Shown here: positions 1 to 64,000 of the stretch, piece by piece
Layout of the letters: every line of letters starts with the position of its first letter
How positions within the stretch are numbered: position 1 is the first letter of the stretch
From: Actinoplanes auranticolor
GTDB lineage: Bacteria; Actinomycetota; Actinomycetes; Mycobacteriales; Micromonosporaceae
Reading direction: 5' to 3'
Assembly (NCBI RefSeq): GCF_018332655.1
Contig: NZ_BOQL01000084.1
Coordinates: 1-64,000, forward strand
Length of the DNA stretch: 64,000 nt
Made by a program: the position numbers and the translations under genes
Notes under the pieces: model-generated
Databases searched by the model: none
The model's input: the letters and a program-made list of their open reading frames with translations, nothing else
Told to the model about the DNA's origin: nothing

Positions 1-364
1 GGGCAGCGGGGGCAGCGGGGGTCGCGGCGGAACGGGCCGCGGCGGCGGCGGTGAGGTCGTCGCGGATCTTGCCGCTGATCGGGTCGATCTGCCGGTCCGC
101 GAACCGGGAGTAGTACCAGGCGATCACGAACGTCGAGACGAACTGCAGCAGGCCGAGCAGCAGCGCGACGTTGATGTTCCCGATGAGCTTCACGGACATG
201 AAGCCCCGGGCGTACGCCGAGAGCAGGACATAGAGCGCGTACCAGAGGAAGAACGCGACGGTCACGGGGAAAATGAAGTTGCGCAGCTTGCGGCGCAACC
301 CGGCGAATTCATCGGATCGCTGGACCTCGAGATACTTCTCGGTCGGGGTCGCTTCGGTTGTCAA
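1..364 (-). CDS. DUF485 family membrane protein (3' end beyond window)
   Basis: Reading leftward, the frame opens with a TTG (MTTEATPTEKY) that follows an in-frame stop and a GGTGG-type ribosome site; no in-frame ATG lies before the conserved part, so TTG is the likely start. Two hydrophobic segments (about residues 30-53 and 62-85) are joined by a short loop, followed by a conserved basic/acidic tail and an Ala/Pro run that leaves the window. This is the layout of DUF485 proteins, small inner-membrane proteins usually encoded beside acetate-type sodium/solute symporters (yjcH-actP arrangement). A symporter is therefore expected just left of the window, which cannot be seen here. Its molecular role is not established. 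Confidence 0.75.
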   Translation of the reverse strand, partial: MTTEATPTEKYLEVQRSDEFAGLRRKLRNFIFPVTVAFFLWYALYVLLSAYARGFMSVKLIGNINVALLLGLLQFVSTFVIAWYYSRFADRQIDPISGKIRDDLTAAAAARSAATPAAPAA

Positions 365-474
365 CGTGGCTCACCACCTTCGTGGGGGCGGGTCTTTTCC
401 GGCACCGTACGAAGCAGTGGTGGCGATCACTGGCTGCCGGTCGCCGGGTGCGCCGAGCGGCGTCCCTGTTGCGC

Positions 475-1014
475 TTACCGGTCGAGCCCGCGGTACCGGC
501 CGCGGAAGTGGAGCAAAGGGACGAGCCCGGCGTCATCGAGCTGAATCGACTCGATCGTGGCCTCGACGAGCAGACCCCAGCCGTACGGCCGCTGCCCGTC
601 GAGCCGGCAGCCCGCCCACGTCCCGGCGCCCGCCGGCACCGGCCCGTACCCGGTCGCGGTCCAGCCGTCGCCGGCGAACAGGCCGCCCGGGGCGGGCATC
701 AGCCCGGCGAAACGATCGGCCAGCTGCTGGTCGCCGGGGCCGAGCGGGGTGACGGCGAAGCGCCCGGCCACCGAGACGGCGTCCCAGAAGTCGCTCTCCT
801 CATCGACCAGCCCCAGGACGCGGCCGGGCTCGCCGTCGGCGACGAGCATGGAGGACACGGTGAGGCCGGCCGGGCCGGGAGCGGTCCAGAGCGTGACGGG
901 CGCGGCCAGCCGTCCCCGCAGCCGCCGGACCGCGGACTTGTCCTGCTCCGGGGTGGCGAACGGGTCACTGGAGTGGATGTGCGCGCCGGGCTCGACAGGG
1001 TTCACGGGGAACAT
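475..1014 (-). CDS. Flavin reductase-like domain protein
   Basis: A protein of 179 residues whose middle resembles the flavin reductase-like (split beta-barrel, FMN-binding) family: it contains the typical segment with APVTLWTA, then GLTVSSMLVADGEPGRVLG and a following DFWDAVSVAGRFAVTPL. It probably binds FMN and acts as a small cytoplasmic oxidoreductase; substrate and partner monooxygenase are unknown. The ATG at 1014 was chosen because the conserved barrel begins soon after. No good ribosome site precedes it, and a GTG a few codons inside is an alternative start. It is divergent from the trpS leader, with only 30 bases between the two start codons, so both promoters must overlap. Confidence 0.7.
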   Translation of the reverse strand: MFPVNPVEPGAHIHSSDPFATPEQDKSAVRRLRGRLAAPVTLWTAPGPAGLTVSSMLVADGEPGRVLGLVDEESDFWDAVSVAGRFAVTPLGPGDQQLADRFAGLMPAPGGLFAGDGWTATGYGPVPAGAGTWAGCRLDGQRPYGWGLLVEATIESIQLDDAGLVPLLHFRGRYRGLDR

Positions 1015-1031
1015 TGTGCCGTCCGCGGCGG

Positions 1032-1037
1032 TACGAT
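1032..1037 (+). promoter_or_regulatory. -10 element of the trpS leader
   Basis: TACGAT, a strong actinobacterial -10 hexamer, lies exactly seven bases before the GTG of the leader peptide at 1045. That spacing puts the transcription start on or next to the GTG, so the leader would be translated from a leaderless mRNA. No convincing -35 is visible. Confidence 0.6.
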
Positions 1038-1044
1038 CGGCCGC

Positions 1045-1083
1045 GTGAACACCGCGTGCCCGCAGAACTGGCGTCCGTCCTAG
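1045..1083 (+). CDS. Trp-codon leader peptide of trpS
   Basis: A 12-codon frame starting with GTG and ending in TAG encodes MNTACPQNWRPS. It contains one Trp codon at 1069-1071 directly before the first arm of a stem-loop ladder. It follows a -10 box by seven bases and is therefore probably leaderless. Its role would be to report the charging of tRNA-Trp: a ribosome stalled at the Trp codon would cover the first arm (1075-1080) and let the antiterminator form. Leader-peptide attenuation of an auxiliary trpS is known in Streptomyces coelicolor; assignment here rests on sequence layout. Confidence 0.75.
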   Translation: MNTACPQNWRPS

Positions 1084-1142
1084 CGACGGCTGCCACCTCC
1101 GCACGCGCGGGCCGTCCCATCCGGACGGCCCGTTCTGTGTTT
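1075..1142 (+). terminator. Attenuator with mutually exclusive stems before trpS
   Basis: Four complementary arms are visible. Arm 1 is CCGTCC (1075-1080), arm 2 GACGGC (1085-1090), arm 3 GGGCCGTCC (1109-1117) and arm 4 GGACGGCCC (1123-1131). Arms 3 and 4 form a perfect 9-bp stem with a 5-base loop followed by GTTCTGTGTTT, an intrinsic terminator. Arm 2 can pair with either arm 1 or arm 3. This is the classic 1:2, 2:3, 3:4 architecture of ribosome-mediated transcription attenuation, with the leader-peptide stop codon at 1081-1083 lying between arms 1 and 2. Confidence 0.8.
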
Positions 1143-1176
1143 CCCGGGTCGTCCACGACCTCCCCGGGAGACAGAG

Positions 1177-2202
1177 ATGACCACCCAGACCCTGAGCCTC
1201 GAGGACCGGATCGCCGCCCGGCCCGGCGACTTCCGCGTGCTGACCGGTGACCGGCCCACCGGGCCCCTGCACCTCGGCCACTACTTCGGCACCCTGCGCA
1301 ACCGGGCCCGGCTGCAGCACAGCGGCGTCGACCTGGTCGTGGTCGTCGCCGACTACCAGGTGCTGACCGACCGCGACGTCGCTGAACGGCTGGTCCCGAC
1401 GGTGGAGGGGTTGATCCTCGACTACCTCGCCGCGGGGCTCGACCCGGACCGGGCCACGATCTTCACGCACAGCGCGGTGCCGGCGCTCAACCAGCTCGTC
1501 CTGCCGTTCCTGAGCCTGGTCAGCGTGCCCGAGCTGCAGCGCAACCCGACCGTCAAGGACGAGATCGCCCACTCGCGGCAGAGCTCGGTCAGCGGGCTGA
1601 TGTTCACCTATCCGGTGCACCAGGCCGCCGACATCCTCTTCTGCAAGGGCAACCTGGTGCCGGTCGGCCAGGACCAGCTGCCGCACGTCGAGGTCACCCG
1701 CACGGTGGCCCGGCGGTTCAACGAGCGCTACGGACCGGTCTTCCCGGTGCCGGAGGCGTTGCTGGGTGCCGCACCGCTGCTGCTGGGCACCGACGGGACG
1801 AAGATGAGCAAGAGCCGCGGCAACGCGATCGCCCTGTCCGCCACCGCGGACGAGACCGCCCGGCTGATCCGCGGCGCCAGGACCGATGCCGACCGGCACA
1901 TCACCTTCGACCCGCAGACCCGGCCGGAAGTGTCCGGGCTGGTGCAGCTCGCCGCGCTCTGCCTGGACGAGGACCCGCATCAGGTGGCCGCGACGATCGG
2001 TGCCGCCGGGGCCGCCGCCCTGAAACGGACGGTCACCGAGGCGGTCAACGAGTTCCTGGCGCCGATGCGGGCGCGGCGGGCCGCGTACGCGCAGGAACCG
2101 GGGCTGGTGCGGGATGTGCAGCGGGCCGGCAACGCGCGGGCCAACGCCGTCGCGGACCAGACCCTGTTGGAGGTACGGGAGGCGATGGGCACCCGTTACT
2201 GA
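1177..2202 (+). CDS. trpS: Tryptophanyl-tRNA synthetase
   Basis: The 341-residue protein is a class I aminoacyl-tRNA synthetase that charges tRNA-Trp. The HIGH signature appears as HLGH at residues 32-35 and the KMSKS loop is complete at 209-213; the family's GLMFTYPVHQAADILF and VPVGQDQLPHVEVTR segments are present, and the length is normal for a bacterial TrpRS. The ATG at 1177 follows a GGGAGACAG ribosome site. The gene sits behind a Trp-codon leader peptide and terminator, so expression should rise when charged tRNA-Trp falls. The active-site stretch reads ADYQVLT where many indolmycin-sensitive enzymes have a DQHAIT-like segment, so this may be an auxiliary, drug-tolerant TrpRS. Its stop overlaps the stop of the convergent ABC permease by seven bases. 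Confidence 0.95.
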   Translation: MTTQTLSLEDRIAARPGDFRVLTGDRPTGPLHLGHYFGTLRNRARLQHSGVDLVVVVADYQVLTDRDVAERLVPTVEGLILDYLAAGLDPDRATIFTHSAVPALNQLVLPFLSLVSVPELQRNPTVKDEIAHSRQSSVSGLMFTYPVHQAADILFCKGNLVPVGQDQLPHVEVTRTVARRFNERYGPVFPVPEALLGAAPLLLGTDGTKMSKSRGNAIALSATADETARLIRGARTDADRHITFDPQTRPEVSGLVQLAALCLDEDPHQVAATIGAAGAAALKRTVTEAVNEFLAPMRARRAAYAQEPGLVRDVQRAGNARANAVADQTLLEVREAMGTRY

Positions 2203-3794
2203 CGGGCGGTCACCGTGGCCAGCAGCTCGGGCATCCGCCTGTCCAGCATCGGGCCGGCCAGGCGGAGCCCGAGCAGCAGTGCGCCGCCGCCGTAGAGCAG
2301 GCCCAGCGGGAGACCGGCCCACAGCCAGACGTCGTGGGCCAGGAACGCGACGAGCTGCATCGGCACGGTGATCAGCGCCGCACCGAACAGCGCCGCGAAG
2401 GTCAGCAGCCCTTTGGCCATGCCCCCGCCCGAGGACAGGGCGAACGGGTTGGCCGTGTCGGGCAGCGCGTAGGCGACCCGGACCGAGATCGGCAGGACCA
2501 GGGCGAGGCCCACGCCGTACGCCGCGGCCAGCATGCCGACCAGGGCCGGGATCGTCTCCGGGCGGCCCACGGCGAGACCGACCACGATCGCGATCACCAG
2601 CAGCGACGGGACCACGTACACGGAGAAGCCGGCGACCCGCGAGGTCAGCTCCAGCCGGCCGGGGACGCCGGCCACGACGTTGGCCGCGTAGGCGCTGCCC
2701 TCGAAGCCGAACTGGTTGGCCAGGCTCACCGCGGCCAGCGCGCCGACGAAGACCAGCATGCCGGTCGGGGCGCCGACGGTGCCGCTGCTCACGCCGATGA
2801 AGACGGGCAGGAAGATCCCCACCACGCTGAACGTGATCAGGCTGGCCCGCCGCCGCGTCTCACGCCACCAGTACCGCATCTCCCGCGCGGTCAGCGCGCC
2901 GAACCGGGTGCGCGGCAGCCAGCCGGGCACGAGCTGGGCGACCGGCTTGCGCGCCGAGGCCGCCCGCTCCCGCGGGCCGGACCGGCCGACCGAGCCCAGC
3001 ATCGCGCGCTCGAGAGTCGCGGACCACCACCACAGCAACAGGCCGATCGTGGCCAGGACCAGAGCCAGCTTCACCGGTACGGCCCACAACCGTCCCGCGG
3101 CCACATCCTGGCCCATGCTGTACGGCGCCCCGAACGGCGTCCACGCGATGACGTCGGCCACCCGGGCGATGCCGGTCCAGTCGGCGTTCTCGGCTCCGGC
3201 CAGCGCGGCCAGTTGCAGCGGCCCGAGCAGCGCGGCGACACAGGCCAGCAGCACGGTCGCCAGATCGCGGGCCCGCCGAGACCGCAACGCCGTCGCGAAG
3301 GCGCTGGTCAGCGACCGGCTGACCGCCGCGCAGAGCAGGATGCCGGTGACCACGCCGACGAACTGGACCAGTGCGGCAGCCGGCCCGCCGAGTCGCGCCG
3401 CCGAGTCGACCATGCCCAGCGTCCCGGCGAACGTCGCCAGCGCGGGTACCCCGGCCAGCGATGCGACGAACAGGCCCCGGATCAGCGTGCGCCGGGGCAG
3501 TGGCAGCAGGGCGAAGCGGGCGGGGTCCAGCGATTCGTCCACGCCGAAGAAGACCAGCGGCAGGAACAGCCAGCCCAGCACGACCAGACCACCGGCCAGG
3601 GGCAGCGCCACCTCGGCGGCGCGCTGCTCATCGAGCAGGCCGGGCAGGCTGAACAGGGCGTACCCGCCGACCGCGGCGCAGGCGGCCAGCACCGCGCCGA
3701 GCACGAACAGAGCCACCCGCCAGGTCTGACCCCGCAGGCCGTTCGCGGTGATGCGCAGCTTGAGCTTGACGAAGTGCCGGACGCCTACAGCCAC
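2196..3794 (-). CDS. ABC transporter permease, multi-span membrane protein
   Basis: A 532-residue integral membrane protein with about twelve hydrophobic stretches and a hydrophilic middle, resembling the large permeases of ABC-2-type exporters paired with a single ATPase. The GTG at 3794 overlaps the stop of the ATP-binding gene by ten bases, so the two are translationally coupled and form one transporter at the cytoplasmic membrane. The substrate cannot be read from the sequence. The long continuation of the same open frame upstream through the ATPase gene is a high-GC artefact. The gene's end overlaps the end of trpS. Confidence 0.85.
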   Translation of the reverse strand: MAVGVRHFVKLKLRITANGLRGQTWRVALFVLGAVLAACAAVGGYALFSLPGLLDEQRAAEVALPLAGGLVVLGWLFLPLVFFGVDESLDPARFALLPLPRRTLIRGLFVASLAGVPALATFAGTLGMVDSAARLGGPAAALVQFVGVVTGILLCAAVSRSLTSAFATALRSRRARDLATVLLACVAALLGPLQLAALAGAENADWTGIARVADVIAWTPFGAPYSMGQDVAAGRLWAVPVKLALVLATIGLLLWWWSATLERAMLGSVGRSGPRERAASARKPVAQLVPGWLPRTRFGALTAREMRYWWRETRRRASLITFSVVGIFLPVFIGVSSGTVGAPTGMLVFVGALAAVSLANQFGFEGSAYAANVVAGVPGRLELTSRVAGFSVYVVPSLLVIAIVVGLAVGRPETIPALVGMLAAAYGVGLALVLPISVRVAYALPDTANPFALSSGGGMAKGLLTFAALFGAALITVPMQLVAFLAHDVWLWAGLPLGLLYGGGALLLGLRLAGPMLDRRMPELLATVTARQ

Positions 3795-4561
3795 GCGAGT
3801 TCCGACCCGGTCGCTGTGCGGCCGCCGACGACCTCGACGAAGACGTCCTCCAGCGAGCGCCCGCCGCGGACCTCGGCGAGCGTGCCGCGCATCCGGATAG
3901 TGCCGTCGGCCAGGATCGCGACGTGGCTGCACAGCCGCTCGACCACGGCCATGACGTGGCTGGAGAAGACGACCGTCCCGCCGCCGGAGACGTAGCGCTG
4001 CAGGATGTCGCGGATCAGCGCCGCCGACACCGGATCGACCGCCTCGAACGGCTCGTCGAGCACCAGCAGCCGGGGCGCGTGCAGCATCGCGCAGGCCAGG
4101 CCGATCTTCTTCTTCATGCCCGCGGAGTAGTCGACGACCAGGGTGCGGTTGTCGGCGCCCAGGGCCAGGACGTCCAGCAGCTCGGCGGAGCGCTGGTCGA
4201 CGACCTCGGCGTCCATGCCGCGCAACAGCCCGTGGTACGCCAGCAGTTCGGTGCCGGTGAGCCGGTCGAAGAGGCGGACACCGTCGGGCAGCACGCCGAT
4301 CCGGGCCTTCGCCGCGGCCGGGTCGGCCCAGACGTCGTACCCCAAAATCCGGGCCTGGCCCGCGTCGGGCCGCAGCAGGCCGACGGCCATCGACAGGGTG
4401 GTGGTCTTGCCGGCCCCGTTGGGGCCGAGCAGGCCGAAGAACGAGCCGGCCGGGACGTCCAGGTCGATGCCGGCGACCGCCGGCTTGGCGTCGAAACTCT
4501 TGACGAGACCACGCAGCGCGAGCGCCGGATCCGGGCTCAGGCGCTGGTGGGGAACCGTCAT
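3785..4561 (-). CDS. ABC transporter ATP-binding protein
   Basis: A 258-residue nucleotide-binding subunit. Visible elements are Walker A GPNGAGKTT, a Q-loop region (LGYDVWAD), the signature YSAGMKKKIGLA, Walker B LLVLDEPFEAVD and the H-loop SSHVMAVVE. The signature and domain order fit the CcmA/DRR-like ATPases that energise ABC-2 exporters. It is first in a two-gene operon with the permease at 2196-3794. The ATG at 4561 is the only reasonable start upstream of the beta-strands leading to Walker A. Confidence 0.93.
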   Translation of the reverse strand: MTVPHQRLSPDPALALRGLVKSFDAKPAVAGIDLDVPAGSFFGLLGPNGAGKTTTLSMAVGLLRPDAGQARILGYDVWADPAAAKARIGVLPDGVRLFDRLTGTELLAYHGLLRGMDAEVVDQRSAELLDVLALGADNRTLVVDYSAGMKKKIGLACAMLHAPRLLVLDEPFEAVDPVSAALIRDILQRYVSGGGTVVFSSHVMAVVERLCSHVAILADGTIRMRGTLAEVRGGRSLEDVFVEVVGGRTATGSELAWL

Positions 4562-4650
4562 GCCCAGAACCTAACGGTTGGTGAGCGGCCCGGGCCACCC
4601 CTGCGGATGGTCCGGGCCACTTGTCACACCCTTCAAAGGGCGGACCCCCG

Positions 4651-5280
4651 TCATCCCACCCGTTCGATCACGGCGCGCCTGATGAGGAACTTGCCCGCCT
4701 CGCGGACCTCCTCGAAGGCGGCGTTGTTGAGCAGGATGCAACTGCCCGACGGGGTCGCCACCTTGACGGTGATGCTCTTGTTGTTGTCGAGGTTCGTCAC
4801 CTTGAGCGTGGTGCCGACCGGGAACGTGCCGCTGGACGCGGCGGGCGCGCCACCCTCACCGGACAGAGTCACGGTCGAGCCCTGGCAGACGACGTCGCCG
4901 GTGGCCCCGCCGGTCGCCCCTCCGCCGGCCGGAGCCTTGGTGGGTGCCTTGGTCGGCGCCTTCGTGGGGGCCTTGGTCGGGGCCTTGATCGGCGCGGCCT
5001 GCACGTCGCCGGTGCAGCCGGCGGTCGCGCGCCGCTGGTTGATCAGGTCGACGACGGCCTGCCGGTTGGCGATGCGCGCGGCCGAGAGGGCGTCCGGGTC
5101 GGCCCGCTGCGCGGCGATGAAGTCCAGGTTGTTGCGCAGGGCCCCGTCCAGGCCCGCGCAGTTCTCACCCGCGCTGCTCATGCCGGTGCTCACCGCGAAG
5201 GCACCGCCGGCCAGTGTCGCGGCCGCCACGCCGATCAGCAGTTTCCGGGCCCGGCCGCTCATCCTGTTCCTGCGGTACAT
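4651..5280 (-). CDS. Secreted double-psi beta-barrel (RlpA-like) protein
   Basis: The ATG at 5280 follows AAGGAG by seven bases and encodes a basic N-terminus, a hydrophobic stretch (KLLIGVAAATLAGGAFAV) and a likely signal peptidase site, so the 209-residue product should be exported. A helical Cys-flanked domain (about residues 38-92) is joined by a low-complexity linker of repeated KAPT units (near 100-120) to a C-terminal domain with SGTFPVGTTLKVTNLDNN and a terminal RRAVIERVG. That pattern matches the double-psi barrel of RlpA and expansin-like proteins, which bind or cleave cell-wall glycans. The usual catalytic Asp is not obvious, so it may be a binding module only. Confidence 0.65.
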   Translation of the reverse strand: MYRRNRMSGRARKLLIGVAAATLAGGAFAVSTGMSSAGENCAGLDGALRNNLDFIAAQRADPDALSAARIANRQAVVDLINQRRATAGCTGDVQAAPIKAPTKAPTKAPTKAPTKAPAGGGATGGATGDVVCQGSTVTLSGEGGAPAASSGTFPVGTTLKVTNLDNNKSITVKVATPSGSCILLNNAAFEEVREAGKFLIRRAVIERVG

Positions 5281-5389
5281 GCAGCGCTCCTTCGCGTTCG
5301 TCCGGCTGCCCCGTTGCAGCATCGTTAGCTACGGGGCCGGCACCGCGAAGAGTTCAGACAAGTTTCTTAAATATTGTTAAGGGTCACCG

Positions 5390-7027
5390 TCAGAGCCGGA
5401 GCGATTCCGGGGCGTGCAGCCGCAGCATGGTCGCCCCGATGTCCCCCGGCACCCGGCGCTTGGTCAGCAGCGAACCGACCACCATGACCAGGAACGCCAG
5501 CGGCACCGTCCAGGCCGCCGGTTGCTCGATCAGCTGCGCCGGCCAGCCCGACAGCGGCGGGCCGAGCACCGTGATCAGCACCGCGGCCATCGCGGCGCCG
5601 CCGCCGGCCAGGATCCCGGCCACCGCGCCGGCGTCGGTGAGCCCCCGCCACCAGATGCCGAGCACCAGCAGCGGACAGAAGCTCGACGCGGCCACGGCGA
5701 ACGCCAGCCCGACCACCTGCGAGACGTCCATGTTCGCCACGTAGATGGACAACGCCATCGGCGCGACCGCGGCCAGCACGGTGGCCAGCCGGAAGTCCCG
5801 GACCGAGCCACCCCGGTCGGCGTGCAGGACGTCGGTGAAGATCACCCCGGCGACGCTGGTGAGCAGACCCGACGAGGTGGACATGAAGGCGGCCAGGGCG
5901 CCGGCGGTGACCAGGGCGCCGAGGAACTGGCCCAGATGCCCGCCGCCGAGGGCCGCCTCCGGCAACAGCAGGACCACCGCGTCGGTGCGGCCGGTCATCA
6001 GCAACTGCGGGGTGTAGATGCGGCCGAGGACCCCGTACAGGGTGGGCAGCAGGTAGAAGAGGCCGACCAGGGCCAGGACCACCAGGGTCGTGCGGCGGGC
6101 CGAGGCGCCGTCGGGGTTGGTGTAGAAGCGGACCAGCACGTGCGGCAACCCCATGGTGCCCAGGAACGTGGCGAGGATCAGCGAATAGGTCGCGAACAGC
6201 GTGGTGTCGCCGCCGGGCAGCAGCCAGTCGGCGCCGCGGTGGTCGTCGACGGTGCTGACCTCCGGCACGGCCTCGCCGGCGGCGAACGTGCGCTCCTCGC
6301 CCTCGGCGACCCGGCTCTGCGAGCCGTCCGGCAGCGTGAGGGTCGCCGCGTCGGTGAAGGTCACGGTCGTGGTGGCCGTGAAGGCCGGGCCGGCCGGGGG
6401 CGTCACGGCCGGGCGGCCGTCCGACTGCCACTGCATGACCAGGAAGATCACAGGTACGGCCAGAGCGGTCAGCTTCAGCCAGTACTGGAACGCCTGCACG
6501 AAGGTGATCGCCCGCATCCCGCCCAGCGCCACGTTGGCGGTGACGACCAGACCGACGAGCAGCGCCCCCCACTCGTACCGGCCGCCGGTGACCGTGGTGA
6601 ACGTCAGGCCCGCACCCTGTAGCTGCGGCACCAGATAGAGACAGCCGATGAAGACGACGAAGACGGTGGCGAGCCGGCGCAGCACGGGCGAGCGCAGCCG
6701 CACCTGGCAGAAGTCGGGCAGGGTGAACGCCCCCGAGCGGCGCAGCGGCGCGGCGACGAACAGCAACAGGGCGAGATAGCCGGCCGCGAAGCCGACGGGA
6801 TACCAGAGGACGTCGACGCCGTAGCGCAGCACCAGTCCGGCGACGCCGAGGAAGGACGCGGCGGAGAGGTACTCGCCACTGATCGCGGCGGCGTTCCAGC
6901 TGGGGCTGACCGAGCGGGAGGCGACCAGGAAGTCCGAGGTGGTACGGGCGAAGCGCAGCCCGTACGCGCCGATCCCGACCGTGACGAGCACGACCAGGAT
7001 CAGCCCCGGGACGACGTACGGGTTCAC
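5390..7027 (-). CDS. Sodium/solute symporter, cation-acetate type
   Basis: A 545-residue polytopic membrane protein of the sodium:solute symporter family, closest in feel to the acetate symporter group. Diagnostic pieces are DFLVASRSVSPSWNAAAISG, an AASFLGVAGL segment in the first transmembrane pair, MRAITFVQAFQYWLK and the helix MSTSSGLLTSVAGVIFTD. A periplasmic loop rich in Thr/Asp sits between helices near residues 220-285. The GTG start at 7027 overlaps the TGA of the small upstream membrane gene in a GTGA junction, so the two are coupled. A monocarboxylate is the likely substrate, by family analogy. Confidence 0.88.
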   Translation of the reverse strand: MNPYVVPGLILVVLVTVGIGAYGLRFARTTSDFLVASRSVSPSWNAAAISGEYLSAASFLGVAGLVLRYGVDVLWYPVGFAAGYLALLLFVAAPLRRSGAFTLPDFCQVRLRSPVLRRLATVFVVFIGCLYLVPQLQGAGLTFTTVTGGRYEWGALLVGLVVTANVALGGMRAITFVQAFQYWLKLTALAVPVIFLVMQWQSDGRPAVTPPAGPAFTATTTVTFTDAATLTLPDGSQSRVAEGEERTFAAGEAVPEVSTVDDHRGADWLLPGGDTTLFATYSLILATFLGTMGLPHVLVRFYTNPDGASARRTTLVVLALVGLFYLLPTLYGVLGRIYTPQLLMTGRTDAVVLLLPEAALGGGHLGQFLGALVTAGALAAFMSTSSGLLTSVAGVIFTDVLHADRGGSVRDFRLATVLAAVAPMALSIYVANMDVSQVVGLAFAVAASSFCPLLVLGIWWRGLTDAGAVAGILAGGGAAMAAVLITVLGPPLSGWPAQLIEQPAAWTVPLAFLVMVVGSLLTKRRVPGDIGATMLRLHAPESLRL

Positions 7028-7419
7028 CCTTCCGGCCTGTTGATCACGGCGGTGAAGTCCTGCTCGTTGCGCTCGGCCCAGCGCACGTAGGCCCAGCCGA
7101 CCCCGATCAGGAACGGGAAGGAGAGCAACCCGAGCAGCAGCCACGGCAGGTTGACGCCGAGCAGTTTGGCCTCACCGACCGCGGGCGCCACGGCGAAGAG
7201 CAGCGGCAGGGCGCCGAGCCCGGCCGCCACCACCAGCGAGAGCCGCAGGGCGAGGGCCAGCTGGGCCCGTACCAGCCCCTTGACCAGCGCCTCACCCACC
7301 GGGGTCTGCTCGGCGAGGTCGGCCCGCGCGGGATCGGGAGAGGGCCGGCGCGCGGCAGCCTCACCCAGGACGACGCGGGTACGCCGTACCTTGGCGCCGC
7401 CCGTCTGGTCGCCGTCCAT
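7024..7419 (-). CDS. Small membrane partner of the symporter
   Basis: A 131-residue protein with an Arg-rich cytoplasmic head and two hydrophobic segments (LALRLSLVVAAGLGALPLLF and LPWLLLGLLSFPFLIGVGW). It ends in WAERNEQDFTAVI, similar in layout to the small subunits that accompany sodium/solute symporters. Translational coupling to the symporter gene through a GTGA overlap supports a shared complex. The ATG at 7419 was preferred over an upstream in-frame ATG because a perfect TTGACA (7449-7454) lies in that upstream stretch and may be its -35 element. No catalytic motif is visible. Confidence 0.7.
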   Translation of the reverse strand: MDGDQTGGAKVRRTRVVLGEAAARRPSPDPARADLAEQTPVGEALVKGLVRAQLALALRLSLVVAAGLGALPLLFAVAPAVGEAKLLGVNLPWLLLGLLSFPFLIGVGWAYVRWAERNEQDFTAVINRPEG

Positions 7420-7492
7420 GCCCGGCAGTCTTGCCGCCGCTGCGCCGATGTCAAGACACGGCGGCGGCACGGCGTGCCCGGCTGCCCTCGTG

Positions 7493-9499
7493 TCAGGAGG
7501 AGGGATAGTCCCCCGGGCAACTCCGCGGGGCCGGCGCCGGATCGTGGGCGAGCAGATCGCGGGCCTGGTACCGGCCGAGATTCCAGCCGCGCCAGTCGTC
7601 CTCGTCCCGCTTCAGGTCGGCGGCGATCGGGGCCAGGACGCAGTCGCGGTCGACCCCGGTCAGGCGGTCCAGGGCCGGCACCGCGTCGGCCGAGAGGTTC
7701 GACAGGTAGCGCGTGTCGATGCGGTCGGTCTGCTCGTAGCGGGTGACGTTGTGGTCGGCGATCAGCCGGTCCGGGTTGGCCCCGGCCAGGCCGAGCAGCG
7801 CCAGCACCCCGGCAGCGACCACGGCCCGGGGCAGCCAGCGCGCGGTGAGCCGGATGCCCGCGATCAGGATGAGCACGAAGACCAGGCCCAGCCACAGTTC
7901 GCAGAGGGAGACCAGCAGCCGCAGCCGGGTCAGGCCGTAGGTGTCGGCGTAGAGGTCCATGCGGTGGGTGGCCGAGGCGACCACGACCAGGGTCAGCACG
8001 GCGAGGGCGCCCAGGATCACGCGGATCAGGACGCGGTCGGTGCCGGTGTCCCGGGGAGCCCACCGGGCCGCCCCGGCGAGGACCACCAGCGTCAGGCCGG
8101 TGACGATCAGGAGCTGCCAGAAGCCGCCGCGGGCGTACTCGGCGTAGGTCAGGCCGTCGGTGTCCAGGACGTGCGCCGACCCTCCGAACAGGACGGTGAG
8201 CTGCACGGCGACGAACATCGCGAACAGCAGCACCAGCAAAGTCAACGGCACCGCCCACTCCAGCCGGGCCACCCGCCGGGTGCCGGGCCGCTCCAGCCCG
8301 CCGAGATCCGGCGGCGCGGCCCGCAGGTACGCGGCACCGCCGAGCACGAACGCGGCCACGACGAAAACGAAGATCCAGCGGGCCACCGTGCCGCCGTCGA
8401 TGTCGGGTACCGCCCGGCCGACCAGGTCGGCGAACGCGGCATCGGCCGAGGCGAACAACGACCCGAAGACAACGAGCAGCACGGCCGAGACGGAGACGGT
8501 GGCGGTGATCCGCAGGCCCCTGCCACCACCGTTGTGCCGGACCGCGGCGAATCCCCGCCTGATCCAGGGCAGGGCCCGGAAACTCGCGAGTGGAGCCATG
8601 AGCACGGCGATGACCATCGCCCGCACCGACCGCCCCCCGGCCACGGCGAGCGCGGCGGTGATCACGGCGGTGCACAGGCACAGGAGGAAGAGCCAGCCCG
8701 CGGCCCGGAGAGTGCCGACCCCGAGCAGGGCCACTGTGGCTGCCGACCAGAAGAAACGGGCTCTGCTAAGGGCGAGGGGGCCCCGACGGACCAGCGGCGC
8801 CGGACCGGCCGTGCGCGGTGCGGGGTCGGGCACCACGCGGGCCACGATGAGCGCGGCGACGCCCGCGATCGCGGTGACGAACCAGCCGACACCGGCCCGG
8901 TCGAGCGGCACGCTGAGCGCGGCCACGGCCGCGGCGACCAGCAGGGCGACGATGGTCGCGCGGGTGGCGGGCCGGGTGGGGCCGGGCCAGCGGTGACCGA
9001 ACAGCGGGGCGTCGGCCCACGGTCCGTGCAGTGGCGCTACCTGCACGGCGGCCTGCGGCGCGCCGGGAAGGCGTTGTTGTGGGCGGTTGTCCGGCGCGGG
9101 CGCCACGGTGGTCCCGGTTGCGGGCCCGGCGGGTTGATCGGTGGTCCGGGCCCGGATCCATTCCGGCGTTGCGACCCGCTTCGCGTGGGGCGGCGGCGCG
9201 GCCGTCGACCAGGCTTCGGTTGCCGAGGCCGGGGGCTGAGCAGGAACCGGGGGTGTGGCGGCCCGGTCGCCCGCAGCACTGCCGCCGGTCGGCGGGACCA
9301 CCGCTCGCGGTGCCGGAGACGCGGTGCCGGGGTGGCTTTCCGCCGAACTGGTCTCCGTCGGCGAGGCCGGTGGTTGAGCGGCAGGCGGGGGTGTGGCGGG
9401 TCGGGTGGGCGCTTGCGGCGGTCTCGCCTGGTCATTTGCAGCGGGCGGTGCTTCGGTGGGTTCGTTGTCGGGAGCCGGGGTCGGGTCGGATGTGGGCAT
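7493..9499 (-). CDS. DUF4173-type multi-span membrane protein
   Basis: A 668-residue protein starts at an ATG preceded by GGAGGAGGA. The first 170 residues are Pro/Ala/Thr-rich and disordered. About a dozen hydrophobic segments follow, then a C-terminal soluble tail with RYLSNLSADAVPALDRL and CVLAPIAADLKRDEDDWRGWNLGRY. The last region, with its buried Asp/Arg pattern, is typical of DUF4153/DUF4173 membrane proteins of unknown function. It lies about 100 bases downstream of a co-oriented two-component system and may be its target or an accessory sensor. Confidence 0.75.
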   Translation of the reverse strand: MPTSDPTPAPDNEPTEAPPAANDQARPPQAPTRPATPPPAAQPPASPTETSSAESHPGTASPAPRAVVPPTGGSAAGDRAATPPVPAQPPASATEAWSTAAPPPHAKRVATPEWIRARTTDQPAGPATGTTVAPAPDNRPQQRLPGAPQAAVQVAPLHGPWADAPLFGHRWPGPTRPATRATIVALLVAAAVAALSVPLDRAGVGWFVTAIAGVAALIVARVVPDPAPRTAGPAPLVRRGPLALSRARFFWSAATVALLGVGTLRAAGWLFLLCLCTAVITAALAVAGGRSVRAMVIAVLMAPLASFRALPWIRRGFAAVRHNGGGRGLRITATVSVSAVLLVVFGSLFASADAAFADLVGRAVPDIDGGTVARWIFVFVVAAFVLGGAAYLRAAPPDLGGLERPGTRRVARLEWAVPLTLLVLLFAMFVAVQLTVLFGGSAHVLDTDGLTYAEYARGGFWQLLIVTGLTLVVLAGAARWAPRDTGTDRVLIRVILGALAVLTLVVVASATHRMDLYADTYGLTRLRLLVSLCELWLGLVFVLILIAGIRLTARWLPRAVVAAGVLALLGLAGANPDRLIADHNVTRYEQTDRIDTRYLSNLSADAVPALDRLTGVDRDCVLAPIAADLKRDEDDWRGWNLGRYQARDLLAHDPAPAPRSCPGDYPSS

Positions 9500-9600
9500 G
9501 GCGGGTCCTCCTCCAGGAGGTTGAGAGCACGGTTGGATAGCGGGCTGCCCAAGAAAGCGGGAGTCCGGTCGGCTGAGAGAGGTGGGGCTGGTCCGGCGCC

Positions 9601-10752
9601 TCAGGAAGGGGCCGGGCGGGCCGGTTGCAAGGGCAGGGTCACGTGGATCAGGCAGCCCGGGCGCTGCGCCTGCACCGTTGTGCCCGGCGGAGTGGCGGTC
9701 GGCGGGCGGGCCGGGTCGACCACGGCGATCGTGCCCTGGTGGAGCTGGACCACCCAGTGGGCGATGGCCAGGCCCAGGCCGGTGCCGCCGCCGGTCGCGC
9801 GTTCGCCGCGGGTGAAGCGTTCGAAGACCCGGTCGCGCTCGGCCGGGGGAATGCCTTCGCCCTCGTCCGCCACCGCCACCACCACGTGGTCGTCGTGGCG
9901 TTCCGCGCGGACGGTGACCGTGCCGCCCGGTGGGCTGTGCCGGGCCGCGTTGTCCAGCAGGTTCGCGAAGACCTGGTGGAGGCGTTCGCGGTCGCCCTCG
10001 ATGCGCAGGGCCGGGGCCGAGACGGCGAAGCGGACGTCGTGACCCGCGCCGTCCGCGTTCACCGTTGCCTCGCGGACCACGTCGCCCAGGAAGGCCCGGA
10101 CGTCGATCGGGTCGCTGGCCATCGGCATCACGCCGGCGTCCAGGCGGGAGAGGTCGAGCAGCTCCGTGACCAGGCGGCCCAGGCGTTCGGTCTGGGTCAG
10201 GGCGGTGCGCATCGTCTCCGGCTCCGCGTCGGAGACGCCGTCGACGATGTTCTCCAGCAGGCCGCGCAGGGCGGTGATCGGTGTGCGCAGCTCGTGCGAG
10301 ACGTTGGCGATCAGCTCGCGGCGCTGCCGGTCCGCCGCCGCCAGGTCCGCGGCCATCTGGTTGAACGCTGCCGCCAGCTCGCCGATCTCGTCGCGGGACG
10401 TGGCGCGGACCCGGCGGGTGTAGTCGCCGCGGGCCATCGCCCGGGCCGCGTCGGTCATCTCCCGCAGCGGAACCGTGGTGCCGTGCGCCGCCACCTGCAG
10501 CGTGACCAGCCCCAGGGCGACGGCGATCGCGAACCAGGACAGCTCCACGCGCATGAAGTCCAGGCTCCACCAGAAGATCAGCAGGCCGACGCCGCCGGCC
10601 AGGCCGAGCGCCACCGAAAGCTTGGCCTTGATCGAGCGGACCGGATCGAGCGGGCGGGGCAGCAAGCCGAGCGCGGGGGCCAGCCAGCCCAGGGCCAGGC
10701 TCAGCGGCAGGGAGACCCAGCGCAGCAGCCGTCCCAGTAGCCGCGATCTCAT
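9601..10752 (-). CDS. Membrane sensor histidine kinase
   Basis: A 383-residue kinase. Two hydrophobic stretches lie near residues 10-35 and 45-85, then a HAMP domain (GDYTRRVRATSRDEIGELA), a dimerisation domain with ANVSHELRTPITALRG carrying the phosphorylated His, and an HATPase domain with N-box HQVFANLLDNAARHS, G1 VADEGEGIPP and G2 GGGTGLGLAIAHW. Almost no extracellular sensor loop separates the two hydrophobic segments, suggesting that it senses within the membrane. The ATG overlaps the response regulator's stop in an ATGA junction. Signal unknown. Confidence 0.93.
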   Translation of the reverse strand: MRSRLLGRLLRWVSLPLSLALGWLAPALGLLPRPLDPVRSIKAKLSVALGLAGGVGLLIFWWSLDFMRVELSWFAIAVALGLVTLQVAAHGTTVPLREMTDAARAMARGDYTRRVRATSRDEIGELAAAFNQMAADLAAADRQRRELIANVSHELRTPITALRGLLENIVDGVSDAEPETMRTALTQTERLGRLVTELLDLSRLDAGVMPMASDPIDVRAFLGDVVREATVNADGAGHDVRFAVSAPALRIEGDRERLHQVFANLLDNAARHSPPGGTVTVRAERHDDHVVVAVADEGEGIPPAERDRVFERFTRGERATGGGTGLGLAIAHWVVQLHQGTIAVVDPARPPTATPPGTTVQAQRPGCLIHVTLPLQPARPAPS

Positions 10753-11444
10753 CGTTCCACTTCCAGGGCGTACCCGACGCCGTGGACCGTGCGGATCAGG
10801 TCGGCGCCCAGCTTGCGGCGCAGGCCCTTGATGTGGCTGTCGACCGTCCTGGTGCCCGAGGCGTCCGCCCAGCCCCACACGTCGGCCAGCAGCCGCTCCC
10901 GGGGCAGCACCGTGCGGGGCCGGCCGGCCAGGTGCACGAGCAGGTCGAACTCGGTCGGGGTGAGCCTGGCCTCGACCCCGGCCCGCAGCACCCGGCGCTC
11001 GGCCAGATTGATCTCCAGGTCGCCGAACCGCAGCATCGCGTTCTCGGCCGGGACGGGCTCCTCCGGGGCGGAGCTGCGGCCGGCCCGCCGGAGCAGGGCG
11101 TGCACCCGCGCGGTGAGCTCGCGCATCGAGAACGGCTTGGTGAGGTAGTCGTCCGCGCCGACCGCCAGGCCGACCAGCAGGTCGGTCTCGTCGTCACGGG
11201 CGGTGAGCATCAGCACCGGCACGCCGCGGTCGGCCTGGATGCGCCGGCACACCTCGAGACCGTCGAAGCCGGGCAGCATGACGTCGAGGACGATCGCGTC
11301 CGGCCGGGTGCGCCGGGCGGTCTCGACCGCGCTCGGGCCGTCGCCGGCGATGTCGACCTCGAAGCCCTCGGCGCGTAGCCGGGCGGCCACCGCCTCGGCG
11401 ATGGTGCGTTCGTCCTCGACCACGAGGACTCTCTTTGCCGTCAC
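10749..11444 (-). CDS. OmpR-family response regulator
   Basis: A 231-residue regulator with a receiver domain (acidic pocket VVEDE, phosphorylatable Asp in IVLDVMLPGFDG, Thr in LMLTARDDE, Lys in YLTKPFSMREL) followed by a winged-helix DNA-binding domain (LTPTEFDLLVHLAG, GTRTVDSHIKGLRRKLG, IRTVHGVGYALE). The start is GTG at 11444. It is first in an operon with the kinase at 9601-10752. Its upstream region contains the cluster of DnaA-box-like repeats at 11569-11649, about 125 bases from the start. Confidence 0.95.
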   Translation of the reverse strand: MTAKRVLVVEDERTIAEAVAARLRAEGFEVDIAGDGPSAVETARRTRPDAIVLDVMLPGFDGLEVCRRIQADRGVPVLMLTARDDETDLLVGLAVGADDYLTKPFSMRELTARVHALLRRAGRSSAPEEPVPAENAMLRFGDLEINLAERRVLRAGVEARLTPTEFDLLVHLAGRPRTVLPRERLLADVWGWADASGTRTVDSHIKGLRRKLGADLIRTVHGVGYALEVER

Positions 11445-11568
11445 AGCGCCCCCTCTGCTCCGCCCCGCATCATGCGTTGCCGGGACAAGACCGGCACGCC
11501 CCCGTGACCGCCGATCCGACCCGCGCTGAGCAGCCTATTGATCAGTCGTGCAGGGGCGGGGGTGGCTT

Positions 11569-11649
11569 TGTGGACAACCTGTGAAGATGATCGGCCTGTG
11601 GATAACTCTGGGGATAACGCTGTGGGGTTGTGGATAACCCTGTGGATCG
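11569..11649. repeat. Cluster of DnaA-box-like 9-mers
   Basis: Five same-direction copies of TGTGGAtAA-like 9-mers occur within 81 bases: TGTGGACAA at 11569, TGTGGATAA at 11597, TGGGGATAA at 11609, TGTGGATAA at 11629 and TGTGGATCG at 11641. Read on the other strand, the exact ones are TTGTCCACA and TTATCCACA, the DnaA boxes of Streptomyces and other bacteria. The cluster fills the space between the LytT-like gene's stop and the promoter region of the OmpR-type operon. No dnaA, dnaN or rpmH is nearby, so this is not oriC. A DnaA-titration or DnaA-regulated promoter role is possible. Confidence 0.7.
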
Positions 11650-11668
11650 GGTGGGGGTGACGGGGGAT

Positions 11669-12412
11669 TCAGCGGGTCCAGTCGTGCTTCGCGGCCCGGA
11701 TCAGCTTGTCCTTCAGCTCCCGGGTGTGCCGGCGGCTGACCGGCAGCTCCGCGCCGTCGATCGTCACCACGTAACCCGACTGGGTGAGCCGCAGCTCCGC
11801 GACCAGGCGCAACTGCACCAGGTAGGAGCGGTGGATGCGGACGAAACCGGCGTCCGCCCAGCGCTCGGCCAGCGTCGCCAGCGACACCCGCACCAGGTGG
11901 GACGCGTCGACCGTGTGCAGCCGGGCGTAGTCACCCTGGGCCTCGACCCAGCGCACCGACGACCGGGGCAGCATCCGGGTCGTGCCGGCCAGCTCGACCG
12001 GGATGCTCGGCTCGTCCTGCTGCTTGGCGGGCTGCGGGGGTGGCGTGACGCGCAGGCCGGTGACGCGGCGCAGGGACTCGCCCAGCCGCTCGGACCGGAC
12101 CGGCTTGCGGACGTAGTCGGTCACGCCCAGGTCGAACGCGTCCACCGCGCCGTCGTCGTACGCGGTCACGAACACGATCGCCGGGGGCCGGGCGAACCGG
12201 TGCAGGATGCGGGCCAGCTCCATGCCGTCCAGCCCGGGCATCCGGATGTCCAGGAACACCGCGTCGACCTCGGTGTCCCGCAGCACCCGCAGTGCCTCGG
12301 TGGCGTCGCCGGCCCGGTGCACGAACGCGACCCGGTCGTCGGCGTTGAGCAGGTACGCGAGCTCGTCCAGGGCCGGCGGCTCGTCGTCCACCGCGAGCAC
12401 GACCAGGCTCAT
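11669..12412 (-). CDS. LytTR-family response regulator
   Basis: A 247-residue regulator. Its receiver domain has the acidic pair in AVDDEPPA, the phosphorylated Asp in AVFLDIRMPGLDG, Thr in FVTAYDD and Lys in YVRKPVRSERL. After a Pro/Gln linker (near 125-137) comes a LytTR DNA-binding domain with VRWVEAQGDYARLHT and FVRIHRSYLVQL. The family usually controls cell-wall, virulence or secondary-metabolism genes. The cognate kinase is the next gene upstream, 43 bases away. Confidence 0.93.
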   Translation of the reverse strand: MSLVVLAVDDEPPALDELAYLLNADDRVAFVHRAGDATEALRVLRDTEVDAVFLDIRMPGLDGMELARILHRFARPPAIVFVTAYDDGAVDAFDLGVTDYVRKPVRSERLGESLRRVTGLRVTPPPQPAKQQDEPSIPVELAGTTRMLPRSSVRWVEAQGDYARLHTVDASHLVRVSLATLAERWADAGFVRIHRSYLVQLRLVAELRLTQSGYVVTIDGAELPVSRRHTRELKDKLIRAAKHDWTR

Positions 12413-12455
12413 ACCGTCACCTCCGCCGGCTCGTCCACAGCGGGCGTCACGCGGC

Positions 12456-13667
12456 TCATGCCCGTACCCCGGGATGGAATTTCGGCACCCGCATGCTCAC
12501 TTTCGTCCCCGCGCCCGGCGCGGTCTCCACGACGAGCCCGAAGTGGTCTCCGAACACCGAGCGCAGCCGCTCATCCACATTCGAGAGGCCGACGTGCTGT
12601 CCGGCGTCGTCGTCGCGGGCGTTGACCGCCTCGGCGATGCCCGCCGCCAGGACCGCGGGATCCATGCCGACCCCGTCGTCCTCGACCGTGATGTGGCATT
12701 CGGCACCCGCGTCCCGGGCCTCGATGCTCACCATACCGACGCCGGGCTTGCGGGACAGTCCGTGCCGGACCGCGTTCTCCACCAGCGGCTGCAGGCACAG
12801 GAACGGCAGGCCGACCGGCAGCACCTCGGGCGCGATCTGCAGGCGGACCTGCAACCGGTCGCCGAAGCGGGCGCGTTCGATGGTCAGGTAACGGTCGATC
12901 GAGCGCAGTTCCTCGGCGAGCGTGGTGAAGTCGCCGTGGGCCCGGAACGAGTAACGGGTGAACTCGGCGAACTCCAGGATCAGCTCGCGGGCGCGTTCCG
13001 GGTCGGTGCGCACGAAGGAGGCGATGGCGGTCAGCGCGTTGTAGATGAAGTGCGGGCTGATCTGGGCGCGCAGGGCGCGTACCTCGGCGCGGGCCAGCCG
13101 TTCGCGGGAGGAGTCCAGCTCGGCCAGGGCGAGCTGGGAGCTGGCCCAGCGGGCGGTCTCCATGGTCGCCTGGACCAGGCCCGGCGCGGGCTGATCGTCG
13201 GCCACCGCCACCAGCGCGGCCACGGCCTGCCCGTCGGCGCCGGTCAGCGGCGCCACGACCGCGCCGCGCACCACGCAGTCCATCCGGTCGCAGGGCAGGT
13301 CGGTGCCGCTCAGCACGATCGACCGGTTGGCCCGTACGGCCCGGTCGGCCGCCGCAGTGAACTGGGCGCTGTGATGCCCGCCCCGGCCGTCGAAGGCCAG
13401 GCACCGCTCACCGTCGGCGACGGTGAGCCCGGGCGCGCCGACCAGCCGCCGCAGATGCCGCGTGGCCTTGGCGGCCGACGCCGGGGTCAGGCCGGTACGC
13501 AGCGGCTCGGCGGCCAGCGAGGCGGTGTGCAGGACGTCGTACGTGGCCCGCTGTCCCGCCGTGGCGATCCCGCGCCGGGCCCGTAGCCGCAGCACGGCGA
13601 CCACCGCACCGACCAGGGCGGCCAGCACGGCAAGAACCGCCAGCACACTGCCGACCTGACCAGCCAC
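12456..13667 (-). CDS. LytS-type histidine kinase
   Basis: A 403-residue kinase starting at GTG 13667. It has a single N-terminal membrane helix (VLAVLAVLAALVGAVVAVL), a GAF-like sensor region with a CDRMDC motif near 125-130 and a coiled connector. The His_kinase domain contains RAQISPHFIYNALTAIASF with its phosphorylated His, and the ATPase part has LQPLVENAVRHGL, VEDDGVGMDP and GLSNVDERLRSVFG. Unlike LytS proper it lacks the five-helix sensor. It partners the LytTR regulator downstream in one operon. Confidence 0.9.
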   Translation of the reverse strand: MAGQVGSVLAVLAVLAALVGAVVAVLRLRARRGIATAGQRATYDVLHTASLAAEPLRTGLTPASAAKATRHLRRLVGAPGLTVADGERCLAFDGRGGHHSAQFTAAADRAVRANRSIVLSGTDLPCDRMDCVVRGAVVAPLTGADGQAVAALVAVADDQPAPGLVQATMETARWASSQLALAELDSSRERLARAEVRALRAQISPHFIYNALTAIASFVRTDPERARELILEFAEFTRYSFRAHGDFTTLAEELRSIDRYLTIERARFGDRLQVRLQIAPEVLPVGLPFLCLQPLVENAVRHGLSRKPGVGMVSIEARDAGAECHITVEDDGVGMDPAVLAAGIAEAVNARDDDAGQHVGLSNVDERLRSVFGDHFGLVVETAPGAGTKVSMRVPKFHPGVRA

Positions 13668-13712
13668 GCACGCATCTTGACCGGAAAGTTCCGGAAAAAC
13701 CAGCTCAGGGAG

Positions 13713-15257
13713 TTAATACGCGCCCTTGCGCTTCAGCACTACCCAGATGGTCCGCCACAGGATGCCCAGGTCGTACGTGAGCGACCAGTTGTCGACGTAG
13801 TAGAGGTCCAGCCGGACCGCCTCGTCCCAGGACAGGTCGGAGCGCCCCGACACCTGCCACAGGCCGGTGATGCCCGGGCGCACCAGCAGCCGCCGCCGGA
13901 CGTCGCCCAGGTAGTCACCGTCGTCGGCGGGCAGCGGGCGCGGCCCGACCAGCGACATCTCGCCCTTCAGCACGTTGATCAGCTGCGGCAGCTCGTCGAG
14001 CGAGGTGGCCCGCAGCTTGCTCCCGAAGCGGAAGATCCGGGGATCCTCCTTCATCTTGAAGAGCATGCCGTCGGCCTCGTTGAGCTCCTCCAGCGTCGCC
14101 TTGCGTTCCTCGGCGTCCACGTCCATGGTCCGGAACTTCCACACCCGGAAGGTGTGGCCCTCGTGGCCGACCCTGGGCTGGCGGAAGAAGACCGGTCCGG
14201 GGCTGGCCATCTTGATGCCGACGGCGATCACGGCGAGGACCGGGCTGAGGAACAGCAGGCCGAAGAAGGCGGCGACCCGGTCGAGCAGGTTCTTGGCCAG
14301 CCAGCCGGGGCCGGACAGCGTCGGCTCCTCGACGTGCAGCAGCGGCAGGCCCTCGATCGGGCGGATGTGCACGCGCGGGCCGGCGATGTCGGTGAGCTGC
14401 GGGGCGACCACCAGGTCGACGCCGGTGCCCTCGAGGGCCCAGGCGAGCCGGCGCAGCTCGCCGGGCTCGGCGCTGGCCGAGCCGCAGACCGCGATGGTGT
14501 CGCCGCCGACCTCGCGGACCAGGGCGAGCACGTCGCGGCCCGCGTACACGGGCACGGGTGTCTCGATGCCTCTGGCTGCTGAGTAACCGTCGGTGAGATG
14601 GATGGCCACGGGTATCAGGCCGGCGGCCGGGCTGCGGGTGACGGCCGTGTAGACCTCGAGGGCCTCGGGCAGGGTGCCCATCAGGATCATCCGGTGCGCG
14701 CCGTGGCCGGTGCGCCGGCGGGCCACGTGCAGCACCTGGCGGGCCGAGTAGCGGCAGAACAGGATGAAGATCAACGCAGCGACGCAGACGTAGGCCACCG
14801 TCACGCGGGAGAGCTGGGTGCGCGTGCCGAAGGCCAGCAGGGACACCGCGGCCACCACCGTGATGGAGGAGCGGAAGACCCGTTTGAACTCCTCGCTGCC
14901 CAGCCCGAGGTAGCGGCGGTCGTAGCTGCCGTTGGCCCAGAGGGTGAAGATCCAGCCCAGCGGCAGGCCGACGAAGGCGACGAAGTAGAAGATGTTCTCC
15001 CGGTCCTGGAAACCCGAGCTGGCCTTCTGGATGAAGGTCACGGCCAGGGCACTGGCCAGAATCGCCGAGACGAAATCCAGGATGATCAGGATCAACGTGT
15101 ACGGCCGGTGCCAGCGCGACAGGCGGCGGTGCGAGCGGGTCCAGGCGGATCTGGGTACGCCGTTACTCGGCGGCGGCTCCTGCTGCCACTCGAAACTGTC
15201 GTACGGCATGCCGCTCCGGCTCTTGCTGGTTCCCGGGCGTTGGAGGCTTGTGGTCAC
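13713..15257 (-). CDS. Exopolysaccharide sugar-1-phosphate transferase (WbaP/CpsE type)
   Basis: A membrane enzyme of about 514 residues. Five hydrophobic segments and a CoA-binding-like domain (about 170-300) precede a C-terminal bacterial sugar transferase domain with FFRQPRVGHEGHTFRVWKFR, TSLDELPQLINVLKGEMSLV, GPRPLP and RPGITGLWQVSGR. It should transfer a sugar phosphate to undecaprenyl phosphate, starting a surface polysaccharide. The GTG at 15257 was chosen because GGGAGGA precedes it; an ATG at 15278 is also open. A TATAGT box lies at 15383-15388. No polymerase or flippase follows directly, so the rest of the pathway is elsewhere. Confidence 0.88.
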   Translation of the reverse strand: MTTSLQRPGTSKSRSGMPYDSFEWQQEPPPSNGVPRSAWTRSHRRLSRWHRPYTLILIILDFVSAILASALAVTFIQKASSGFQDRENIFYFVAFVGLPLGWIFTLWANGSYDRRYLGLGSEEFKRVFRSSITVVAAVSLLAFGTRTQLSRVTVAYVCVAALIFILFCRYSARQVLHVARRRTGHGAHRMILMGTLPEALEVYTAVTRSPAAGLIPVAIHLTDGYSAARGIETPVPVYAGRDVLALVREVGGDTIAVCGSASAEPGELRRLAWALEGTGVDLVVAPQLTDIAGPRVHIRPIEGLPLLHVEEPTLSGPGWLAKNLLDRVAAFFGLLFLSPVLAVIAVGIKMASPGPVFFRQPRVGHEGHTFRVWKFRTMDVDAEERKATLEELNEADGMLFKMKEDPRIFRFGSKLRATSLDELPQLINVLKGEMSLVGPRPLPADDGDYLGDVRRRLLVRPGITGLWQVSGRSDLSWDEAVRLDLYYVDNWSLTYDLGILWRTIWVVLKRKGAY

Positions 15258-15382
15258 CTCGCCTACGTCCTCCCGCATCACGTACCGCCCACACCGAGAA
15301 CATTACGCACCGCCACGGCCCTGGGGGCTCCGGCGGGGCCGCCGGTCCCTGACGCGCCGCGCACGAAGCGTGGGACCGGGCC

Positions 15383-15388
15383 ACTATA
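15383..15388 (-). promoter_or_regulatory. -10 element for the sugar transferase gene
   Basis: Read leftward this is TATAGT, close to the -10 consensus. It lies about 125 bases before the chosen GTG start at 15257, which leaves an untranslated leader. A matching -35 is not clear, so the assignment is tentative. Confidence 0.35.
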
Positions 15389-15462
15389 CCGATGGAACGG
15401 TCCAGAAGAAGGGGACGTTGTGCCCGCTTTCCCCCAAGGAATGGCTTGTGCACGCTGAGTGA

Positions 15463-16365
15463 CTATCGGATCAACTTGGACAACCGCCGGTCGGCGAGCG
15501 GCTTTCCCCCGGTCTGGCAGGTCGGGCAGTACTGCAGGCTCTTGTCGGCGAAGGAGACCTCGCGGACCGTGTCCCCGCACACCGGGCAGGGCAGGCCGGT
15601 GCGGGCGTGCACCCGCATCCCGGCGCGCTTCTCGCCCTTGAGCTCGGCCGCCTTCTGTCCCACCGAGCGGGTCACGGCGTCGGTCTCCACCTGGCGCATG
15701 GCCTCGAACAGGGTGGTGATCTGCTCGTCGGTCAGCTTGTGGGTCAGCGCGAAGGGCGACATCCTGGCCACGTGCAGGATCTCGTCGGAGTAGGCGTTGC
15801 CGATGCCGGCCAGCACCTCCTGGTCGGTGAGCACGCCCTTGACCTGGCCGCGGCGGCTGCGTAGCCGTTCGGCGAACTGATCACGGTCGACCTCCAGCGC
15901 GTCGGGGCCCAGCCGCGACACGCCGGGCACCTCGGCGGGGTCACGCACCAGGTAGGCCGCCAGCGACTTCTGGGTGCCGGCCTCGGTCAGGTCGAAGCCG
16001 GACTCGTCGTCGAGGCGTACCCGGATCGCGATCGGCCCGCTGCCCGGCTTGAGCGGCGCGGGCGACTTGAACGACTCGCGGTAGTGCAGCCAGCCCGCCC
16101 GGGCCAGGTGCACGACCAGGTGCAGCCCGTCCGACCGCCCCGCCACCGCCGCTGACCCGACTGAAGACTGCCCACCGAGGGTGAGATCCAGGAACTTGCC
16201 GTGCCGGCCGGCGGCGGTGACGACCAGGCCGGCGACGGCGGAGGCGGGCGGATCGTAGGTCTTCAGCGCGCTGAAGGACGAGACCTCGAAACGCTGGACT
16301 GTACGGCCGACCGCACGCTCCCGCAGGTACGCAGCGAGCGCCTCGACCTCGGGAAGCTCCGGCAC
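15463..16365 (-). CDS. Fpg/Nei-family DNA glycosylase
   Basis: A 300-residue base-excision repair enzyme. The start is GTG at 16365, giving MPELPEVEAL, in which Pro2 is the Schiff-base nucleophile and Glu3 the acid. The helix-two-turn-helix region carries VKGVLTDQEVLAGIGNAYSDEIL, and the C-terminal zinc finger has CPVC then CPTC with the DNA-binding Arg/Lys between. It removes oxidised bases and nicks the abasic site. Fpg and Nei-type specificity cannot be separated by eye. It is divergent from a glycosyltransferase gene, with 25 bases between starts. Confidence 0.92.
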   Translation of the reverse strand: MPELPEVEALAAYLRERAVGRTVQRFEVSSFSALKTYDPPASAVAGLVVTAAGRHGKFLDLTLGGQSSVGSAAVAGRSDGLHLVVHLARAGWLHYRESFKSPAPLKPGSGPIAIRVRLDDESGFDLTEAGTQKSLAAYLVRDPAEVPGVSRLGPDALEVDRDQFAERLRSRRGQVKGVLTDQEVLAGIGNAYSDEILHVARMSPFALTHKLTDEQITTLFEAMRQVETDAVTRSVGQKAAELKGEKRAGMRVHARTGLPCPVCGDTVREVSFADKSLQYCPTCQTGGKPLADRRLSKLIR

Positions 16366-16390
16366 ACCCTCAACGGTAGCGTTTCCCGGC

Positions 16391-17581
16391 GTGAAGGTCG
16401 TCGTAGCGCACAACAGATATCGCGAGGCCATCCCGTCCGGCGAGAACGTCATCGTCGACACGGAGATCGCGCAGCTCACGGCGGCCGGGATCGAGGTGCT
16501 GCCGTTCCAGCGCGCCTCCGACTCGATCGGGGAGCTGCCGCTCGCGCAGAAGGCCCTGCTGCCGCTGTCGCCGATCTTCGGCCGGGCGGCGCAGCGGGAC
16601 CTCGCCGACCTGCTCCGGCGGGAGCGCCCGGATCTGCTGCACCTGCACAACCCGTACCCGTTGCTGTCGCCGTCGGTCGTGCGGACCGCGCACGCGCACG
16701 GCGTGCCGGTCGTGCAGACCGTGCACAACTACCGGCAGGTCTGCTCGTCCGGTCTCTACTTCCGGGACGGGCACAACTGCCACGACTGCCGGGGCAAGGT
16801 GGTGGGCTGGCCGGCCGTCGTGCACAAGTGCTATCGCGGTTCGGCGGCGCAGAGCGCTCTGATGGCGACCACGCTGGCGGTGCACCGGCCGACCTGGAAG
16901 TCGGTGGACCGCTACATCGCGCTGACCGGACGGATCGCCGACCACCTGCGGAACTACGGCATTCCGGACGACCGCATCGTGATCAAGCCCAACGGCCTGC
17001 CGGATCCCGGCGACCCGGAGCCGCTGGGTGACGGTTTCCTGTACGCGGCCCGGCTCTCCCCGGAGAAGGGCCTGGCGTTGCTGCTCGACGCGTGGCGCCG
17101 GCACCCCGACGGGGCACTGGGGCAGCTGCGCATCGCGGGCGACGGCGAACTGCGTCCCCTCGCCGAGCAGGCCGCAGCCGAGCGGGCCGACGTCACCTAT
17201 CTCGGCGCGCTGGATCAGGCCGGCATGGTCGCCGCCCGCCGGGCCGCCTCGGTGATCGTGGCCGTGCCGACCTGGGACGACGTACTGCCCACAGTGATCC
17301 TGGAGGCGATGGCCGCGGGCCGGCCGGTGCTCGGCACCGACGTCGGCGGGATCCCGTACCTGGTCGGGATCGGCGAGACCGTGACGCCGGCCGGCTGGGC
17401 GGTCGGGCCGGACCCGGAGAAGCTGGCCACCGCGCTGCCGATCGCCCGCGCCGACGCCGCGGCGGTCGCCCCGGCCGCTCGCGACCGCTACCTGCGCGCC
17501 TTCCATCCGGACGTGGTGACCCGGCGGCTCATCGACATCTATGCCGATCTCACAGGTAATTCCCACCCGGCATCGAGGTAG
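16391..17581 (+). CDS. GT4-family glycosyltransferase
   Basis: A 396-residue GT-B fold enzyme. The N-terminal acceptor domain has ENVIVDTEIAQLTAAGIEV and LLHLHNPYPLLSPSV, and the C-terminal donor domain has GDGFLYAARLSPEKGLALLL, GDGELRPL and the nucleotide-sugar motif PTWDDVLPTVILEAMAAGRPV. A Cys/His-rich patch (CSSGLYFRDGHNCHDCRGK, about residues 118-136) is unusual and may bind a metal. The start is GTG at 16391, eight bases after TAGCGT, so the mRNA is probably leaderless. Neighbours suggest a role in a surface glycan. Confidence 0.9.
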   Translation: MKVVVAHNRYREAIPSGENVIVDTEIAQLTAAGIEVLPFQRASDSIGELPLAQKALLPLSPIFGRAAQRDLADLLRRERPDLLHLHNPYPLLSPSVVRTAHAHGVPVVQTVHNYRQVCSSGLYFRDGHNCHDCRGKVVGWPAVVHKCYRGSAAQSALMATTLAVHRPTWKSVDRYIALTGRIADHLRNYGIPDDRIVIKPNGLPDPGDPEPLGDGFLYAARLSPEKGLALLLDAWRRHPDGALGQLRIAGDGELRPLAEQAAAERADVTYLGALDQAGMVAARRAASVIVAVPTWDDVLPTVILEAMAAGRPVLGTDVGGIPYLVGIGETVTPAGWAVGPDPEKLATALPIARADAAAVAPAARDRYLRAFHPDVVTRRLIDIYADLTGNSHPASR

Positions 17582-17612
17582 ATCACCATCGAAATGGGGA
17601 AAGCTGGCCCCC

Positions 17613-19133
17613 GTGACCGAAGCCAAACTTTCGCGCCGCAACCTCCTGCTCGGCGTCGGCGGTGCCGTGGTGTTCACCGCGGCCGGTGCCGGGGCCGGCT
17701 ATGCGATCGCCGACAGCAAGGACGACGCCGAAACCCCGCAGGCCGCCCCGCAGGCCGGCCCCGCGAAGTACCGGTCCCGCCCCGACCTGCGCACGCTGCC
17801 CGACGTCACGATCACGACGCCGGCCAACGCGACCGCCCCCGGCTACATCTTCCTGACGCCGGCGTCCGGCGCCGGCCTGTGGGGCCCGCTGATCGTCGAC
17901 GACAAGGGCTCGCCGGTCTGGTTCCGCAAGGTGCCCGACCCCGCCACGGTGGCGATCGACTTCAAGGTCCAGCAGTACCAGAACAAACCCGTCCTGACCT
18001 GGTGGGAGGGGACGATCGGCGGCACCGGCGGGCAGGGTGTCGGGCAGGGCGAGTTCGTCATCGCGGACATGTCCTACCGGGAGATCACCCGGGTCCGGGC
18101 GGCCGGCTCCGAGCAGGCCGATCAGCACGACTTCGTGATCACGCCGGACGACACCGCGATCTTCTGGGTCTACGACCCGGTCCCGTACGACCTGTCGGCC
18201 GTGGGTGGACCGGCCGACGGCGTGCTGCACGACGGTGTCATCCAGGAGATCGACATCCGGACCGGCAAGCGCGTCTTCGAGTGGCGGGCGCGCGACCACG
18301 TCGCCCTGTCCGAGTCGTACGCGCCGCTGCCCCAGGGCGACTCCGCGCACCTGCCGTACGACTACTTCCACGCCAACTCGGTCGGGCTCGACGCGGACGG
18401 CCACATCCTCGTCTCGGCCCGGCACACCTGGGCGAACTACAAGATCGATCGCAGGTCGGGCGAGGTGCGCTGGCGCCTCGGCGGCAAGAAGTCGGACTTC
18501 ACCCTCGACGAGAAGTCCAAGTTCAGCTGGCAGCACGACTTCCGGCGCCGGCGGGACGGGTCGTACAGCATCTTCGACAACGGCGCCGGCATCACCAAGG
18601 AGCGCGAGGAGTCCCGCGGCCTGGTCTTCAAGGTCGACGAGGCGGCCAAGACGGTCACCTTCGTGCAGGAGTTCCTGCACCCGAAGAAGCTCTCCGCGCC
18701 GACGCAGGGCAACTTCCGCGAGCTGGCCGACGGCGGCTCGTTCATCGGCTGGGGCCAGCAGCCCTACTTCACCGAGTACGCCCCGGACGGCACCGTACGG
18801 CTGGACGGGCACCTGCCGCTCGACAACCAGTCGTATCGCGCGTACAAGGCCGAGTGGGCCGGTGCGCCGCTGGATCAGCCCGCCCTGGGTCTGCACGTCG
18901 ACGGCGGCAACGTGGTCGTCAGCACGAGCTGGAACGGCAGCACCAAGGTCGCCAAGTGGCGGGCCCGGGCCGGCGGCCAGCCGCAGGCGCTGACCCAGAC
19001 CGCCGAGGCCGCCCGCACCGGCTTCGAGACCACGCTGCAGCTGCCGGGCACGCCGGAGTACGTCGTCGCCGAAGCGCTCGACAGCAGCGGGAAGGTGCTG
19101 GGGACCTCGTCGGCGATCCCCGTCCGCGTCTGA
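17613..19133 (+). CDS. Tat-exported arylsulfotransferase-like (ASST) protein
   Basis: A 506-residue protein with a twin-Arg signal (LSRRNLLLGVGGAVVFTAAG) at the very N-terminus, so the folded protein should be exported. The rest resembles the arylsulfotransferase beta-propeller: repeated hydrophobic strands plus conserved histidines in QHDFVITPDD, DYFHANSVGLDADGHILVS, SARHTWANY and FSWQHDFRRR. ASST enzymes move sulfate between phenols, but many actinobacterial members have no known substrate. A GTG at 17613 places the Tat signal at residue 7; its ribosome site is weak. It follows the GT4 gene by 31 bases. Confidence 0.78.
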   Translation: MTEAKLSRRNLLLGVGGAVVFTAAGAGAGYAIADSKDDAETPQAAPQAGPAKYRSRPDLRTLPDVTITTPANATAPGYIFLTPASGAGLWGPLIVDDKGSPVWFRKVPDPATVAIDFKVQQYQNKPVLTWWEGTIGGTGGQGVGQGEFVIADMSYREITRVRAAGSEQADQHDFVITPDDTAIFWVYDPVPYDLSAVGGPADGVLHDGVIQEIDIRTGKRVFEWRARDHVALSESYAPLPQGDSAHLPYDYFHANSVGLDADGHILVSARHTWANYKIDRRSGEVRWRLGGKKSDFTLDEKSKFSWQHDFRRRRDGSYSIFDNGAGITKEREESRGLVFKVDEAAKTVTFVQEFLHPKKLSAPTQGNFRELADGGSFIGWGQQPYFTEYAPDGTVRLDGHLPLDNQSYRAYKAEWAGAPLDQPALGLHVDGGNVVVSTSWNGSTKVAKWRARAGGQPQALTQTAEAARTGFETTLQLPGTPEYVVAEALDSSGKVLGTSSAIPVRV

Positions 19134-19134
19134 G

Positions 19135-19872
19135 TCAGCCCTTGAGGGCGGCCCGCCCGGAGAACGCGATGCTGGCGGCCAGGAAGGCCCCGTTGACCAG
19201 GGTGAACGCGCCGATCACGAAGATCGTCCACTGTGGCGCCAGGGTCAGCACCAGGCCGGCCAGGGCGATCACCGCACCGTAGTCGCGGACCAGCTTGACC
19301 ACGCGGACCGGCAGCGAGCGGCTCGTCACCATGCTCGACGCCTGGCTGCCCGTCTGCATCACCGAGGTGACCAGGTTGACCATCCAGGTGCCGGCGAAGG
19401 CGGCCACCAGCCACGCGGGAGTCTCCGGCACCTGGGCCTCGGCCACCGCGGACAGGGCTGCCACCAGCGCGATCTGGCCGGCCACGTCGCACAGCACGTC
19501 GACCCGGCCACCGGCCGCGCTGGTCTGGCCGGTGACCCGGGCCAGCTGGCCGTCGGAGCAGTCCAGCGCGTACGCGAACTGCCAGCCGAGCAGCGCGAGC
19601 AGACCGACCGGCCAGGCCCACACCTGGCCCTCGGCGACGGGTCCGGCCGCCGCCACGACGACGAACGAGACCAGGCAGCTGAGGCCCAGATTGGCCACGG
19701 TCAGCACCGTGGGAGCCAGCCGGTGCTTGTGGGCGAAGACGGCGATCCGGGCACCCACCCGCTGGCTGACCGCCTCGCTGAACAGCCCGCCGCCCCGGTT
19801 CACGCCGTAGTAGTCGGCGGCGGTGGGTGGGCGGTCCACTGTCGGCTCAGAGGCCGGCGACGGCGTCGTCAT
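19135..19872 (-). CDS. CDP-alcohol phosphatidyltransferase family enzyme
   Basis: A 245-residue membrane enzyme with about six hydrophobic segments. The catalytic signature is perfect: Asp104, Asp107-Gly108, Ala111-Arg112, then Gly121, Asp125 and Asp129 with the correct spacing. This family transfers a phospho-alcohol from a CDP-activated donor to an alcohol acceptor in the membrane. It is the last gene of a three-gene operon and its start overlaps the end of the dehydrogenase gene by 26 bases. Given the operon, the donor could be CDP-glycerol made from glycerol-1-phosphate; this is inference. Confidence 0.9.
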   Translation of the reverse strand: MTTPSPASEPTVDRPPTAADYYGVNRGGGLFSEAVSQRVGARIAVFAHKHRLAPTVLTVANLGLSCLVSFVVVAAAGPVAEGQVWAWPVGLLALLGWQFAYALDCSDGQLARVTGQTSAAGGRVDVLCDVAGQIALVAALSAVAEAQVPETPAWLVAAFAGTWMVNLVTSVMQTGSQASSMVTSRSLPVRVVKLVRDYGAVIALAGLVLTLAPQWTIFVIGAFTLVNGAFLAASIAFSGRAALKG

Positions 19873-20908
19873 ACTCGGCCAGCTTCCTGCGGATCTCGTC
19901 CGTCGACATCGCGAGGTGTTCCAGGATGGTGTAACGGTCCGGCCGGGTCCGCGGGGCGAACTCGACGACCTCGACGAGCTGCTCGCGGGTCAGGCCCACG
20001 TCACTCGCCGTGCGGGGCAGGCTGTGCCGCACCAGGCAGTCGGACATCTGGGCGAAGCGGCGCTCGTCGCCGCGCAGGAACGTGCAGAACAACGCCCCGA
20101 GGCCGGCGAGCTCGCCGTGCGAGGCCGTGCCGGGGAACAGCGTGTCCGTGGCGTGGATGATCTCGTGGCAGCCGCCGCTGCACGGCCGGCTGCTGCCGCA
20201 GACGGCCATGGCCAGACCGCTCGAGATCAGGGCCTCGGCGAGGATGGTGACGAAGGCGTCGTCCTGCATGTCGCCCGGCATGTTCAGGATGGCCTCGGCA
20301 CCGACCCGCGACAGCGACGCCGCCAGGCCGTCGACCGGCTCGCCGCGGATCTCCCGGCCCAGGTCCCAGTCGGCCAGCGCGCTGATGTTGCTGATCACGT
20401 CGCCGATGCCGGCCCGGTTGACCCGCTCCGGGCCGTTCTCCACGAAGTCCAGGTCGACGATCACCGCGTACGGGATGTGCACGCCGTAGGAGCCCTTGAC
20501 GCCGTCGTTGATCAGGCTGGCCACCGGGGACGCGATGCCGTCGTTGGCCAGGCTGGTCGCCACCGACACCATCGGCATGCCCCAGCGGTTGGCCGCGTAC
20601 TTGGCCGCGTCGACGGTCTTGCCACCGCCGATGCCGACCACCGCGTCGTACGAGCGGGAGCGCAGCTTCGCCGCCAGCTCCAGCGCGGCGTCGAGGGTGC
20701 CGCCGGTGGTCGTGTAGACGTCGGCCGAGCCCAGCGACGGCCGGATCATCTCGGCGATCCGCTCGCCCTGACCCGGGCCGACCACCACGGCCACGTCACC
20801 GCCAGCCGAGATCCGGCCGTCGGCCAGGATGCGGCCCAGGTCCGCGACCGCGCCGCGGCGGACGTCGATGTGCAGCGGGGTCTGGACGCTGCGGGCTAGT
20901 AACGGCAT
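19847..20908 (-). CDS. sn-Glycerol-1-phosphate dehydrogenase-like enzyme
   Basis: A 353-residue iron/zinc-containing alcohol dehydrogenase relative. The nucleotide loop GGGKTVD (94-100) and the following SVATSLANDGIASP match the glycerol-1-phosphate dehydrogenase (EgsA/AraM) subgroup. Metal ligands are visible as Asp in GIGDVISN and His in GGCHEIIHATD and SHGELAGLG. The expected reaction is dihydroxyacetone phosphate to sn-glycerol-1-phosphate, the stereochemistry used by archaeal lipids. The start overlaps the upstream cytidylyltransferase gene by 13 bases. Confidence 0.8.
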   Translation of the reverse strand: MPLLARSVQTPLHIDVRRGAVADLGRILADGRISAGGDVAVVVGPGQGERIAEMIRPSLGSADVYTTTGGTLDAALELAAKLRSRSYDAVVGIGGGKTVDAAKYAANRWGMPMVSVATSLANDGIASPVASLINDGVKGSYGVHIPYAVIVDLDFVENGPERVNRAGIGDVISNISALADWDLGREIRGEPVDGLAASLSRVGAEAILNMPGDMQDDAFVTILAEALISSGLAMAVCGSSRPCSGGCHEIIHATDTLFPGTASHGELAGLGALFCTFLRGDERRFAQMSDCLVRHSLPRTASDVGLTREQLVEVVEFAPRTRPDRYTILEHLAMSTDEIRRKLAEYDDAVAGL

Positions 20909-21627
20909 GCGATGTCCCGCGCCTTGGCGAGGTCGTCGTGGTTGTCCACCTCGACCCAGGGGATGTCGCCGATCGCCGCACCGCGGATCTCGCCGCCGCG
21001 GTCGGCGTACTCCTGGTAGCCGTCCTCGTAGTACAGGTCCGGGTTGCGCTCGAAGGTCGCCTGCAGCGCGTCGGCCAGGCCGGCGGCCGCCTCGGCCTCG
21101 ATGATCGTGGCGCCGATGTACTCGCCCGAGGCCTCGGCCGGCTCCATCAGTTTCGTAATCTTGGTGAGCCGGCCATCTGCCGAGAAGACTGCCTTCATCT
21201 CCTCGTCAGCAAGCTTCTTCACATTGTCAATGGCGAGCAGGATGCCGGGGCCGCGGTTGGCCAGCAGGGTCTGCTCCACGCTCACCGGGTGCACGGTGTC
21301 GCCGTTGACGAGCAGTGCGCCCTGGGCGAAGTGGTCCCGCGCCAGCCACAGCGAGTAGGCGTTGTTCCACTCCTCCGCCTTGTCGTTGTGCACGAGGGAG
21401 ATCTTCACGCCGTACTTCCGCTCGAACGCGTCCTTGCGCTCCTCGACCGCGCCGGCCTGGTAGCCGACCACGATCGTCACGTCCGTCAGCCCGGCCGCCG
21501 CGAGGTTGCGCAGGGAGATGTCCATGATCGTGGTCTCCCCGTCCACGGGGACCAGCGCCTTCGGCAGCGTGTCCGTGTAGGGACGCAGCCTGCGTCCGGC
21601 GCCGGCGGCGAGTACCAAGCCGATCAT
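20896..21627 (-). CDS. LicC-like nucleotidyltransferase
   Basis: A 243-residue enzyme with the nucleotidyltransferase signature LVLAAGAGRRLRPYTDTLPK at residues 4-23, NGDTV as the metal-binding turn, and a closing PWVEVDNHDDLAKARDI, as in phosphocholine-type cytidylyltransferases. It should activate a small phospho-alcohol with CTP. It opens the three-gene operon with the dehydrogenase and phosphatidyltransferase, so glycerol-1-phosphate is the favoured substrate, with inositol phosphate or another polyol phosphate as alternatives. The ATG at 21627 has GGAAGGAA upstream. Confidence 0.85.
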   Translation of the reverse strand: MIGLVLAAGAGRRLRPYTDTLPKALVPVDGETTIMDISLRNLAAAGLTDVTIVVGYQAGAVEERKDAFERKYGVKISLVHNDKAEEWNNAYSLWLARDHFAQGALLVNGDTVHPVSVEQTLLANRGPGILLAIDNVKKLADEEMKAVFSADGRLTKITKLMEPAEASGEYIGATIIEAEAAAGLADALQATFERNPDLYYEDGYQEYADRGGEIRGAAIGDIPWVEVDNHDDLAKARDIACRY

Positions 21628-21679
21628 GGGTGGTTCCTTCCGGAAGTGAGGGGCGTGCCAGCCGAGGATAGCGGTGGGT

Positions 21680-22129
21680 TCACATACCGAGATTGTGCAG
21701 GACCGCGAAGCCGTCCTCGGCGATCCGCCGGATCATCCCGTCGTTGATCTCGCGGCTCTCGTCCAGCACCGCCAGGTCGCCGGGGCCCAGCCAGCGGAAC
21801 TCCGTGTGCTTGCCCACCTCCAGCCGCGGCCGGGACAGGTCGCCGTCCACCCGGACCAGGAAGTCGCTTTCGTGCCGGTCCAGACCGTCGTCACCGGTGT
21901 AGGTGTATTCGCCGACCGGGGCTAGCACCACCGACACCTGCCAGCCGGTCTCCTCGAGCACCTCACGGCGTAACGCCTCGTCGACCGTTTCGCCCGGTTC
22001 GAGGTGGCCGCCGACGATGTCCCACGTGTTCGGGAAAAGCTTGCGTGCCGGCGACCGGCGCTGGAAGAAAATGCGGCCGTCGTCGTCCACGACGAGAGCT
22101 CCGGCGACGAACAGCGGGTCGGGGGACAC
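21680..22129 (-). CDS. Nudix hydrolase
   Basis: A 149-residue protein with a complete Nudix box, GGHLEPGETVDEALRREV followed by LEETGW, which binds the metal for hydrolysis of nucleoside diphosphate derivatives. Length is typical of MutT-like proteins and the substrate is not predictable. GTG at 22129 was chosen because TATCAT lies seven bases upstream with no ribosome site, fitting a leaderless mRNA. It is divergent from the aminotransferase gene, 39 bases away. Confidence 0.88.
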   Translation of the reverse strand: MSPDPLFVAGALVVDDDGRIFFQRRSPARKLFPNTWDIVGGHLEPGETVDEALRREVLEETGWQVSVVLAPVGEYTYTGDDGLDRHESDFLVRVDGDLSRPRLEVGKHTEFRWLGPGDLAVLDESREINDGMIRRIAEDGFAVLHNLGM

Positions 22130-22168
22130 GGGAAAAATGATATAGAGCCTGCTCGTAAGCTTGGGGGT

Positions 22169-23263
22169 ATGACCGCTGAGCAGCTGATCTCGTTCGCAAG
22201 AGGGGCTCCGTCCCTGGACATCATCGACGTGCAGGGCCTCAAGGCCGCCGCCGCCCGGGCCTTCGACGCCGATCCGGCCGGGGTGACCGCCTACGGCACC
22301 TCCGTCGGTTACGTCCCGCTGCGCAAGTGGATCGCCGACAAGCACGGTGTCGACGCGGATCAGGTCATCGTGACCAACGGTTCGCTGCAGGCCGACGCGT
22401 TCCTCTTCAACCACCTGGTCAACGCCGGCGACGACGTGATCGTGGAGAAGCCCACCTACGACCGCACCCTGCTGAACCTGCAGAACCTGGGCGGCAAGGT
22501 GCACCAGGTGACGATCGAGCCGGACGGCATCGACGTCGCCGAGCTCAAGGGGATGCTCGAGGCGGGCCTGCGCCCGAAGCTCGCGCACATCATCCCGAAC
22601 TACCAGAACCCGGCCGGCGTCACGCTCTCGCTGGAGAAGCGGCAGGCGCTGCTGAGCCTGGCCGTCGAGTACGGCTTCACGATCTTCGAGGACGACCCGT
22701 ACGTGGACATCCGTTTCCGCGGCGAGGCCCTGCCGTCGATGCTGTCGATGGACACGGAGAACGTGGTCGTGCACGCCTCCAGCTTCACCAAGACGGTGTG
22801 CCCCGGGGTGCGCGTCGGCTACCTGGTCGGCCCGGCCGCCCTGATCGACGCCATCGCGAAGAAGGCCACCAACCTCTACATCTCGCCCGGCATGGTGTCC
22901 GAGGCGATCGTGCACCAGTTCTGCGTCTCCGGCGACATCGAGCGGTCGGTGCAGACCGTCAGCACGGCCCTCGCCGAGCGGGCGCGGGTCCTCGCCGCGT
23001 CCCTGCGCGAGCACATCCCGGGCGCCACCTTCACCGAGCCCGACGGCGGCTACTTCCTCTGGGTGGACCTGCCGTCCTCTGTGGACGTCGACAAGCTCTT
23101 CCCGGCGGCCATGAAGAAGGGCGTCGCCGTCGTCAAGGGCAGCGACTTCCTGCTGGACGGCGGTAAGTCGTCGGTGCGGCTGGCCTTCTCCGCGGTCACC
23201 GTGGACCAGATCGACGAGGGTGTCCGGCGGCTCGCCGCGGCCATCGCCGAGGTCTCCGCCTGA
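22169..23263 (+). CDS. PLP-dependent aminotransferase (class I fold)
   Basis: A 364-residue cytoplasmic enzyme. The PLP lysine is in SSFTKTVCPGVRVGY; other family pieces are ISFARGAPS at the N-terminus, YGTSVGYVPLRKWIA, IIPNYQNPAG and FEDDPYVDIRFRG. The sequence is close to 2-aminoadipate/aromatic type aminotransferases that share the MocR C-terminal domain but lack the DNA-binding part. The amino donor and acceptor are not predictable. TAAGCT ends seven bases before the ATG, so translation is probably leaderless. Confidence 0.9.
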   Translation: MTAEQLISFARGAPSLDIIDVQGLKAAAARAFDADPAGVTAYGTSVGYVPLRKWIADKHGVDADQVIVTNGSLQADAFLFNHLVNAGDDVIVEKPTYDRTLLNLQNLGGKVHQVTIEPDGIDVAELKGMLEAGLRPKLAHIIPNYQNPAGVTLSLEKRQALLSLAVEYGFTIFEDDPYVDIRFRGEALPSMLSMDTENVVVHASSFTKTVCPGVRVGYLVGPAALIDAIAKKATNLYISPGMVSEAIVHQFCVSGDIERSVQTVSTALAERARVLAASLREHIPGATFTEPDGGYFLWVDLPSSVDVDKLFPAAMKKGVAVVKGSDFLLDGGKSSVRLAFSAVTVDQIDEGVRRLAAAIAEVSA

Positions 23264-23302
23264 TACCTGCCCGACTGTCGGGTTTCCGACACTGCCCTCC
23301 TG

Positions 23303-23334
23303 ACGCCGGTCCCGGGTTTGGCCGGGACCGGCGT
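23303..23334 (+). terminator. Strong hairpin after the aminotransferase gene
   Basis: A perfect 13-bp stem, ACGCCGGTCCCGG paired with CCGGGACCGGCGT around a 6-base loop, lies 40 bases after the stop at 23263. It lacks a T-run, which is common in actinobacterial terminators. A smaller hairpin (TGTCGG/CCGACA at 23276-23291) precedes it. The rest of the 313-base gap before corA shows only a possible TAGCCT -10 near 23517. Confidence 0.6.
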
Positions 23335-23576
23335 TCGGCTCACAATGCTGCTGCACCGGCTGCATGACCATGCGACCCGGTGCGTCGACACCCACCCCCG
23401 CCCCCCGGCGCCGGGCGGGCCGATCGCACCTTCACCCCCCGAAATGCGGCCGGTCCGTCCGGCGCCACCCGGCCGACCGGCATGTGCGTGGCGCGGCCGG
23501 GGCAAGGTAACGGGCGTAGCCTCGTGCAGGCCTCACCGCGAGGGCCCGGCCGACATCACCCCTGGGGGAGGCAGCC

Positions 23577-24716
23577 ATGAGCGAGCACATGAACCGCAGC
23601 CGGACCACCGGCGTCAACCGGTCATTGTCCCGGGCCTGGACCGCCCCGGTCCGGGCGATGAACCGGTTCCTCGGCGCCGACGACGGCCGCCCCGACGAGC
23701 CCGGCCGGCCCTACCACGGCACGGCGGTCGTGGACTGCGGTGTCTACGTCGACGGCAAGCGCGAGCCCGGTGACTTCACTCCGGACGAGGCGCTGCGCGA
23801 GGCCTGCAGCCGGGAGAACGCCTTCGTCTGGCTGGGCCTGCACGAGCCCACCGCGGGCGAGATGGCGGCCATCGCGCGCACCTACGACCTGCACGAGCTC
23901 GCCGTCGAGGACGCGGTCAAGGCGGAGCAGCGGCCCAAGCTGGAGCAGTTCAACTCGGTGCACTTCCTGGTGCTGCGCACCGCGCGCTACGTGCCGCACG
24001 GCGAGCTGACCGAGACGTCCCAGGTGGTCGAGACCGGTCAGATGATGATCTTCGTCGGCGAGCGCTTCGTCATCACGGTCCGGCACGGCGACGCGTCCCG
24101 GCTGGCGCCGGTGCGGGCCGACATGGAGGCGCGGGGCGAGCTGCTCGCGCAGGGGCCGTGGGCGGTCGCGTACGCGGTGACCGACCGGGTGGTGGACGCG
24201 TACGTCGAGGTGGCCGACCAGGTGGAGACCGACCTCGACATCATCGAGGAGGGCGCCTTCTCCCGGGACAGCGGCAGCCCGGTGCAGCAGATCTACCAGA
24301 TGAAGCGCGAGATCGTGGAGTTCCGCCGGGCGGTGGTGCCGTTGCAGCGGCCGCTGGCCACGATCACCTCCCCGCAGAGCCGGCAGGTGCCCAAGGAGAT
24401 CCGGCGTTACTTCCGCGACGTGCAGGACCACCTGACCCGGACGGTGGAGCAGGTCGCCTCGTACGACGATCTGCTCAACTCGATCCTGCAGGCCCGGCTG
24501 GCGCAGGTCACCGTGGACCAGAACAACGACATGCGCAAGATCGCCGCCTGGGCCGGTATCGCCACGGTCTGGACCGCGATCGCCGGGGTGTACGGCATGA
24601 ACTTCGACCACATGCCGGAGCTCGCCTGGCAGTACAGCTACCCGGCGCTGATCACGTTGATGCTCGGCATCTCGGTGCTGCTCTACCGGGCGTTCCGCCG
24701 CAACGGCTGGCTCTGA
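23577..24716 (+). CDS. corA: CorA-type magnesium/cobalt transporter
   Basis: A 379-residue divalent-cation channel. A long cytoplasmic alpha/beta domain leads into a C-terminal pair of membrane helices. The universally conserved YGMNF signature sits after the first helix in GVYGMNFDHMPELAW, where it lines the pore mouth. An N-terminal extension of about 45 basic residues is unlike E. coli CorA but common in actinobacteria. The ATG follows GGGGGAGGCAGCC, a good ribosome site. No cation-responsive riboswitch was seen in the leader. Confidence 0.93.
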   Translation: MSEHMNRSRTTGVNRSLSRAWTAPVRAMNRFLGADDGRPDEPGRPYHGTAVVDCGVYVDGKREPGDFTPDEALREACSRENAFVWLGLHEPTAGEMAAIARTYDLHELAVEDAVKAEQRPKLEQFNSVHFLVLRTARYVPHGELTETSQVVETGQMMIFVGERFVITVRHGDASRLAPVRADMEARGELLAQGPWAVAYAVTDRVVDAYVEVADQVETDLDIIEEGAFSRDSGSPVQQIYQMKREIVEFRRAVVPLQRPLATITSPQSRQVPKEIRRYFRDVQDHLTRTVEQVASYDDLLNSILQARLAQVTVDQNNDMRKIAAWAGIATVWTAIAGVYGMNFDHMPELAWQYSYPALITLMLGISVLLYRAFRRNGWL

Positions 24717-24780
24717 CCCGCCCCCCACCGCCCCCGGCCGCCCTTTACAGTGACGGAGTCGCCCTGGGGAGGGAAGTCGC

Positions 24781-26235
24781 GTGCCGTCACGCCAGGATCA
24801 GCTGCACTCGTACCAGTACTCGCAGCAGCGGGTGGTGGCCGCGCTGGTCACCCACGACCCCGATCCGCACCGCTCGCCGCTGCGCCGGGCCGGCAGCGCG
24901 GCCCTGATCAGCCTGGTCGTGGCCTCGCTGGCCGTCGGTGGCGCCGCCGTCTACGGCATGCTCAAGGGGCGCAGCTCGGTCGATCCGCGCAACGAGGCCG
25001 TGGTGTTCCTGGAGAAGGGTTCGGGCGCCCGCTTCGTCTACCTCAAGTCCGACGACCGGATGCACCCGGTGCTCAACTACAGCTCGGCGCTGCTGATCGC
25101 CAACGCCACCGAGCCCAAGATGGTCGACGCCTCGTCGCAGAGCCTGGCCAAGGTGCCGCTCGGCGATCCGCTCGGCATCCCGGACGCCCCCGACTCGCTG
25201 CCGGCGGCCAAGGGCGGGATGGCCGCGCGGGTGTGGACGGTCTGCTCGCGGACGCCGGCCGATTCCGGCTCCGGCACGCCGGCGCAGAGCCTGCTGGCGG
25301 TCGGCGTGCGGCTCTCCGACGGCACCGTGCTGCCCGTGCCGCGGGCTGACACCCCCGCCGCCGATCTGCGCGGGCTGCTCGTCGCCGATCCGTCCGGCCG
25401 AACCTATCTGGTCTACAACAACAAGCGGTTCCTGATCCCGGCCGGCCGGCTGCAACGCACCCAGTCCTTCCTGGGCTGGACCCAGCAGCCGCTGCCGGTC
25501 GCGGCGGCCTGGATCAACGCGGTGCCGATCGGCCCCGACCTCAAGCCGCCGGCGATCCAGGACTTCGGTGACCCGTCGCCGGCGATCGACGACTTCGAGA
25601 TCGGTCAGCTGCTGCGGATCCGCGGCGATGCCAGTGGCACGGACAAATGGGGCGTGGTGCTGGGCGACGGCGTGGCCGACATCACCGACGTGCAGGCGCG
25701 GCTGCTGCAGGTCGACCCGGAGGCGTACGACCGCCGCGACATCGATCTCAATCTGTACAGCAGCTTGCCGCACTCCCGGACCCAGCTGATCGGCGAGGCC
25801 GCTGCCGCGGGCCTGCCGCCGGCGGTCCCGGTGCTGCTCAACGGCCCTGAGCAGGTGTGTCTCAGCTACGACGGCGAGGACCCCAAGGGTGTGATCAGCA
25901 TCCGGATCGGTCCGACGGCGCCGAGCGGCAGCCCGGTCGCCGGCGCACCGGCCGTCGCGGGCGGCGTGCAGGCTGACTTGGTGCACGTGCCGCGCGGCAA
26001 GGGGGCGCTGGTCGTCGCGGCCGCATCACCCACGGCACCGGCCGGCAGCGGCACGGTCAGCATCGTGACGGACACCGGCCGCCGCTACCCGGTCGCCAGC
26101 CGTGACGTGCTGCCCCGCCTCGGCTACGCCGGCGTCGAGCCCGTCCCGATCCCGGGCCAGCTCGTTTCGCTACTGCCCCAGGGACCGGCGCTCGACCCGG
26201 TGCGAGCCCGCCGGGGCGACTCCACCCAGGGCTGA
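24781..26235 (+). CDS. eccB: Type VII secretion core protein EccB
   Basis: A 484-residue protein starting at GTG with GGGGAGGG upstream. It opens with the characteristic MPSRQDQLHSYQYSQQRVVAALV, has one membrane helix near residues 38-58, and then a long extracytoplasmic domain with VFLEKGSGARFVYLKSDDRMHPVLNYSSALLI split by family-typical Cys residues. EccB is a structural part of the ESX membrane complex. No eccC, eccD, mycP or EsxA/B-type genes are in the neighbourhood, so this copy is either an orphan or separated from its locus. Confidence 0.92.
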   Translation: MPSRQDQLHSYQYSQQRVVAALVTHDPDPHRSPLRRAGSAALISLVVASLAVGGAAVYGMLKGRSSVDPRNEAVVFLEKGSGARFVYLKSDDRMHPVLNYSSALLIANATEPKMVDASSQSLAKVPLGDPLGIPDAPDSLPAAKGGMAARVWTVCSRTPADSGSGTPAQSLLAVGVRLSDGTVLPVPRADTPAADLRGLLVADPSGRTYLVYNNKRFLIPAGRLQRTQSFLGWTQQPLPVAAAWINAVPIGPDLKPPAIQDFGDPSPAIDDFEIGQLLRIRGDASGTDKWGVVLGDGVADITDVQARLLQVDPEAYDRRDIDLNLYSSLPHSRTQLIGEAAAAGLPPAVPVLLNGPEQVCLSYDGEDPKGVISIRIGPTAPSGSPVAGAPAVAGGVQADLVHVPRGKGALVVAAASPTAPAGSGTVSIVTDTGRRYPVASRDVLPRLGYAGVEPVPIPGQLVSLLPQGPALDPVRARRGDSTQG

Positions 26236-26304
26236 ACGCAGCGAGGCGGGCGGACGGCTCCGGTCCGGAGCGTCCACCCGCCTGCACGATCTGCGCTACC
26301 GGGG

Positions 26305-27066
26305 TCAGTTCTTCTTCTGGCCACCGCTGGCCAGCCGGGCCACCTTCTCGCTGTGCTGCGCCGACTGGGTCTGGTCGACCGGGTCGGCGTCCACCAGCTC
26401 GATGGCCGGCTCCGTCGTGCCGGCACCGACCGTCGGGTCGACGCCCGCACCGCCCGCCGGGTCCGAGCCGACAGCGCCGACGACGGGGCCGGTCTCGCCC
26501 TTCGGCGTGACGAACCCCGACGGACCGGACAGGTCGGCCGGCTTCGCGAGGGCCTCGTCGGAGCCGGTGATCCGCGTCGTGACGGGGCTCGGGTCGTACT
26601 CGTCCCACTGCTCCTGACGACGCTTGCGGAGCACGTAGGCACCCGCGGCGCCCACCGCGGCGCCGGCCAGCAGCAGACCGCCGAGCTTGGAGCTCTTGCT
26701 GCTCTCCTTGCCCTTCAGCGCCTTGTTGGCCCGCTTCTGGATCTTCATGGCGTCCTTCTTGCTCGCCTTGAGGTCCTTCTTGCTCGCCGTAGCCGTCGAC
26801 TTGCTGACCCGCTGCGCCTTGTCGGTCGCGGCAGTGACCAGCGGGGTCAGCGTCGCTACGGCGCTGCCCCAGCTGCTCGACGCGGCATCCTTGGCCTTGC
26901 TGGCCGTCGGCTGCACGCGGTCACGGGCGGCGTAGAAACGGGGACCCACGGTCGCGCTGGTCTCCTGTGCGGCGAGCGATGCCGCACGCTTGAAGTGATC
27001 AACGCTCTGACCGAGCTCGCTCTTCATCTTTGCGCTGCGGTTCTTCCGTCGCATCGTTGCGAACAC
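26305..27066 (-). CDS. Lys/Ala-rich single-span membrane protein
   Basis: A 253-residue hypothetical. GTG at 27066 is preferred because AGGAGGT precedes it by eight bases; an ATG four codons inside is the alternative. The first 120 residues form a basic, Ala/Lys/Ser-rich helical region with repeated SKKDLKASKKDA-like units, followed by a membrane helix (LGGLLLAGAAVGAAGAYVL), the charged RKRRQEQWDEYDP, and an acidic low-complexity tail. The layout resembles DUF3618/YtxH-like membrane tethers. No enzymatic motif is seen. Confidence 0.75.
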   Translation of the reverse strand: MFATMRRKNRSAKMKSELGQSVDHFKRAASLAAQETSATVGPRFYAARDRVQPTASKAKDAASSSWGSAVATLTPLVTAATDKAQRVSKSTATASKKDLKASKKDAMKIQKRANKALKGKESSKSSKLGGLLLAGAAVGAAGAYVLRKRRQEQWDEYDPSPVTTRITGSDEALAKPADLSGPSGFVTPKGETGPVVGAVGSDPAGGAGVDPTVGAGTTEPAIELVDADPVDQTQSAQHSEKVARLASGGQKKN

Positions 27067-27228
27067 CAGTGCCCACCTCCTGTGGTTCTCTCCCACGTCA
27101 TGTTGCCCTCTTGGGTACCCCCGCGTAGCCGGATCAGACACATGGGGGAGGATCCGAACTGCAAAGAACTGTCCAGCGCCGGTCCTCCACCTGACGAATC
27201 GGCGACCGCGACACTGATGGGAGTACCC

Positions 27229-27753
27229 GTGGCCGAGACTCTTTACGCCACCCTGCACACCAATCACGGCCCGATCCGGCTCCAGCTCTTCCCGGACCAC
27301 GCGCCGGCGACCGTGCGCAACTTCGTGGAGCTCGCGGAAGGCACCAAGGACTACGTCGACCCGCGGACCGGCCAGAAGGGCAGCGGGCCGTACTACGACG
27401 GGACGATCTCGCACCGCGTCATCGCCGGCTTCATGATCCAGCTGGGCGACCCGACCGGCACCGGCCGCGGCGGCCCCGGCTTCCAGTTCGCCGACGAGTT
27501 CCACCCGGAGCTGCAGTTCGACCGCCCGTACCTGCTCGCCATGGCGAACGCCGGCCCGGGCACGAACGGCTCGCAGTTCTTCATCACCGTCGGCGCCACC
27601 CCGCACCTCAACCGCCGGCACACGATCTTCGGCCAGGTCGCCGACGAGCAGTCGGCCAAGGTCGTCGACTCGATCGCGGCCACGCCGACCGGTCCGGGCG
27701 ACCGTCCGCGCGAGGACGTCGTGGTGGAGCGCGTGGAGATCGAGCGCGCGTAG
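27229..27753 (+). CDS. Cyclophilin-type peptidyl-prolyl isomerase
   Basis: A 174-residue cytoplasmic cyclophilin. Conserved pieces include FPDHAPATVRNFVELA, YYDGTISHRVIAGFMIQ (with the active-site Arg), GGPGFQFADEF, YLLAMANAGPGTNGSQFFI and HTIFGQV. It speeds cis-trans isomerisation of proline bonds during folding. GTG at 27229 gives MAETLYATLHTNHG, matching the usual N-terminus; a GGGAG ribosome site lies close upstream. Confidence 0.93.
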   Translation: MAETLYATLHTNHGPIRLQLFPDHAPATVRNFVELAEGTKDYVDPRTGQKGSGPYYDGTISHRVIAGFMIQLGDPTGTGRGGPGFQFADEFHPELQFDRPYLLAMANAGPGTNGSQFFITVGATPHLNRRHTIFGQVADEQSAKVVDSIAATPTGPGDRPREDVVVERVEIERA

Positions 27754-27785
27754 TTCGTTTACCCCGTCCGGGTACCGTGGTGGGT

Positions 27786-28700
27786 ATGAGTGAGTCTCCG
27801 GTGACGGCGCCGGTCTGCTACCGACACCCGTCGAAAGAGACCTACGTCCGTTGCACCCGCTGCGAGCGGCCGATCTGCCCGGACTGCATGAACGAGGCCT
27901 CGGTCGGCCACCAGTGCCCGGAGTGCGTTGCCCAGGGCAGGCGCACGCAGCGGCCGGTGCGCACCGCTTTCGGCGGTAGCGTCGCCGGCCGCGCCGGGAC
28001 GGCCACCAAGGCACTGATCGGCATCAACGTCGTCGTGATGCTCGTCTCCATCCTCAGCGGCGGCGCGAACGCGGTCGCCGGTGGCGGCTGGGGCGGCCTG
28101 CTGGGCGGCAGCACGCCGCTCACCGAGTTCGGCGCGGTGCTCGGCTCGGCCGTCTACGGCCCGGCCGGCGACGTGGTCCCGCACGGCATCGTGCACGGTG
28201 AGTGGTACCGCCTCTTCACCGCGATGTTCCTGCACTACGGCGTCCTGCACCTGCTGATGAACATGTACGCGCTCTGGTTCCTCGGGCGCGAGGTCGAACG
28301 GGTGCTCGGCCCGGTCCGCTTCGTCGGGCTCTACCTGCTGGCCGGCTTCGGCGGCAACGTGGCGGCGTACCTGTTCTCCGCGCCGAACAGCATGACGGCG
28401 GGCGCATCGACGGCGGTCTTCGGCATGATGTCGGCGATCTTCGTGCTGCTCAAGCGGCTCAACCTGAGCGTCCAGCCGATCCTGCCGATCATCGTGATCA
28501 ACGTGGTCTTCACCCTGGTGATCTCCAACATCTCGGTCGCGGGTCACTTCGGCGGCCTGGTCGTGGGCGCGGTGGTGGCCGCGATCCTGGCCTATGCGCC
28601 CCAGCAGAGACGCACCCTGGTGCAGGGGGTGGGTTGCGCGGCGGTGCTGGTGATCTTGCTGGCGCTGGCGATCTACCGCACGGCGTCCCTGATGCTGTGA
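27786..28700 (+). CDS. Rhomboid family intramembrane serine protease
   Basis: A 304-residue protein. Residues 9-50 hold a Cys/His cluster of zinc-binding type (CYRH, CTRC, CPDC, HQCPEC), as in many actinobacterial rhomboids. Six or seven membrane segments follow. The catalytic Ser is in GASTAVFGMM and the partner His in GHFGGLVVG; the N-terminal LHYGVLHLLMNMYALW supplies the oxyanion-site His and Asn. TACCGT ends seven bases before the ATG, so the mRNA is probably leaderless. The 3' end overlaps the convergent gene by 28 bases. Confidence 0.92.
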   Translation: MSESPVTAPVCYRHPSKETYVRCTRCERPICPDCMNEASVGHQCPECVAQGRRTQRPVRTAFGGSVAGRAGTATKALIGINVVVMLVSILSGGANAVAGGGWGGLLGGSTPLTEFGAVLGSAVYGPAGDVVPHGIVHGEWYRLFTAMFLHYGVLHLLMNMYALWFLGREVERVLGPVRFVGLYLLAGFGGNVAAYLFSAPNSMTAGASTAVFGMMSAIFVLLKRLNLSVQPILPIIVINVVFTLVISNISVAGHFGGLVVGAVVAAILAYAPQQRRTLVQGVGCAAVLVILLALAIYRTASLML

Positions 28701-29359
28701 TCTGCCGGTATCTCGGTGGCTGACAAGCAGATCCGCCGGTCCGCGCTGATCCGTGTCCCGGCCGCGACGTCCTGAGCGGTGACTCGCCAATCGGACGACC
28801 GGGACGCGATGTCGTGCTCCGGCGTGCCGCAGACGGTGACGCCGGTCAGCCCGGCCCGTTCCGCCGCGTCCAGCGCGCCGGCCGGCCCGAGGCCGACGAG
28901 GGCGGGCATGGCGACGATCTCCCGGTCGGCGCGTTGCTGCTCAGCGGCCTTCGCCTCGGCGGCCCTCGCGGCCGCGGCCCGGGCATCGGCGGCCTTCGCG
29001 GCGAGCACCTTCGCCGCCGCGGCCCGGTCCTCCGCGGCCCGCTGAGCCGCAGCCTCGTCCTCCCGGGCGCGGGCGGCAGCGGCTCTGTCCCCGGTCGCCT
29101 TGTCGGCTGCCGTACCGCTGATGCCGAGCGCCCCGGATCCCCGGCCCAGGCTCCGCTGGTCGGCGTTGGTGCCCCAGCCGACGCCGAAGCAGGCCAGCAC
29201 GACGGCCGCTCCCGCCGCCACCAGCCCGGCCGATGCCTTGTGGCGGCGCGACAACATCAGCCGGCGTGCCGGCTGCCGCAGCTCACCCGGTAGTTCCGGC
29301 GGTTCACTCGGCGGGGACGGTTGCCGCGGACGCGGCAGCGACGGCAGGGTCAAGCGCAT
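28673..29359 (-). CDS. Membrane-anchored protein with Ala-rich coiled coil and PASTA-like end
   Basis: A 228-residue hypothetical. A Pro-rich head is followed by a membrane helix (ASAGLVAAGAAVVLACFGVGW), an Ala/Arg/Glu coiled coil (about 90-145) with repeated RAAEDRAAAAKVLAAK-like units, and a C-terminal domain containing VAMPALVGLGPAGALDAAERAGLTGV and a later AGTRISADRRICLSA. The last part resembles a single PASTA domain, which can bind peptidoglycan fragments. No kinase domain is attached. It is convergent with and overlaps the rhomboid gene. Confidence 0.65.
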   Translation of the reverse strand: MRLTLPSLPRPRQPSPPSEPPELPGELRQPARRLMLSRRHKASAGLVAAGAAVVLACFGVGWGTNADQRSLGRGSGALGISGTAADKATGDRAAAARAREDEAAAQRAAEDRAAAAKVLAAKAADARAAAARAAEAKAAEQQRADREIVAMPALVGLGPAGALDAAERAGLTGVTVCGTPEHDIASRSSDWRVTAQDVAAGTRISADRRICLSATEIPADHSIRDAVR

Positions 29360-29450
29360 GCGGGTTCCTCAGCACAGATACGGGCGATGACGACCAGAAA
29401 CGATCATCGCCGCCATCGGCGCCGTACGGTGACGGATCCCCGCAATTACC

Positions 29451-29873
29451 CTAGAGCGGGGCGTTCGCTCGCATGGCGTTCAGGGCCTCGGCGACCTTTT
29501 CGGGATCCGTGCCCAGCTCGTGCTCGCTGAACAGGTGCAGGCTGTCGCCCGCGTCGATCTCCAGCAGCCGGTTGCGCAGGCCCATGCGTTCGCGGCTGTC
29601 CACCCGTACCCGCTCGATCTGCGGCCAGGCCACATGCCGGCGCCGGATGAAACCGACCACCATGGTGACTCCGCTCGTGTCCGCGCTGAGCCGGACCGGC
29701 GCGACCAGGTCCCGGACAGCCCAGCCGGTCAGCGTGGCGGCGACCACGATCGCGACGAACCACTGCACCGGGTCCTCGCCGCCGAACGCCACGACCAGCA
29801 CCACCAGGGCCACCGCGCCGAGCAGTTTGACGATCGGCAGGACGGGCCGCACCCGCCACTGAAGAGGCGACAT
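29451..29873 (-). CDS. PH-domain (bPH2-like) membrane protein
   Basis: A 140-residue protein with two hydrophobic segments (LLGAVALVVLVVAFG, WFVAIVVAATLTGWAV) and a C-terminal beta-rich domain with GVTMVVGFIRRRHVAWPQIERVRVDSRERMG, similar to short bacterial PH domains. Its role is unknown. ATG at 29873 lies seven bases after CATAGT, suggesting a leaderless message. It is divergent from the thiolase gene with 37 bases between the starts. Confidence 0.75.
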   Translation of the reverse strand: MSPLQWRVRPVLPIVKLLGAVALVVLVVAFGGEDPVQWFVAIVVAATLTGWAVRDLVAPVRLSADTSGVTMVVGFIRRRHVAWPQIERVRVDSRERMGLRNRLLEIDAGDSLHLFSEHELGTDPEKVAEALNAMRANAPL

Positions 29874-29910
29874 GGACACCACTATGGCAGTCCGGCGTAC
29901 CGTCGGCAGT

Positions 29911-31041
29911 ATGCGAGACGCGGTGATCGTGGGGGCGGTACGCACACCTGTCGGACGACGCAACGGCGGGCTGGCGCAGGTGCATCCGGTCGACCTGTCG
30001 GCGGTGGTGCTGCGGGCGCTGGCCGAGCGCACGGGCATCGACCCGGCGGACGTCGAGGACGTGCTGTGGGGCTGTGTGTCCCAGGTGGGTGAGCAGTCGT
30101 GGAACATCGGCCGCAACGCCGTGCTGGCGGCCGGCTGGCCCGAGTCGGTGCCCGGCACGACGATGGACCGGCAGTGCGGCTCCAGTCAGCAGGCGCTGCA
30201 CTTCGCGGCGGCGACCGTGCTGTCCGGGCAGGCCGATCTGGTGGTGGCCGGGGGCGTCGAGTCGATGAGCCGGGTGCCGATGGGCTCCAGCGCGGCCGGC
30301 GCCGACCCGTACGGTCCGGCCGTTGCCGAGCGCTACGGCACGACCGTGTTCAACCAGGGCGTCGGCGCCGAGATGATGGCTGAGCGGTGGGGCCTGTCCC
30401 GGTCGCAGCTGGACGAGTACGCGCTGGCCAGCCACGAGGCGGCGGCGAAGGCGCAGGATGCCGGCGAGTTCGACGCCGAGGTGGTCGCGGCCGGCGGCGT
30501 CACCCGCGACGAGGGCATCCGGCGCGACACCACCCTGGAGAAGCTGGGTGGGCTCAAGACGCCGTTCAAGGCCGACGGCGTGGTCACCGCCGGCTCCGCT
30601 TCGCAGATCTCCGACGGCGCGGCTGCTCTGGCCGTCACCAGCTCACGCTGGGCGGCGGCGCACGGCCTGCGGCCGCTCGCCCGCGTGCACACGGCGGTGG
30701 TGGCGGCGGCCGATCCGGTCATCATGCTGACCGCGCCGATCCCGGCCACCGCGAAGGTGCTGGCCAAGGCGGGCCTCACCCTGGACGACATCGGGGTGTA
30801 CGAGGTGAACGAGGCGTTCGCGCCCGTACCGCTGGCCTGGCTGGCGGAGACCGGCGGCGACCCGTCCCGGCTCAACCCGCGCGGCGGGGCGATCGCCCTG
30901 GGACACCCGCTCGGAGCCTCCGGCGCCCGGATCACGACGACGATGATCCACCACATGCGACAGACGAAGATCCGCTACGGCCTGCAGACGATGTGCGAGG
31001 GCGGCGGAATGGCCAACGCCACGGTGCTGGAACTCCTGTAA
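29911..31041 (+). CDS. Thiolase (acetyl-CoA C-acyltransferase)
   Basis: A 376-residue thiolase. The nucleophile Cys is in MDRQCGSSQQALHFAA; the catalytic His is in GGAIALGHPLGASGAR and the second Cys in LQTMCEGGGMANA. It either condenses two acetyl-CoA units or cleaves 3-ketoacyl-CoA; direction cannot be told from sequence. No hydroxyacyl-CoA dehydrogenase is adjacent. TACCGT ends seven bases before the ATG, so translation is probably leaderless. Confidence 0.93.
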   Translation: MRDAVIVGAVRTPVGRRNGGLAQVHPVDLSAVVLRALAERTGIDPADVEDVLWGCVSQVGEQSWNIGRNAVLAAGWPESVPGTTMDRQCGSSQQALHFAAATVLSGQADLVVAGGVESMSRVPMGSSAAGADPYGPAVAERYGTTVFNQGVGAEMMAERWGLSRSQLDEYALASHEAAAKAQDAGEFDAEVVAAGGVTRDEGIRRDTTLEKLGGLKTPFKADGVVTAGSASQISDGAAALAVTSSRWAAAHGLRPLARVHTAVVAAADPVIMLTAPIPATAKVLAKAGLTLDDIGVYEVNEAFAPVPLAWLAETGGDPSRLNPRGGAIALGHPLGASGARITTTMIHHMRQTKIRYGLQTMCEGGGMANATVLELL

Positions 31042-31099
31042 TTCGATATTCATCGGGTGTTCCCCGCTGCTTCCCCGTTCCCCGGCCGTTAAACGCCAC

Positions 31100-31555
31100 A
31101 TGGACGTGTTCTCCCGTACGTTCCTGCCCGCCGCCGCCGAAGCCGGGGTCGCGATCCCCACCGTGAGCCGGCACATGCCCATCTTCCGCCGCTGCGTGGA
31201 GCCCGACGACGCCACGGTGCTGGTCACCCGGTGCGTCAGCCCGGACCGGCCGCTCGCCGGTGACTTCCTGCTGCTACTCACGTACCGCCGGATGGTCGTG
31301 ATCCAGGAGACCCGGGTGTTGCACCGGTTGCGGCTGCACCTGAACGCCAACCTGCGCCACCTGAGCGACGTCACCTGGCACCCCGACCTGCGCACTTCCG
31401 TGGTGGATGTCGCCGCGACCGCGGTGGACGGGGTGCGCGAGCGGTTCCGCATGCGCCTGGCCGAGCCGGCGCAGGTGTGGCACGTCGACGCGCTGCTCAA
31501 GCACGTGTTCCGCGAGCGCCGCACACCTGCGTTCCCGGCCACGGTCGCCGCTTAG
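31100..31555 (+). CDS. Hypothetical protein, possible PH-like fold
   Basis: A 151-residue soluble protein, not recognised as a named family. It is rich in beta-strand-like stretches (DATVLVTRCVSPD, DFLLLLTYRRMVVIQETRVLHRL, LHLNANLRHLSDVTWHPD) and ends in a helix (AQVWHVDALLKHVFRE), a layout compatible with a PH-like barrel. It has no signal peptide or membrane span. The ATG at 31100 is the first in frame. Its end overlaps the end of the convergent transketolase gene by four bases. Confidence 0.7.
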   Translation: MDVFSRTFLPAAAEAGVAIPTVSRHMPIFRRCVEPDDATVLVTRCVSPDRPLAGDFLLLLTYRRMVVIQETRVLHRLRLHLNANLRHLSDVTWHPDLRTSVVDVAATAVDGVRERFRMRLAEPAQVWHVDALLKHVFRERRTPAFPATVAA

Positions 31556-32439
31556 CTCCCTGCTCGGAGGAAGGCGCTGATCGAGGCGCGCAGACCGGTC
31601 GCGTCCAGGCCGTGCCAGCGCGCATGGTCGGCGGGGGTGCCATAACGCCGCTGCTCCGCGCGGCCCACCCCGAGATGCAGACCGCGATGCGGTACGTCGG
31701 ACAGCGCCGCCGCCACCAGCCGGCTCGACGTGCCGGCCAGGTAGGGCTCCACCACGACCACCTCACGGCTGACCAGCTCCCGCAGCCCCCGGGTGTCGAG
31801 CGGCCTCGGCGTCAACGTGTACGCGACCGTGACATCCAGGTCCGCGGTGGCGGCGAGCACCGGATCGAGCATCGGCCCGACCGCCAGCACCACCGGCGCC
31901 CCGGCCCAGCCCTGCCGCACGACCTGCAGCTTGTCGGTCGCCGCGTACGCCCGGCTGTTCTGCTGCGACGAGAGCCGCACGTAGATCCGGTCGTCGTTGC
32001 GCGCGGCCGCCCGCAGCAGGGCCGGCACCTCGTTCGGGTGACCCGGCACGTGCACGGTCCAGCCCTCGAGCGTGTCCAGCAGCGCCACGTCGCCGGGTGA
32101 CTGGTGGGTGTAACCCTCGCTGGACGCGTCGTACGAGGCACCGATGCTGACCAGGACGGCGCCCACGTCCTGGTGGCCGAGGTCCAGCTTGATCTGCTCG
32201 TAGGCGCGGTCGATCACGAACGGCGCGTACGAGTGCACGTACGGCCGCAGCCCGGTCAGCGCGAGCCCGCCGGCGACCCCGGCCATGAGCTGCTCGCGGA
32301 TGCCGACGTTGATCACCCGGTCCGGATGCCGGCGCTGGGCCGGCGCGAACGCGTCGCCGGAGATGTCGGCGAGCACCACGGCGGTCCGCGGATCCTCCTC
32401 GAGGAGAGCGGTGGTGGTGGCGACGAAGGTCTCTCGCAT
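31552..32439 (-). CDS. Transketolase, C-terminal subunit
   Basis: A 295-residue protein covering the pyrimidine-binding and C-terminal domains of a split transketolase: VVLADISGDAFAP, RVINVGIREQLMAGVAGGLAL with the essential Glu that activates thiamine diphosphate, and SYAPFVIDRAYEQIKLD. It should pair with the N-terminal subunit encoded five bases upstream. Split enzymes occur in archaea and in many bacterial secondary or specialised pathways. Expression probably depends on the SoxR-like regulator divergent from the operon. Confidence 0.9.
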   Translation of the reverse strand: MRETFVATTTALLEEDPRTAVVLADISGDAFAPAQRRHPDRVINVGIREQLMAGVAGGLALTGLRPYVHSYAPFVIDRAYEQIKLDLGHQDVGAVLVSIGASYDASSEGYTHQSPGDVALLDTLEGWTVHVPGHPNEVPALLRAAARNDDRIYVRLSSQQNSRAYAATDKLQVVRQGWAGAPVVLAVGPMLDPVLAATADLDVTVAYTLTPRPLDTRGLRELVSREVVVVEPYLAGTSSRLVAAALSDVPHRGLHLGVGRAEQRRYGTPADHARWHGLDATGLRASISAFLRAGS

Positions 32440-32444
32440 GATCC

Positions 32445-33125
32445 TCAGCCTTTCTTCTCGACGGCGGCGACGACGACGTGCGGACGGTCGCGGTCACGCT
32501 GCCGCAAGGCGATCTCGATGGCCTCGTGGTCGCGGCCATCCACTGTGGAGGCGGTCCAGCCCGGGAACCGGCTGGCGATCCCGCCGGGCCAGCCGTGGGT
32601 GGACGACTGGTTGTCGATGACGATCGCGGTGAGCTTGTCGAGCCGGGCGGCGGCCGCGTACGCGATCGCCTCATGGTTGGAACCCTCGTCCAGCTCGGCG
32701 TCGCCGAGCAGTACGAACGTCCGGGCGTCGAGTCCCTGCGCCCGCAGTCCCAGGGCGGTGCCCACGCCGAGGCCGAGCCCGTGCCCCAGCGAGCCGGTGC
32801 CGATCTCGACGCCGGGGATCAGCACCCGGTCGGGGTGGTGGCCGAGCGGGCTCTCCGGCCCGCCGAGATCGTCGAGCCAGTCGACGGGGATGAACCCCTT
32901 GGCGGCGAGCACGGCGTAGTAGCCGGCCGGCCCGTGCCCCTTGGAGAGCAGGAACCGGTCGCGGTCCGGATCGTCAACGGTGTCGGGCGACACCCGAAGC
33001 ACCCGGTCGTAGAGCACCCAGAGCACGTCGAGCGTCGAGTAAGCGCTGGGTGCGTGCTTCTCATCACCGGTCAGCCGGGTCAGCAGAGTGCCCAGCAGGT
33101 CTGGATTTACCGCTGTCGTGGTCAT
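32445..33125 (-). CDS. Transketolase, N-terminal subunit
   Basis: A 226-residue subunit that binds the diphosphate part of thiamine diphosphate: RFLLSKGHGPAGYYAVL, GTGSLGHGLGLGVGTALGLR and the metal motif LLGDAELDEGSNHEA extending to AIVIDNQ. ATG at 33125 is seven bases after a CAGGCT -10 box that stands 19 bases from TTGAGT, so it is probably leaderless and the intended start. Together with the next gene it makes one transketolase. Confidence 0.9.
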   Translation of the reverse strand: MTTTAVNPDLLGTLLTRLTGDEKHAPSAYSTLDVLWVLYDRVLRVSPDTVDDPDRDRFLLSKGHGPAGYYAVLAAKGFIPVDWLDDLGGPESPLGHHPDRVLIPGVEIGTGSLGHGLGLGVGTALGLRAQGLDARTFVLLGDAELDEGSNHEAIAYAAAARLDKLTAIVIDNQSSTHGWPGGIASRFPGWTASTVDGRDHEAIEIALRQRDRDRPHVVVAAVEKKG

Positions 33126-33131
33126 ATCCTC

Positions 33132-33162
33132 AGCCTGCAAGTTAAACTTCACTTCAACTCAA
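33132..33162 (-). promoter_or_regulatory. MerR/SoxR-type promoter of the transketolase operon
   Basis: On the minus strand TTGAGT (33162-33157) and CAGGCT (33137-33132) are separated by 19 bases, the over-long spacing typical of promoters twisted into shape by MerR-family activators. Inside the spacer lies the dyad AAGTTTAACTT (33139-33149), close to the SoxR core sequence. The start point would coincide with the ATG at 33125. The likely activator is the SoxR-like product of the divergent gene. Confidence 0.6.
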
Positions 33163-33165
33163 GGG

Positions 33166-33615
33166 ATGTCGGCAGTGGAGCTCCTCACCATCGGCGACAT
33201 GGCAGTCCGCAGCGGGGTGGCGCAGTCGGCTCTGCGCTACTACGAGCGCGAAGGACTGATCCGGTCGACGCGCACGGGCGGAAACCAGCGACGGTACGAG
33301 CGGCACGAGCTGCGCCGGATCGCGTTCATCCGGATCGCCCAGCAGGTCGGGGTGTCGCTGGAGGAGATCCGCGAGGCGCTGGCCGAGCTGCCGGAGAACC
33401 GGACGCCGACGAAGGCCGACTGGGCCCGGCTGTCGGCGCGCTGGCGGCGCAAGCTGGAGGCCCGCATCGCGATGATGGAACGGCTGCGCGATCAGCTGAC
33501 CGGGTGTATCGGATGCGGGTGCCTGAGCCTGAGCCGCTGCAAACTGATCAATCCCGAGGACCGCCTGGCCGCCCGCGGCACAGGCCCCCAGATGATCATC
33601 AATCCGCCGGGCTGA
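33166..33615 (+). CDS. SoxR-like MerR regulator with [2Fe-2S] cysteine motif
   Basis: A 149-residue regulator. The MerR winged helix covers LLTIGDMAVRSGVAQSALRYYEREGLI and GGNQRRYERHELRRIAFIRI, followed by a dimerisation helix and a C-terminal cluster CIGCGCLSLSRC, the exact C-x2-C-x-C-x5-C ligand set of SoxR. It should sense redox-active compounds through the cluster and activate the divergent transketolase promoter. ATG at 33166 was taken; a GTG at 33175 is also possible. A second SoxR is encoded at 39305-39730. Confidence 0.85.
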   Translation: MSAVELLTIGDMAVRSGVAQSALRYYEREGLIRSTRTGGNQRRYERHELRRIAFIRIAQQVGVSLEEIREALAELPENRTPTKADWARLSARWRRKLEARIAMMERLRDQLTGCIGCGCLSLSRCKLINPEDRLAARGTGPQMIINPPG

Positions 33616-34174
33616 AGTCCTGAGCCGCTTTCTCGACCCTCGCCCAGTGGGCCGCCCGGGCGGCCGTGTCGATCTGCTCCTCGTACCCGGCCGCCACCCC
33701 GGTCCGGCCGTCGAGCTGCTCCCGCAGGATGTCGGCATGCCCGGCGTGCCGGGTGGTGTCGTTGAGAACGTGTACGACGATGGTGAACAGCGTCACGTGC
33801 GGGCGCGGCCACCAGGGCACGTGACCGGGTGCGTCAAGAGGAAGTTCCGTGATCGTGGCGTCGGCGTGCTCCCAGGCGCGCTGGTAGAAGCTGATGATCT
33901 CGTCGCGGGTCTCGTCCGGGGTCACCCACAGGTCACCGCCGTCGGAGTCCTGCCAGCGGGGCAGCGGCTCCGGGAACGGCCGGCCGAAGATCTCACCGAG
34001 GTAGCGGGCCTCCCAGGTCGCCAGGTGTTTGACCAGGCCGAGCAGGTTGGTCCCGGTCGCGGTGAGCGGGCGGCGGATGTCGTACTCGGAGAGGCCGTCG
34101 AGCTTCCAGACGAGCGCCTGGCGGGTGAACTGGAGCTCTTCCTGCAGGGTCGCTTTGGCGAGTTCGTCGATCAT
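33599..34174 (-). CDS. DinB-family (DUF664) protein
   Basis: A 191-residue four-helix-bundle protein: LVWKLDGLSEYDIRRPLTATGTNLLGLVKHLATWEARYLG near the N-terminus and TRHAGHADILREQLDG at the end. Three His (in KHLATWE and RHAGHADI) form the typical DinB metal site. Many such proteins are thiol-dependent S-transferases for mycothiol or bacillithiol, which would fit the redox genes around it. Its end overlaps the SoxR-like gene's end by 17 bases. Confidence 0.88.
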   Translation of the reverse strand: MIDELAKATLQEELQFTRQALVWKLDGLSEYDIRRPLTATGTNLLGLVKHLATWEARYLGEIFGRPFPEPLPRWQDSDGGDLWVTPDETRDEIISFYQRAWEHADATITELPLDAPGHVPWWPRPHVTLFTIVVHVLNDTTRHAGHADILREQLDGRTGVAAGYEEQIDTAARAAHWARVEKAAQDFSPAD

Positions 34175-34206
34175 GGGCGCGAGCCTGCCACGCCGGCCTC
34201 GTGCCG

Positions 34207-34506
34207 TCAGGCGACCCGGGGGACCGCGCTCATCCTGACGTCGCCTGTCTGCTCGGGCGAGGGGGCCGGCTGGGCTTCGGGTGCCGTTTCGGCCGCCGGA
34301 GACGGCGTCGCCCCGGGGGGTGACGCTATGTCGGAGAGGAGTGCAGCCAGTCGGCCGACGTCTTCGGTGGCCAGGCGGAAGGAGCCTCGGCATACTGTGC
34401 CGGCCCACAGCGACACGACGGTGATGCCGCGGTCCTGGTGGTAGCTGACGCGCATGGTGCGGTCGTCGCCGCGTACATCCTGGAAGACGTCACCGACGGT
34501 CGGCAT
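34207..34506 (-). CDS. Small hypothetical protein
   Basis: A 99-residue protein. A beta-rich N-terminal half (MRVSYHQDRGITVVSLWAG, CRGSFRLATEDVGRLAALL) is followed by a Pro/Ala-rich disordered tail. ATG at 34506 is preceded by GAGG with seven bases of spacing, better than the ATG six codons upstream. No family recognised; the folded half has the shape of a short DNA- or ligand-binding module. It lies head-to-head with the AraC remnant. Confidence 0.6.
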   Translation of the reverse strand: MPTVGDVFQDVRGDDRTMRVSYHQDRGITVVSLWAGTVCRGSFRLATEDVGRLAALLSDIASPPGATPSPAAETAPEAQPAPSPEQTGDVRMSAVPRVA

Positions 34507-34564
34507 CGGAAGTACCTCGCCCATAGGGCCAGCTTGCCGGAAGAACGATCCTCAAGGGAAGACC

Positions 34565-34714
34565 ATGGGCGGGAGCGGCGGCGTGGGATTCGCACTCAGC
34601 GAAGTCGCCACCCGCATCGGCTACACCTCGGAGTTCGCCTTCGCCAACGCCTTCAAACGCCAGTACGGCACCGCACCCGGCAAATACCGGCGCCACAAAG
34701 CCACGGTTCGTTAG
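34565..34714 (+). pseudogene. Remnant of an AraC-family regulator
   Basis: Only the last helix-turn-helix of an AraC/XylS regulator remains: LSEVATRIGYTSEFAFANAF and KRQYGTAPGKYRR, the family's C-terminal signature. The ligand-binding domain and the first helix-turn-helix are absent, and the residues before the match are a Gly/Ser run. A ribosome site (AAGGGA) precedes the ATG at 34565, so a 49-residue peptide could still be made. The simplest view is a decayed gene. Confidence 0.65.
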
Positions 34715-34861
34715 CGAGGTCGCTCCCCACTGCGCTCAACGGCACTGGGCTACGCGGAACCGTGTCCGACGATCGCCCGGCGCAGCCGGATCGGGTGACC
34801 CGGTCTGACGCCGCACGATCTGCCGAAATCGCTGATCCGGCCCACGTTCCCGGTCAGCGCA

Positions 34862-36454
34862 CTAGCTGAGTGCCTGGGCGAACTTGATGAAGTCGCCCAT
34901 CCGGAACTGCCCCCGGGTCGCCGCAATCGGGGCGACGGGCACGAAGCCGGGCTTCGCGTGCAGGTAGGAGGCCTTGTCGGTGTCGAGGATGCCCAGGATG
35001 ACCTCGGCGACGATCCGGCCGCCGACGGCACCGAGCCGTTCGCCGTTGGCCTGCAGCTCCGACTCGCGCAGCAGGTAGAACCACAACGGTGCCTTGCCCT
35101 GCCAGCCCGGGTTGTTCGGGTCGGGCAGCCCGAGCTGGGTGTTGCTGAGCGCGGCCACGCCCATTCGCGCGGCGACGTCCTGGCCGGCCGGCAGCCCGAG
35201 GCGCTTACCGCGGATCAGGTTGCGCTCGGCGAGCGAGGTCATGGCGTCGGCCACCACCGTCGGGGGCAGATCGAACAACGGGCGGGACAGCTTGGCGTCG
35301 ATCCGGCGGGCCTGGTTGCGCGGAGCGTCCGGCTGCCCGGGAACGGCGAAGAAGTGCCGCCAGTCGATCTCCAGGCGTGCCGGCAGCGGCCGCGACCCAC
35401 GCAGGTCGGCGCCTTCGGCACCGAAAATGGGCGCGATCACCGGTGGCGTGCTGCGGGCGTTCATCAGGTACGTCGCCCGGATCATGCTGTGCCCGAACCG
35501 GTAGCCGGCCACCGAGTACTCGATCGGCATCATCGGGCGGTTCGGGTTCTTCGGCTTGTAGAACTCCCGGCTGACCCGGCCGCGTACGCCGAGGAACCGG
35601 TTGACCACATCGGCGCCGACCACCCGCTCCAGGAAGTCGTGCACGATGATCCACTGGAAGTGCCAGCGGGTGAGCCGCTGCGCCTCGGCCAGGTTGCGGG
35701 CCAGTCCGGTGTCCAGGCACCTGTTGTGAAACTTGGCGAACAGCAGGTGCAGCTGGCTGATGATGAGGTTCTCGTCGTTGCGCCCGTCTCCCACGAAGGC
35801 CGTACCGTCCGCACGCCGGGGCAGATCCTCGACACCCTCCGCGGTGCGGACCACCCGCATCCGGCCGGTCCCGCCGGCCTGATACAGGTCGGGGTCGCGC
35901 TCGGGCCCCCGGCCGTAGAGCGACCCCAGGTCGAACTGCGGCGTGTCGAAGTTCGTCAGCGCCAGGGGATCGACCTGCTGCTCGGGGATCGGGGTGCGGT
36001 CGAGCGTCATGTCATGGTCGATGAACTGACCGAGGAACGTGAACCCGGCCGGGATACGCGGGTTGTCCAGATCGAACGGGTTGGGGCCGGCGGGCTCGCC
36101 CATCTGGGCGGCGAGCGACTTCAGCAACTCGTCCGGCGGTGCGAACCCGTTCGCGTCCTTGAACATGACGCCGAACCGGCCCTCTTTGGCCCGTCCGGCC
36201 CGCACCGCGATGTCTGTGCCGCGCTGGACGCCGGCCGCGTGGGTCCAGCGTGCCGCCCGCTCGACGGTCGGCGCGGTCTGCCCGGCCGCCTGTGCTGCAC
36301 CGGCCTCGGCCGGCAGGGCGACCTCACAGATCGACGCGGCGACCACGCCTGTCGCTCCGCCCAGCACGGTCCGCCGGGCCACCCCGGTCCGCCCCGCCGG
36401 GCATCCGGACGGCTCCTTCTCGTCGGTCGGGTACGCATCGTTGTTGCTGGCCAT
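34862..36454 (-). CDS. Tat-exported haem peroxidase (animal-type fold)
   Basis: A 530-residue protein of the animal haem peroxidase superfamily. The twin-Arg signal is VARRTVLGGATGVVAASI. The distal site reads FLGQFIDHDMTLDRTPIP, with the His and the Asp that forms the haem ester and calcium site; the proximal His is in AGYRFGHSMIRATY. The chain WIIVHDFLERVVG lies between them. It probably oxidises halides or small phenols outside the membrane. ATG at 36454 has AGGAG six bases upstream; another ATG lies one codon earlier. Confidence 0.85.
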   Translation of the reverse strand: MASNNDAYPTDEKEPSGCPAGRTGVARRTVLGGATGVVAASICEVALPAEAGAAQAAGQTAPTVERAARWTHAAGVQRGTDIAVRAGRAKEGRFGVMFKDANGFAPPDELLKSLAAQMGEPAGPNPFDLDNPRIPAGFTFLGQFIDHDMTLDRTPIPEQQVDPLALTNFDTPQFDLGSLYGRGPERDPDLYQAGGTGRMRVVRTAEGVEDLPRRADGTAFVGDGRNDENLIISQLHLLFAKFHNRCLDTGLARNLAEAQRLTRWHFQWIIVHDFLERVVGADVVNRFLGVRGRVSREFYKPKNPNRPMMPIEYSVAGYRFGHSMIRATYLMNARSTPPVIAPIFGAEGADLRGSRPLPARLEIDWRHFFAVPGQPDAPRNQARRIDAKLSRPLFDLPPTVVADAMTSLAERNLIRGKRLGLPAGQDVAARMGVAALSNTQLGLPDPNNPGWQGKAPLWFYLLRESELQANGERLGAVGGRIVAEVILGILDTDKASYLHAKPGFVPVAPIAATRGQFRMGDFIKFAQALS

Positions 36455-36972
36455 CATCGGCTCCTCTTGTCACTGCCGAGCAGCATCCCCGCCGCTTCGC
36501 CTACGCAAGGTAGGCGCGACCGAGCCCATCGCAAATGCGACGCGACGGACAAACAGCGCTTTACTCCTTAACCAACCGAAAGATCCATGTCGCGGTCATC
36601 CCAACGGTTCCTTGACGCTGACGACCAGGGCCGTCCGGCGATGACAGCCGCGGTACGCCGCCGAACGTCCCGGTCAGACCTGCCGCCGACAAGGCGCGCG
36701 GGTCCACCTGACGTCACGAACGCAGCGTTAGGACGTCGCTATCGCCGTAGTCCCTGGGTGGGGGCTGGTTGGAGGCGTCCGGGTGGCCCGCCCAGCTGTC
36801 ATGTCACCAGGGCGACGCAGCTTGATCCCGCTGCCGAACTCCAGGCCGTATGGGGGCAGCGGCGCCGGTCCGAGATAGACCAAGTGGGACTGAGGGAGAC
36901 CGGCACCTGGTAGGCGAGACTTCCTCTTGCGAGCGTTCCGCTGAGCAGAGGCATCGTTCGTGTGTTGAGAGC
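36455..36972. other. Intergenic stretch without a convincing gene
   Basis: 518 bases between the peroxidase and tRNA-Ser genes. An open frame at 36587-36913 exists, but its product is compositionally like a random high-GC translation (Arg/Pro/Thr-rich, no recognisable domain) and has no ribosome site. I see no RNA element, IS remnant or repeat. The peroxidase promoter is expected near 36460-36560, a somewhat AT-richer part. Confidence 0.5.
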
Positions 36973-37059
36973 GGAGGGCGTGGGATTCGAACCCACGGAG
37001 ACGCGTAACGCCTCACCGGTTTTCAAGACCGGCGCCATCGGCCACTAGGCGAGCCCTCC
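36973..37059 (-). tRNA. tRNA-Ser (anticodon UGA)
   Basis: An 87-base type II tRNA. The acceptor stem GGAGGGC pairs with GCCCTCC, the anticodon loop CTTGAAA gives UGA, the T-arm contains GGGTTCGAATCCC, and a long variable arm is present as expected for serine. The CCA end is not encoded. It decodes UCA and related serine codons. Confidence 0.95.
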
Positions 37060-37216
37060 CGTACGGCGGCACTCAGTCTGCCAGATCGCCGCACCCGGCA
37101 CGGAAGGGACGGGCGGCCAGGCGCGCCGCCGCCCGCCGAGCGCCGCCGGCTAGAGGTGGACGGGGGCCGGCGTAAGGCGCCGCGATCGGGGTACCACGCC
37201 TGCACCCCCACAGACG

Positions 37217-37265
37217 GAAGGCCCGCGGGTGGCGGTGGGTGCCACCCGCGGGCCTTCTCCGGTTT
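37217..37265 (+). terminator. Very strong hairpin with T-run, upstream of the quinone reductase
   Basis: A perfect 17-bp stem (GAAGGCCCGCGGGTGGC with its complement at 37241-37257) around a 7-base loop is followed by TCCGGTTTTT on the plus strand. It is an excellent intrinsic terminator for plus-strand transcripts, yet no plus-strand gene lies upstream; the tRNA and peroxidase read the other way. It ends about 30 bases before the ATG of the next gene, so it could be an attenuator of that gene or the end of a small RNA. Confidence 0.75.
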
Positions 37266-37294
37266 TTGTCGTACGCCTCGGGCAAGCTGTTTCC

Positions 37295-38269
37295 ATGCAC
37301 GCGATCACGATCGATGACCCCGGCGGCCCCGACGCCCTCGTCTGGGCCGAGGTGCCGGACCCCTCCCCGGCTGCCGGTGAGGTGGTCGTCGAGGTGACGG
37401 CCGCGGCGGTCAATCGGGCCGACGTGATGCAGCGCCAAGGCCATTACCCACCCCCGCCCGGCGCGCCGCCCTATCCCGGTCTCGAGTGCTCCGGCGTGAT
37501 CAGCGCGATCGGCGCCGGCGTGACCGGCCACCACGTGGGCGAGCGGGTCTGTGCCCTGCTGTCCGGTGGCGGCTATGCCGAGCAGGTGGCGGTGCCCGCG
37601 GGCCAGCTCCTGCCGATCCCGCAGCAGATGTCCGTGCAGGAGGCGGCGGCTCTGCCCGAGGTCGCCTGCACCGTCTGGTCGAACGTGGTGGACATCGCCC
37701 GCCTGCGCAAGGGCGAGACGCTGCTCGTGCACGGCGGGGGCGGCGGCATCGGCACCTTTGCGATCCAGTTGGGCAAGGCGCTGGGTGCCACGGTGCTGGT
37801 CACCGCCCGCGAGGCCAAGCACGATCAGCTGCGCGTGCTCGGTGCCGACCTGACGATCGACTACACGGCCGCTGATTTCGTCACGGAGACGCAGCGGGCC
37901 ACCGACGGCCGGGGCGTCGATGTGATTCTCGACATCATCGGCGCGAAGTACCTCGACCGGAATGTGGCCGCCCTGGCCCCGGACGGTCGCATCGCGATCA
38001 TCGGCCTGCAGGGCGGGCGCCGCGGGGAGCTCGACCTCGGCGCCCTCATGGCCAAGCGTGGCTCGGTGTCCGCGACGACCTTGCGCGCCCGCCCGGCAGC
38101 CGACAAAGCCCGCATCGTCAAGGGGGTGCGCGAGCGGGTCTGGCCGCTGGTCGACGCGGGAGCGATCCGCCCGATCATCGACCGCACGTTCCCGATGGCG
38201 CAGGCTCCGGCGGCCCACCGTCTCATGGAGAGCAGCGACCACCTCGGCAAGATCCTGCTGCTTCCCTGA
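37295..38269 (+). CDS. NAD(P)H-quinone oxidoreductase, zeta-crystallin type
   Basis: A 324-residue member of the medium-chain dehydrogenase family: AAAVNRADVMQRQGHYPPPP and PYPGLECSG in the catalytic domain, HVGERVCALLSGGGYAEQVAV, and the nucleotide loop LLVHGGGGGIGTFAIQLGKALGA. The zinc-ligand cysteines of true alcohol dehydrogenases are missing, as in quinone reductases. It would reduce quinones with NADPH in the cytoplasm. Downstream of the strong hairpin at 37217; ribosome site weak. Confidence 0.9.
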   Translation: MHAITIDDPGGPDALVWAEVPDPSPAAGEVVVEVTAAAVNRADVMQRQGHYPPPPGAPPYPGLECSGVISAIGAGVTGHHVGERVCALLSGGGYAEQVAVPAGQLLPIPQQMSVQEAAALPEVACTVWSNVVDIARLRKGETLLVHGGGGGIGTFAIQLGKALGATVLVTAREAKHDQLRVLGADLTIDYTAADFVTETQRATDGRGVDVILDIIGAKYLDRNVAALAPDGRIAIIGLQGGRRGELDLGALMAKRGSVSATTLRARPAADKARIVKGVRERVWPLVDAGAIRPIIDRTFPMAQAPAAHRLMESSDHLGKILLLP

Positions 38270-38352
38270 CCGAGCCCAACCCGGACGGTGACAAACGGGT
38301 CGGACTGGACGGCGACAAAAACGGCTCGAATCCGGATGGCTCGGACCCGGAC

Positions 38353-38530
38353 GGGCGACCGTGCGGGCACGGGCCGGCAAGGCGGCCGACAAGGCTCGGA
38401 CCGGGAAGGGGCGACCGTGCGGGCACGGGCCGGCAAGGCGGCCGACAAGGCTTGAACCCGGAAGGGCAACCATGTGGGCTCAGACCCGCACGGCGGCCAT
38501 CAAGGCTCCAACTCCGACAGCGACGATGCG
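38353..38530. repeat. Decaying tandem repeat, unit about 56 bases
   Basis: Two copies of a 42-base block are identical (38355-38396 and 38411-38452) and are spaced 56 bases apart. At least two more degenerate copies follow, recognisable by CGGCCATCAAGGCT near 38490 and by GATGCGGGCTCAGACCTGGA near 38525. In one plus-strand frame the units read like RARAGKAADKA. The array fills the space between the quinone reductase stop and the end of the convergent secreted-protein gene. No spacer structure suggests CRISPR. Confidence 0.6.
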
Positions 38531-38533
38531 GGC

Positions 38534-39229
38534 TCAGACCTGGAAGGCGGCGATCCCGGAGAAGACGCGCACCCGCCAGGTGCAGCCGGCCGACGTGCTC
38601 ACTTTGAAGAAGCCACTACGAGCCCCCGCGTGACCGTTGAGCGTCAGCGTCCCGGCCGGCTTGGCGCCGTGGACGTATTCGGACCCGCCGCCCTGACCCG
38701 TCCACGTCAGGTAGAGGAACGGCGAACCCTCCTCCGGGCACGTCCAGGACACGATCGCCTTGTAGTCCTGGGTCGGGATTCGCAGTGTCGGGCTCTGCCA
38801 CGAGCTCGTCTCGTGCGACCAGCCGGCGATCTCCCGCGAACGACGCTGGAACACCTGCACCGCGTCCAGCCGCGCAGCGTTGCGGCGGCTCGTCGAGCCC
38901 GCGTAGACCGCCTTCCACGTGCCGGTGGTCTGCGCGATGGCGTCACGGCGAAAGGTGCCAGCGTCCGTCGTCGTCGCGAAGCCCTGGTAGGTGTACGAGT
39001 TCGCCGGCGTTCCGTTGGCGTGGAAGTAGAAGTCCACCCGGGCCCGGTTTCCTCGCGCGGCCCGCCACACCCGGCCGGTCAGGGTCAGGGTTGCGCCCTT
39101 GGCGACCGGCTCAGGGGCCGCGTCGAAGGTCATCTTGACCGCCGCCGGCGCGGCCTGGGCGGGCAGCGCCTGGCCCGGCAGCAACGAGGCCCCGACGGTC
39201 AGGGCGGTGAGCAGGGCGGAACGGCGCAT
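38534..39229 (-). CDS. Secreted hypothetical protein
   Basis: A 231-residue protein with a signal peptide (RRSALLTALTVGASLLPGQALPAQA). The mature part contains an Ig-like stretch (PVAKGATLTLTGRVWRAARG, ARVDFYF, AIAQTTGTWKAVYAG) and a C-terminal region with two Cys (SWTCPEEG, SAGCTWRVRVF) likely to form a disulfide. No enzyme motif is seen; cell-surface adhesion or binding is plausible. The end of the gene abuts the tandem-repeat array. Confidence 0.7.
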   Translation of the reverse strand: MRRSALLTALTVGASLLPGQALPAQAAPAAVKMTFDAAPEPVAKGATLTLTGRVWRAARGNRARVDFYFHANGTPANSYTYQGFATTTDAGTFRRDAIAQTTGTWKAVYAGSTSRRNAARLDAVQVFQRRSREIAGWSHETSSWQSPTLRIPTQDYKAIVSWTCPEEGSPFLYLTWTGQGGGSEYVHGAKPAGTLTLNGHAGARSGFFKVSTSAGCTWRVRVFSGIAAFQV

Positions 39230-39304
39230 CGGGGGGAACTGCCTCTCGGACGATTGGGGATATGTCCGATTTTGGCAGGTCCGGATCCGGGAAGCAATCA
39301 CCGC

Positions 39305-39730
39305 TCAGAGCAGGCGGCGGGGGCCCGGTCCCTGGCGTCCGAGCTGGTCGTCCGGGTTGATCAGCGGGCAGCGGTCGATCGACATGCACCCGCAGCCGAC
39401 GCAGCCGGTGAAGTCGTTGCGCAGCTGTTCCAGGTGGCGCATCCGCTGGTCCAACTCCTCCTGCCAGCACTGCGACACCCGGGCCCAGTCCTCGCGGTTC
39501 GGCGTGCGGTTGTCCGGCAGCAACGCCAGGATCGCGCCCACCTCCTTGAGCGGGATGCCCACCCGCTGGGCGATCCGGATGAACGCCACCCGGCGCAGCG
39601 CGTCGCGGCGGTACCGGCGCTGGTTGCCGGCCGTGCGCCGGCTGGTGATCAGGCCCTGGCGCTCGAAGAAGTGCAAGGCCGACACCGCGACCCCGCTGCG
39701 GGCCGCCAGTTCCCCGACGGTCAGCTCCAT
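39305..39730 (-). CDS. soxR: SoxR redox-sensing transcription activator
   Basis: A 141-residue MerR-family activator: LTVGELAARSGVAVSALHFFERQGLI and AGNQRRYRRDALRRVAFIRI form the winged helix, and CVGCGCMSIDRC (C-x2-C-x-C-x5-C) ligates the [2Fe-2S] cluster, followed by the family end NPDDQLG. In actinomycetes SoxR answers redox-cycling metabolites rather than only superoxide. It is divergent from a flavin reductase gene whose promoter has the SoxR geometry. Shorter than, but clearly paralogous to, the regulator at 33166-33615. Confidence 0.95.
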   Translation of the reverse strand: MELTVGELAARSGVAVSALHFFERQGLITSRRTAGNQRRYRRDALRRVAFIRIAQRVGIPLKEVGAILALLPDNRTPNREDWARVSQCWQEELDQRMRHLEQLRNDFTGCVGCGCMSIDRCPLINPDDQLGRQGPGPRRLL

Positions 39731-39754
39731 ACGACGGCACCTCCTGCTCGCGGC

Positions 39755-39785
39755 TTGACCTCAACATTAGTTGGGGTTCTAGCGT
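39755..39785 (+). promoter_or_regulatory. SoxR-controlled promoter and operator
   Basis: TTGACC (39755-39760) and TAGCGT (39780-39785) are separated by exactly 19 bases. Within the spacer an inverted repeat, ACCTCAAC at 39758-39765 and GTTGGGGT at 39770-39777 around ATTA, matches the SoxR box half-site CCTCAA. The geometry is diagnostic of MerR-family activation. It drives the FMN reductase gene at 39820. Confidence 0.85.
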
Positions 39786-39819
39786 CGGTCCCGTCATCGC
39801 ACCGACCGAGGAGGACACC

Positions 39820-40353
39820 ATGTCCGCATCACCACTCCGCGTGGCCGTCATCGTCGCCAGCACCCGGGACGGGCGTTTCGGGCCCACCGTCGCCGCCTGG
39901 TTCGCCGGGGAGGCCGCTGGGCGTACCGACCTGGCCGCCGAGATCATCGACCTGGCCGAGGCGGGTTCGGTCACCGCGCGGCTCGCGGCGGCCGACGCGT
40001 TCGTGGTCGTCACGCCCGAGTACAACCACAGCTATCCCGCCCCGCTCAAGGCCGTGATCGACAGCCACTCCCGGGAGTGGCACGCCAAACCCGTGGGCTT
40101 CGTCTCCTACGGCGGGCTGTCCGGCGGGTTGCGGGCCGTCGAGCACCTGCGGCCGGTCTTCGCCGAGCTGCACGCCGTCACCGTGCGCGACACCGTCAGC
40201 TTCCACGGCGGGCGGTCCTGCTTCGGCCCGGACGGCCGGCCGCTCGATCTGCGCGAGCCCGGCGCCGCGGCGCGCCGGCTCCTGGACCGCCTCACCTGGT
40301 GGGGCGTCACGCTTCGCGATGCTCACCAGGCTCGCCCGTACGTGACGGCCTGA
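39820..40353 (+). CDS. NADPH-dependent FMN reductase family protein
   Basis: A 177-residue flavodoxin-fold enzyme. The phosphate-binding loop is VIVASTRDGRFGPTVAAWF and the flavin-contacting loop VVVTPEYNHSYPAPLKAVID; the domain ends with KPVGFVSYGGLSGG. Such enzymes reduce flavins, azo dyes or quinones with NADPH. Its position under a SoxR promoter matches the known SoxR regulon of Streptomyces coelicolor, which includes a flavoprotein reductase beside soxR. Confidence 0.92.
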   Translation: MSASPLRVAVIVASTRDGRFGPTVAAWFAGEAAGRTDLAAEIIDLAEAGSVTARLAAADAFVVVTPEYNHSYPAPLKAVIDSHSREWHAKPVGFVSYGGLSGGLRAVEHLRPVFAELHAVTVRDTVSFHGGRSCFGPDGRPLDLREPGAAARRLLDRLTWWGVTLRDAHQARPYVTA

Positions 40354-40363
40354 GGTGGCGACC

Positions 40364-41044
40364 ATGCGGATCACCCAGGGTCATCCCGATCCGGCCCGGT
40401 CCGACGCCGGCCTGATGCTGTCGAGCGAATGGGCGGTGGGCCGCGGGGACCGGCTGGTGACCACGGCCGACGCCGTCATCGCCGCGTGGGAGGACTTTCC
40501 CTGGCCGGACGGGCTGCTGGCCTACTCCCTCTTCCTCGATGCGGACGGCGATCTCATCCGCCACTACTCACAGTGGACCGGTGAGGCGGCCGTCGCCGAT
40601 TTCCACCGCACCGGACGGCAGCCTCGCGTAGACCTCATCGACGCCGCTGTTCCGGGCATCGTCCGCCGCGACTACGCCGAGTACCGCCTGTACCGCAGCG
40701 GCCGGGCGCCGGAGCGCTCCGTCCCGGGGGCGATCGTCGCCGTGCGTGTCGACACGGACGACGACGTGGTCGCCCGGACCTGGGTGGACGCGGTCTTCGA
40801 AGCCCTGGACCAGGACGGGGATCTGCCCGCCGGCGGGCTGGGGGCGCACTTCCACGTCAGCACCGACGGCCGGCGCGTGCTCAACTACGCCGAGTGGGAA
40901 AGCGCTGACGCGCATCGCAGAGCCCTGGCGGCCACCGGCCGCGGGATCGCGCAAGGTCCGCTGTGGGACGAGGTCCAGACCATGCCGGGGGTACGCCACC
41001 AGAGCGTCACCCGCTACCACCTGCACCGGACGCTGACCGCCTAG
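40364..41044 (+). CDS. Antibiotic biosynthesis monooxygenase-like tandem-domain protein
   Basis: A 226-residue protein made of two ferredoxin-like (dimeric alpha-beta barrel) halves, each with a paired-strand pattern such as LLAYSLFLDADGDLIRHYSQW and GLGAHFHVSTDGRRVLNYAEW. This resembles the quinol monooxygenase family, members of which belong to the SoxR regulon in Streptomyces. ATG at 40364 has GAGG eight bases upstream; a GTG at 40355 is the alternative. It follows the FMN reductase by ten bases and is surely co-transcribed. Confidence 0.75.
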   Translation: MRITQGHPDPARSDAGLMLSSEWAVGRGDRLVTTADAVIAAWEDFPWPDGLLAYSLFLDADGDLIRHYSQWTGEAAVADFHRTGRQPRVDLIDAAVPGIVRRDYAEYRLYRSGRAPERSVPGAIVAVRVDTDDDVVARTWVDAVFEALDQDGDLPAGGLGAHFHVSTDGRRVLNYAEWESADAHRRALAATGRGIAQGPLWDEVQTMPGVRHQSVTRYHLHRTLTA

Positions 41045-41100
41045 CCGCCCCGGGAATCTCGGATGCCCCCGCCCGGCTCGGCGATCATCATGGACTCATC

Positions 41101-41880
41101 ATGAGCGCACGATTGAGAGCCATCGCCCGCGAGACCGTGGAGATCGCCGAGCGGGGCTGGTACCGCGATCCGCAAGGCGCCGAGGTGCGTGTCGACGCCG
41201 GGCCCGCGATCGCCGGCACCCGGCTCTACCTGCCCACCGACGAACTCCCCGAGGACGCGCCCGCGGTGGCCGGGCGCGTCGAGGTCACCGGTGAGTCCAC
41301 TCTGGCCGCCGCGCGTCGTCTCGGCGGTGATGTGGCGGCGCTGGTCTTCGCCTCGGCCCGTAACCCGGGCGGCGGTTTCCTCAACGGCGCCCAGGCCCAG
41401 GAGGAGAGCGTCGCCCGCAGTTCGGCGTTGTACCCGTGCCTGCGCGCGGCCGGTGAGTTCTACGCGTACCACCGGGCGCACGCCGAGCTCACGTACACCG
41501 ACCGGGTCATCTACTCACCGGGCGTGCCGGTCTTCCGCGACGACAAGGCGACGCTGCTGACGCCGTACCCGGTCACGTTTCTCACCTCGGCTGCGCCGAA
41601 TCTCTCCGCGATCCGGCGCAATCAGCCGGAGCTGGTCGCCGAGGTCCCGGCGGTCCTGCGCCGCCGGGCGCGGCGGATCCTCGCGGTCGCCGCCGCGCAC
41701 GGCCATCGCCGGCTCGTGCTGGGCGCGTGGGGCTGCGGGGTCTTCGGCAACGACCCGGCGACGGTGGCGGACGCTTTCGCGGCGGCTCTGACCGTGTACC
41801 CGATGGAGCACGTGGTGTTCGCGGTCCTGGGCCCGAACCGCGACGAGTTCACGGCTGCTTTTCCAGCTGCCGGGCGATAG
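41101..41880 (+). CDS. PARG-like macrodomain protein (TIGR02452 family)
   Basis: A 259-residue protein with the poly(ADP-ribose) glycohydrolase signature: NPGGGFLNGAQAQEES, the Gly-rich loop and the Gln-Glu-Glu triad that holds the catalytic Glu. VVFAVLGPN and LGAWGCGVFGNDP are the other macrodomain elements. It should remove ADP-ribose from proteins or nucleic acids. It starts 57 bases after the monooxygenase-like gene and may belong to the SoxR operon. Its end overlaps lipB by 32 bases. Confidence 0.88.
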   Translation: MSARLRAIARETVEIAERGWYRDPQGAEVRVDAGPAIAGTRLYLPTDELPEDAPAVAGRVEVTGESTLAAARRLGGDVAALVFASARNPGGGFLNGAQAQEESVARSSALYPCLRAAGEFYAYHRAHAELTYTDRVIYSPGVPVFRDDKATLLTPYPVTFLTSAAPNLSAIRRNQPELVAEVPAVLRRRARRILAVAAAHGHRRLVLGAWGCGVFGNDPATVADAFAAALTVYPMEHVVFAVLGPNRDEFTAAFPAAGR

Positions 41881-42481
41881 CGTCGCGGACCTCCGCCTCG
41901 GCCGGCATCGGCACCCTCTCGGTGGCCGAGAGCTGCCGCAGTGAGGTCATCGACACGTCGGCCAGGCGGCACGCCACGAACGAGTCGAAGACCGACAGGT
42001 CCGGGTCGATGTTGAGGGCGAAGCCGTGGCTGGTCACGCCGCCGCGGATGCGCATGCCGATGGACGCGAGCTTGCGGCCGTCCGGGGTCCACACGCCGAC
42101 CAGGCTGGGCGAGCCCTTCGGGGTGTCGCGGCGGACAGTGCTGAAGCCGAGCTCCCCCAGGGCCGCGATCAGTCCGTTCTCCAGCCAGCGGACGACGTCG
42201 CCGGGTCCGCGCTCGTGCAGGTCGATGACCAGGTAACCGACCAGCTGGCCGGGCCCGTGGTAGGTGGCGTGGCCACCGCGGTCGGCGAGCACGGTGGGGA
42301 TCCGGGCCAGGCCGCCGGGCAGGTCGGTGACCGGGGTGGTGTGCCCGTAGGTGATCACGGCCGGATGGCTGAGCAGGAACAACCGGTCGGGAGCGGTGCC
42401 GGCCCGGCGCTCGGCCGTCCAGTCCGCCATCCACTGCATCGCCTGCTCGTACGGCACCTCGCCGAGGTCCACTCGCTGCAT
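41849..42481 (-). CDS. lipB: Octanoyl-[ACP]:protein octanoyltransferase LipB
   Basis: A 210-residue enzyme that moves octanoyl groups to lipoyl domains. The signature is HATYHGPGQLVGYLVIDL; GRKLASIGMRIRGGVTSHGFALNI carries the Lys, and the nucleophile Cys is in SFVACRLADVSMTSL. The ATG at 42481 is the only start compatible with family length. No lipA is adjacent in the window. Divergent from a small gene at 42530. Confidence 0.92.
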   Translation of the reverse strand: MQRVDLGEVPYEQAMQWMADWTAERRAGTAPDRLFLLSHPAVITYGHTTPVTDLPGGLARIPTVLADRGGHATYHGPGQLVGYLVIDLHERGPGDVVRWLENGLIAALGELGFSTVRRDTPKGSPSLVGVWTPDGRKLASIGMRIRGGVTSHGFALNIDPDLSVFDSFVACRLADVSMTSLRQLSATERVPMPAEAEVRDAIARQLEKQP

Positions 42482-42529
42482 GTCCTCCAGTCTGCGTCGC
42501 GGGACGGCATCGCTGCGATACTCGCCGGC

Positions 42530-42823
42530 ATGACGGATCAGGGACCCTTGCGGATCGTGGCGCTGGTCGAGATGGCCGCCGGTCACGCCGAGGCCGGCGG
42601 CCGGTACGAGGACGAGGTGCTGGCCCTGCTCGGCCGGTACGGCGGCACGGTGGAACGCCGGCTGCGCACCGCGGACGGCCGCTCGGAGGTGCAGATCCTG
42701 GCCTTCGAGTCCCGGGCCGGCTACGAGGCCGTGCTGACCGACCCGCACCGGCTGGCGCTGCGGGACGCCCTCGGTGACACCGCGCCGACGACCCGGGTGC
42801 TCGAGGTGAGCGACGTACCGTGA
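42530..42823 (+). CDS. Small DUF1330-like / ferredoxin-fold protein
   Basis: A 97-residue protein with an alternating strand-helix pattern: LRIVALVEMAAGH, RYEDEVLALLGRYGGTVERRLRT, SEVQILAFESRAGYEAVLTDP. This fits the small alpha-beta barrel proteins of the DUF1330/monooxygenase superfamily, role unknown. GATACT ends seven bases before ATG 42530, implying a leaderless mRNA. It is followed by a DUF427 gene four bases later. Confidence 0.75.
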   Translation: MTDQGPLRIVALVEMAAGHAEAGGRYEDEVLALLGRYGGTVERRLRTADGRSEVQILAFESRAGYEAVLTDPHRLALRDALGDTAPTTRVLEVSDVP

Positions 42824-42827
42824 CGGT

Positions 42828-43289
42828 GTGGAATCCGTCTGGGACTACCCGCGCCCGCCGCGGCTGGAACGCAGTACCGCCCGCGTCACCGTGGTGCACG
42901 CCGGAGTGACGCTGGTCGACAGCGACCGCTGCCGGCGGGTGCTGGAGACCTCGCACCCGCCGGTCTACTACGTGCCCGCCGACGACGTCGCCCCGGGCAC
43001 GCTGCAACCGGCCCGGCGCCGCTCGTTCTGCGAGTTCAAGGGCACCGCCGGCTACTGGGACCTGGTCGTCGGGGAGAGCCGGGTGGCCGACGCCGCCTGG
43101 TCGTACGCACAGCCGACCGCCGCGTACGCGGACCTGGCCGGAGCCGTCGCCTTCTACCCGAGCCGGGTGGACGAGTGCCGGGTCGACGGCGAGCTGGTCC
43201 GCCCGCAGGAGGGTGACTTCTACGGCGGGTGGATCACCTCGGACATCACCGGACCGTTCAAGGGCGGTCCGGCGACGATGGGCTGGTGA
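42828..43289 (+). CDS. DUF427 domain protein
   Basis: A 153-residue protein. Diagnostic of DUF427 are the repeated strands and [34 protein letters not shown], with [21 protein letters not shown]. The family forms a small beta-barrel of unknown function. GTG at 42828, with TACCGT six bases before it. Its end overlaps the convergent sigma factor gene by 32 bases. Confidence 0.85.
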
Positions 43290-44520
43290 GCTCCTGGGCC
43301 TGGCGCAGGAAGGCCAGCTCCGCCGCGTTGCCGGTCAGCTCGGCCGCGCGGGTGTAGGCCGTTGCGGCCTCCTCGCCGCGGCCCAGGCGTCTGAGCAGGT
43401 CCGCCCGCACCGCGTGGAACAGGTGGTAGCGCTCGAGATCGAGGGCCTCCACGATGGGCAGTGCGGCCGCGGGACCGGAGACCTCGGCCACCGCCACCGC
43501 GCGGTTCAATGCCGCCACCGGGCTGGGTGCAAGGGCCATGAGCTGGTCGTACAGGCGCACGACGGCCGGCCAGTCGGTCGCCGCCAACGTCGGTGCGGCG
43601 CTGTGCACGGCGTTGATCGCCGCCTGCACCTGGTACGGCCCGGGCTGACCGTTGCGGACGCATTCCCGGACGATCTGCTGCCCCTCGGCGATGAGCTGCG
43701 CGTCCCAGCGGGACCGGTCCTGGTCGGCGAGCCGGATCATCGAACCGTCCACTGTGGTGCGGGCGGGGCGCCGGGCCAGGATGAGCAGCTGCAACGCCAG
43801 CAGACCCCGTACCTCGGGCTCCGCGGGCATCAACCCGGCCAGCAGCCGGGTGAGCCGGACGGCCTCGGCGCACAGGTCGTCCCGGGTGAGCGTGGGGCCG
43901 GTGGCGGCAGCGTACCCCTCGTTGAAGATCAGGTAGAGGACGGCCAGGACCGGGCGCAGCCGGCCCGGCAATTCGGCGTCGCCGGGCACCCGGTACGGGA
44001 TGCCCGCGTCGCGGATCTTGCCCTTCGCCCGGACGATGCGTTGCGCCATGGTCGGTTCCGGCACCAGGAACGCCCGGGCGATCTCCGGTGTGCTCAGTCC
44101 ACCGAGCAGTCGTAGCGTGAGAGCGACCTGCGCTTTCTGCGCCAGCGCGGGATGGCAGCAGGTGAAGATGAGCCGGAGTTGGTCCGTCTCCTCCTCGGCC
44201 GGTGACGACGGAGCCGGCAGGGCGGCCTCGGCCTCCCTGGCGGCCCGCACGGACTCGCGCCGCAGCCGGTCGACGGCCCGGTTGCGGGCGGTCGTGATGA
44301 TCCAGCCGGCCGGGCTCGGCGGCACACCGTCGGCCGGCCACTTCGCACTGGCCACCGTGAACGCGTCCTGCACCGCCTCCTCGGCAAGGTCGAGATCGCC
44401 GAGGACCCGGGTCAGGACCGCGACCGCGCGGCCGTACTCGGCCCGGAAGACGTCGGTCAGGTCTGAAATGGCCGCACCTCCACCGGCAGCGTGGTGGCCG
44501 CGGCCATCCGCTCGCCCCAC
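43258..44520 (-). CDS. ECF sigma factor of the YCII-linked (ECF42-like) group
   Basis: A roughly 403-420 residue sigma factor. The sigma2 domain is in [31 protein letters not shown], sigma4 in [31 protein letters not shown], and a long C-terminal TPR-like extension (about 190-400) typifies this class. It is encoded with a YCII protein, the family's hallmark partner, and no anti-sigma factor. The ATG at 44520 overlaps the partner gene by 64 bases; protein similarity instead begins at [12 protein letters not shown], just after an ATT at 44469 that has GGAGGTG upstream. Confidence 0.9.
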
Positions 44521-44798
44521 TTCAGGGCGGCGTCCAGGTCCGGCGCGGTGATGACGGTGAACCCGCCGACGAATTCCTTGCTCTCCAGGAACGGCCCGTC
44601 AGTGAGCAGCACGTCGCCCTCGCGGGCCCGGATCACCGTGGCCGAGCTCGGCGGGCACAGCCCGGCGGAGAACACGAAAGCGCCGGCGTCCTGCATGTCC
44701 TGAGCGATCGCGGCCAGCTCCCGCATCACCGGTTCCAGGACCTCCGGCCCGGGTGGCGGTCCGGCCGGCTGATAGATGCTGAGCAGGTAGGTCTTCAT
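44457..44798 (-). CDS. YCII (DGPF) domain protein, partner of ECF sigma
   Basis: A 113-residue protein with the DGPF-type stretch [20 protein letters not shown], preceded by a strand-helix start ([10 protein letters not shown]). ATG 44798 has GAGGAGG upstream. Proteins of this family accompany ECF42-type sigma factors and may sense or bind a ligand that controls them. It is the first gene in the pair and overlaps the sigma factor gene. Confidence 0.9.
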
Positions 44799-44910
44799 GT
44801 TTTTCCTCCTCACGACGGATGACATATACACGTTCGGGTCACGCTCAGTTCGACACTCCGGGAGCATTTTTTTTCGGTTCTTCGTCACGTGGCGCCGAAT
44901 GTGTGTTGGC

Positions 44911-45900
44911 ATGGTCGACGGAATTACCTATATCGCCTGGGTTCCCATTGTCGTCCTTTCCGGGACGACAACCGGCACGGCGGCACCATCCGTCGCACCG
45001 AATTGGGATTCGCGTGAGAGCCCCGGGCCGAACTCGGAGGCTTCGCTGTCCCGTCCGTCCACCGGCCGCGTCCTGGCCGCCGGCGCCCTCGCGCTCGCCG
45101 TGAGCACGCCGGTTCTCGAATCCGTCGAAACCCCCATGGAAAGCCTGCCGAACCCCGCGCCGGCCGCCGCGCCGGCGGTGGTGGTGGAGAGCCAACCGGC
45201 CCTGGCGGCCCGCACTGCGCTGCGAGCCTCCCGCTCGGCAGTGCGCCGGTCCGCCGCGCGGCCGGCGGCGATCGCGCTCCGGGCGGCGCAGCGGTCCGCT
45301 CAGCGGGAGACGAAAAAGATCCACGAGGTACGCCGGGCCGCGGAGGCCCGCCGCGTGGCCGAGGTCAGGGCGGCTGCCCAGCGCCGGGTCGCGGCGCGGC
45401 GGGCCGTCGTCGCCCGCCGGGCCGTCGTCGCCCGCCGGGCCGCCGCTGCCCGGCAGGCCGAAGCCGTGGTCAGGCCCCGTGCCGTGGCGCGGCCCGCGGT
45501 CAAACAACGGGCCACATCCCAGCGCCGGGCGGTGCCCAAGCGCCGGGCGGTGACCCGGGTGCGCACGTCGATGCGGATGTCCTCGGTGATCGCGTACGCG
45601 CGTTCGCAGCTCGGCAAGACGTACCGGCGCGGCGGCGAGGGGCCGCACGCGTTCGACTGCTCGGGATTCACCAAGCGCGCGTATGCCCAGATCGGGCTGA
45701 GGCTGCCGCACTCCTCGGGCGGCCAGGCGGCTCGCGCCCGGACGGTCTCCCGGGCCGCGGCGCAGCCCGGTGACCTGGTCGTGGGACCGGGGCACGTGGG
45801 GATCTACATGGGCGGCGGAATGATGATCGACGCCGGCAACTCGCGGACCGGTGTCGTCTACCGGCGGCTCTACCGGGGGTTGCACATCGAACGGTTCTGA
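44911..45900 (+). CDS. Secreted NlpC/P60 peptidoglycan hydrolase
   Basis: A protein of about 329 residues. After an uncertain start come hydrophobic stretches (ITYIAWVPIVVLSG and GRVLAAGALALAVSTPVL), then an Arg/Ala-rich helical linker of about 120 residues with repeated VAARRAVVARRA units. The C-terminal NlpC/P60 domain has catalytic Cys in FDCSGFTKRAYAQIG, His in GPGHVGIYMG and a polar third residue in DAGNSRTG. It should cut cell-wall peptides. Several in-frame ATGs (44797, 44899, 44911) are possible and no clear ribosome site chooses between them. An eight-T run lies just upstream, near 44865. Confidence 0.85.
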   Translation: MVDGITYIAWVPIVVLSGTTTGTAAPSVAPNWDSRESPGPNSEASLSRPSTGRVLAAGALALAVSTPVLESVETPMESLPNPAPAAAPAVVVESQPALAARTALRASRSAVRRSAARPAAIALRAAQRSAQRETKKIHEVRRAAEARRVAEVRAAAQRRVAARRAVVARRAVVARRAAAARQAEAVVRPRAVARPAVKQRATSQRRAVPKRRAVTRVRTSMRMSSVIAYARSQLGKTYRRGGEGPHAFDCSGFTKRAYAQIGLRLPHSSGGQAARARTVSRAAAQPGDLVVGPGHVGIYMGGGMMIDAGNSRTGVVYRRLYRGLHIERF

Positions 45901-45943
45901 AAGGGTTGGCGCCGGCCGGTGATCGGCCGCGAGAATCCCTCGC

Positions 45944-46585
45944 ATGATCACCGATCACTGGCCACTGTTCGGGCTGCGGCTGCACACGCCGCGGCTCGAA
46001 CTGCGCGTTCCGGACCTGGCCGATCTCGCGCAACTCGCCGAGGTGGCCGCCGCGGGGGTGCACGACCCCGGCCGTCAGCCGTTCGTGGTGCCGTGGACCG
46101 ACGGCACCGCCGAGGAAGTTGCCCGCAGCACGCTGCAGTTCCAGTGGCGGATGTGGGGTCAGTGGACGCCCGGCAACTGGTCGCTGCACTTCGTGACGGT
46201 GCACGACGGCCGGATCATCGGCACCCAGGCCCTCGACGCCCGGGAGTTCGCCACGCTGCGCGAGGTCGGCACGGGATCGTGGCTGGGACGCGCCCACCAC
46301 GGCCGGGGCTTCGGCACCGAGATGCGGGCGGCCGTGCTGGACCTGGCGTTCACCGGGCTGGGCGCGCAGTGGGCGGTCTCGGAGGCGTTCGCGGACAACG
46401 CGGCCTCGTACGGCGTCTCGCGCAAGCTCGGCTACACCGACGACGGCATCGCCCGGCACGTGGTCCGCGGCGAGGCGGTGGTGGGCCGGCGGCTGCGCCT
46501 GGACCGGGCCGGCTGGGCGGCGGCCCGCACGGTCGGCGTACGCATCGAAGGTCTGGCCCCCTGCCTGCCCCTGTTCGGCTGCTGA
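45944..46585 (+). CDS. GNAT-family N-acetyltransferase
   Basis: A 213-residue RimJ/RimL-like acetyltransferase. Conserved parts are LHTPRLELRVPDLADL at the start and the acetyl-CoA loop LGRAHHGRGFGTEMRAAVLDLA, with the late element ASYGVSRKLGYTDDG. The acceptor is unknown. GAGAAT ends seven bases before ATG 45944, indicating a leaderless transcript. Confidence 0.9.
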   Translation: MITDHWPLFGLRLHTPRLELRVPDLADLAQLAEVAAAGVHDPGRQPFVVPWTDGTAEEVARSTLQFQWRMWGQWTPGNWSLHFVTVHDGRIIGTQALDAREFATLREVGTGSWLGRAHHGRGFGTEMRAAVLDLAFTGLGAQWAVSEAFADNAASYGVSRKLGYTDDGIARHVVRGEAVVGRRLRLDRAGWAAARTVGVRIEGLAPCLPLFGC

Positions 46586-46622
46586 ATCCTGCACTCCGGC
46601 CCACGCCTGCCGATCGAGGGGT

Positions 46623-46923
46623 GTGAGGAAGAAGTCCGACGCGGGCTTCACCATGATCGACGTGCTGGTCTCGATGAGCGTGATGGTCGTGGTGCTGGCC
46701 GCGGCCACCGCCGGATCTCGTCGATGTACCGCACGGCGAACGCCGTCGACGCCAAGTCGAACGCCCAGGCCCAGCTCGGCCTGGCGCTGCAGCCGCCCTC
46801 GGACCTGATCGGCTATCAGCGCCTCGCTCTCGACCTGCGCTCCGGTGGCGACGCCAACCAGGCGACTTTCACCGCCCTCAACACCACCCGGACCAGCCGC
46901 AACGACTACTGCGTCCTGGGGCG
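46623..46923 (+). pseudogene. Frameshifted pilin-like (class III signal) gene
   Basis: The frame beginning with GTG 46623 encodes a textbook prepilin leader: MRKKSDAGFTMIDVLVSMSV, cleavage after Gly, Glu replaced by Asp at +5, then hydrophobic VVVLAAATAG. About 35 codons in, the reading frame is lost at GCCGGATCTCG. Restoring one G gives GISSMYRTANAVDAKSNAQA in the next frame, the sequence expected after the leader. The remainder (PPSDLIGYQ onward) is degenerate and runs into the convergent kinase gene. No other pilus genes are nearby. Confidence 0.7.
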
Positions 46924-48126
46924 TCAGGCGCGGGGCAGCGTCAACCGGACCGTGGTCCCCACGCCGGGCTCGCTGTCCAGGTGGACGCTGCCGTGGTGGG
47001 CCTCGATGATCAGATTGACGATGGACAGCCCGAGGCCCGGGCCGGGCGCCGCCATCCGGTCGGCGGCGGTGCTGCGGAAGAAGCGGTCGAAGACGTGCGG
47101 CAGCTCGGCGGCCGGGATGCCCACCCCGGTGTCGACGATCACCAGCTCCGGTTCGTCGCCGGCCGTACCCCGGACGATGATCTCGCCGCCCGGCGAGGTG
47201 AACTTGATCGCGTTCACCACCAGGTGGTTCAGTGCCTGCCCGAGCCGCCGGCCGTCGCCGCGGGCGAGCACCGGGTGGTCCATCAGATTGTGCAGCGCCA
47301 CGTCCCGGTGCTCGGCCAGCGGCCGGCACGCGGTGGTGACCTGATGCGCCAGCTCGGCCAGGTCGAGCTCGGCCAGGTGCAGCTCCATCCCGCCTTCGTT
47401 GAGCCGGGCCACGGTGAGCAGGTCGTCGATGAGCCGCAGCAGCCGGTCGGAGTTGCGCTGCATGACGGCCAGGAAACGCTGCGAGGTCTCAGGGTCGAAG
47501 CCGTCGGCCAGCAGGATCTCCAGGTAACCGCGGATCGAGGTCAGCGGGGTCCGGAGCTCGTGGCTCACCCCGGCCAGGAACGAGTCCCTCATCCGGTCGA
47601 GCTGACGCATGCGGTCGGCGACGTTCCCGGCGTGCCGGGCGTAGCGGCGCAGTTCGAGCTGGACGGCGGTGTGCCGGGCCAGGCAGCGCAGGGCCCGGCG
47701 CTGGGACGCGGTCAGCTCGCGGGGCATGCGGTCGAGGACACAGATGGTCCCGACGGCGTGGGCGCCGTCGAGGACGACCGGGGCGCCCGCGTAGAAGCGG
47801 AACTTGTGGTCGCCGGCGACGAACATACTGTCCGCGAAGCGGGGGTCCGCCCCGGCGTCCGGAACCTCCAGCACGTCGTGGTCCTGGATGGTGTGCGCGC
47901 AGAACGATTCGTCGCGAGACGTCTCCTCGTAGTCGACCCCGACCTTGGCCTTGATCCATTGCCGCTCGGCGTCGACCAGGCTGACCATGCCGACCGGGGT
48001 GCCGCAGATCTCCGAGGCCAGCAGCGCGATGTCGTCGAAGTCACCCTCCGGCGGGGTGTCGAGTACCTGGGCCTCGTGAAGGGCGGCCAGACGGCCTTCC
48101 TCGTCGGGCGGCAGAAGGACTCTCAC
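46924..48126 (-). CDS. GAF-domain histidine kinase
   Basis: A 400-residue soluble kinase. The N-terminal half is a GAF domain (LASEICGTPVGMVSLVDAER, FAGAPVVLDGAHAVGTICVLD-like strands). Then come a dimerisation domain with VSHELRTPLTSIRGYLEIL and an ATPase domain with LNHLVVNAIKFTSPGG, VDTGVGIPAAELPHVFDRFF and GPGLGLSIVNLIIEAHHG. The phosphorylated His is in SHELRTP. No response regulator is adjacent, so it is an orphan kinase in this window. Confidence 0.92.
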   Translation of the reverse strand: MRVLLPPDEEGRLAALHEAQVLDTPPEGDFDDIALLASEICGTPVGMVSLVDAERQWIKAKVGVDYEETSRDESFCAHTIQDHDVLEVPDAGADPRFADSMFVAGDHKFRFYAGAPVVLDGAHAVGTICVLDRMPRELTASQRRALRCLARHTAVQLELRRYARHAGNVADRMRQLDRMRDSFLAGVSHELRTPLTSIRGYLEILLADGFDPETSQRFLAVMQRNSDRLLRLIDDLLTVARLNEGGMELHLAELDLAELAHQVTTACRPLAEHRDVALHNLMDHPVLARGDGRRLGQALNHLVVNAIKFTSPGGEIIVRGTAGDEPELVIVDTGVGIPAAELPHVFDRFFRSTAADRMAAPGPGLGLSIVNLIIEAHHGSVHLDSEPGVGTTVRLTLPRA

Positions 48127-48482
48127 GTGGTGATGCTCTCACCGCTTTACGGCGTATGTGAGGGTTTCTCGCGTCGGCCGGGTCGCAGTCCCACATAGCA
48201 GTCGGCACCCGTCACGGTGGGCGGGTGCCGACTTGCTGGGCGCCGGAGGGCGACCGATCACAACCGAGCACGGGGATCTCTGCCCTGCGTACCCGGTCGG
48301 ATGTCTGACACCACTATCGCCCGGCGCAAGCCCGGACCCGCGCACCACCTGTGCGTTCCTGCATCCGCGGTGGATATCACGACGAAAGATGTGTGACACC
48401 TCACCCGGTTACCGTCGGCAAACGGGGGAAGTCAGCAACCGGCGCCATCTGGGTGCCGGACGACGTGGAAGGACACCCGAGC
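48127..48482. other. Divergent intergenic region with one hairpin
   Basis: 356 bases between the divergent kinase and PEBP genes. A perfect 12-bp inverted repeat, AGTCGGCACCCG at 48200-48211 and CGGGTGCCGACT at 48222-48233, is the only clear structure; no T-run follows on either side. Promoters for both genes must lie here. No small gene is supported. Confidence 0.5.
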
Positions 48483-49013
48483 ATGAGCCTGGAGCGAGCC
48501 GAAGCGCCGGATCCGTACGACATCCTGCCGCCGGTCCCGGCCTTCACGCTGACCAGCGCGGACGTGGCGGACGGACGCCCGCTCGACGAGCTGTACGCGC
48601 ACACCAGCGTCGGTGGCAAGAACCTGTCCCCGCAGCTGTCCTGGTCCGGCTTCCCGGCGGAGACCCGTGGCTTCGTCGTGACCTGCTTCGACCCCGACGC
48701 CCCCACCGGCAGCGGCTTCTGGCACTGGGTCGCGGTGAACCTGCCGGCGTCGGTGACCGAGCTCGACCGCGGCGTCGACCCCCTGCCCGAAGACGCCTTC
48801 ACCGTGCGCAACGACTACGGCGAGAGCGGTTACGGCGGCGCGGCCCCGCCGCCCGGCGACCGCCCGCACCGCTACGTCTTCGCGGTGCACGCCATCGACG
48901 TCGACCGGCTCGAGGTGGGCGCGGACGCCACCCCGGCCTACGTCGGCTTCAACCTGGCGTTCCACACGCTGGCCCGGGCCACGATCCGGCCCACGTACCA
49001 GGTCAAGGGCTGA
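48483..49013 (+). CDS. PEBP / YbhB-YbcL family protein
   Basis: A 176-residue phosphatidylethanolamine-binding-type protein. The two signature regions are present: [15 protein letters not shown] and the ligand-site strand [25 protein letters not shown], then [16 protein letters not shown]. Bacterial members are small cytoplasmic proteins of uncertain role. The ATG at 48483 follows a distant AAGGA. The gene is followed by a shared terminator with the convergent methyltransferase gene. Confidence 0.9.
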
Positions 49014-49033
49014 CGCCCGGCCCCGGACACGCA

Positions 49034-49066
49034 GAAGCCCGCCGGGTCACGGATCCGGCGGGCTTC
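49034..49066. terminator. Bidirectional terminator between convergent genes
   Basis: A perfect 12-bp stem, GAAGCCCGCCGG at 49034-49045 and CCGGCGGGCTTC at 49055-49066, around a 9-base loop lies between the ends of the PEBP and methyltransferase genes. It can serve both directions. Confidence 0.75.
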
Positions 49067-49087
49067 GTCGAGCAGAGTGCGGTGCGG

Positions 49088-49801
49088 TCAGCCGGGAACC
49101 TTGGCGACCACGAAGACCGACTGGCCGAACGGCGGCTTCACGATGCTCTCGGCGGCCTTGGTGATCGGCAGCACGACGCTGTCGTAGACCTTGACCATCG
49201 GGCCCTCCTTCGGCGCCAGCTTGAAGATGCTGGTCGCGCCGTAGTAGCCGATGAGGCCCAGGGCGTTCGCGTAGTGCAGCTTCTCGATGGTGAGGCCGGC
49301 CTCGGTCATGGCGGCGCGCATCGTCTTCTTGGTGTAGCGGCGGATGTGGCCGGTCGCGATGTCGACCTGGCTCATCGCGAACATGAAGGCCGGCACGATC
49401 AGGATGATCCGGCCGCCCGGGCGGACCAGATCGGCCATGCTGCGCAGCGCGCCGACGTGGTCCTCGATGTGCTCGAGGACGTTGTACGACACGGCGGCGC
49501 TGTACTCACCATTCGCGTCGGCCGAGGGCAGCAGCATCTGCCGCACGTCGATGTTGGTGTGGTCGGCCAGGCGCTCCTTGAGCTGCACCAGCCGGTCGGG
49601 GTCGGCCTCCGTCGCGGTGAAGCGGGGCAGGTGCTCTGCCCACTCCAGTGCGTAGTCGCCCAGGCCACTGCCGATCTCGATCGGGTTGTCGCCCAGGTAC
49701 GGGAGAGCGAGCTCCACGAACCACCGGCGGTGGTTCACGGCCGTGGCGAGGCCTTCGAGCACTTCGGACTGGATCCGCTGGTCTCCAGTGATGTCTGCCA
49801 T
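49088..49801 (-). CDS. SAM-dependent methyltransferase
   Basis: A 237-residue class I methyltransferase: motif I PIEIGSGLGDYALEW, motif II-like TEADPDRLVQLKERL, acidic D/N contact SADANGEYSAAVSYNVLEHIED and LVRPGGRIILIVPA. The C-terminal helix pair and the closing FGQSVFVVAK resemble enzymes that act on lipid or surface precursors. Its acceptor is unknown. ATG 49801 preserves the family N-terminus; the longer open frame upstream lacks support. Confidence 0.88.
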   Translation of the reverse strand: MADITGDQRIQSEVLEGLATAVNHRRWFVELALPYLGDNPIEIGSGLGDYALEWAEHLPRFTATEADPDRLVQLKERLADHTNIDVRQMLLPSADANGEYSAAVSYNVLEHIEDHVGALRSMADLVRPGGRIILIVPAFMFAMSQVDIATGHIRRYTKKTMRAAMTEAGLTIEKLHYANALGLIGYYGATSIFKLAPKEGPMVKVYDSVVLPITKAAESIVKPPFGQSVFVVAKVPG

Positions 49802-50066
49802 AAGTAAGGTTCCCTCGTCTTGCCGATCCGAGCTGACAGCGGGACCGGAAGAGTTAATCATCCGCTGCGCGCAACCGAAAGTTGAGCGGGGGGCACCCGC
49901 TCATTTTTTGCCTGATTGAGACATTGACCTGTGGGTACCCACCGGCCTTACCCATCATGCACTGTGCGGGCCAACGACCGGTAATACACGGTTAGATATC
50001 GGCTCGATCACGCCTGCGCCGCCCGTCACAACACTGTTACCAACCTCGGTTAGGCTCGCCGATGCT

Positions 50067-52034
50067 ATGACGATTACGGGTATTGACTCGACAGGCCAGT
50101 CGGCCGGCGGGAACGTTCTGCCGCCCGACCCCGCCGCCGACGCCGACGACCTGGACGCGGAGCTGCGCGCGCTGGAGAGCGAGGTCGCCGCCGCGCCGAT
50201 CTCGGTCATACCCGCTGTTGACACCGAGGACGCCGAGCAGGCCGCGCCGGACCCGCGGCCCCGGTGGTGGCGCACTCTCACCTGGCGAGATGTTCTCGCA
50301 ATAGTCACCTTCATTGCGGTAGCTGTCTTCGTCACGGCCCCGTTGTGGCTCAATCTTGATCATGAGTTGCGCGATGATCCCCAGGATCAGGCATTCTTTG
50401 AGTGGATGTTGGCGCACGGTGCACGCGTGCTCACGGATGGCGTTTATCCGTTCTTCTCGGATCGCATGAATTACCCCGATGGGGTGAACATGATGGCCAA
50501 CACGTCGGTGTTGGCCGTTTCGCTGCCGATGACGCCCGTCACTGCCGTCTTCGGGCCGCATGTGGCGTTCAACGCGTTTCTTACGCTGGCCTTGGCAGCT
50601 ACCGGTATTTCGTGGTATTTCGTGCTGTCCCGCCAGTTCGTCAGCTCCCGGCTGGCGGCCTGGGTCGGCGCGCTGTTCGCCACGTTCGCGCCGAGCATGA
50701 TCTCGCACGCCGGCGGCCACCCGAACATCGTCTCGCAGTTCCTGGTGCCGCTGATCATCTGGCGCACGCTCGCGCTGCGGGTGCCGGGCCGCGCGGTCCG
50801 CAACGGGCTGCTGCTCGCCGGCCTGCTGGTCTGGCAGGCGTTCATCAACCTCGAGATCCTTTTCATGACCGCGGTCGGTCTGGGCATCTTCTGCCTGGTC
50901 TCGGCGATCGCGCGGCGCCGGAGCCGGCCGGGCGAGACCACGACGTTCCTGCGCGGGCTCGGTGTGGCGGGTGGCACGACGCTGGTGCTGCTGGCGTACC
51001 CGCTGTACGTGCAGTTCTTCGGGCCGCAGAGCTACCACGGGCTCCCCGAGTTCGTCCGGTACTTCGGGGCCGACCTGGGATCCTTCACCGCGTACGCGCA
51101 GCGCTCGATCGCCGGCAACAGCATCACCGCGGGCCGCCTCGCCCAGAACGCCGCCGAGGAGAACGCGTTCTTCGGCTGGGGCCTGGTCATCCTCTTCTTC
51201 GGCCTGGTGGCCTGGATGCGCCGCAATGTGACCATCGTGACACTGGCCGGCATCGCCCTGTTCTTCGGCGCGATGTCTCTCGGCCCGAGCATCCGGCTCA
51301 ACGGCGTCGACACCGGCGTCCCCGGCCTGTGGTCGCTGCTGCACAGCGTCCCGATCCTGAACTCGGCCGTGCCGACCCGGTGGGCCCTGGCGATCGCACC
51401 GATCGTCGCCATCATGCTGGCGCTGGGTTGCCAGCGCGCCTCGGACCTGATGAAGGCCCAGCCGGCCGCCCGCGGCCCGGTCCGGGTGGCGATGATCACG
51501 GCGGTGGCCATGGCGCTCGTCCCGCTCACGCCCACCCCGCTGCGCACCACCCCGATGGACCCGGTGCCGGCCTTCGTGACCTCGGGCGAGTGGAAGCAGT
51601 ACGTGGACGAGAACCACACGCTGGTCGCCCTGCCGCTGCCGGACAGTTCCTACCCCGATCCGCTGCGCTGGAGCGCCTACACGGGCCAGGACATGCGGAT
51701 CGTCAGCGCGTACGCCCTGCTGCCGAGCCGCAACCCGCTCGACCCGACGGACCGCTCGGCCCAGTTTGCACCGCCGTGGCGCCCGACGAGCGGCCTGATG
51801 GCGTCGATCAAGCAGGGCAACCCGATCCCGGAGATCACCGAGACCCGCCGCGAGATGACGCTGGCCGACCTGCGCTACTGGAAGGCGGGGGTGGTGGTGC
51901 TGACGCCGCAGGTCCGCGACATCGAGATGCTGCGGGCGATGACGCAGCTGCTGGGCTTCCAGCCGACGTGGACGGGTGGGGCCTGGGTCTGGGACGTCCG
52001 CAATCTCGTGGACTCGGAGAAGACGAACCAGTAG
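50067..52034 (+). CDS. Large polytopic membrane protein, GT-C glycosyltransferase-like
   Basis: A 655-residue protein: acidic cytoplasmic head (about 1-75), then roughly ten to twelve membrane helices, and a C-terminal soluble part with SYPDPLRWSAYTGQDMRIV. An early luminal loop with LDHELRDDPQDQAFFEWML has acidic residues where GT-C enzymes place their catalytic Asp. This supports a lipid-linked sugar transferase, but no family is certain. A TAGGCT box lies ten bases before the ATG. Confidence 0.75.
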   Translation: MTITGIDSTGQSAGGNVLPPDPAADADDLDAELRALESEVAAAPISVIPAVDTEDAEQAAPDPRPRWWRTLTWRDVLAIVTFIAVAVFVTAPLWLNLDHELRDDPQDQAFFEWMLAHGARVLTDGVYPFFSDRMNYPDGVNMMANTSVLAVSLPMTPVTAVFGPHVAFNAFLTLALAATGISWYFVLSRQFVSSRLAAWVGALFATFAPSMISHAGGHPNIVSQFLVPLIIWRTLALRVPGRAVRNGLLLAGLLVWQAFINLEILFMTAVGLGIFCLVSAIARRRSRPGETTTFLRGLGVAGGTTLVLLAYPLYVQFFGPQSYHGLPEFVRYFGADLGSFTAYAQRSIAGNSITAGRLAQNAAEENAFFGWGLVILFFGLVAWMRRNVTIVTLAGIALFFGAMSLGPSIRLNGVDTGVPGLWSLLHSVPILNSAVPTRWALAIAPIVAIMLALGCQRASDLMKAQPAARGPVRVAMITAVAMALVPLTPTPLRTTPMDPVPAFVTSGEWKQYVDENHTLVALPLPDSSYPDPLRWSAYTGQDMRIVSAYALLPSRNPLDPTDRSAQFAPPWRPTSGLMASIKQGNPIPEITETRREMTLADLRYWKAGVVVLTPQVRDIEMLRAMTQLLGFQPTWTGGAWVWDVRNLVDSEKTNQ

Positions 52035-52125
52035 CGGCGCCTCTACAGTCCGGGTCGGTGCCCTGCCCCGGCTGGCTGCGCGTCGAAGCCGCGCAACCCG
52101 GGTAACAAAACCTCAGCCGCCGCCG

Positions 52126-52932
52126 CTACTTGATGCAGCAGCCCACGCAGACCTTGGGCTTCGGCAGGGTGAAGGCCAGGCAACACGTCTTGCGCTGCAC
52201 GTCCAGATTGCCACCGCGGCCCGGGACCAGCTCGATCAGGTCTTCGACCCCGAGCGTCCCCAGCAGCGTCGCGATCGTCTCCGCCGACGAGCCCGGCAGC
52301 ACGTCCGCCGAGCGCAGCACCGCATAAGCCACCCCGGACGACAGCGACCCGAGCAGCGTGCGCTGGCCCAGCCGGACCTTGGTGTGGATCGCGTCGAGCA
52401 GCGGCGTCAGGTGCTCGTCCAGCAGCGATCGCCGCAGCTCTTCCAGCAGCGCCGTCTCGTCGGCGACGACCCGGACGTGGGCCAGGCCGCTGAGTGCCAG
52501 CGGGTCGGACGGGAGCACCGCCACCGTGATGTCGCGGTGCAGGCCGAGGGTGACCAGCGGGCGCGGGTCGTTGAAGTGCATCAGCACGTCGGTGCCGGTC
52601 AGCAGCGGCACCCGGCGCGCGGAGGCCCAGCCCAGCACGGCCGGCAGAGCCAGCCAGTAGGTGTAGGCCTTCCAGGCCAGCGCGGCGGCGGCATGCGGCT
52701 GGGCCTGCCAGCGCTCGCGGGAGGAGTCGAGCAGAGTGTCGAGGCTGGCGCCGGCCAGGTCGGAGGTGGGCTGCCAGCCGGTCGGGTCCTGGACCGTCAG
52801 GTCCGGCGCCAGGCCGGGCAGCTCGGTGCTCGTGCCGAACATGGCGCGCAGGGTTGCGGTCACCGGCGCGAGGGGCTGCGCGGGGGAGGCGGAGTGATCG
52901 GAGACGACACGATCCAACGCGGTGGTCACCAC
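52126..52932 (-). CDS. FhuF-like [2Fe-2S] ferric-siderophore reductase
   Basis: A 268-residue protein that ends in CCLAFTLPKPKVCVGCC. This is the C-C-x10-C-x2-C cluster motif of FhuF, which releases iron from ferric siderophores. The body has the FhuF-type helical region (ALAWKAYTYWLALPAVLGW). GTG 52932 or the next GTG codon at 52929 is the start; neither has a good ribosome site. An IdeR/DmdR-type iron box lies about 95 bases upstream, fitting induction under iron shortage. Confidence 0.85.
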   Translation of the reverse strand: MVTTALDRVVSDHSASPAQPLAPVTATLRAMFGTSTELPGLAPDLTVQDPTGWQPTSDLAGASLDTLLDSSRERWQAQPHAAAALAWKAYTYWLALPAVLGWASARRVPLLTGTDVLMHFNDPRPLVTLGLHRDITVAVLPSDPLALSGLAHVRVVADETALLEELRRSLLDEHLTPLLDAIHTKVRLGQRTLLGSLSSGVAYAVLRSADVLPGSSAETIATLLGTLGVEDLIELVPGRGGNLDVQRKTCCLAFTLPKPKVCVGCCIK

Positions 52933-53025
52933 TGGGCGCCGCTCGGGCGGAGGCAGCGCGGCTTCATCCGCTGGATCACCACTGTCACCTCGCCACGCTC
53001 CGCTGATCAGGACGGCCCACCATAC

Positions 53026-53044
53026 CTTGTTAAGGCTAACCTAA
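53026..53044. promoter_or_regulatory. Iron box (IdeR/DmdR/DtxR-type operator)
   Basis: The 19-base sequence at these positions matches the actinobacterial iron box TTAGGTTAGGCTAACCTAA at 15 of 19 positions by eye, including a perfect GGCTAACCTAA right half. It lies about 95 bases before the FhuF-like gene and 200 bases before the XRE-deformylase gene. Another half-site-like GACCTAACC is at about 53117. Confidence 0.75.
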
Positions 53045-53240
53045 CCACGCCAGCAAAACCCCCACATACCCGGCCCCGGACAGGTGTTCTTCGGGTAAAT
53101 ACCCCCAGCAAGGGTGACCTAACCGAGCGTTGTGCCGTTGCCGGTTTCGTCAAGGTATCTGTCGGCAACGCGCTACTAGCCCCATGCGGACACCGGAAGA
53201 CATGGACACTGAAATTCCTGTCGCAAAGGGGACATCCGTG

Positions 53241-54800
53241 ATGACCACCTCGCCTGTCGAGAGGGCTGCCGACCACTTCGTGTCGGCGCTCGCGCAATGG
53301 CGGGTCGAGCGCGGGATGACGAAGAAGCAGCTCGCCGCGCGCATGGGGTTCGATCCGTCGTACGTCAGCCACGTCGAGGGCCGGCGGCACAAGCCGACCG
53401 AGGACTTCGCCCGGCGGGCCGAGGCGGTGCTGGCCGCCGGCGGTGCCATCTGGCAGAGATTCCAGGAGTACGACGAACTGCGGCACGCCCGCGGTCCCGT
53501 CCTGCACCGCGACCCTCCCGTGCCCGCGCAGTGGATGCCGCCGGGCACCGGGCTGATCGTCGAGCAGGAGGTCGCCGAGCTCACGTACACCGACGGGGCC
53601 TACCGGTGTGTGATCCGGCGCGCGCTCTACAACGCCGGGGTCGAGCCGGTCACCCGTTATCTGGTGAAGATCGCCGTCGACCGGTACCCGCACGACCCGC
53701 AGGGCTCCAACCGGCACCACCGGCAGCACCCGCTCAGCTTCGAGGAGATGGACCTGCGTGCGGTGGCCGGCGAGGGTGCCGCCACCGAGCCGATGCAGTG
53801 GCGGCTCAAGCTGGACCGGGACGCGGCCAAGGAGGTCTGGCTGCTCTTCGCCAACGACCACGGCCAGTTCCCGCTCTACCCCGGCGAGCGCACCACCATC
53901 GAGTACGCGTACACGGTCGGCGAGGAGAAGTGGGGGCAGTGGTTCCAGCGGGCCGTGCGCCTGCCCACCCGCAACCTCACCGTACGGCTGGACTTCCCGG
54001 TCGAGTTCGAGCCCCAGGTGTGGGGTGTCGAGACCTCGCTGGCCGCCGAGGTGCCCGTGCGTACCCCGCTGGAGCGCCACAACGACGCACGCCGCGCGGT
54101 CTTCGAATGGTCGACCGACGCTCCGCTGCTCAACGCCCGGTACCGCCTCGAGTGGCGGTTCCGGGGCCAGGCCGCACCGACCACCCCGGACGAAGGAGTC
54201 CCGAAGCCCCGGACCAACGGGAGCCAGTACGAGCAGCCCCACGAGCTGAGAGCGAGCCAGCGGATGCGTGGAATCGGCATCGTGCAGCGCGGCGCGGACC
54301 TGCTGCGGCAACGCGCCCGGCACTTCCAGCTGCCCCGGGAGGAGCTCGCCGCCCGCGACGCGGTCGCCGGTCTGCGGGCCACGCTCGACCGGCTGGAGGG
54401 ACTGCACGACTTCAGCAAGGGGGTGGGACTGGCCGCGCCGCAGATCGGCCTGGCGGTTGCCGCCGCCGTGGTACGCCCACCCGAGCGCGGCGCGGAGTCC
54501 GTGGTCCTGCTGAACCCGCGGGTCGTCGACGAGTCGAGCGAGACCGACGAGCAGTACGAGGGCTGTCTGTCCTTCTTCGACTACCGCGGCCTGGTGGTCC
54601 GGCCGTTGCGCGTCGACGTGGAGCACGCCCGCTTCGACGGCACCCGGGTGATCACCTCCTTCGAGCAGGCCATGGCCCGCCTGGTCAGCCACGAGATCGA
54701 CCACCTCGAGGGCCGGCTGTACGTGGACCGGATGGTCCCGGGAGCCAACCTCGTGCCGGTCGAGGAGTACCGCCAGACCGGCCAGCCGTGGAACTACTAG
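53241..54800 (+). CDS. XRE regulator fused to peptide deformylase
   Basis: A 519-residue two-part protein. Residues about 13-75 form an XRE helix-turn-helix (RGMTKKQLAARMGFDPSYVS), a middle domain (about 100-330) rich in beta strands looks like a sensory or oligomerisation module, and the end is a complete peptide deformylase: GVGLAAPQIG near 394, EGCLS near 440 with the metal Cys, and HEIDHLEG near 483 with two metal His and the catalytic Glu. It would remove formyl from nascent proteins, possibly coupled to gene control. ATG 53241 is preceded by AAAGGGGAC. Confidence 0.9.
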   Translation: MTTSPVERAADHFVSALAQWRVERGMTKKQLAARMGFDPSYVSHVEGRRHKPTEDFARRAEAVLAAGGAIWQRFQEYDELRHARGPVLHRDPPVPAQWMPPGTGLIVEQEVAELTYTDGAYRCVIRRALYNAGVEPVTRYLVKIAVDRYPHDPQGSNRHHRQHPLSFEEMDLRAVAGEGAATEPMQWRLKLDRDAAKEVWLLFANDHGQFPLYPGERTTIEYAYTVGEEKWGQWFQRAVRLPTRNLTVRLDFPVEFEPQVWGVETSLAAEVPVRTPLERHNDARRAVFEWSTDAPLLNARYRLEWRFRGQAAPTTPDEGVPKPRTNGSQYEQPHELRASQRMRGIGIVQRGADLLRQRARHFQLPREELAARDAVAGLRATLDRLEGLHDFSKGVGLAAPQIGLAVAAAVVRPPERGAESVVLLNPRVVDESSETDEQYEGCLSFFDYRGLVVRPLRVDVEHARFDGTRVITSFEQAMARLVSHEIDHLEGRLYVDRMVPGANLVPVEEYRQTGQPWNY

Positions 54801-55906
54801 TCGGAGAAGCTGTCGTACTTGATCCGTACGGACGGGACCTGCAGCTCGGCCAGGGTCCGCAGGGTCGCCTTGACCATCTTGCCGGAGCCCGAGACGAAGA
54901 AGTCGTGCTCGTTCCAGGGGCCGTAGCGCGCCACCACGTCGGAGATGTTGCCCTGCTCGCCGGGGAACGTCGGGTCCTCGCTGCACGCGGTCACCACGGA
55001 CAGCCAGGGGTAGCGGGCGGCGAGCCGGTTGAGCTCGGCCAGGTCGTAGAGGTCCTCGCGGGTGCGGGCGCCGAAGAAGACGTGCACCCAGCGGGTCCGG
55101 TTGTAGCGGGTCAGTTCCTCCAGCAGTGACTTGACCGGGGCCAGGCCGGTGCCGCCGGCGACGAAGACCGCGTCCCGGGTGGAGCGCCGGTCCAGGTTCA
55201 TCGAGCCCATCGGCGCGGCCAGCCGGATCATGTCGCCGACCTCCAGCCGGCGCACCAGCGCGCTGGAGACCCAGCCCGCCCCGACCGCCCGGACGTGGAA
55301 CTCCAGGGTGTTGTCGCGCCGGGGCGCGTTCGCCGGCGAGTAGGTCCGCCACAGCCGGGGCTGGAAGCGCGGGCACTCCAGGCTCAGGTACTGCCCGGCG
55401 CGGTACTCCAGGGGCTGCAGCGGCATGACGGTGAAGACCGCGATGTCGGTCGCGCGCCGTTCGTGCGCGGTGACCTCGGCATACCAGTACGGCGGGTTGG
55501 TGTCGGCCTCCGCGCCGGCCAGCATCTTGGCGGCGATCACCGCGTACGCGTCGGCCCACGCCTGGTCGTACTCGACGCCCCACTGCTCGCCCGCGAACTG
55601 CCGCATCGCCTCGATCAATGCCCCTCCGACGACCTCGTAGTGGGCTGGTTCCACGTGGAACTTGCGGTGATCACGACCGAGGGCCCGCAGATAGTCGTCG
55701 AACTTCTCCGGGTCCTCCAGGGTCTGCACGGCGGTGACGATCGCGTTGAGCAACCGCGCCCGCTGGACGTCCATGTGGACGGGGAACAGATCCCGCAGGT
55801 CCGGGTGTGACAGGAAGATCCGCGCGTAGAAGTAGCCGGCGACCTTGTCCTGATGCTCCTCGACGAGGCTCCAGCTCTCCTTGAGCAAACGCGCGAGGTC
55901 TCCCAT
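54797..55906 (-). CDS. Flavohaemoglobin-like globin-reductase fusion
   Basis: A 369-residue protein. The N-terminal globin (about 1-130) contains YFYARIFLSHPDLRDLFPVHMD and the proximal-His region HRKFHVEPAHYEVVG. The C-terminal FAD/NAD module has RLWRTYSPANAPRRDNTLEFHV, AGGTGLAPVKSLLEELTR and the closing HDFFVSGSGKMVK. It should oxidise nitric oxide or act as an oxygen/NO sensor-oxidase. Its promoter region carries a palindrome at 55938. The end overlaps the deformylase fusion gene by four bases. Confidence 0.9.
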   Translation of the reverse strand: MGDLARLLKESWSLVEEHQDKVAGYFYARIFLSHPDLRDLFPVHMDVQRARLLNAIVTAVQTLEDPEKFDDYLRALGRDHRKFHVEPAHYEVVGGALIEAMRQFAGEQWGVEYDQAWADAYAVIAAKMLAGAEADTNPPYWYAEVTAHERRATDIAVFTVMPLQPLEYRAGQYLSLECPRFQPRLWRTYSPANAPRRDNTLEFHVRAVGAGWVSSALVRRLEVGDMIRLAAPMGSMNLDRRSTRDAVFVAGGTGLAPVKSLLEELTRYNRTRWVHVFFGARTREDLYDLAELNRLAARYPWLSVVTACSEDPTFPGEQGNISDVVARYGPWNEHDFFVSGSGKMVKATLRTLAELQVPSVRIKYDSFSD

Positions 55907-55937
55907 GCCATTAGCCTGGGCACAACAGTGGGTGATG

Positions 55938-55958
55938 CATCGCACCCGAAGTGCGATG
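55938..55958. promoter_or_regulatory. Palindrome upstream of the flavohaemoglobin-like gene
   Basis: CATCGCAC at 55938-55945 and GTGCGATG at 55951-55958 form a perfect 8-bp inverted repeat around CCGAA. It lies about 32 bases before the ATG of the flavohaemoglobin-like gene, near the expected -35. It may be an operator for an NO- or oxygen-responsive regulator; no family consensus was matched. Confidence 0.45.
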
Positions 55959-56062
55959 TACGCCGCACAATTGCCGACACCCGGCGCGTCGCTTGCCCGT
56001 TAGGTCCGAATGTGCATGAACGTGATCACCCGAACGGCTGAGCCCCTCCTACAGTGGGTCCC

Positions 56063-56836
56063 GTGACCGCAGCTCTTGATCGCCCCCCGGGCACCCGCAA
56101 CCAGCTCCGCCTGGAGATAGTGATCGTTCTGCTGCTGTCCCTGGGCCAGTCCGCGGTCTATGCGGTGGTGTCGCTGGTGGCGAAGCTCACGGCCGGCAAG
56201 CCGCTCTCCCAGCAGACGGCCACGCTGAACCCGTCGCAGTCGCCGCGGCCGTACCTCGATCTCACGTACCAGTTGCTCGGGATCTTCTTCGCCCTCGTGC
56301 CGGTCCTGCTGGCGCTCTATCTACTGAGCCGCGACCGGCCGGACCCGGCACGCACGCTCGGCATCGACTTCCGCCGGCCCGCCGGCGACGCCGGCTGGGG
56401 CACCGCCCTGGCCGCAGCCATCGGCATTCCCGGCCTGCTCCTGGTGTACGCGGCAGCGGCGCTCGGCCTGAACGCGCAGATCGTGCCGGCCGCCCTGCAA
56501 CCGGTGTGGTGGGCCGTCCCCGTGCTGATCCTGGCGGCGATGCAGAACGCCATCCTGGAAGAGGTCATCGTCGTCGGCTACCTGATGACCCGCCTGCGCG
56601 AGCTGAACTGGCGCATCGGCGCCATCGTGGCGGCCAGTGCGGTCCTGCGCGGTTCGTACCACCTCTACCAGGGCTTCGGCGCGTTCGTGGGCAACGCCGT
56701 GATGGGCGTGGTGTTCGCGCTGTTCTTCCTCCGCAAGGGCAGGGTCATGCCGCTGATCGTGGCGCACACCCTGCTCGACATCGCCGCCTTCGTGGGCTAC
56801 ACCCTGCTGCCCAAGGACTGGCTCAGCTGGCTGTGA
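56063..56836 (+). CDS. CPBP-family intramembrane protease
   Basis: A 257-residue membrane protein with about seven helices. The CPBP motifs are AILEEVIVVGYLMTRL (double Glu), SYHLYQGFGAFVGNAVMGVVFALFF (His) and the last HTLLDI. The Arg of the usual EExxxR is replaced by a hydrophobic residue, so activity is uncertain. TACAGT ends seven bases before GTG 56063, so the mRNA is probably leaderless. Overlaps the convergent gene by 14 bases. Confidence 0.85.
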   Translation: MTAALDRPPGTRNQLRLEIVIVLLLSLGQSAVYAVVSLVAKLTAGKPLSQQTATLNPSQSPRPYLDLTYQLLGIFFALVPVLLALYLLSRDRPDPARTLGIDFRRPAGDAGWGTALAAAIGIPGLLLVYAAAALGLNAQIVPAALQPVWWAVPVLILAAMQNAILEEVIVVGYLMTRLRELNWRIGAIVAASAVLRGSYHLYQGFGAFVGNAVMGVVFALFFLRKGRVMPLIVAHTLLDIAAFVGYTLLPKDWLSWL

Positions 56837-58481
56837 CCGCGCCCCGGCTCAGCGCGCGGTAGTGCACGGTCGCCCGTGCGGCCATGGCCCGCACGGCGCC
56901 CCGGCTGGTCAATGTGGCGACCAGCAGGCTGGTGCCAGGGAAGAAATGGTTGATCGCGCGGACGGCGGCCCACCCGCCGGCCTGCGCGGCGATCATCCGG
57001 CCCAGCCGCCAGGTGGCGTCGGTGAGCCCGCTGTTGTCGTAGCTGTGCTGCTCGGCCGTGGCCAGCGCCGCCACCGCATCCTCCCGGACCGGATGGACGC
57101 GGGTCAGGACCAGCAGCTCGACCGCGCGCTCCCGGTCGGTCGGGTCCAGGCCGTAGGCGGCGGCGACGTGCAACGCCAGCTCGGCGTGCGTGTAGGCGGC
57201 CGCACCGAGCAGGGCGATCGGCGCGTACGACCCGGCGACGGCGGCGAAGACGCTGCTGACACTGCCGAACCGGGTGAACTGGGAGACGGCCAGCCGGGCC
57301 AGGGCGTCGGGCGTGGCGCCGGGGTACGCGGCCCGGGTGCGGGCGGCCCACTCGCCGGCGCGCGGGCCGATGGTCTGGAGCGCGGCCAGAGCGAGCAGCT
57401 CGGGGGCGTGGCCGGGATCGGCGATCAGCGCCGGCCAGGCCTCCGTCCGGACACCGGACAGCGTGTCCGCCACGGCGGCGACGGCGGGCGGCAGGGTCGG
57501 AGCAACGGGGGCGGCTGCCCCCGGCTGCCCCGGGGCCGTAGCCGGGGGCTCGGCAGCCGGGGATGTCGCCCCGGTGCGTGCCTTTTCCTGTACGTCGGCA
57601 GCCAGGTTCGGCGTGTCGCCGGGCATCAGCTCGTCATCCGCCGAGGGAGCGTTGCCCTTCGGGGCTGTCCTCTCCCCGGCTGCCGGCTGCTCAGTCTTCG
57701 GAGCCGGCGTGGTTTCTGTCTTCGCCGGTGCCGGGGTGGCGGTGGGCGGCTCATCGGGCACTGTGGTCATGTCCGGGGTGACCACGGCCGGGGCGATCTC
57801 CGCGGCTGCTGCCTTGATGGTCGCGGCGGCTTTCTTCGCCGGCCGGGTCGCCTTGGCCGCGGCTTTCTTGGCGGGCGCTGCCTCTTCGCGCGCCGCCTTC
57901 GCCGGTGCCACCTCGGGCTGCGTTGCCTTGGCAGGTGCAGGCTCCGGTCGCGGTGACTCGGCTGGGCTTGCGCCGGCCGGAGTTGCTTTGGCGGGTGGTG
58001 TCGCCTTGCGGGGCTGGCGCTTCGCGGGTGCGGTCTTTCCTGCGGGCGTTGCCTTGGCGGGTGGGCGCTGGGCGCTTTCCGGAGTGTTCGCTGCTTGCTG
58101 GGCGGGAGCGTCCGCTGCGGCTTCGACGCGGGGCTGGGCGGACTTCGCGGCGGCCTGGGTCCGGCTGCGGCTCGGCGGGGTGGGGGCGGCCGGTGGGGTG
58201 GGGGCGGAGGCCGACTTCGCCGGGCGTTGCGGGGCCGTTGCCTTGCGGGGTGTGGACTTCGCCGGATTCCGTTGCGGGCGGGGCGACGGTGTTGCTTCTG
58301 GTGCGTCTGTGCCCGTACCGGAAGAGGGTTTGTCGGCAGCCGGTGGCCGGAAGGTCACCGCCGGGGGTGCCTTCGCGGGTTTGGCCGGAGCTGATTCGGT
58401 CGGGGGAGTGGGCTGGTCAGGCGTGCTGAACGCGGGGTTGGACGTCCGCGGACGGCGCTGTTTCGGCTCGTTCTCCTCCAT
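56823..58481 (-). CDS. Ala/Pro/Lys-rich protein with EcsC-like C-terminus
   Basis: A 552-residue protein. About 300 N-terminal residues are low complexity, with repeats such as PAKKAAAKATRPAKKAAAT that look like histone H1-like tails. The C-terminal 230 residues are folded and hydrophobic-rich, with YGLDPTDRERAVELLVLTRVHPV and WRLGRMIAAQAGGWAAVRAINHFFPGTSLL, similar in style to EcsC-family proteins. Function unknown; the basic tail could bind DNA or the membrane surface. ATG 58481 begins MEENEPKQRRPR. Confidence 0.7.
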   Translation of the reverse strand: MEENEPKQRRPRTSNPAFSTPDQPTPPTESAPAKPAKAPPAVTFRPPAADKPSSGTGTDAPEATPSPRPQRNPAKSTPRKATAPQRPAKSASAPTPPAAPTPPSRSRTQAAAKSAQPRVEAAADAPAQQAANTPESAQRPPAKATPAGKTAPAKRQPRKATPPAKATPAGASPAESPRPEPAPAKATQPEVAPAKAAREEAAPAKKAAAKATRPAKKAAATIKAAAAEIAPAVVTPDMTTVPDEPPTATPAPAKTETTPAPKTEQPAAGERTAPKGNAPSADDELMPGDTPNLAADVQEKARTGATSPAAEPPATAPGQPGAAAPVAPTLPPAVAAVADTLSGVRTEAWPALIADPGHAPELLALAALQTIGPRAGEWAARTRAAYPGATPDALARLAVSQFTRFGSVSSVFAAVAGSYAPIALLGAAAYTHAELALHVAAAYGLDPTDRERAVELLVLTRVHPVREDAVAALATAEQHSYDNSGLTDATWRLGRMIAAQAGGWAAVRAINHFFPGTSLLVATLTSRGAVRAMAARATVHYRALSRGAVTAS

Positions 58482-58587
58482 GCCGAGGGAGCCTAGTCGC
58501 GCGGCGGCCGTTTCACCTGTTGGAAGACGGTGCGGTCTGTCGATTTCTCCGGATTTCGATGATCGGCGTGGCCGAGGGGCAACCTCT

Positions 58588-58617
58588 TTGCCGGGGCCCC
58601 GGGCGGTCCGGTATCCT
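58588..58617 (+). promoter_or_regulatory. Promoter of tRNA-Ser(GCU)
   Basis: TTGCCG (58588-58593) and TATCCT (58612-58617) are 18 bases apart and lie about 30 bases before the mature tRNA 5' end at 58647. The geometry fits a vegetative sigma promoter with a short 5' leader. Confidence 0.5.
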
Positions 58618-58646
58618 CAACCGTCGGTGGCCTGCGAGTCATCGGA

Positions 58647-58740
58647 GGAGACTTCGCCTAGTCCGGTCTATGGCGCCGCACTGCTAATGCGGTTGGGGTT
58701 TTACAGCCCCTCCCGGGTTCGAATCCCGGAGTCTCCGCCA
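58647..58740 (+). tRNA. tRNA-Ser (anticodon GCU)
   Basis: A type II tRNA with acceptor stem GGAGACT/AGTCTCC, anticodon loop CTGCTAA (GCU), T-arm GGGTTCGAATCCC and a long variable arm. The CCA end (58738-58740) is encoded. It reads AGC and AGU serine codons. It is followed at once by a terminator hairpin. Confidence 0.95.
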
Positions 58741-58747
58741 CGCACGC

Positions 58748-58782
58748 GAAAGGGCCGTGAGCATCACGCTCACGGCCCTTTC
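58748..58782. terminator. Terminator after tRNA-Ser(GCU)
   Basis: A perfect 15-bp stem, GAAAGGGCCGTGAGC at 58748-58762 and GCTCACGGCCCTTTC at 58768-58782, with a 5-base loop lies eight bases after the tRNA. It separates the tRNA transcript from the convergent membrane-protein gene ending at 58795 and may serve both. Confidence 0.8.
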
Positions 58783-58794
58783 TCATGGGCCGGA

Positions 58795-59475
58795 TCAGCC
58801 GGCGCCCTGCTTCGCGGCCTTGGTGACGTGGACGCCGGCGCCGAAGTCGACCATCTGCTCGTGGCTCAGCCCGAGGTCCGCCCAGAACTGGATCTGCAGG
58901 TAGACGCCCGACGGCTGCTCGACCCACAGGGTCCGGCCGCTGTCGTTGTCGAGGCTCTGGGCGAGCACGCCGTCCCGGTCGCCGACCTCGACCTCGGTGC
59001 CGGCCGGCGGGCCGCCCTGGTCCCGGCTCTGCAGCATGACGGCGATCTTGCCTTCGAAGCTGTTCGGGTCGTAGAGCGGATCCGACGACGGGTCGACGCC
59101 CGGCTTGTTCCTGATCCGGCTGGGCGCCAGGACGATGCTGCCCGGGTCGTCCGCCTGCACGAACCAGCCGTCCGGAATCTTGTCGAGGACAAAACCCTTG
59201 GGCTGCTTGCCCTTGTAGGACACGAGCTGGGTCGTCGAGACCGCGGTGCCGCGGTCCGTCGCGGCGGGTCCGGGCGCCCCGGCGCCGAGGCCGGTCGCGA
59301 AGACGAAAGCGGCGACGACGGCGGCCGCGGCGAAGGCGGAACCCCCGAGCGTCTGAGCGGTACGGCGGCGGCGCAGCGCCCGCCGGCCCCGCGCCAGGTC
59401 GGCGTCCGCGTCGGCCGCGGTGGGGGCGACGGCCGGCCCGGCGATCGAGGCGAGCTGATCACGCAGGTCCATCAC
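58795..59475 (-). CDS. Membrane protein, probable anti-sigma-like partner of SigE-type factor
   Basis: A 226-residue single-span protein: cytoplasmic N-terminus with a basic RGRRALRRRRTAQTL, a membrane helix (AFAAAAVVAAFVFATGLG), and an extracytoplasmic domain with PKGFVLDKIPDGWFVQADD and GTEVEVGDRDGVLAQ. It is translationally coupled to a SigE-family sigma gene by a GTGA overlap, the usual arrangement for a membrane partner. The canonical zinc-binding anti-sigma motif is absent, so control of the sigma factor is inferred only from position. Confidence 0.7.
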   Translation of the reverse strand: MMDLRDQLASIAGPAVAPTAADADADLARGRRALRRRRTAQTLGGSAFAAAAVVAAFVFATGLGAGAPGPAATDRGTAVSTTQLVSYKGKQPKGFVLDKIPDGWFVQADDPGSIVLAPSRIRNKPGVDPSSDPLYDPNSFEGKIAVMLQSRDQGGPPAGTEVEVGDRDGVLAQSLDNDSGRTLWVEQPSGVYLQIQFWADLGLSHEQMVDFGAGVHVTKAAKQGAG

Positions 59476-60017
59476 GAGGTCACTCCTTGACGAAGAAAAG
59501 TGCGGCTCTGCTCACTGGGCCGCGCCTGCAGAGCGGCACGCAGCCGGTCCAACGCGCGGGCGGTCTGGCTCTTGACGGTCCCCTGCGAGCACCCGAGCGC
59601 ATCGGCGGTCTCGGCGACGTCCAGGTCGTAGAAGTAGCGGAACACAACGGCGGCCCGCATCCGCGGCGGAAGCTCACGCAACGCCGTACGCAGCCGATCG
59701 TCGAGCTCACCGGGCGGCTCGGACCCACCCGGATGCGGCCGGTCGGGCAACTCGGCGGTGGGCCGCTCCCGCCGCCACCACAACCGGCGCCGCTCATCGG
59801 TGAGGGCATTGACCAGTACCCGGCGTACGTAGCCGTCGGGGCTGTGCGCGCGCTGGAAAGCGGGCCAGGCGAGGTACAGCTTGGTCAGGGTGGACTGCAC
59901 CAGATCCTCCGCGAGATGCGCATTGCCCGCGGTCAGCAGGGTGGCCGTCCGCACCAGAGCGGCCCGCCGAGCCAGCACGAACTCATGGAACTGCGCATCT
60001 CGCTCGCTACCACTCAC
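59472..60017 (-). CDS. SigE-family ECF RNA polymerase sigma factor
   Basis: A 181-residue sigma factor. Sigma2 is in RRAALVRTATLLTAGNAHLAEDLVQSTLTKLYLAWPAF, with the DNA-melting segment SPDGYVRRVLVNALTDERRR; sigma4 has PPRMRAAVVFRYFYDLDVAETADALGCSQGTVKSQTARAL. It belongs to the SigE-like subgroup common in actinobacteria. The co-translated membrane protein downstream may regulate it. ATG 60017 matches the family start. Confidence 0.92.
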   Translation of the reverse strand: MSGSERDAQFHEFVLARRAALVRTATLLTAGNAHLAEDLVQSTLTKLYLAWPAFQRAHSPDGYVRRVLVNALTDERRRLWWRRERPTAELPDRPHPGGSEPPGELDDRLRTALRELPPRMRAAVVFRYFYDLDVAETADALGCSQGTVKSQTARALDRLRAALQARPSEQSRTFLRQGVTS

Positions 60018-60177
60018 GAGCTCTCCTCGTATCTCACAGCCCCCAGACGGATACGGGGCCGCAAGGGTTGCACGGGAGGTCGAGGAGTGCCGTGGGAGGC
60101 CAGGACCGGTTTGGGGGGCGTCCGGGACGTCGTGCTAGAGTCGTCGTCTAGCAGGTCCGGGTGCAGGAAAGGCTTGG

Positions 60178-60350
60178 ACCAGCGGAAACGCAACCGCGAC
60201 TCACTGGACGGTTCTTCACGTCCGGTCGGGGAAGTGGTGAGGTAAGCGCCCGTAGCTCAATGGATAGAGCATCTGACTACGGATCAGAAGGTTAGGGGTT
60301 CGAGTCCCTTCGGGCGCACCAGACTTGTAAGGCCGTCACCAGCGGAAACG
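60178..60350. repeat. 13-base direct repeat flanking tRNA-Arg
   Basis: ACCAGCGGAAACG occurs at 60178-60190 and again at 60338-60350, on either side of the tRNA-Arg gene and 160 bases apart. Such short repeats beside a tRNA can be remnants of integration or simple chance. No wider homology is visible. Confidence 0.4.
60246..60321 (+). tRNA. tRNA-Arg (anticodon ACG)
   Basis: The acceptor stem GCGCCCG/CGGGCGC, anticodon loop CTACGGA (ACG, read as inosine at position 34) and T-arm GGGTTCGAGTCCC are intact, and CCA is encoded at 60319-60321. Mature length 73 bases plus CCA. A TAGAGT box at 60136-60141 may be its promoter. It is a candidate attachment site because genes to the right look accessory. 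Confidence 0.95.
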
Positions 60351-60680
60351 TGGGTGGCGGCTTTCTTCTTTCCCATTTTCGGGGGCCCATTTCCCGGCGT
60401 TTGGGAGCGTGGTGCTCCGATGGTGCTCCGCCGTTCCGTGACCAGTGCTTTTGCGTCCGCTACTGCTCTTTGCGGACGACTTGACCGTCGTGAAGAGTGG
60501 AGCGACTGTTCGTGCACCCGGCCGCCTGGCGGCCGGCACCGTGGCGATTGGGTTCGCGAGCCGGACCCCGCTGCGGCAGCGTCGCCGGACCTTCCGTTGG
60601 CGGGGAGGCCCGGCGCGTGGCGCTTCTCGATAGCTCCCGGCTTCTCATATGTGTGCAGGTGGGATCCCCGATGGAAGCTG
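60322..60680. other. Region right of tRNA-Arg with no supported gene
   Basis: 359 bases. Several open frames exist on both strands but have random-like composition, no ribosome site and no recognisable domain; the longest on the minus strand merely runs through the tRNA. A short direct repeat, TGGTGCTCCG twice in a row near 60410-60430, is present. I looked for an integrase and for a second copy of the tRNA 3' end and saw neither. Confidence 0.45.
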
Positions 60681-62006
60681 CTACGCGACGCCGACGCGGG
60701 TGGCGAAGTCGCGGATACCCGTGAGGCTGTGGCCGGTTGGGGCTTCCAACAGGTCGTGGGTGAGTTGCTGAGCCCAGGGCCGGTAACGGACCTCTTCGGG
60801 AACGTCGCGTTCGGCGGCGAGCAGCGCCTCAAATGCTGACTCTGGCCGTCCGCGGCCGTGTAGGGCGAGGGCGGTGTCCTCCCAGTAGCGGGCGCGGCGT
60901 TCGGCGTCGGTGATGGTGCGGGGATCGACCTTGCGGGCGAAGTCCACTGCGGCGCCGTAGTCGCCGAGCTTACGGGCGATGCTGATGCGGTAGACCGCGA
61001 TCTCGGTGCTGTTGAATCGGCCGGAAGTTCCGGCGTGCCGTGCCGACTGCTCGGCTTCGGCCAGCAGTGTCCAGGCGGTGTCGCGGTCGTCGCGGATCGC
61101 CGCGGTGTAGGAGGCGACGGCGAGTAGCTGCCCGTACATTGCGGCGAACGCGGCGTCGGGCGCCGGGGTCGCGACGCGCAGCTGCTCGGCGGCGCTGAGC
61201 ACGAGCTTCTGGGCGCTGTCGCGGTGATTGATGCGGCGCAGCACCGTGGCGGCCTGGCGCTGGCTCTCCGCCATGATCAGCGGGTCGTTGCCGGCGGCGG
61301 CGGCCTGCACGGCCCGATCGGCGGTGGCGCAGGCCATGCCGTTGTCGTGCAGCTTGATGAGCAACTGGGCGGTGACGCCGTACGCCTCGGCGAGCCGTTC
61401 GGAGGCGCCGGCGGTCTCGTCGGCGGCGGCCGCCGCGCGGCTGGACACCGCCTGGGCGAGCAGCTTCGGCAGGCGGCGAGCGAGCCGGGTGTAGCGGGCG
61501 GCCCGGTAGTCGGCGCGGGCCGCGGCGAGCTGCGCGGCGAGCTGGTGGGCCGGCAGCGGTTCAGCCGTGAGCCGGCCGAACAACACGTCCTCGATGGTGC
61601 TGGCGGTGGGCGCGGCCGCGGCGGGTGTCGCCTGCATTGCGGCGGACACGCCGACGGCGGCCGTACCTGCAAGGAAATTGCGTCGGTGCACGCTGTCGCC
61701 CCCTCCGTCTGCCCTTCCGGCCAGGTTAGACCCGTCAGCGTCTCCGGCCGCGGTAGCCAGGCCGAACAGATGCACAGGTACGTCGTACAGGTCCGCCAAC
61801 TGGCGCAGTTCGTCGACGTCGCGGATGCGCCGGCGCCGACTCTCCAAGCGGGACAAGGTCGACGCCGAGTAGCCGCCGGCCGCGCCGAGCTGCTCGAGCG
61901 TCAGGCCGGCTGCCAGCCGGGAGAACCGCAGAATTGTGGCGTAGTCGCCGGCCCGTACCGCCTGCTGGACCGCCGGGTTCGCCGTCCACTGCTGAGGTGC
62001 GCTCAC
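60681..62006 (-). CDS. XRE-family regulator with long TPR-like sensory domain
   Basis: A 441-residue protein. The N-terminal helix-turn-helix has GLTLEQLGAAGGYSASTLSRLES, then a short linker with a sequence like a Tat-type helix (HRRNFLAGTAAVGVSAAM) and a long all-helical, TPR-like region with repeated Ala-rich helices. Regulators of this shape are common next to accessory genes and mobile segments in actinomycetes. GTG 62006 has GGAG six bases upstream. It is divergent from an acyltransferase gene with a perfect palindrome between them. Confidence 0.88.
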   Translation of the reverse strand: MSAPQQWTANPAVQQAVRAGDYATILRFSRLAAGLTLEQLGAAGGYSASTLSRLESRRRRIRDVDELRQLADLYDVPVHLFGLATAAGDADGSNLAGRADGGGDSVHRRNFLAGTAAVGVSAAMQATPAAAAPTASTIEDVLFGRLTAEPLPAHQLAAQLAAARADYRAARYTRLARRLPKLLAQAVSSRAAAAADETAGASERLAEAYGVTAQLLIKLHDNGMACATADRAVQAAAAGNDPLIMAESQRQAATVLRRINHRDSAQKLVLSAAEQLRVATPAPDAAFAAMYGQLLAVASYTAAIRDDRDTAWTLLAEAEQSARHAGTSGRFNSTEIAVYRISIARKLGDYGAAVDFARKVDPRTITDAERRARYWEDTALALHGRGRPESAFEALLAAERDVPEEVRYRPWAQQLTHDLLEAPTGHSLTGIRDFATRVGVA

Positions 62007-62063
62007 GGGATGCTCCGTTCACCAGCACGGGTCTTTGAGAGTGACCCGCCGGTTGCAGATCAC

Positions 62064-62076
62064 GCAAGCCGCTTGC
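62064..62076. promoter_or_regulatory. Candidate operator GCAAGC-C-GCTTGC
   Basis: A perfect 6+1+6 inverted repeat in the 172-base divergent region between the XRE regulator (start 62006) and the acyltransferase (start 62179). A longer pairing TTGC...GCAA overlaps it. It is the natural candidate for autoregulation by the XRE protein. Confidence 0.45.
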
Positions 62077-62178
62077 ACAGAAAGTGACGTGCCTTCTTTG
62101 CGGCGGTGCCGGGCGGTGGACTCGATACACAGCCCGCCCCACCATCCCCGGCGGTGGGCACAGTCCCGAGGGAGCCTC

Positions 62179-62964
62179 ATGTTGCACCCGACGACAACCA
62201 CCGAGCGGATCACCGCGGCGCAGCTGGTCCAGGCTGGACTGCTCGAGATCGGCGCCGGCTGCCGCCTGCACCCCACCGCCGTGTTCCTGCCCGCCGACCT
62301 GCAGGGCACCCTGCGTCCGATCGTGCTGGCCGAGCAGGTCACCGTCGGCGCCTATGCCGTGCTGCACGGCGGGCTGCGCGTCGGCGCCCACACCCACATC
62401 GGCCACCGGGTGATCCTCGGCGAGCCGGAGTACGGCTACGCCGTTCGCGAGGTGCACCCCGGTGTGGGTGCCACCACGACCGTCGGCGCCGGCGTCGTGA
62501 TCCGTGCCGGCGCGATCGTCTACGCGGACACGACGATCGGCGACGACATAACGATCGGGCACCACACCCTGCTGCGCACCGGTGTCAGCGTCGGCGCCGG
62601 CACGCAGCTGGCCGCGAACCTCACCGTCGAGCGCGGTACCCGCATCGGATCCGGGGTGCGATGCTCGCCCGGCTCGCACCTGACCGCCGACACCATCGTC
62701 GGCGACCGCGCCTTCATCGGCGCCGGCGTCCGCACGATCAACGACAAGCAGCTGATCTGGCGCGACCCCGGCAACGAACTGCCGCTGACCCCGCCGATCT
62801 TCCGTGAGGGTTGCAAGGTCGGCACTGGCGCGGTCGTGCTGGCCGGCGTCACCATTGGTGCAGGCGCCTTGGTCGGCGCGGGCTCGGTAGTCACCCGCGA
62901 TGTCGCCGACGACGCGATCGTCTACGGGGTGCCCGCCGCGGTGCACGGGCAGGTGACCCGGTGA
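62179..62964 (+). CDS. Hexapeptide-repeat acyltransferase
   Basis: A 261-residue left-handed beta-helix protein. Many imperfect hexapeptides are seen, such as VTVGAYAVLHGGLRVGAHTH, VGATTTVGAGVVIRAGAIVY and the closing GAVVLAGVTIGAGALVGAGS. It is of the LpxA/NeuD-type shape and should transfer an acetyl or acyl group from CoA or ACP to a sugar or amino sugar. ATG 62179 has GGGAG upstream. It is coupled to the next gene by a GTGA overlap. Confidence 0.9.
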   Translation: MLHPTTTTERITAAQLVQAGLLEIGAGCRLHPTAVFLPADLQGTLRPIVLAEQVTVGAYAVLHGGLRVGAHTHIGHRVILGEPEYGYAVREVHPGVGATTTVGAGVVIRAGAIVYADTTIGDDITIGHHTLLRTGVSVGAGTQLAANLTVERGTRIGSGVRCSPGSHLTADTIVGDRAFIGAGVRTINDKQLIWRDPGNELPLTPPIFREGCKVGTGAVVLAGVTIGAGALVGAGSVVTRDVADDAIVYGVPAAVHGQVTR

Positions 62965-64000
62965 ACGCGCTAACCTGGCTGGAGCCGCTGCGCAGCAGCG
63001 TGGCCGAGCTCGACCCGGCCGACTGGGCGGCACTGGAGCACTTTGACCACGACCTGCAGGTGCTGTGCCCGGCCGCGCCACAGGCGAACGACGCCGGCTG
63101 GTCGCGGTGGCTGCTCGAGCTGCGCCGCGAGCTCGCCGCCCGCGGGCACCGCGCGCCGCCCGGTCCCGCGGGCCCGGTATGGCAGACCCTCGCTCAGTTC
63201 CTCGCCGGCACTCGTGACCTCGACCTGCGCGACTGCACCGGGCTCGGCCACGGCGCCATGGTGCTCACCCACGCCACCGCTGGCACCGCCCGGGCCTGGA
63301 CCCGGCGCCTGCACGCCGGCGACCTGGTCGGTATCGCCGCCAGCGAGCGCCGCGGTGGCTCCCGTATCCGGGAGATCACCACCCAGGCCCGGCTCGGCCG
63401 CGGCGGGCATTGGCGGCTGACCGGCGAGAAGTGCTGGGTGTCGCGGCTGACCGAGGCCGCCGCGTTCGTCGTGTTCGTGCGCGACCCCGACGGACGCATC
63501 AGTGCCGTGCTCGTCGACGCCGAGCATGCCGGCGTCGAGCGGGAGGTGATCGAGCCGTTCGGGCTCGGCGGCTGGGGCTGGGGCGTGCTGCGCCTGCACG
63601 ACGTGCCCATCGACCCGGCCACTGCGCTGCTCGGCAACCCCGGCTCCGGGCTGGAGATTTTCCACGAGCACTTTGCCGGGTTCCGGCCGCTGGTCACCGC
63701 GACGGCGCTGGGCACCGCTGCCGGCGTGCATGGCCTGGTCGCCGACGAGCTGGCCGCCCGCCGCGATGTCGGCATCCTGCCGCGCATCCGCGACAACGCA
63801 CTGATCACCCTGGGACGCGCCCACGCCGCGATCACCGCGAACCTGCTCGCCGCGCTGACCGCCAGCCGGCTGGCCGCGGCTGGTCACCCGGACGCCGGCC
63901 TGCTCGCCCGGCTCGGCAAAGCCGCCGGCATCGACACCGCCGTGCAAGCGGTGGCCGACCTGGCCCCGCTGATCGGCGCGAGCGGCTTCAAGCGCAGCCA
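62961..64000 (+). CDS. Acyl-CoA dehydrogenase-family protein (3' end beyond window)
   Basis: At least 346 residues. GTG 62961 overlaps the TGA of the acyltransferase gene. The sequence follows acyl-CoA dehydrogenase order: LVGIAASERRGGSRIREITT (middle domain start), RLTGEKCWVSRLTEAAAFVV, FGLGGWGWGVLRLHDVPI, and FAGFRPLVTATALGTAAGV, then the C-terminal helical bundle that leaves the window. The catalytic Glu region is not reached or not obvious. Coupling to a hexapeptide acyltransferase suggests a specialised pathway rather than fatty-acid oxidation. Confidence 0.85.
   Translation, partial: MNALTWLEPLRSSVAELDPADWAALEHFDHDLQVLCPAAPQANDAGWSRWLLELRRELAARGHRAPPGPAGPVWQTLAQFLAGTRDLDLRDCTGLGHGAMVLTHATAGTARAWTRRLHAGDLVGIAASERRGGSRIREITTQARLGRGGHWRLTGEKCWVSRLTEAAAFVVFVRDPDGRISAVLVDAEHAGVEREVIEPFGLGGWGWGVLRLHDVPIDPATALLGNPGSGLEIFHEHFAGFRPLVTATALGTAAGVHGLVADELAARRDVGILPRIRDNALITLGRAHAAITANLLAALTASRLAAAGHPDAGLLARLGKAAGIDTAVQAVADLAPLIGASGFKRS

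Follow-up and report, generated by a model that had tools for sequence, protein, structure and literature searches.

A predicted tryptophan attenuator with an additional conserved helix upstream of an unexpected type of auxiliary trpS in Actinoplanes auranticolor

As far as can be read from the DNA, the auxiliary trpS gene of the soil actinobacterium Actinoplanes auranticolor appears to be preceded by a real and complete tryptophan attenuator, which carries an extra conserved helix, serves an unexpected enzyme and probably switches on this spare tryptophanyl-tRNA synthetase (TrpRS) when charged Trp-tRNA runs low. In agreement with an earlier note on this DNA, we hold with high confidence that the element is a ribosome-mediated transcription attenuator sensing charged tRNA-Trp, because the leader ORF, its Trp codon, the -10-like element and the arms are conserved, the helices 1:2, 2:3 and 3:4 covary, the fold switches in silico in all 65 leaders folded and leaders of this kind are associated with auxiliary trpS genes only. 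Positions are those of the window, the whole stretch of 64,000 nucleotides that was analysed. The earlier note had listed the TACGAT hexamer, a 12-codon leader with a Trp codon, four arms and a T-rich tract, and all of these were recovered at or very near the places it had given them (Table 1).

Table 1. Features of the leader region upstream of the auxiliary trpS gene in the window.
Feature	Position	Strand	Evidence and remarks
-10-like element TACGAT	1032..1037	+	TANNNT at leaderless spacing in 24/25 leaders found by the RNA model
Leader ORF MNTACPQNWRPS and stop, GTG start	1045..1083	+	12 codons; range over 69 leaders 9-16 codons
Trp sensor codon TGG, opening the conserved W[W/R] pair	1069..1071	+	Invariant in 37 aligned leaders
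Arm 0, CGCGTGC, within the leader ORF, partner 1101-1107	1053..1059	+	Fold and covariation
Arm 1, CCGTC, partner 1085-1089	1075..1079	+	Fold and own-versus-cross covariation
Arm 2, GACGGC, partner arm 1 or arm 3 (1111-1116)	1085..1090	+	Covariation
Arm 0', GCACGCG, in the linker 5' of the terminator, partner arm 0	1101..1107	+	Fold and covariation
Arm 3, GGGCCGTCC, 5' side of the terminator, alternatively paired with arm 2 in the antiterminator	1109..1117	+	Covariation, terminator scan
Arm 4, GGACGGCCC, terminator 3' arm	1123..1131	+	3:4 covariation
T-rich tract TTCTGTGTTT, complementary also to the trpS Shine-Dalgarno region	1133..1142	+	Terminator scan, folding
Arm 5, GGGTCGTCC, inexact repeat of arm 3, could pair with arm 4	1146..1154	+	Hypothetical
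trpS Shine-Dalgarno GGGAG, predicted to form a hairpin stem with the T-tract region	1166..1170	+	Sequence, fold
trpS, auxiliary tryptophanyl-tRNA synthetase, 341 aa	1177..2202	+	TIGR00233 match

The leader GTG at 1045 follows TACGAT by 7 nt, and a divergent flavin-reductase-like gene starts at about 1014 on the other strand. No sigma-70 -35 box was found upstream of the leader. The 98-nt leader folds at -52 kcal/mol compared with -36 kcal/mol for shuffled sequences (z -4.7; 0/200 shuffles as good), and in the fold the 1:2 helix is lengthened by pairing of 1069-1073 with 1091-1095. A terminator scan returned an 11-pair hairpin at 1107-1133, the better of two overlapping matches (expected 0.0); trpS is thus preceded by a predicted intrinsic terminator with a U-tract, though the T-tract is interrupted.

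Conservation of the Trp codon and the arms in related genomes had been set beforehand as one point on which the attenuator reading hung, and both are conserved. A leader comprising Trp codon, leaderless -10 and arms precedes orthologues of the trpS of the window (window type) in the genus and in other genera of the family. The same kind of leader was found at window-type genes in Streptomyces, Kitasatospora, Actinomadura, Microbispora, Saccharopolyspora and Nonomuraea, and further ones in Propionibacteriaceae, Microbacteriaceae, Kocuria and others. Copies from Bifidobacterium, Coriobacteriia and other phyla yielded no comparable leader, and three long ORFs picked up there by the search rule look like chance. 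Since this rule itself demanded a Trp codon and TANNNT, the leader counts of this survey, and those of the comparison of housekeeping with auxiliary genes, are selected. A single Trp codon, for which the earlier note had considered a different sensitivity, is nothing unusual, being found in 11 of the 69 leaders (two in 49, three in 9) and also in TrpL2 of S. lividans (PMC8079986); the residue after the first Trp is Trp in 58 of the 69 leaders and Arg in 9. Window-type genes without a detectable leader occur in three relatives within the family (L034-L036) and in Streptomyces sparsogenes (L056), and in the tree at least two of these copies sit near copies that have a leader. In one genus of the order (L177, L180, L183, L184, L190) the leaders start with MR.QNAQWWPPSGG and stop well past arm 2, which would place a terminating ribosome further downstream than in the window.

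A less biased check than the rule-based counts was obtained with a covariance model built from 37 leaders without the promoter and without information on the trpS gene. Its search of 200 genomes across the order retained 29 loci besides the window, 26 of them with a TrpRS gene directly downstream (all but L188, L189 and L193). Among the TrpRS matches outside the training set, TANNNT lies 4-9 nt before a start codon in 24 of 25, compared with 4.8% in shuffles. This supports leaderless initiation as a trait of the family, and in the A. auranticolor strain the transcript would start at or next to the leader GTG. A larger regulon in the same genome was rejected, as none of the seven next-best matches of the model there has a leaderless Trp leader (several being plain terminators) and trpE has no Trp leader either. 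This trpE (L194), which in lacking a leader differs from trpE of Streptomyces and Corynebacterium, directly follows a hisI-like gene.

Covariation of the arms across related trpS leaders, which the earlier note had put forward as a check, was seen for 1:2, 2:3 and 3:4 alike. For the 2:3 helix 97.3% of the cells in 37 leaders are paired and 11 cells carry double changes, a value that none of 500 shuffles reached, and sliding the partner by one column lowers pairing to 33-47%; the 3:4 helix has five pairs with double changes (0/500 shuffles). Because the arm registers differ between subtypes, we used in addition an own-versus-cross test, which asks whether the arms of a leader pair better with each other than with arms from other leaders. 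Among 29 non-redundant leaders, own arms were favoured for 1:2 (z -5.1), 2:3 (z -3.9), 3:4 (z -10.5) and an outer helix, 0:0' (z -4.8), and five non-predicted pairings showed no excess in the same leaders. The antiterminator 2:3 and the terminator 3:4 share arm 3 and are mutually exclusive, and both covary.

For the switching test, leaders were folded to the end of arm 3 in two states, as free RNA and with a ribosome covering the 5' part; the edge of the ribosome footprint was assumed to lie 14 nt beyond the first nucleotide of the codon in the A site. In silico, 1:2 forms in 65/65 leaders as free RNA and, under the assumed footprint, 2:3 forms in 65/65 with the ribosome stalled on the first Trp codon. 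With the ribosome at the stop 2:3 forms in 0/65, which is so by construction, arm 2 being masked. When the linkers were shuffled, 27% attained an expected number of five base pairs, against 100% observed. The energies in the window are about -15 kcal/mol for 2:3 and about -30 kcal/mol for the 3:4 terminator; the latter is the stronger at equilibrium and hence antitermination must be kinetic, as it is in classical attenuators.

The proposed mechanism runs as follows. With ample Trp-tRNA the ribosome would reach the stop codon at 1081 and cover arms 1 and 2, upon which 3:4 would pair and RNA polymerase would terminate. With scarce Trp-tRNA it would wait at the TGG at 1069 and cover arm 1, so that 2:3 could pair and transcription would read through into trpS. 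If no ribosome has loaded, 1:2 together with the outer helix would hold the terminating state.

This outer helix is built from a 5' segment of the leader ORF and the linker between arms 2 and 3 (1053-1059 with 1101-1107 in the fold of the window) and was absent from the earlier note, as was a hairpin over the trpS Shine-Dalgarno (SD) region. In a pool of three TrpRS types, own arms beat cross arms with z -8.0, and with z -6.9 when permuted within type only. For the window type composition shuffles concur and the reversed-sequence control is not significant. In the two remaining types the reversed sequences, too, gave partly significant values, probably owing to the near-palindromic arms of these types, and the cross test is consequently the better evidence there. 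In free RNA, 80% of the 65 leaders form at least three pairs of 0:0'. The helix encloses 1:2 and crosses 2:3, so 0:0' and 2:3 cannot form together without a pseudoknot, and we infer that it should strengthen the off state as long as no ribosome occupies the leader. A ribosome stalled at the TGG, with an assumed footprint of about 1052-1083, would mask arms 0 and 1 together. The outer helix would offer a simple reason why a leaderless leader that is not being translated stays off. We know of no earlier description of it, our coverage of the experimental literature on Streptomyces attenuation being incomplete.

Between the terminator and the gene, the T-tract and the SD region are predicted to form a strong hairpin in the window (-26.3 kcal/mol, z -4.2), whose own arms beat cross arms in a pool of types A and B (z -5.4). 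This hairpin could be taken to decide expression by itself, with control mainly translational and the upstream hairpin a weak or incidental terminator. Such a reading is very unlikely, since it leaves the invariant Trp codon and the covarying 1:2 and 2:3 arms unexplained, the covariation of T-tract and SD is weak outside the genus of the window (z -1.9) and absent by the own-versus-cross test in the Streptomyces type, and SD exposure is predicted to differ between the states in only 3/15 leaders of the genus, with no general release upon antitermination. It is also conceivable, with a chance of perhaps one in four, that the auxiliary trpS leaders of Actinobacteria work as a relay that goes beyond the four classical arms. 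The outer helix would enclose the 5' portion of the leader (together with the start codon in some cases) and block the antiterminator pending an early ribosome; the T-tract would pair with the SD; and arm 5 would capture arm 4 once arm 2 takes arm 3. If true, a single stall would govern termination and translation alike. Arm 5 (1146-1154) is a near copy of arm 3, but 4:5 covariation is weak (z -2.6) in a test in which the arm 3:mid control was significant as well. The full translational relay, with 4:5 freeing the SD, found no support at equilibrium, given the weak 4:5 covariation and the 3/15 genus leaders that switch; the downstream pairing of the T-tract with the SD and of arm 5 is kept as a hypothetical lead.

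Two further readings deserve even less credit. The hairpin at 1107-1133 is a good terminator by itself and GC-rich DNA gives many short ORFs, so that a constitutive terminator might just end a short transcript behind a chance reading frame; the invariant TGG, the conserved geometry, the covariation of 1:2 and 2:3 in addition to 3:4 and the association with auxiliary trpS only make this exceedingly improbable. The chance that a T-box or a Trp-binding riboswitch controls trpS is just as slight. Genes for aminoacyl-tRNA synthetases are under T-box control in other groups (PMC1262725), but Rfam gave no match to the region even at E up to 1, and none to nine loci with leaders of relatives; what is present instead is a leader ORF whose sensor codon is conserved.

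The enzyme behind the leader was less expected. The product matches TIGR00233 trpS with 235.8 bits (cut-off 176.75), and TrpRS II of Deinococcus radiodurans is the nearest relative with a solved structure. A second TrpRS in the same genome is of the housekeeping type and 33% identical to it. Across the genus, a TrpRS match was obtained in 67/67 searched genomes, nearly all of which have two. Housekeeping trpS genes have the leader in 0/16 cases (L002, L024-L033, L140, L230-L233). Where a genome of the genus lacks the window type, its second TrpRS is a different one, with a leader in 14/14 examined, mostly MRxxxLxWWLP. The second TrpRS of Streptomyces has one in 16/16 examined, e.g. MTTRTCTQLW(W/R)AA, matching TrpL2 of S. 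lividans. This leader type came to light by scanning for ORFs in front of Streptomyces TrpRS genes; the exact DNA pattern of the S. lividans leader had no match in 394 members of the class.

The tree sets the window type apart from the other auxiliary types, on two deep, well-supported sides, and the TrpRS of the window is 33-38% identical to the Streptomyces type. The earlier note had drawn a parallel to trpS of S. coelicolor, which stands for the regulation and fails for the enzyme. Orthology with Streptomyces TrpRS1 was rejected on this identity and the separate deep branch, the TrpRS1 type having been recognised through its leader peptide, with S. coelicolor not identified by name among the sequences compared. 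As the enzyme belongs to a different TrpRS lineage, indolmycin resistance is not transferable by orthology. At about residue 62 the conserved His of the housekeeping enzyme (VVDLHAIT) is Gln in the window type (VADYQVLT), and the other TrpRS types compared keep the His. This position of the DLHAIT motif presumably matters for indolmycin, and a link of the Gln to inhibitor resistance is possible. Within the one genus, species carry either of two unrelated auxiliary TrpRS (L126-L139 versus L004-L021), each behind a leaderless Trp leader. This may reflect replacement of the enzyme behind a kept switch, or repeated evolution or convergence of the leader, and the genus offers a case in which these can be tested against each other. 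Moreover, a second, unrelated kind of auxiliary TrpRS is hereby tied to the Trp-sensing control known for the indolmycin-resistant Streptomyces enzyme.

The logic of 1:2, 2:3 and 3:4 pairing is that of the attenuator of the enterobacterial trp operon, whose leader, unlike the one described here, has its own Shine-Dalgarno and tandem Trp codons; to our knowledge it has no helix that encloses the 5' portion of the leader ORF. The trpE attenuators of Corynebacterium and Streptomyces likewise combine a leader peptide with Trp codons, an antiterminator and a GC-rich terminator (PMC1262725), but they use two or three Trp codons and control biosynthesis rather than aminoacylation. Upstream of another actinobacterial trpS, trpS2 of S. 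avermitilis, a classical attenuator was similarly predicted by Seliverstov et al. 2005 (PMC1262725). The trpL2/trpS attenuator of S. lividans is supported by RNA-seq, and its TrpL2, MMTRTCTQLWRAA, is leaderless with 13 codons and one Trp followed by Arg (PMC8079986). The region studied here resembles trpL2/trpS of S. lividans and S. coelicolor in its predicted leaderless leader with one Trp followed by Arg, its hairpins and the monocistronic trpS downstream. It differs in the sequences of leader peptide and arms, in a TrpRS from the other deep branch and in the T-rich tract after the terminator, none being reported for trpL2 (PMC8079986). The outer 0:0' helix is predicted in Streptomyces leaders of the trpL2 type as well.

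What the first reader, a model, noticed from the sequence alone, without database searches (positions are those of the whole stretch)
11569..11649. Cluster of five DnaA-box-like 9-mers away from oriC
Three exact boxes (TTGTCCACA, TTATCCACA twice, on the minus strand) and two near matches, all in the same orientation within 81 bases, sit between a LytT gene and an OmpR-type operon. No replication genes are nearby. This might be a DnaA-titration site, a replication-timing element or a DnaA-controlled promoter for the two-component operon.
Basis: partly seen in the sequence, partly recalled or inferred. Interest (0 to 1): 0.75.

Follow-up and report, generated by a model that had tools for sequence, protein, structure and literature searches.

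The report
Conserved DnaA-binding array near replication origin
Just behind a regulatory gene, fairly close to where chromosome copying starts, these soil bacteria keep a short, strictly spaced row of docking sites for the replication-starting protein DnaA, most likely to soak it up and hold back extra rounds of copying.

Summary
In detail: the window's only three exact TTRTCCACA sites lie within 69 bases (0.12 expected). But the cluster is two things. (1) A four-box array, 11597-11649, minus strand, starts 19 nt after the lytTR stop codon: weak, strong, weak, strong box at pitches 12, 20, 12. It lies 3' of lytTR in 63 of 63 genus genomes (Actinoplanes group), with exact 20/12 pitch in 60; the last box is invariant in 60 of 60. 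(2) The box at 11569-11577 belongs to a promoter-like 11-bp direct repeat of the OmpR operon and is an exact DnaA box in only 13 of 55 genomes. In 11 of 55 genomes the array is not within 700 nt of OmpR yet remains behind lytTR, so control of that operon is not its conserved role. It is not far from oriC: lytTR lies 106-153 kb from dnaA (median 116 kb) in 18 of 18 genomes measured. Best reading: an oriC-proximal DnaA-binding array that sequesters DnaA, like the S. coelicolor and B. subtilis DnaA-box clusters. DnaA binding is very likely; the replication role is inferred. A new, unusually conserved member of a known kind.

The parts
11641..11649 (-). box 0 of the array, CGATCCACA (weak; always ...TCCACA-like, never TTRTCCACA, in the 60 aligned genomes)
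11629..11637 (-). box 1 of the array, TTATCCACA (strong; exact TTRTCCACA in 52 of 60)
11621..11626 (-). CCCACA half-site in the gap between boxes 1 and 2 (partly conserved)
11609..11617 (-). box 2 of the array, TTATCCCCA (weak; off consensus in 56 of 60)
11597..11605 (-). box 3 of the array, TTATCCACA (strong; invariant in 60 of 60, as is the G that follows)
11532..11537 (-). -10-like hexamer TAGGCT of the OmpR operon (by eye; TARGCT-like in most relatives)
   Evidence: the consensus scan found no sigma-70-type site
11669..12412 (-). lytTR response regulator gene (Response_reg + LytTR), 5' neighbour of the array
12456..13667 (-). LytS-type histidine kinase gene (His_kinase + HATPase_c)
10749..11444 (-). 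OmpR-type response regulator gene (Response_reg + Trans_reg_C)
9601..10752 (-). histidine kinase gene (HAMP, HisKA, HATPase_c), same operon as the OmpR-type regulator

Best explanation
An oriC-proximal DnaA-binding array. DnaA binds the two strong boxes (1 and 3) and, helped by them, the weak boxes 0 and 2, as a head-to-tail row with fixed 12-20-12 pitch. Lying about 116 kb from dnaA, the array is copied soon after initiation, so its dosage doubles early and it takes up DnaA that would otherwise act at oriC, restraining untimely re-initiation. Shown here: sequence, spacing, genus-wide conservation, independence from the OmpR operon, closeness to oriC. Inferred: DnaA binding (from box identity and a canonical DnaA DNA-binding domain), sequestration, and the effect on initiation.
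For: Array in 63 of 63 genus genomes, pitch 20/12 exact in 60. Box 3 invariant in 60 of 60, while the 17 nt after the array are near random (0.36) and third codon positions of lytTR score 0.65. Core pattern absent from the other 395 of 396 phylum genomes. lytTR 106-153 kb from dnaA in 18 of 18. DnaA of this genome matches the solved M. tuberculosis DnaA DNA-binding domain and has GGRDHTTV; TTGTCCACA is the high-affinity box of S. coelicolor and M. tuberculosis (PMC4285127, passage). Clusters near oriC in S. coelicolor and B. subtilis repress untimely initiation (PMC5742627, PMC4585315, passages).
Against: No binding or replication data. Gene order near oriC is generally conserved, so the constant distance may come with lytTR. 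Most other genera of the family lack the array behind lytTR (pairs in 3 of 24 loci, 5 of 55), so it cannot be a universal control. Two strong boxes are a small sink among 66 exact sites in the genome. One review finds no DnaA-box cluster of significant role in B. subtilis (PMC5295017, passage).
Confidence: 0.55

Rival explanations
1. A catalytic DnaA-control site of the datA sort: the ordered DnaA row on the array promotes ATP hydrolysis or nucleotide exchange rather than only binding DnaA.
For: Fixed pitch and a kept weak/strong order suggest a defined oligomer, more than a plain sink would need.
Against: datA needs IHF and an IHF site (PMC5742627, passage), not looked for here; the DARS core has box I opposite to II and III, while here all boxes point one way.
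Confidence: 0.15
2. An operator: DnaA bound here controls transcription of the OmpR-HK operon downstream.
For: In 41 of 55 genomes the array core lies within 700 nt upstream of OmpR (three more, G024, G029, G030, have altered spacing), as in the window.
Against: In 11 of 55 it does not, and stays behind lytTR. The box closest to the promoter is an exact DnaA box in only 13 of 55.
Confidence: 0.08
3. A roadblock or end signal for lytTR transcription: DnaA bound at the 3' end of lytTR stops RNA polymerase or protects the gene's end.
For: The array abuts the lytTR stop codon (0-46 nt in 62 of 63; often the stop codon is part of box 0), and no intrinsic terminator was found on that strand.
Against: In G057 about 430 nt lie between lytTR and an intact array. 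All boxes point one way, and a roadblock would not need such strict pitch.
Confidence: 0.08
4. The boxes are read by another protein than DnaA.
For: No binding data here. Pairs of TTRTCCACA at a pitch of exactly 17 occur in dozens of copies in some relatives, which hints at another use of this motif.
Against: Match to the actinobacterial DnaA consensus and a canonical DnaA domain IV.
Confidence: 0.05

Closest known systems
S. coelicolor DnaA-box clusters (Smulczyk-Krawczyszyn et al. 2006; cluster names D78, H69, H24 are recalled; the paper is not held)
   Same: Actinobacterial, TTGTCCACA-type boxes outside oriC but near it; described in reviews as repressing untimely initiation (passages).
   Different: There binding and deletion effects were shown by experiment; here only sequence. 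Sequence and gene context of D78 were not compared.
B. subtilis oriC-proximal DnaA-box clusters (Okumura et al. 2012; seen through PMC5295017, passages)
   Same: Several clusters outside oriC; removing six gives early initiation.
   Different: Redundant there; here one cluster is unusually conserved in spacing. Single-cluster effect unknown.
E. coli datA
   Same: Non-coding DnaA-box cluster near oriC with conserved spacing and relative position (PMC4585315, passages).
   Different: datA works with IHF; no IHF site was looked for here, and box make-up differs.
E. coli DARS1/DARS2
   Same: Core of a few boxes with fixed spacing.
   Different: DARS box I is opposite to boxes II and III; here all four boxes point one way.

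Membership tests
oriC-proximal DnaA-box cluster (S. coelicolor / B. subtilis kind) | several DnaA consensus boxes outside oriC, beyond chance | tested here: met
   conserved in 63 of 63 genomes
oriC-proximal DnaA-box cluster (S. coelicolor / B. subtilis kind) | lies near oriC | tested here: met
   lytTR 106-153 kb from dnaA in 18 of 18 relatives; not measured in the window's own assembly
oriC-proximal DnaA-box cluster (S. coelicolor / B. subtilis kind) | binds DnaA and deletion raises initiation | not testable with these tools
   needs experiment
E. coli datA | IHF-binding site and IHF dependence | not tested
   no IHF or IHF-site search was made
E. coli DARS | core with box I opposite to boxes II and III | tested here: not met
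   all boxes in one direction; definition
replication origin (oriC) | lies between dnaA and dnaN | tested here: not met
   dnaA and dnaN flank another region, in L067
OmpR-operon operator | stays with the OmpR gene | tested here: not met
   11 of 55 genomes lack the array core within 700 nt of OmpR, though it is behind lytTR

The most novel reading that the evidence does not exclude
The array is one of an ordered set of conserved, fixed-pitch DnaA arrays along one side of the chromosome (roughly 15 kb, 116 kb, 370 kb, 1 Mb and 1.5-1.75 Mb from dnaA) which together sense how far replication has gone and set DnaA availability: an actinobacterial initiation timer built from spaced DnaA arrays rather than the E. 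coli datA/DARS parts.
Probability: 0.2. Interest if true: 0.8.

Novelty: new member of a known kind. Interest (0 to 1): 0.5.

Why it matters
How actinobacteria limit DnaA outside oriC is little known. A 53-bp array with an invariant box and fixed pitch in all 63 genus genomes examined is a small, clean target: changing four boxes would test directly whether sequestration, ordered DnaA assembly or neither controls initiation in a filamentous, sporulating bacterium. My searches for prior description ('DnaA box' with 'Actinoplanes', two papers; DnaA boxes with titration, actinobacteria and chromosome replication, one paper, search listing only) found no account of it; of the Actinoplanes SE50/110 genome paper I saw only the DnaA/oriC passages, which speak of oriC alone.

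Tried and rejected
Considered and rejected: DnaA-controlled promoter of the OmpR operon; intrinsic terminator of lytTR (one terminator-like site, on the other strand and inside the OmpR gene); DARS membership by box orientation; second origin (dnaA and dnaN flank the region in L067). Led nowhere: Rfam on the window gave three tRNAs only and on seven 17-pitch loci nothing; genes beside the 17-pitch pairs look varied (by eye only). Rows dropped: G024, G029 and G030 were left out of the column statistics because their spacing differs. Eight of 63 genomes had no OmpR in the stretch held and are outside the 55. G023 and G058 are outside the distance table for want of exact contig length; percentages for G024, G030, G054 and G191 there use rounded genome sizes, and that for G034 the length of its larger contig. 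In one search a best match to the OmpR block is always returned, so likeness and the count of 13 exact boxes were read from the printed rows. My notebook entry implies 14 of 15 genus genomes for the core pattern; one search shows 13 of 15 (G024 and G029 missed).

Full report
What is there. On the minus strand, 19 nt after the lytTR stop codon, the window reads CGATCCACA (11641-11649), TTATCCACA (11629-11637), TTATCCCCA (11609-11617) and TTATCCACA (11597-11605): four DnaA-type boxes in one direction with pitches 12, 20 and 12, and a CCCACA half-site in the 11-nt gap. A third exact box, TTGTCCACA, lies further on at 11569-11577. These three exact sites are the only ones in 64 kb; shuffles give 0.12 on average and never more than 1, and 300 Markov simulations never put two in one 81-bp stretch. 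Genome-wide there are 66 exact sites against 19 for the reversed control, many of them as pairs and triples.

Conservation. lytTR is a core gene: 60 of 60 genus genomes have it. Behind it the array was found in all 63 genus genomes looked at (the 60 plus three): within 0-46 nt of the stop codon in 62, at 429 nt in G057. The 20/12 pitch is exact in 60; G029 and G030 have 21/12, and G024 has altered spacing with degenerate boxes. In the 60 aligned arrays, column conservation (sum of squared base frequencies) is 1.00 for box 3, 0.92 for box 1, 0.85 for box 2 and 0.82 for box 0, against 0.36 for the 17 nt after the array and 0.65 for third codon positions at the end of lytTR. Boxes 1 and 3 are consensus boxes (52 and 60 of 60), boxes 0 and 2 are kept off consensus (0 and 4 of 60). 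Named loci of this group bear names such as Actinoplanes, Paractinoplanes, Amorphoplanes, Winogradskya and Couchioplanes; 24 of 25 of them show the core at up to 2 mismatches, the exception being Couchioplanes (L193), which still has two exact boxes.

Outside the genus. The exact core pattern occurs in 1 of 396 genomes of the phylum, the window's own, and at up to one mismatch in 13 of 15 genus and 3 of 135 other-genus genomes of the family. Behind lytTR, looser groups of boxes occur in 3 of 24 other family loci (G087, G139, G067) and exact pairs in 5 of 55 named loci; one search shows pairs near lytTR in G060 and G177 (lytTR coordinates). None of 14 loci from outside the family (L118-L131) had two boxes there. 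So the array has scattered relatives in the family, or arose more than once.

Not the OmpR operon. An OmpR ortholog with upstream DNA was available in 55 genus genomes. The printed rows show a similar block in front of it: two 11-bp repeats (CTYCACA... / ...GTYCACA), then a stretch ending in a TCAATARGCT-like -10 (weakest in G005, G018). In 11 of 55 (G034, G038, G002, G057, G003, G013, G026, G020, G025, G011, G033) the array core is not within 700 nt of OmpR, yet is behind lytTR (429 nt away in G057). Direct repeats of 11 bp are what OmpR/PhoB-family regulators usually bind (recalled), so I assign 11566-11587 to that operon. This leaves the four-box array as a unit of its own.

Position. In 18 of 18 genus genomes measured, lytTR lies 106-153 kb from dnaA (median 116 kb), in each case on the upstream side of dnaA. 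In G025 lytTR with its array is inverted relative to dnaA and OmpR is about 17 kb away, but the distance to dnaA is kept. Because gene order near oriC is generally conserved, this distance is not independent evidence of selection on the array's place.

The likely reader. The DnaA of this genome (L067) has the canonical GGRDHTTV motif and matches a solved chain of a DnaA DNA-binding domain, entry 3pvp/3pvv (that these are M. tuberculosis DnaA is recalled). TTGTCCACA is the high-affinity box in M. tuberculosis and S. coelicolor (PMC4285127, passage), and TT(G/A)TCCACA is named for the Actinoplanes oriC (PMC3364876, passage). In this genome's dnaA-dnaN region I count one exact box and eleven at one mismatch, so the array has more exact boxes than oriC; in G048 and G017 that region has several exact boxes, so this does not hold generally.

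How it most likely works. Reviews describe DnaA-box clusters in S. coelicolor and B. subtilis that repress untimely initiation, like datA (PMC5742627 and PMC4585315, passages), while another holds that none with a significant role is known in B. subtilis (PMC5295017, passage). By that analogy the array binds DnaA, doubles soon after initiation and lowers free DnaA. The kept weak/strong order suggests a cooperative row, so a catalytic role as at datA is a live rival; DARS membership fails on box orientation. Binding, sequestration and the effect on initiation are inferred, not shown.

Wider pattern. Four other clusters of the window's genome have orthologous loci with the boxes kept in the relatives compared (4, 3, 3 and 2 relatives): near an ABC1-kinase gene (L055), between lsr2 and clpC (L045), near a RibD_C gene (L044) and beside parS-like sites (L041) (Pfam). 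From the coordinates they lie roughly 1 Mb, 370 kb, 1.5-1.75 Mb and 15 kb from dnaA, on the same side as the array. This is the base of the bolder reading in the section on the most novel reading; it has not been tested against the other chromosome arm, where clusters also occur (for example G017 and G173 at about 130-150 kb).

Noticed in passing
G048 loci L290-L309; own genome G000:C71:63184-63212: TTRTCCACA pairs with a pitch of exactly 17 (GTTRTCCACA-N8-TTRTCCACAGG) occur in 52 of 60 genus genomes, up to 54 copies (G016), with 0 control hits. In G048 a conserved block (AAGATC, AAAATGG, GGGGGNCCCCC...) follows, and on the other side -10-like TAGGGT-type words are seen by eye. Nature unknown; no Rfam match.
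   Followed up: partly
L041, L044, L045, L055 (window's own genome): Other conserved DnaA-box clusters: a 13-pitch pair beside parS-like sites, a 20/12 triple near a RibD_C gene, a pair between lsr2 and clpC, and a 33/21 triple near an ABC1-kinase gene; orthologous loci in relatives keep the boxes.
   Followed up: partly
G062, G139, G177, G093, G141, G069, G116, G145, G060: In 9 of 10 other-genus genomes of the family a box-half-box cluster (TTATCCACA...TTTCCACA or TTCCACA...TTATCCACA) lies about 8-10 kb downstream of dnaA.
   Followed up: no
L187 and L134 (G057): About 400 bp of GC-rich tandem-repeat-like DNA separates lytTR from the intact array in this one genome.
   Followed up: partly

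Follow-up and report, generated by a model that had tools for sequence, protein, structure and literature searches.

Three overlapping genes of the soil bacterium Actinoplanes auranticolor, on balance, appear to form an envelope-phosphodiester module in which dihydroxyacetone phosphate would be turned into sn-glycerol-1-phosphate (G1P), G1P into CDP-sn-1-glycerol, and the phosphoglycerol of the latter would be placed on an envelope acceptor; this reading is held with somewhat more than even confidence. The genes lie in a 64,000-nucleotide stretch of DNA (the window) from a genome of 9.9 Mb. G1P is the "archaeal" mirror-image glycerol phosphate, and its CDP-activated use in the envelope has so far been regarded as lacking in bacteria. 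The three genes, designated CT, DH, and PT, are listed below with two neighbours that are relevant to the acceptor.

20896..21627, minus strand: CT, a LicC-like CTP-dependent nucleotidyltransferase, predicted glycerol-1-phosphate cytidylyltransferase (243 aa; PF00483)
19847..20908, minus strand: DH, a glycerol-1-phosphate-dehydrogenase-like enzyme (353 aa; PF13685, G1PDH motif set, tree)
19135..19872, minus strand: PT, a CDP-alcohol phosphotransferase that is predicted to pass the glycerol phosphate of CDP-glycerol on to an acceptor in the envelope (245 aa; PF01066, intact motif)
16391..17581, plus strand: GT4 glycosyltransferase, the most constant neighbour of PT and a possible maker of the acceptor glycan (Pfam)
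13713..15281, minus strand: WbaP/EPS-type polyprenyl glycosylphosphotransferase, a possible initiator of the acceptor glycan whose membership in the system is uncertain (PF02397, TIGR03025)

The triad and its neighbourhood in Micromonosporaceae

An earlier note on this DNA described three minus-strand genes overlapping by 13 and 26 bases, and the open reading frames reproduce this layout exactly: CT and DH share 13 nt (20896-20908), and DH and PT share 26 nt (19847-19872). The codon usage of all three genes is of the coding type, and all three products score above the Pfam cut-offs (53 bits for CT with PF00483, 110 bits for DH with PF13685, and 37.9 bits for PT with PF01066, where the cut-off is 22). 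A simple gene finder prefers to begin PT later, at 19839, in which case the 26-nt overlap would be lost; the ATG at 19872, along with the overlap, is found again in many relatives.

The note also proposed a search for the same triad in other genomes. With DH as bait, 19 loci were collected from a genome collection, and in these and the window (20/20 loci, all from Micromonosporaceae) the genes stand in the identical order CT-DH-PT, so the arrangement is not due to chance. The CT and DH starts occupy constant relative positions in all 19 DH-baited loci, and the 13-nt overlap is thereby kept. The nearest named relatives at the locus are Actinoplanes-type Micromonosporaceae, and the DH of Amorphoplanes nipponensis shares 98% identity with the window DH.

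One flank of the triad is constant in all 20 loci and comprises genes for an aminotransferase, CorA, and two proteins that we take, by eye, to be rhomboid-like and peptidyl-prolyl isomerase-like; likewise, names such as RNase E/G, rplU, obg, Wzx-like, and TetR-like are our presumptions from the sequence unless backed by Pfam. The other flank varies: GT4 and the WbaP-like gene (TIGR03025, 398 bits, above the cut-off) accompany the triad in 15 loci, with two of the five misses on short contigs, and an ASST-like gene is present in nine. An obligatory operon with the GT4, ASST, and WbaP neighbours is thus not supported. The envelope-related surroundings, which the note took as strengthening its idea, represent a moderately conserved setting and not a fixed part of the system.

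Predicted activities of the three proteins

DH, the only gene of its type in the genome, belongs to the Pfam family Fe-ADH_2. Its best PDB relatives are archaeal glycerol-1-phosphate dehydrogenases (G1PDHs), the closest solved structures being the G1PDHs 4rgq, 4rfl, and 5fb3, together with 3ce9. Alignment with named references reveals the conserved blocks DGxxSP, GDxxSNxxAxxDW, SRPxSGxxHExxHA, HGE, and RPxRxTIL; the set is complete in the window DH and its close relatives and does not occur as a set in two annotated GldAs. In the tree, two glycerol dehydrogenases and a Listeria Fe-ADH are split from the 37 other rows with 100/100 support, at a join where, as the program warned, long branches meet. 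By sequence, DH groups with the G1PDHs, away from the glycerol dehydrogenases. The score against the NCBI G1PDH equivalog NF002022 is 246.5 bits, well under the cut-off of 413, and since the motifs and the tree argue for G1P formation and this cut-off is missed, we grade G1P as the likely product.

CT is a member of PF00483 and not of the TagD family (PF01467/TIGR01518). A profile built from 18 DH-linked CTs matches LicC (1jyk) over its full length with 95 bits, followed by PntC and then by inositol-1-phosphate cytidylyltransferase (IPCT). The AlphaFold model is of high confidence (pLDDT 96), and its top three Foldseek entries, IPCT (4jd0), PntC-AEPT (6pd2), and LicC (1jyk), are all CTP enzymes acting on a small phospho-alcohol or phosphonate, suggesting that CT, too, would use CTP. 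Phosphocholine is not favoured as the co-substrate: W136 of LicC, which we take to be part of the choline site, is aligned with Glu143 of the window CT, and no lic genes were noticed at the locus. From its context, the substrate is presumably G1P.

In PT, the catalytic motif D-x2-DG-x2-AR-x8-G-x3-D-x3-D is complete, and its residues are conserved in 13 aligned PTs. By profile comparison, PT lies closest to DUF5941 proteins, in their CDP-alcohol domain (hhalign E 3e-12), and the small phosphotransferase beside CT-DH in Streptomyces is more distant (E 1.9e-7). The confidence of the structure model is low (pLDDT 61.6), and the best Foldseek resemblances, to IPCT-DIPPS (4mnd), AF2299, and PIP synthases, none reaching E<=0.001, are only suggestive.

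A search with PT through 121 genomes of the same order gave matches in 19 of them at E<=1e-20. Twelve of them carry the triad (the window, G192, G327, and L119-L127, with G327 counted from the coordinates of its adjacent DH and PT only), three have PT apart from a CT-DH pair located elsewhere in the genome, and four are without DH. In these four, PT is paired with a different nucleotidyltransferase having about 31% identity to CT, and L131, one of them, has a 4-base overlap between the two. A rule that PT always accompanies DH therefore fails (4/19), and PT can use a different activated alcohol as well. Of the 16 regions fetched with PT as bait, 15 contain a GT4. It may be that the acceptor, probably a glycan made by GT4, is constant and the donor can change.

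Taken together, the predicted pathway would begin with the reduction of dihydroxyacetone phosphate to G1P by DH, as its family suggests. CT would then join G1P with CTP to give CDP-sn-1-glycerol and pyrophosphate, and PT, as a membrane enzyme, would move phosphoglycerol from CDP-glycerol onto an acceptor bound to the membrane; the most likely candidate is an envelope glycan, linked to polyprenyl or lipid, of the GT4/WbaP type encoded nearby. Both the sn-1 stereochemistry and the acceptor of PT are thus proposed from family membership and context. The scheme of the earlier note, in which G1P is made, activated as a CDP derivative, and transferred, is still the best fit to the DH motifs and tree, the CT folds, and the PT family, the enzyme roles being predicted ones. 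Its destination, an unusual lipid, is less favoured: the genome context described below, which was not available to the note, shifts the likely end product to teichoic-acid-like or phosphoglycerol-decorated envelope glycans.

The CT-DH pair across Actinobacteria and competing explanations

DH homologues were sought in 396 actinobacterial genomes, of which 29 contain a close DH (E<1e-95, a threshold set after a gap from 4e-100 to 2e-57 had been seen); more distant homologues were found as well. Thirty regions were fetched, 20 around close and 10 around distant DHs, and CT adjoins DH in most of them; the exceptions include L073 and L081, which are without CT, L074, a contig of 4.3 kb, and L087, where a CT-like match lies about 3.3 kb from DH. 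The CT-DH pair is an older module, present in many Actinobacteria with other phosphotransferases. In the Streptomyces-type arrangement (assigned to genomes of family f5 by synteny with the S. fungicidicus record), the order is DUF5941/PT, CT, DH, PT, GT2, ABC permease, and ABC ATPase, next to hopanoid genes according to the S. fungicidicus annotation, and the ABC pair resembles the TagGH exporter. Genes for TagF or for glycerophosphodiester phosphodiesterase (GDPD) stand beside or near CT-DH in L067 and in three distant-DH loci (L085, L086, L088), as well as near the lone DH of L073. In Nitratidesulfovibrio, Cytobacillus, and Priestia plasmids, DH relatives have no cytidylyltransferase among their annotated neighbours.

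The gene context suggests that CDP-glycerol is made for polymers of the envelope. TagF (PF04464, E<1e-20) occurs in 25/29 close-DH genomes versus 24/367 others (Fisher p 4e-22), and by genus in 6/9 with a close DH versus 18/237 (p 3e-5); these counts, like those for TagD, are phylogenetically non-independent, as 19 of the 29 close-DH genomes belong to one genus. A rule that CT-DH always comes with TagF fails in the remaining four genomes (G266, G083, G278, and G044), so that TagF cannot be the only user of the pair. Among TagF-bearing genomes, TagD (TIGR01518, E<1e-25) is found in 0/29 with DH (25 with a close and four with a distant one) versus 6/20 without it (p 0.003), or by genus in 0/10 versus 6/14 (p 0.02); both the TagF and TagD thresholds were chosen after inspection of the search results, and at a laxer E<=1e-15, TagD-like matches appear in 5/29 and 10/20 genomes, respectively.

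The window genome itself has three TagF-type glycerophosphotransferase genes and no TIGR01518 match over the cut-off, although the absence of TagD is not absolute, given a distant gene of the TagD superfamily (139 aa, CTP_transf_like; 52.8 bits versus a cut-off of 165.4). Because no clear TagD is present, the same CDP-glycerol pool possibly serves the three TagF-type enzymes, too. According to Pfam, one gene for a DUF5941/CDP-alcohol protein in this genome (L104, 6955-8976) overlaps a GT2-TagF gene (8973-11147), and two other Micromonosporaceae (L113, L114) have the order ABC permease, ABC ATPase, DUF5941/CDP-alcohol protein, GT2-TagF. DUF5941/CDP-alcohol proteins accompany CT-DH in Streptomyces-type loci and directly precede GT2-TagF in three Micromonosporaceae genomes, one of them that of the window. 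In one Streptomyces-type genome (L116), two ABC genes that share 65% and 83% identity with the pair beside CT-DH lie between TetR-like and GT2-TagF genes, an order resembling tagR-tagG-tagH of S. roseosporus as given in the consulted part of PMC10269677; the likeness is one of gene order, and the gene identities are putative. In that part of the paper, it was examined whether Bacillus tagG rescues a tagG deletion in S. roseosporus, and TagG is treated as a wall teichoic acid transporter.

A wider proposition is that many Actinobacteria make and use CDP-sn-1-glycerol, that their "archaeal" G1PDH serves teichoic acids of the mirror-image, G1P-based kind or envelope glycans decorated with phosphoglycerol and not ether lipids, and that the pair replaces TagD. 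We offer it tentatively, as somewhat short of an even chance.

Among the competing explanations, the one that survives best, though unlikely, is that ordinary CDP-sn-3-glycerol is made, with CT acting on sn-glycerol-3-phosphate (G3P) and DH having another role or itself forming G3P. CT would then be promiscuous in the manner of Cps3B and Cps7B, which, in the portion of PMC8262930 consulted, act on either enantiomer and prefer Gro3P, the enantiomer also preferred by the TagF-like polymerases tested. However, the G1PDH motif set of DH and its G1PDH relatives in the PDB speak against this, and a tight coupling of CT and DH would be pointless if the substrate were G3P, which nearly every bacterium makes.

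An improbable alternative is a Kennedy-type route, where PT would move phosphoglycerol from CDP-sn-1-glycerol to diacylglycerol to yield phosphatidylglycerol or a related lipid. The head group of phosphatidylglycerol has the sn-1 configuration, so the stereochemistry fits, and the PDB profile relatives of PT are choline/ethanolamine phosphotransferases, which use diacylglycerol. Nevertheless, the constant partner of PT is GT4 and not a lipid gene, and the genome has ten other matches to CDP-alcohol phosphotransferases, presumably including the normal phosphatidylglycerol route.

The resemblances of CT and PT to IPCT-DIPPS raise the prospect, a rather improbable one, of a soluble phosphodiester, e.g., glycerophospho-inositol, made by a split version of the archaeal enzyme. 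CT and PT score 56.6 and 30.9 bits with the model for the bifunctional protein (NF041135), and 4mnd is the best Foldseek entry for PT; yet these scores, obtained for two separate genes, fall far short of the 580 bits set as cut-off, an inositol-phosphate synthase was not noticed at the locus, and exporters and TagF are found in related loci.

Only slim chances are given to another phospho-alcohol or phosphonate, for which DH would reduce a different phospho-ketone or aldehyde and CT would activate the product, as PntC does with aminoethylphosphonate. PntC is indeed among the best CT matches by both profile and fold, and the ability of PT to pair with a different nucleotidyltransferase is in line with such a change of donor; against this, DH falls into the G1PDH group, the TagF and GDPD neighbours favour glycerol, and no phosphonate genes were noticed among the neighbours examined. 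Finally, an archaeal-type ether lipid made via the AraM/PcrB route, which would fit the listing of actinobacterial (Streptomyces) G1PDH homologues among possible archaeal-lipid genes in the consulted part of PMC6431249, is rejected as exceedingly improbable, because PcrB/GGGPS has 0 matches in the window genome (the control search was positive in 7/14 control genomes) and the partner of DH is a cytidylyltransferase.

Relation to known systems

If the proposed production and use of CDP-sn-1-glycerol is true, the role of many G1PDHs in a widespread bacterial group of these enzymes is another one, namely the supply of sn-1 phosphoglycerol for the wall and glycans, and Actinobacteria without TagD gain a source of CDP-glycerol. 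CDP-1-glycerol is considered "likely absent" from bacteria in the part of PMC8262930 consulted. The parts of the triad are known; no description of their combination or of bacterial CDP-1-glycerol was found in the open-access PMC literature searched.

DH has the Fe-ADH_2 fold family and the motif set in common with archaeal G1PDH (EgsA) and Bacillus AraM but differs from them in being coupled to a cytidylyltransferase and a PT, in a genome without PcrB, and in falling under the equivalog cut-off. The TagD-TagB-TagF pathway of wall teichoic acid shares the principle of CTP-activated glycerol phosphate for envelope phosphodiesters, and TagF relatives co-occur with the pair; in contrast, CT is of the LicC type and not the TagD type, the predicted precursor is G1P and not G3P, and an integral-membrane CDP-alcohol PT is added. 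A LicC-type CT and a CDP-alcohol PT, with CDP carrying the head group, are shared with IPCT-DIPPS of Archaeoglobus and Thermococcales, whereas the triad consists of separate genes, possesses its own dehydrogenase, and does not imply inositol. With LicC, the CTP:phosphocholine cytidylyltransferase, CT has the fold and the overall alignment in common and differs in the glutamate that stands in place of the presumed choline-site tryptophan.

A further precedent is a syntenic region of Streptomyces with araM, tagG, tagH, and a CDP-alcohol PT, which the consulted part of PMC13118837 ties to teichoic acid and secondary metabolism. It has the same kinds of genes as the Streptomyces-type CT-DH loci, and within that part of the paper no pathway, CDP-glycerol, or stereochemistry is proposed for it. 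The form found in Micromonosporaceae differs from this region: it is the triad by itself, and its PT is another one.

Genes beside the triad and further along the window

17613-19133, arylsulfotransferase (PF14269) protein, TAT-signal-like, convergent with the phosphotransferase gene
24781-26235, gene for the type VII secretion protein EccB, within the conserved flank
31552-33125, split transketolase, two adjoining genes (pyrimidine-binding half and TPP-binding half)
34862-36457, animal haem peroxidase domain (PF03098) protein

The arylsulfotransferase gene of the window ends one base before the stop of the CDP-alcohol phosphotransferase gene of the triad, and such a gene was found in 9 of the 20 loci. 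The EccB gene is kept in 18/20, and no further type VII gene was noticed beside the window copy. The split transketolase genes adjoin a MerR-regulator-like gene (named by eye).

Triad components in other arrangements

In four same-order genomes (L128-L131), the same type of phosphotransferase is partnered by a different LicC/GlmU-like nucleotidyltransferase, the two genes overlapping or lying close together (5323-6030 and 6027-6794 in L131), and the dehydrogenase is absent genome-wide from all four.

Streptomyces-type genomes bear a second dehydrogenase copy (L070, L073), flanked by an RNase E/G-type gene and rplU-rpmA-obg, names assigned by eye. The cytidylyltransferase accompanies this second copy in L070. 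In L073 a distance of about 7 kb separates it from two TagF-type genes.

Nearest TagD counterpart

The closest counterpart of TagD in the window genome is a CTP_transf_like protein of 139 aa (L106, 4434-4853), whose gene adjoins arabinofuranosidase-type and sugar ABC genes, as named by eye.

Follow-up and report, generated by a model that had tools for sequence, protein, structure and literature searches.

In the soil bacterium Actinoplanes auranticolor, a complete gene at 53241..54800 on the forward strand of the analysed window, i.e., the first 64,000 nucleotides of contig NZ_BOQL01000084.1, encodes a single chain of 519 amino acids composed of a helix-turn-helix (HTH), a middle domain, a linker and a peptide deformylase (PDF). 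The frame runs uninterrupted from the ATG at 53241 to the stop codon TAG at 54798-54800 (519 codons plus stop) and is preceded by a Shine-Dalgarno-like sequence, AAAGGGGA (53225..53232, forward strand), which was read from the sequence and is kept among close relatives in the alignment. A frameshift or an assembly join of two genes was ruled out by the single frame observed here and by one open frame in 61/61 sampled genomes of the genus, and nothing of the kind separates the regulator half from the PDF half. The coordinates and the content that a sequence-only reading had given for the gene were correct. In four of the 61 genus genomes, an insert or divergent stretch lies between two matched segments of the open frame. 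In public annotation, the family is hidden under plain "peptide deformylase," which is usually the product name given to the plasmid copies.

In the window, the genes immediately around the fusion encode FhuF-like, flavohaemoglobin and CAAX-protease-like proteins. The fusion gene is divergent to the one for an FhuF-like ferric-siderophore reductase (52126..52932, reverse strand; PF06276 with E 8.9e-04 and TIGR03951 with 7.2e-05, both below cut-off) and convergent with that for a flavohaemoglobin-type protein (54797..55945, reverse strand; Globin, FAD_binding_6 and NAD_binding_1, together with synteny), an arrangement found throughout the Micromonosporaceae. A palindromic CTAG at 54797-54800 is common to the two convergent genes, whose stop codons overlap there. 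A functional link to flavohaemoglobin or FhuF across all relatives is unsupported, because the synteny is confined to the Micromonosporaceae, and membership in a defence system was rejected, since the HTH alone matched, to generic control proteins.

The upstream region contains a candidate promoter or operator, GTCAAG-N5-TGTCGGCAACG (53149..53170, forward strand), at -92 relative to the start. Of 77 upstream regions from Micromonosporaceae, 74 contain an exact GTCAAG-N4-6-TGTC at -81 to -92. GTCAAG-N5-TGTC may serve as a promoter, as an operator or in both roles. The same motif was sought before the split, Actinomadura and Frankia-like copies and was not found there. Elsewhere in its own genome, the extended motif has one exact match and two with one mismatch; a genome-wide regulon was not supported, since the exact match and one other lie inside coding sequences of LuxR-type response regulators and the third is apparently coding. 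On the FhuF side, CTTGTTAAGGCTAACCTAA at 53026-53044 resembles a DtxR/IdeR-like iron box (4 mismatches to the consensus used), and most of the Micromonosporaceae relatives have a similar sequence in their divergent region.

Domains of the fusion protein

The N-terminal HTH (residues 15-71; 53283..53453, forward strand) is of the XRE type, as had been read from the sequence: HTH_31 (E 3.5e-10 at 15-71) and HTH_3 (1.8e-06) both match above their curated cut-offs, and the helices are present in the structure model. Most of the relatives that were scanned also match HTH_31 above the cut-off, among them Frankia-like proteins whose N-terminus has diverged. For residues ~72-346 of the fusion protein, the Pfam search gave no match over the cut-off.

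The PDF domain (residues 347-500; 54279..54740, forward strand) matches PF01327 (Pep_deformylase) with E 1e-31 and 110.1 bits against a cut-off of 22.8; the NCBIfam PDF models match it below their cut-offs. In a structure alignment of the predicted model, this part superimposes on solved PDFs with Z 20-21 over 140-164 residues. All three deformylase motifs that had been reported as intact (GxGLAAPQ, EGCLS and HExxH) were found, namely, motif I as GVGLAAPQ (residues 394-401; 54420..54443), motif II as EGCLS with the metal-ligand cysteine (residues 440-444; 54558..54572) and motif III as HEIDH with metal ligands and the catalytic Glu (residues 484-488; 54690..54704), each on the forward strand. 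Both GxGxxAxQ and HExDH occur in every one of 110 distinct fused PDF domains, and EGC[LM]S in 109. The fusion shares with class I peptide deformylase (PF01327) the full domain, the three motifs and the fold (Z ~21), but its PDF is part of a longer protein, in which it is preceded by an HTH and a beta module. Four further deformylase genes are located in the same 9.88-Mb genome, so that the fusion is not the sole source of deformylase activity.

Mean pairwise identity among 39 relatives is 0.79 for the HTH and 0.70 for both the middle domain and the PDF, in contrast to 0.18 for the linker, and the corresponding dN/dS values in close pairs are 0-0.14, 0-0.19, 0.02-0.18 and 0.16-2.0. Purifying selection acts on each of the HTH, the middle domain and the PDF; the linker (residues 313-337; 54177..54251, forward strand), which has low pLDDT at 315-334, is nearly neutral. 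A degenerate PDF is ruled out by the motif conservation and dN/dS, and fold, motifs and purifying selection suggest that the fused deformylase is apparently competent. The earlier proposal that one chain combines an XRE domain with a deformylase capable of activity is supported to this extent, i.e., by the fold, the motifs and the selection acting on each part.

The middle domain (residues ~105-307; 53553..54161, forward strand) had been described as beta-rich, which agrees with the all-beta AlphaFold2 models, and the sole addition here is its fold assignment. The full-length model, based on a 39-sequence alignment, reached pLDDT 83 but pTM 0.54, so that the domains are confident and their mutual packing is not. 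Modelled alone (model mce1515e86c59, pTM 0.80), the middle domain gave Foldseek matches with E down to 2.1e-07 and VIA-align matches with Z 11.3-13.6 and rmsd 3.2-4.5 Å over 155-177 of 212 residues. The matches comprise ribophorin I/Ost1 and the DUF3857-type putative protease 3kd4 (Z up to 13.6), the DUF4424 protein 4g2a (Z 12.5), and the N-terminal domains of ERAP1, IRAP, LTA4 hydrolase and aminopeptidase N (Z 11.3-12.4). According to these models, the middle domain is of the M1 aminopeptidase N-domain/DUF3857/DUF4424/ribophorin I fold. It shares this fold with the M1 N-domain, 3kd4 and 4g2a over nearly its whole length, but at 6-14% identity and beside a PDF and an HTH instead of an aminopeptidase or a transglutaminase. 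Weak sequence matches to DUF3857 (PF12969) occurred in 4 of 23 middle domains (best E 0.0014), the window member having none. Immunoglobulin-like and designed beta proteins returned by a PDB sequence search with the middle-domain profile were taken as fold-level noise, and a viral structure library gave only weak matches, to giant-virus aminopeptidase and inter-alpha-inhibitor-like proteins. The DUF4424 fold has been likened to the LTA4H N-domain by Coggill et al., who proposed a role in enzyme assemblies (PMC3848476). By analogy with the occurrence of this fold beside the peptide-handling active sites of metalloenzymes elsewhere, the domain may be placed in the same way here. One middle-domain protein (L160; G034, 2744-3808) has an N-terminus unlike the XRE HTH and without a Pfam match, which suggests that the middle domain is reused with other partners.

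Distribution, split forms and genomic context

The phyletic distribution of the fusion had been proposed as a check of the sequence-only reading. Besides the 61/61 genus genomes, relatives were found in 123 of 151 family genomes (E<=1e-40, counting cases with one half only), and in a class-wide sample the middle domain is present in 24 of 395 genomes, mostly fused to PDF. These class-wide fused members include Actinomadura-like and Frankia-like families (family names inferred), and further relatives of the fusion are located on plasmids of Streptomyces, Nocardia and Nonomuraea. The nearest named relative is Amorphoplanes nipponensis (94% identity), and a series of species from Actinoplanes and Micromonospora ranks below it.

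The two halves are also found as separate genes. Six Actinoplanes genomes contain a second, diverged copy as two convergent genes, one for HTH-middle and one for PDF; in two other family members the halves are convergent and 3 kb apart, and in one further member they are in tandem. The HTH-middle and PDF genes form an operon with a 4-bp overlap (ATGA, GTGA) at L234 and on a plasmid of Streptomyces cellulosae. In a tree that took in two of the genome's four housekeeping paralogues and has several long branches, split and fused PDFs group together, apart from these two paralogues, and the trees of the regulator half and the PDF half agree in outline. The split PDF partners L233 (2259-2993) and L234 (2499-3239) have an altered motif I, in which GxG is changed to QMG or AMG with replacement of the first glycine; their EGCLS and HEVDH are intact. 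PDF-only members of the fusion-type clade also exist (L241).

At the standard Micromonosporaceae locus, HTH-middle without PDF is found between the same neighbours at at least eight loci, several of them with the upstream motif. Retention of HTH-middle at the syntenic locus argues that the regulator half has a job of its own, and its persistence without PDF argues that the PDF is dispensable for the regulatory role in some cases. Loss of the PDF domain at the syntenic position, with HTH-middle remaining, was recorded for L227-L232, L239 and L245.

A divergent gene layout is typical of local regulators. In nearly all annotated plasmid contexts, many of which stem from related plasmids and therefore do not count as independent events, the fusion is divergent to its upstream neighbour, often a biosynthetic operon. 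The opposite-strand neighbours on plasmids include an NRPS adenylation protein with an amino-acid racemase, radical SAM/SPASM with creatininase, dTDP-glucose dehydratase with ATP-grasp and DegT, D-Ala-D-Ala ligase, SAM methyltransferase, glycosyltransferases and a MazF-type pair. On three Streptomyces plasmids (L252, L253 and L259), a QueD-QueE-FolE operon is divergent to the fusion and is accompanied by NRPS or radical-SAM/DegT/thymidylate-kinase genes; these loci are possible deazaguanine-type natural product clusters. Among the Actinomadura loci, for which a simple gene caller was used, two copies lie opposite a DegT aminotransferase gene and two opposite one for a PCMT-type methyltransferase. 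The Frankia-like copies have no close divergent neighbour and are set apart from the upstream gene.

Proposed regulatory role and rival explanations

Proteins that combine an HTH with an enzyme-derived domain are of a known kind, e.g., BzdR, where an XRE HTH is joined to a shikimate-kinase-derived domain that lost its enzyme activity during evolution into a regulator (PMC3602430). BzdR-type regulators and the fusion alike begin with an HTH and end in a domain derived from an enzyme, but the fusion carries a PDF instead of a shikimate-kinase-like domain, has conserved catalytic motifs and contains a separate beta middle domain. The retention of the PDF catalytic motifs, unlike the fate of the enzyme domain of BzdR, argues that turnover matters. 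A second point of comparison is LydA, a cluster-situated PDF conferring lydiamycin immunity (PMC12130866). LydA is, like the fusion, an extra actinomycete PDF, and the plasmid copies of the fusion are likewise near biosynthetic genes; LydA, however, is cluster-situated, with no HTH mentioned in the passages on it, whereas the fusion is core to its genus. The immediate neighbours of the window gene do not form a biosynthetic cluster for a PDF inhibitor of the kind in which LydA is placed. For the combination of an HTH with a PDF and an M1-N-domain-like middle domain, no description was found in our literature searches, whose coverage was incomplete.

The reading that we prefer, albeit tentatively and as one that falls somewhat short of probable, is a local, probably autoregulated XRE regulator that carries a competent PDF and in which the state of the active site feeds back on DNA binding. 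The HTH would bind its own promoter and that of the divergent neighbour, i.e., the FhuF-like gene in Micromonosporaceae and often a small biosynthetic operon on plasmids. The beta module would dock to the PDF site and transmit its state. DNA binding would then depend on the metal state of this site or on whether an N-formyl peptide or PDF inhibitor occupies it, the enzyme continuing to turn over meanwhile. Three options had been raised earlier, namely, a resistance deformylase, a sensor of formyl-peptides and an autoregulated enzyme. A regulator with enzyme-coupled sensing or autoregulation is favoured as the best fit, because the gene is divergent on nearly all plasmids, the regulator half survives loss of the PDF and a conserved motif lies at its own promoter; the resistance deformylase is the weakest of the three. 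The further-reaching idea that the switch, by way of the catalytic site of the active deformylase within its own chain, directly detects N-formylated peptides, PDF inhibitors or the enzyme's ferrous state, and thereby links protein maturation or iron state to neighbouring, often biosynthetic, genes, is possible but doubtful.

The gene could instead represent an extra PDF with built-in autoregulation, whose HTH does no more than keep its own gene repressed as long as no further deformylase is required, the neighbours being untargeted. The occurrence of GTCAAG-N5-TGTC only at its own promoter, among the non-coding genome sites found, would be in line with this explanation, as would the intact catalytic motifs and the four other PDFs of the genome; it is nevertheless rather unlikely, given the repeated divergence from biosynthetic operons and the persistence of HTH-middle without PDF at the same locus, which would be pointless if its task were to regulate the PDF. 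Resistance would mean a PDF that is insensitive to natural inhibitors of the actinonin or lydiamycin type and is induced via the HTH when the inhibitor is present. The self-resistance to lydiamycin that cluster-situated LydA provides (PMC12130866), the strong divergence of fusion-type PDFs from two housekeeping ones in the genome and the location of plasmid copies near biosynthetic genes are compatible with such a role. It appears improbable, however, because the gene is core, with fixed synteny in 61/61 genus genomes, and its contexts vary, the adjoining operons being of many unrelated kinds.

The PDF domain might also be nothing but the ligand- or metal-sensing part of a transcription factor, with deformylation being physiologically irrelevant, for which BzdR with its XRE HTH and enzyme-derived effector domain provides a precedent (PMC3602430). 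The Micromonosporaceae neighbours, i.e., the FhuF-like gene with its DtxR-type box and the flavohaemoglobin gene, hint at iron or redox in this context. Such a pure sensor is likewise improbable, since all catalytic motifs, beyond the metal ligands, are kept over wide taxa, whereas BzdR lost its enzyme activity, and since the split PDFs are free-standing enzymes by sequence. Finally, the HTH could serve as a protein-interaction or localisation module of a protein that acts in an enzyme complex rather than in transcription, in agreement with the proposed contribution of the middle-domain fold to large enzyme assemblies (PMC3848476) and with the N-terminus of L160, which lacks a recognised HTH. 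Since the window protein and most relatives scanned match HTH_31 above its cut-off, and since the HTH is the most conserved part of the fusion, this role is very improbable.

Meaning for deformylases and actinomycetes

Peptide deformylase is an antibacterial target that is treated as pure housekeeping. The fusion is an old combination, conserved across many actinomycetes and apparently undescribed, and a conserved actinomycete family with an apparently intact deformylase and a DNA-binding regulator in one chain would give the deformylase a regulatory role. With such a family, one could test directly whether a transcription factor senses formyl-peptides or Fe(II), and on actinomycete plasmids the fusion would mark small biosynthetic operons. 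In these proteins, the deformylase may be the sensor or the output of a gene switch.
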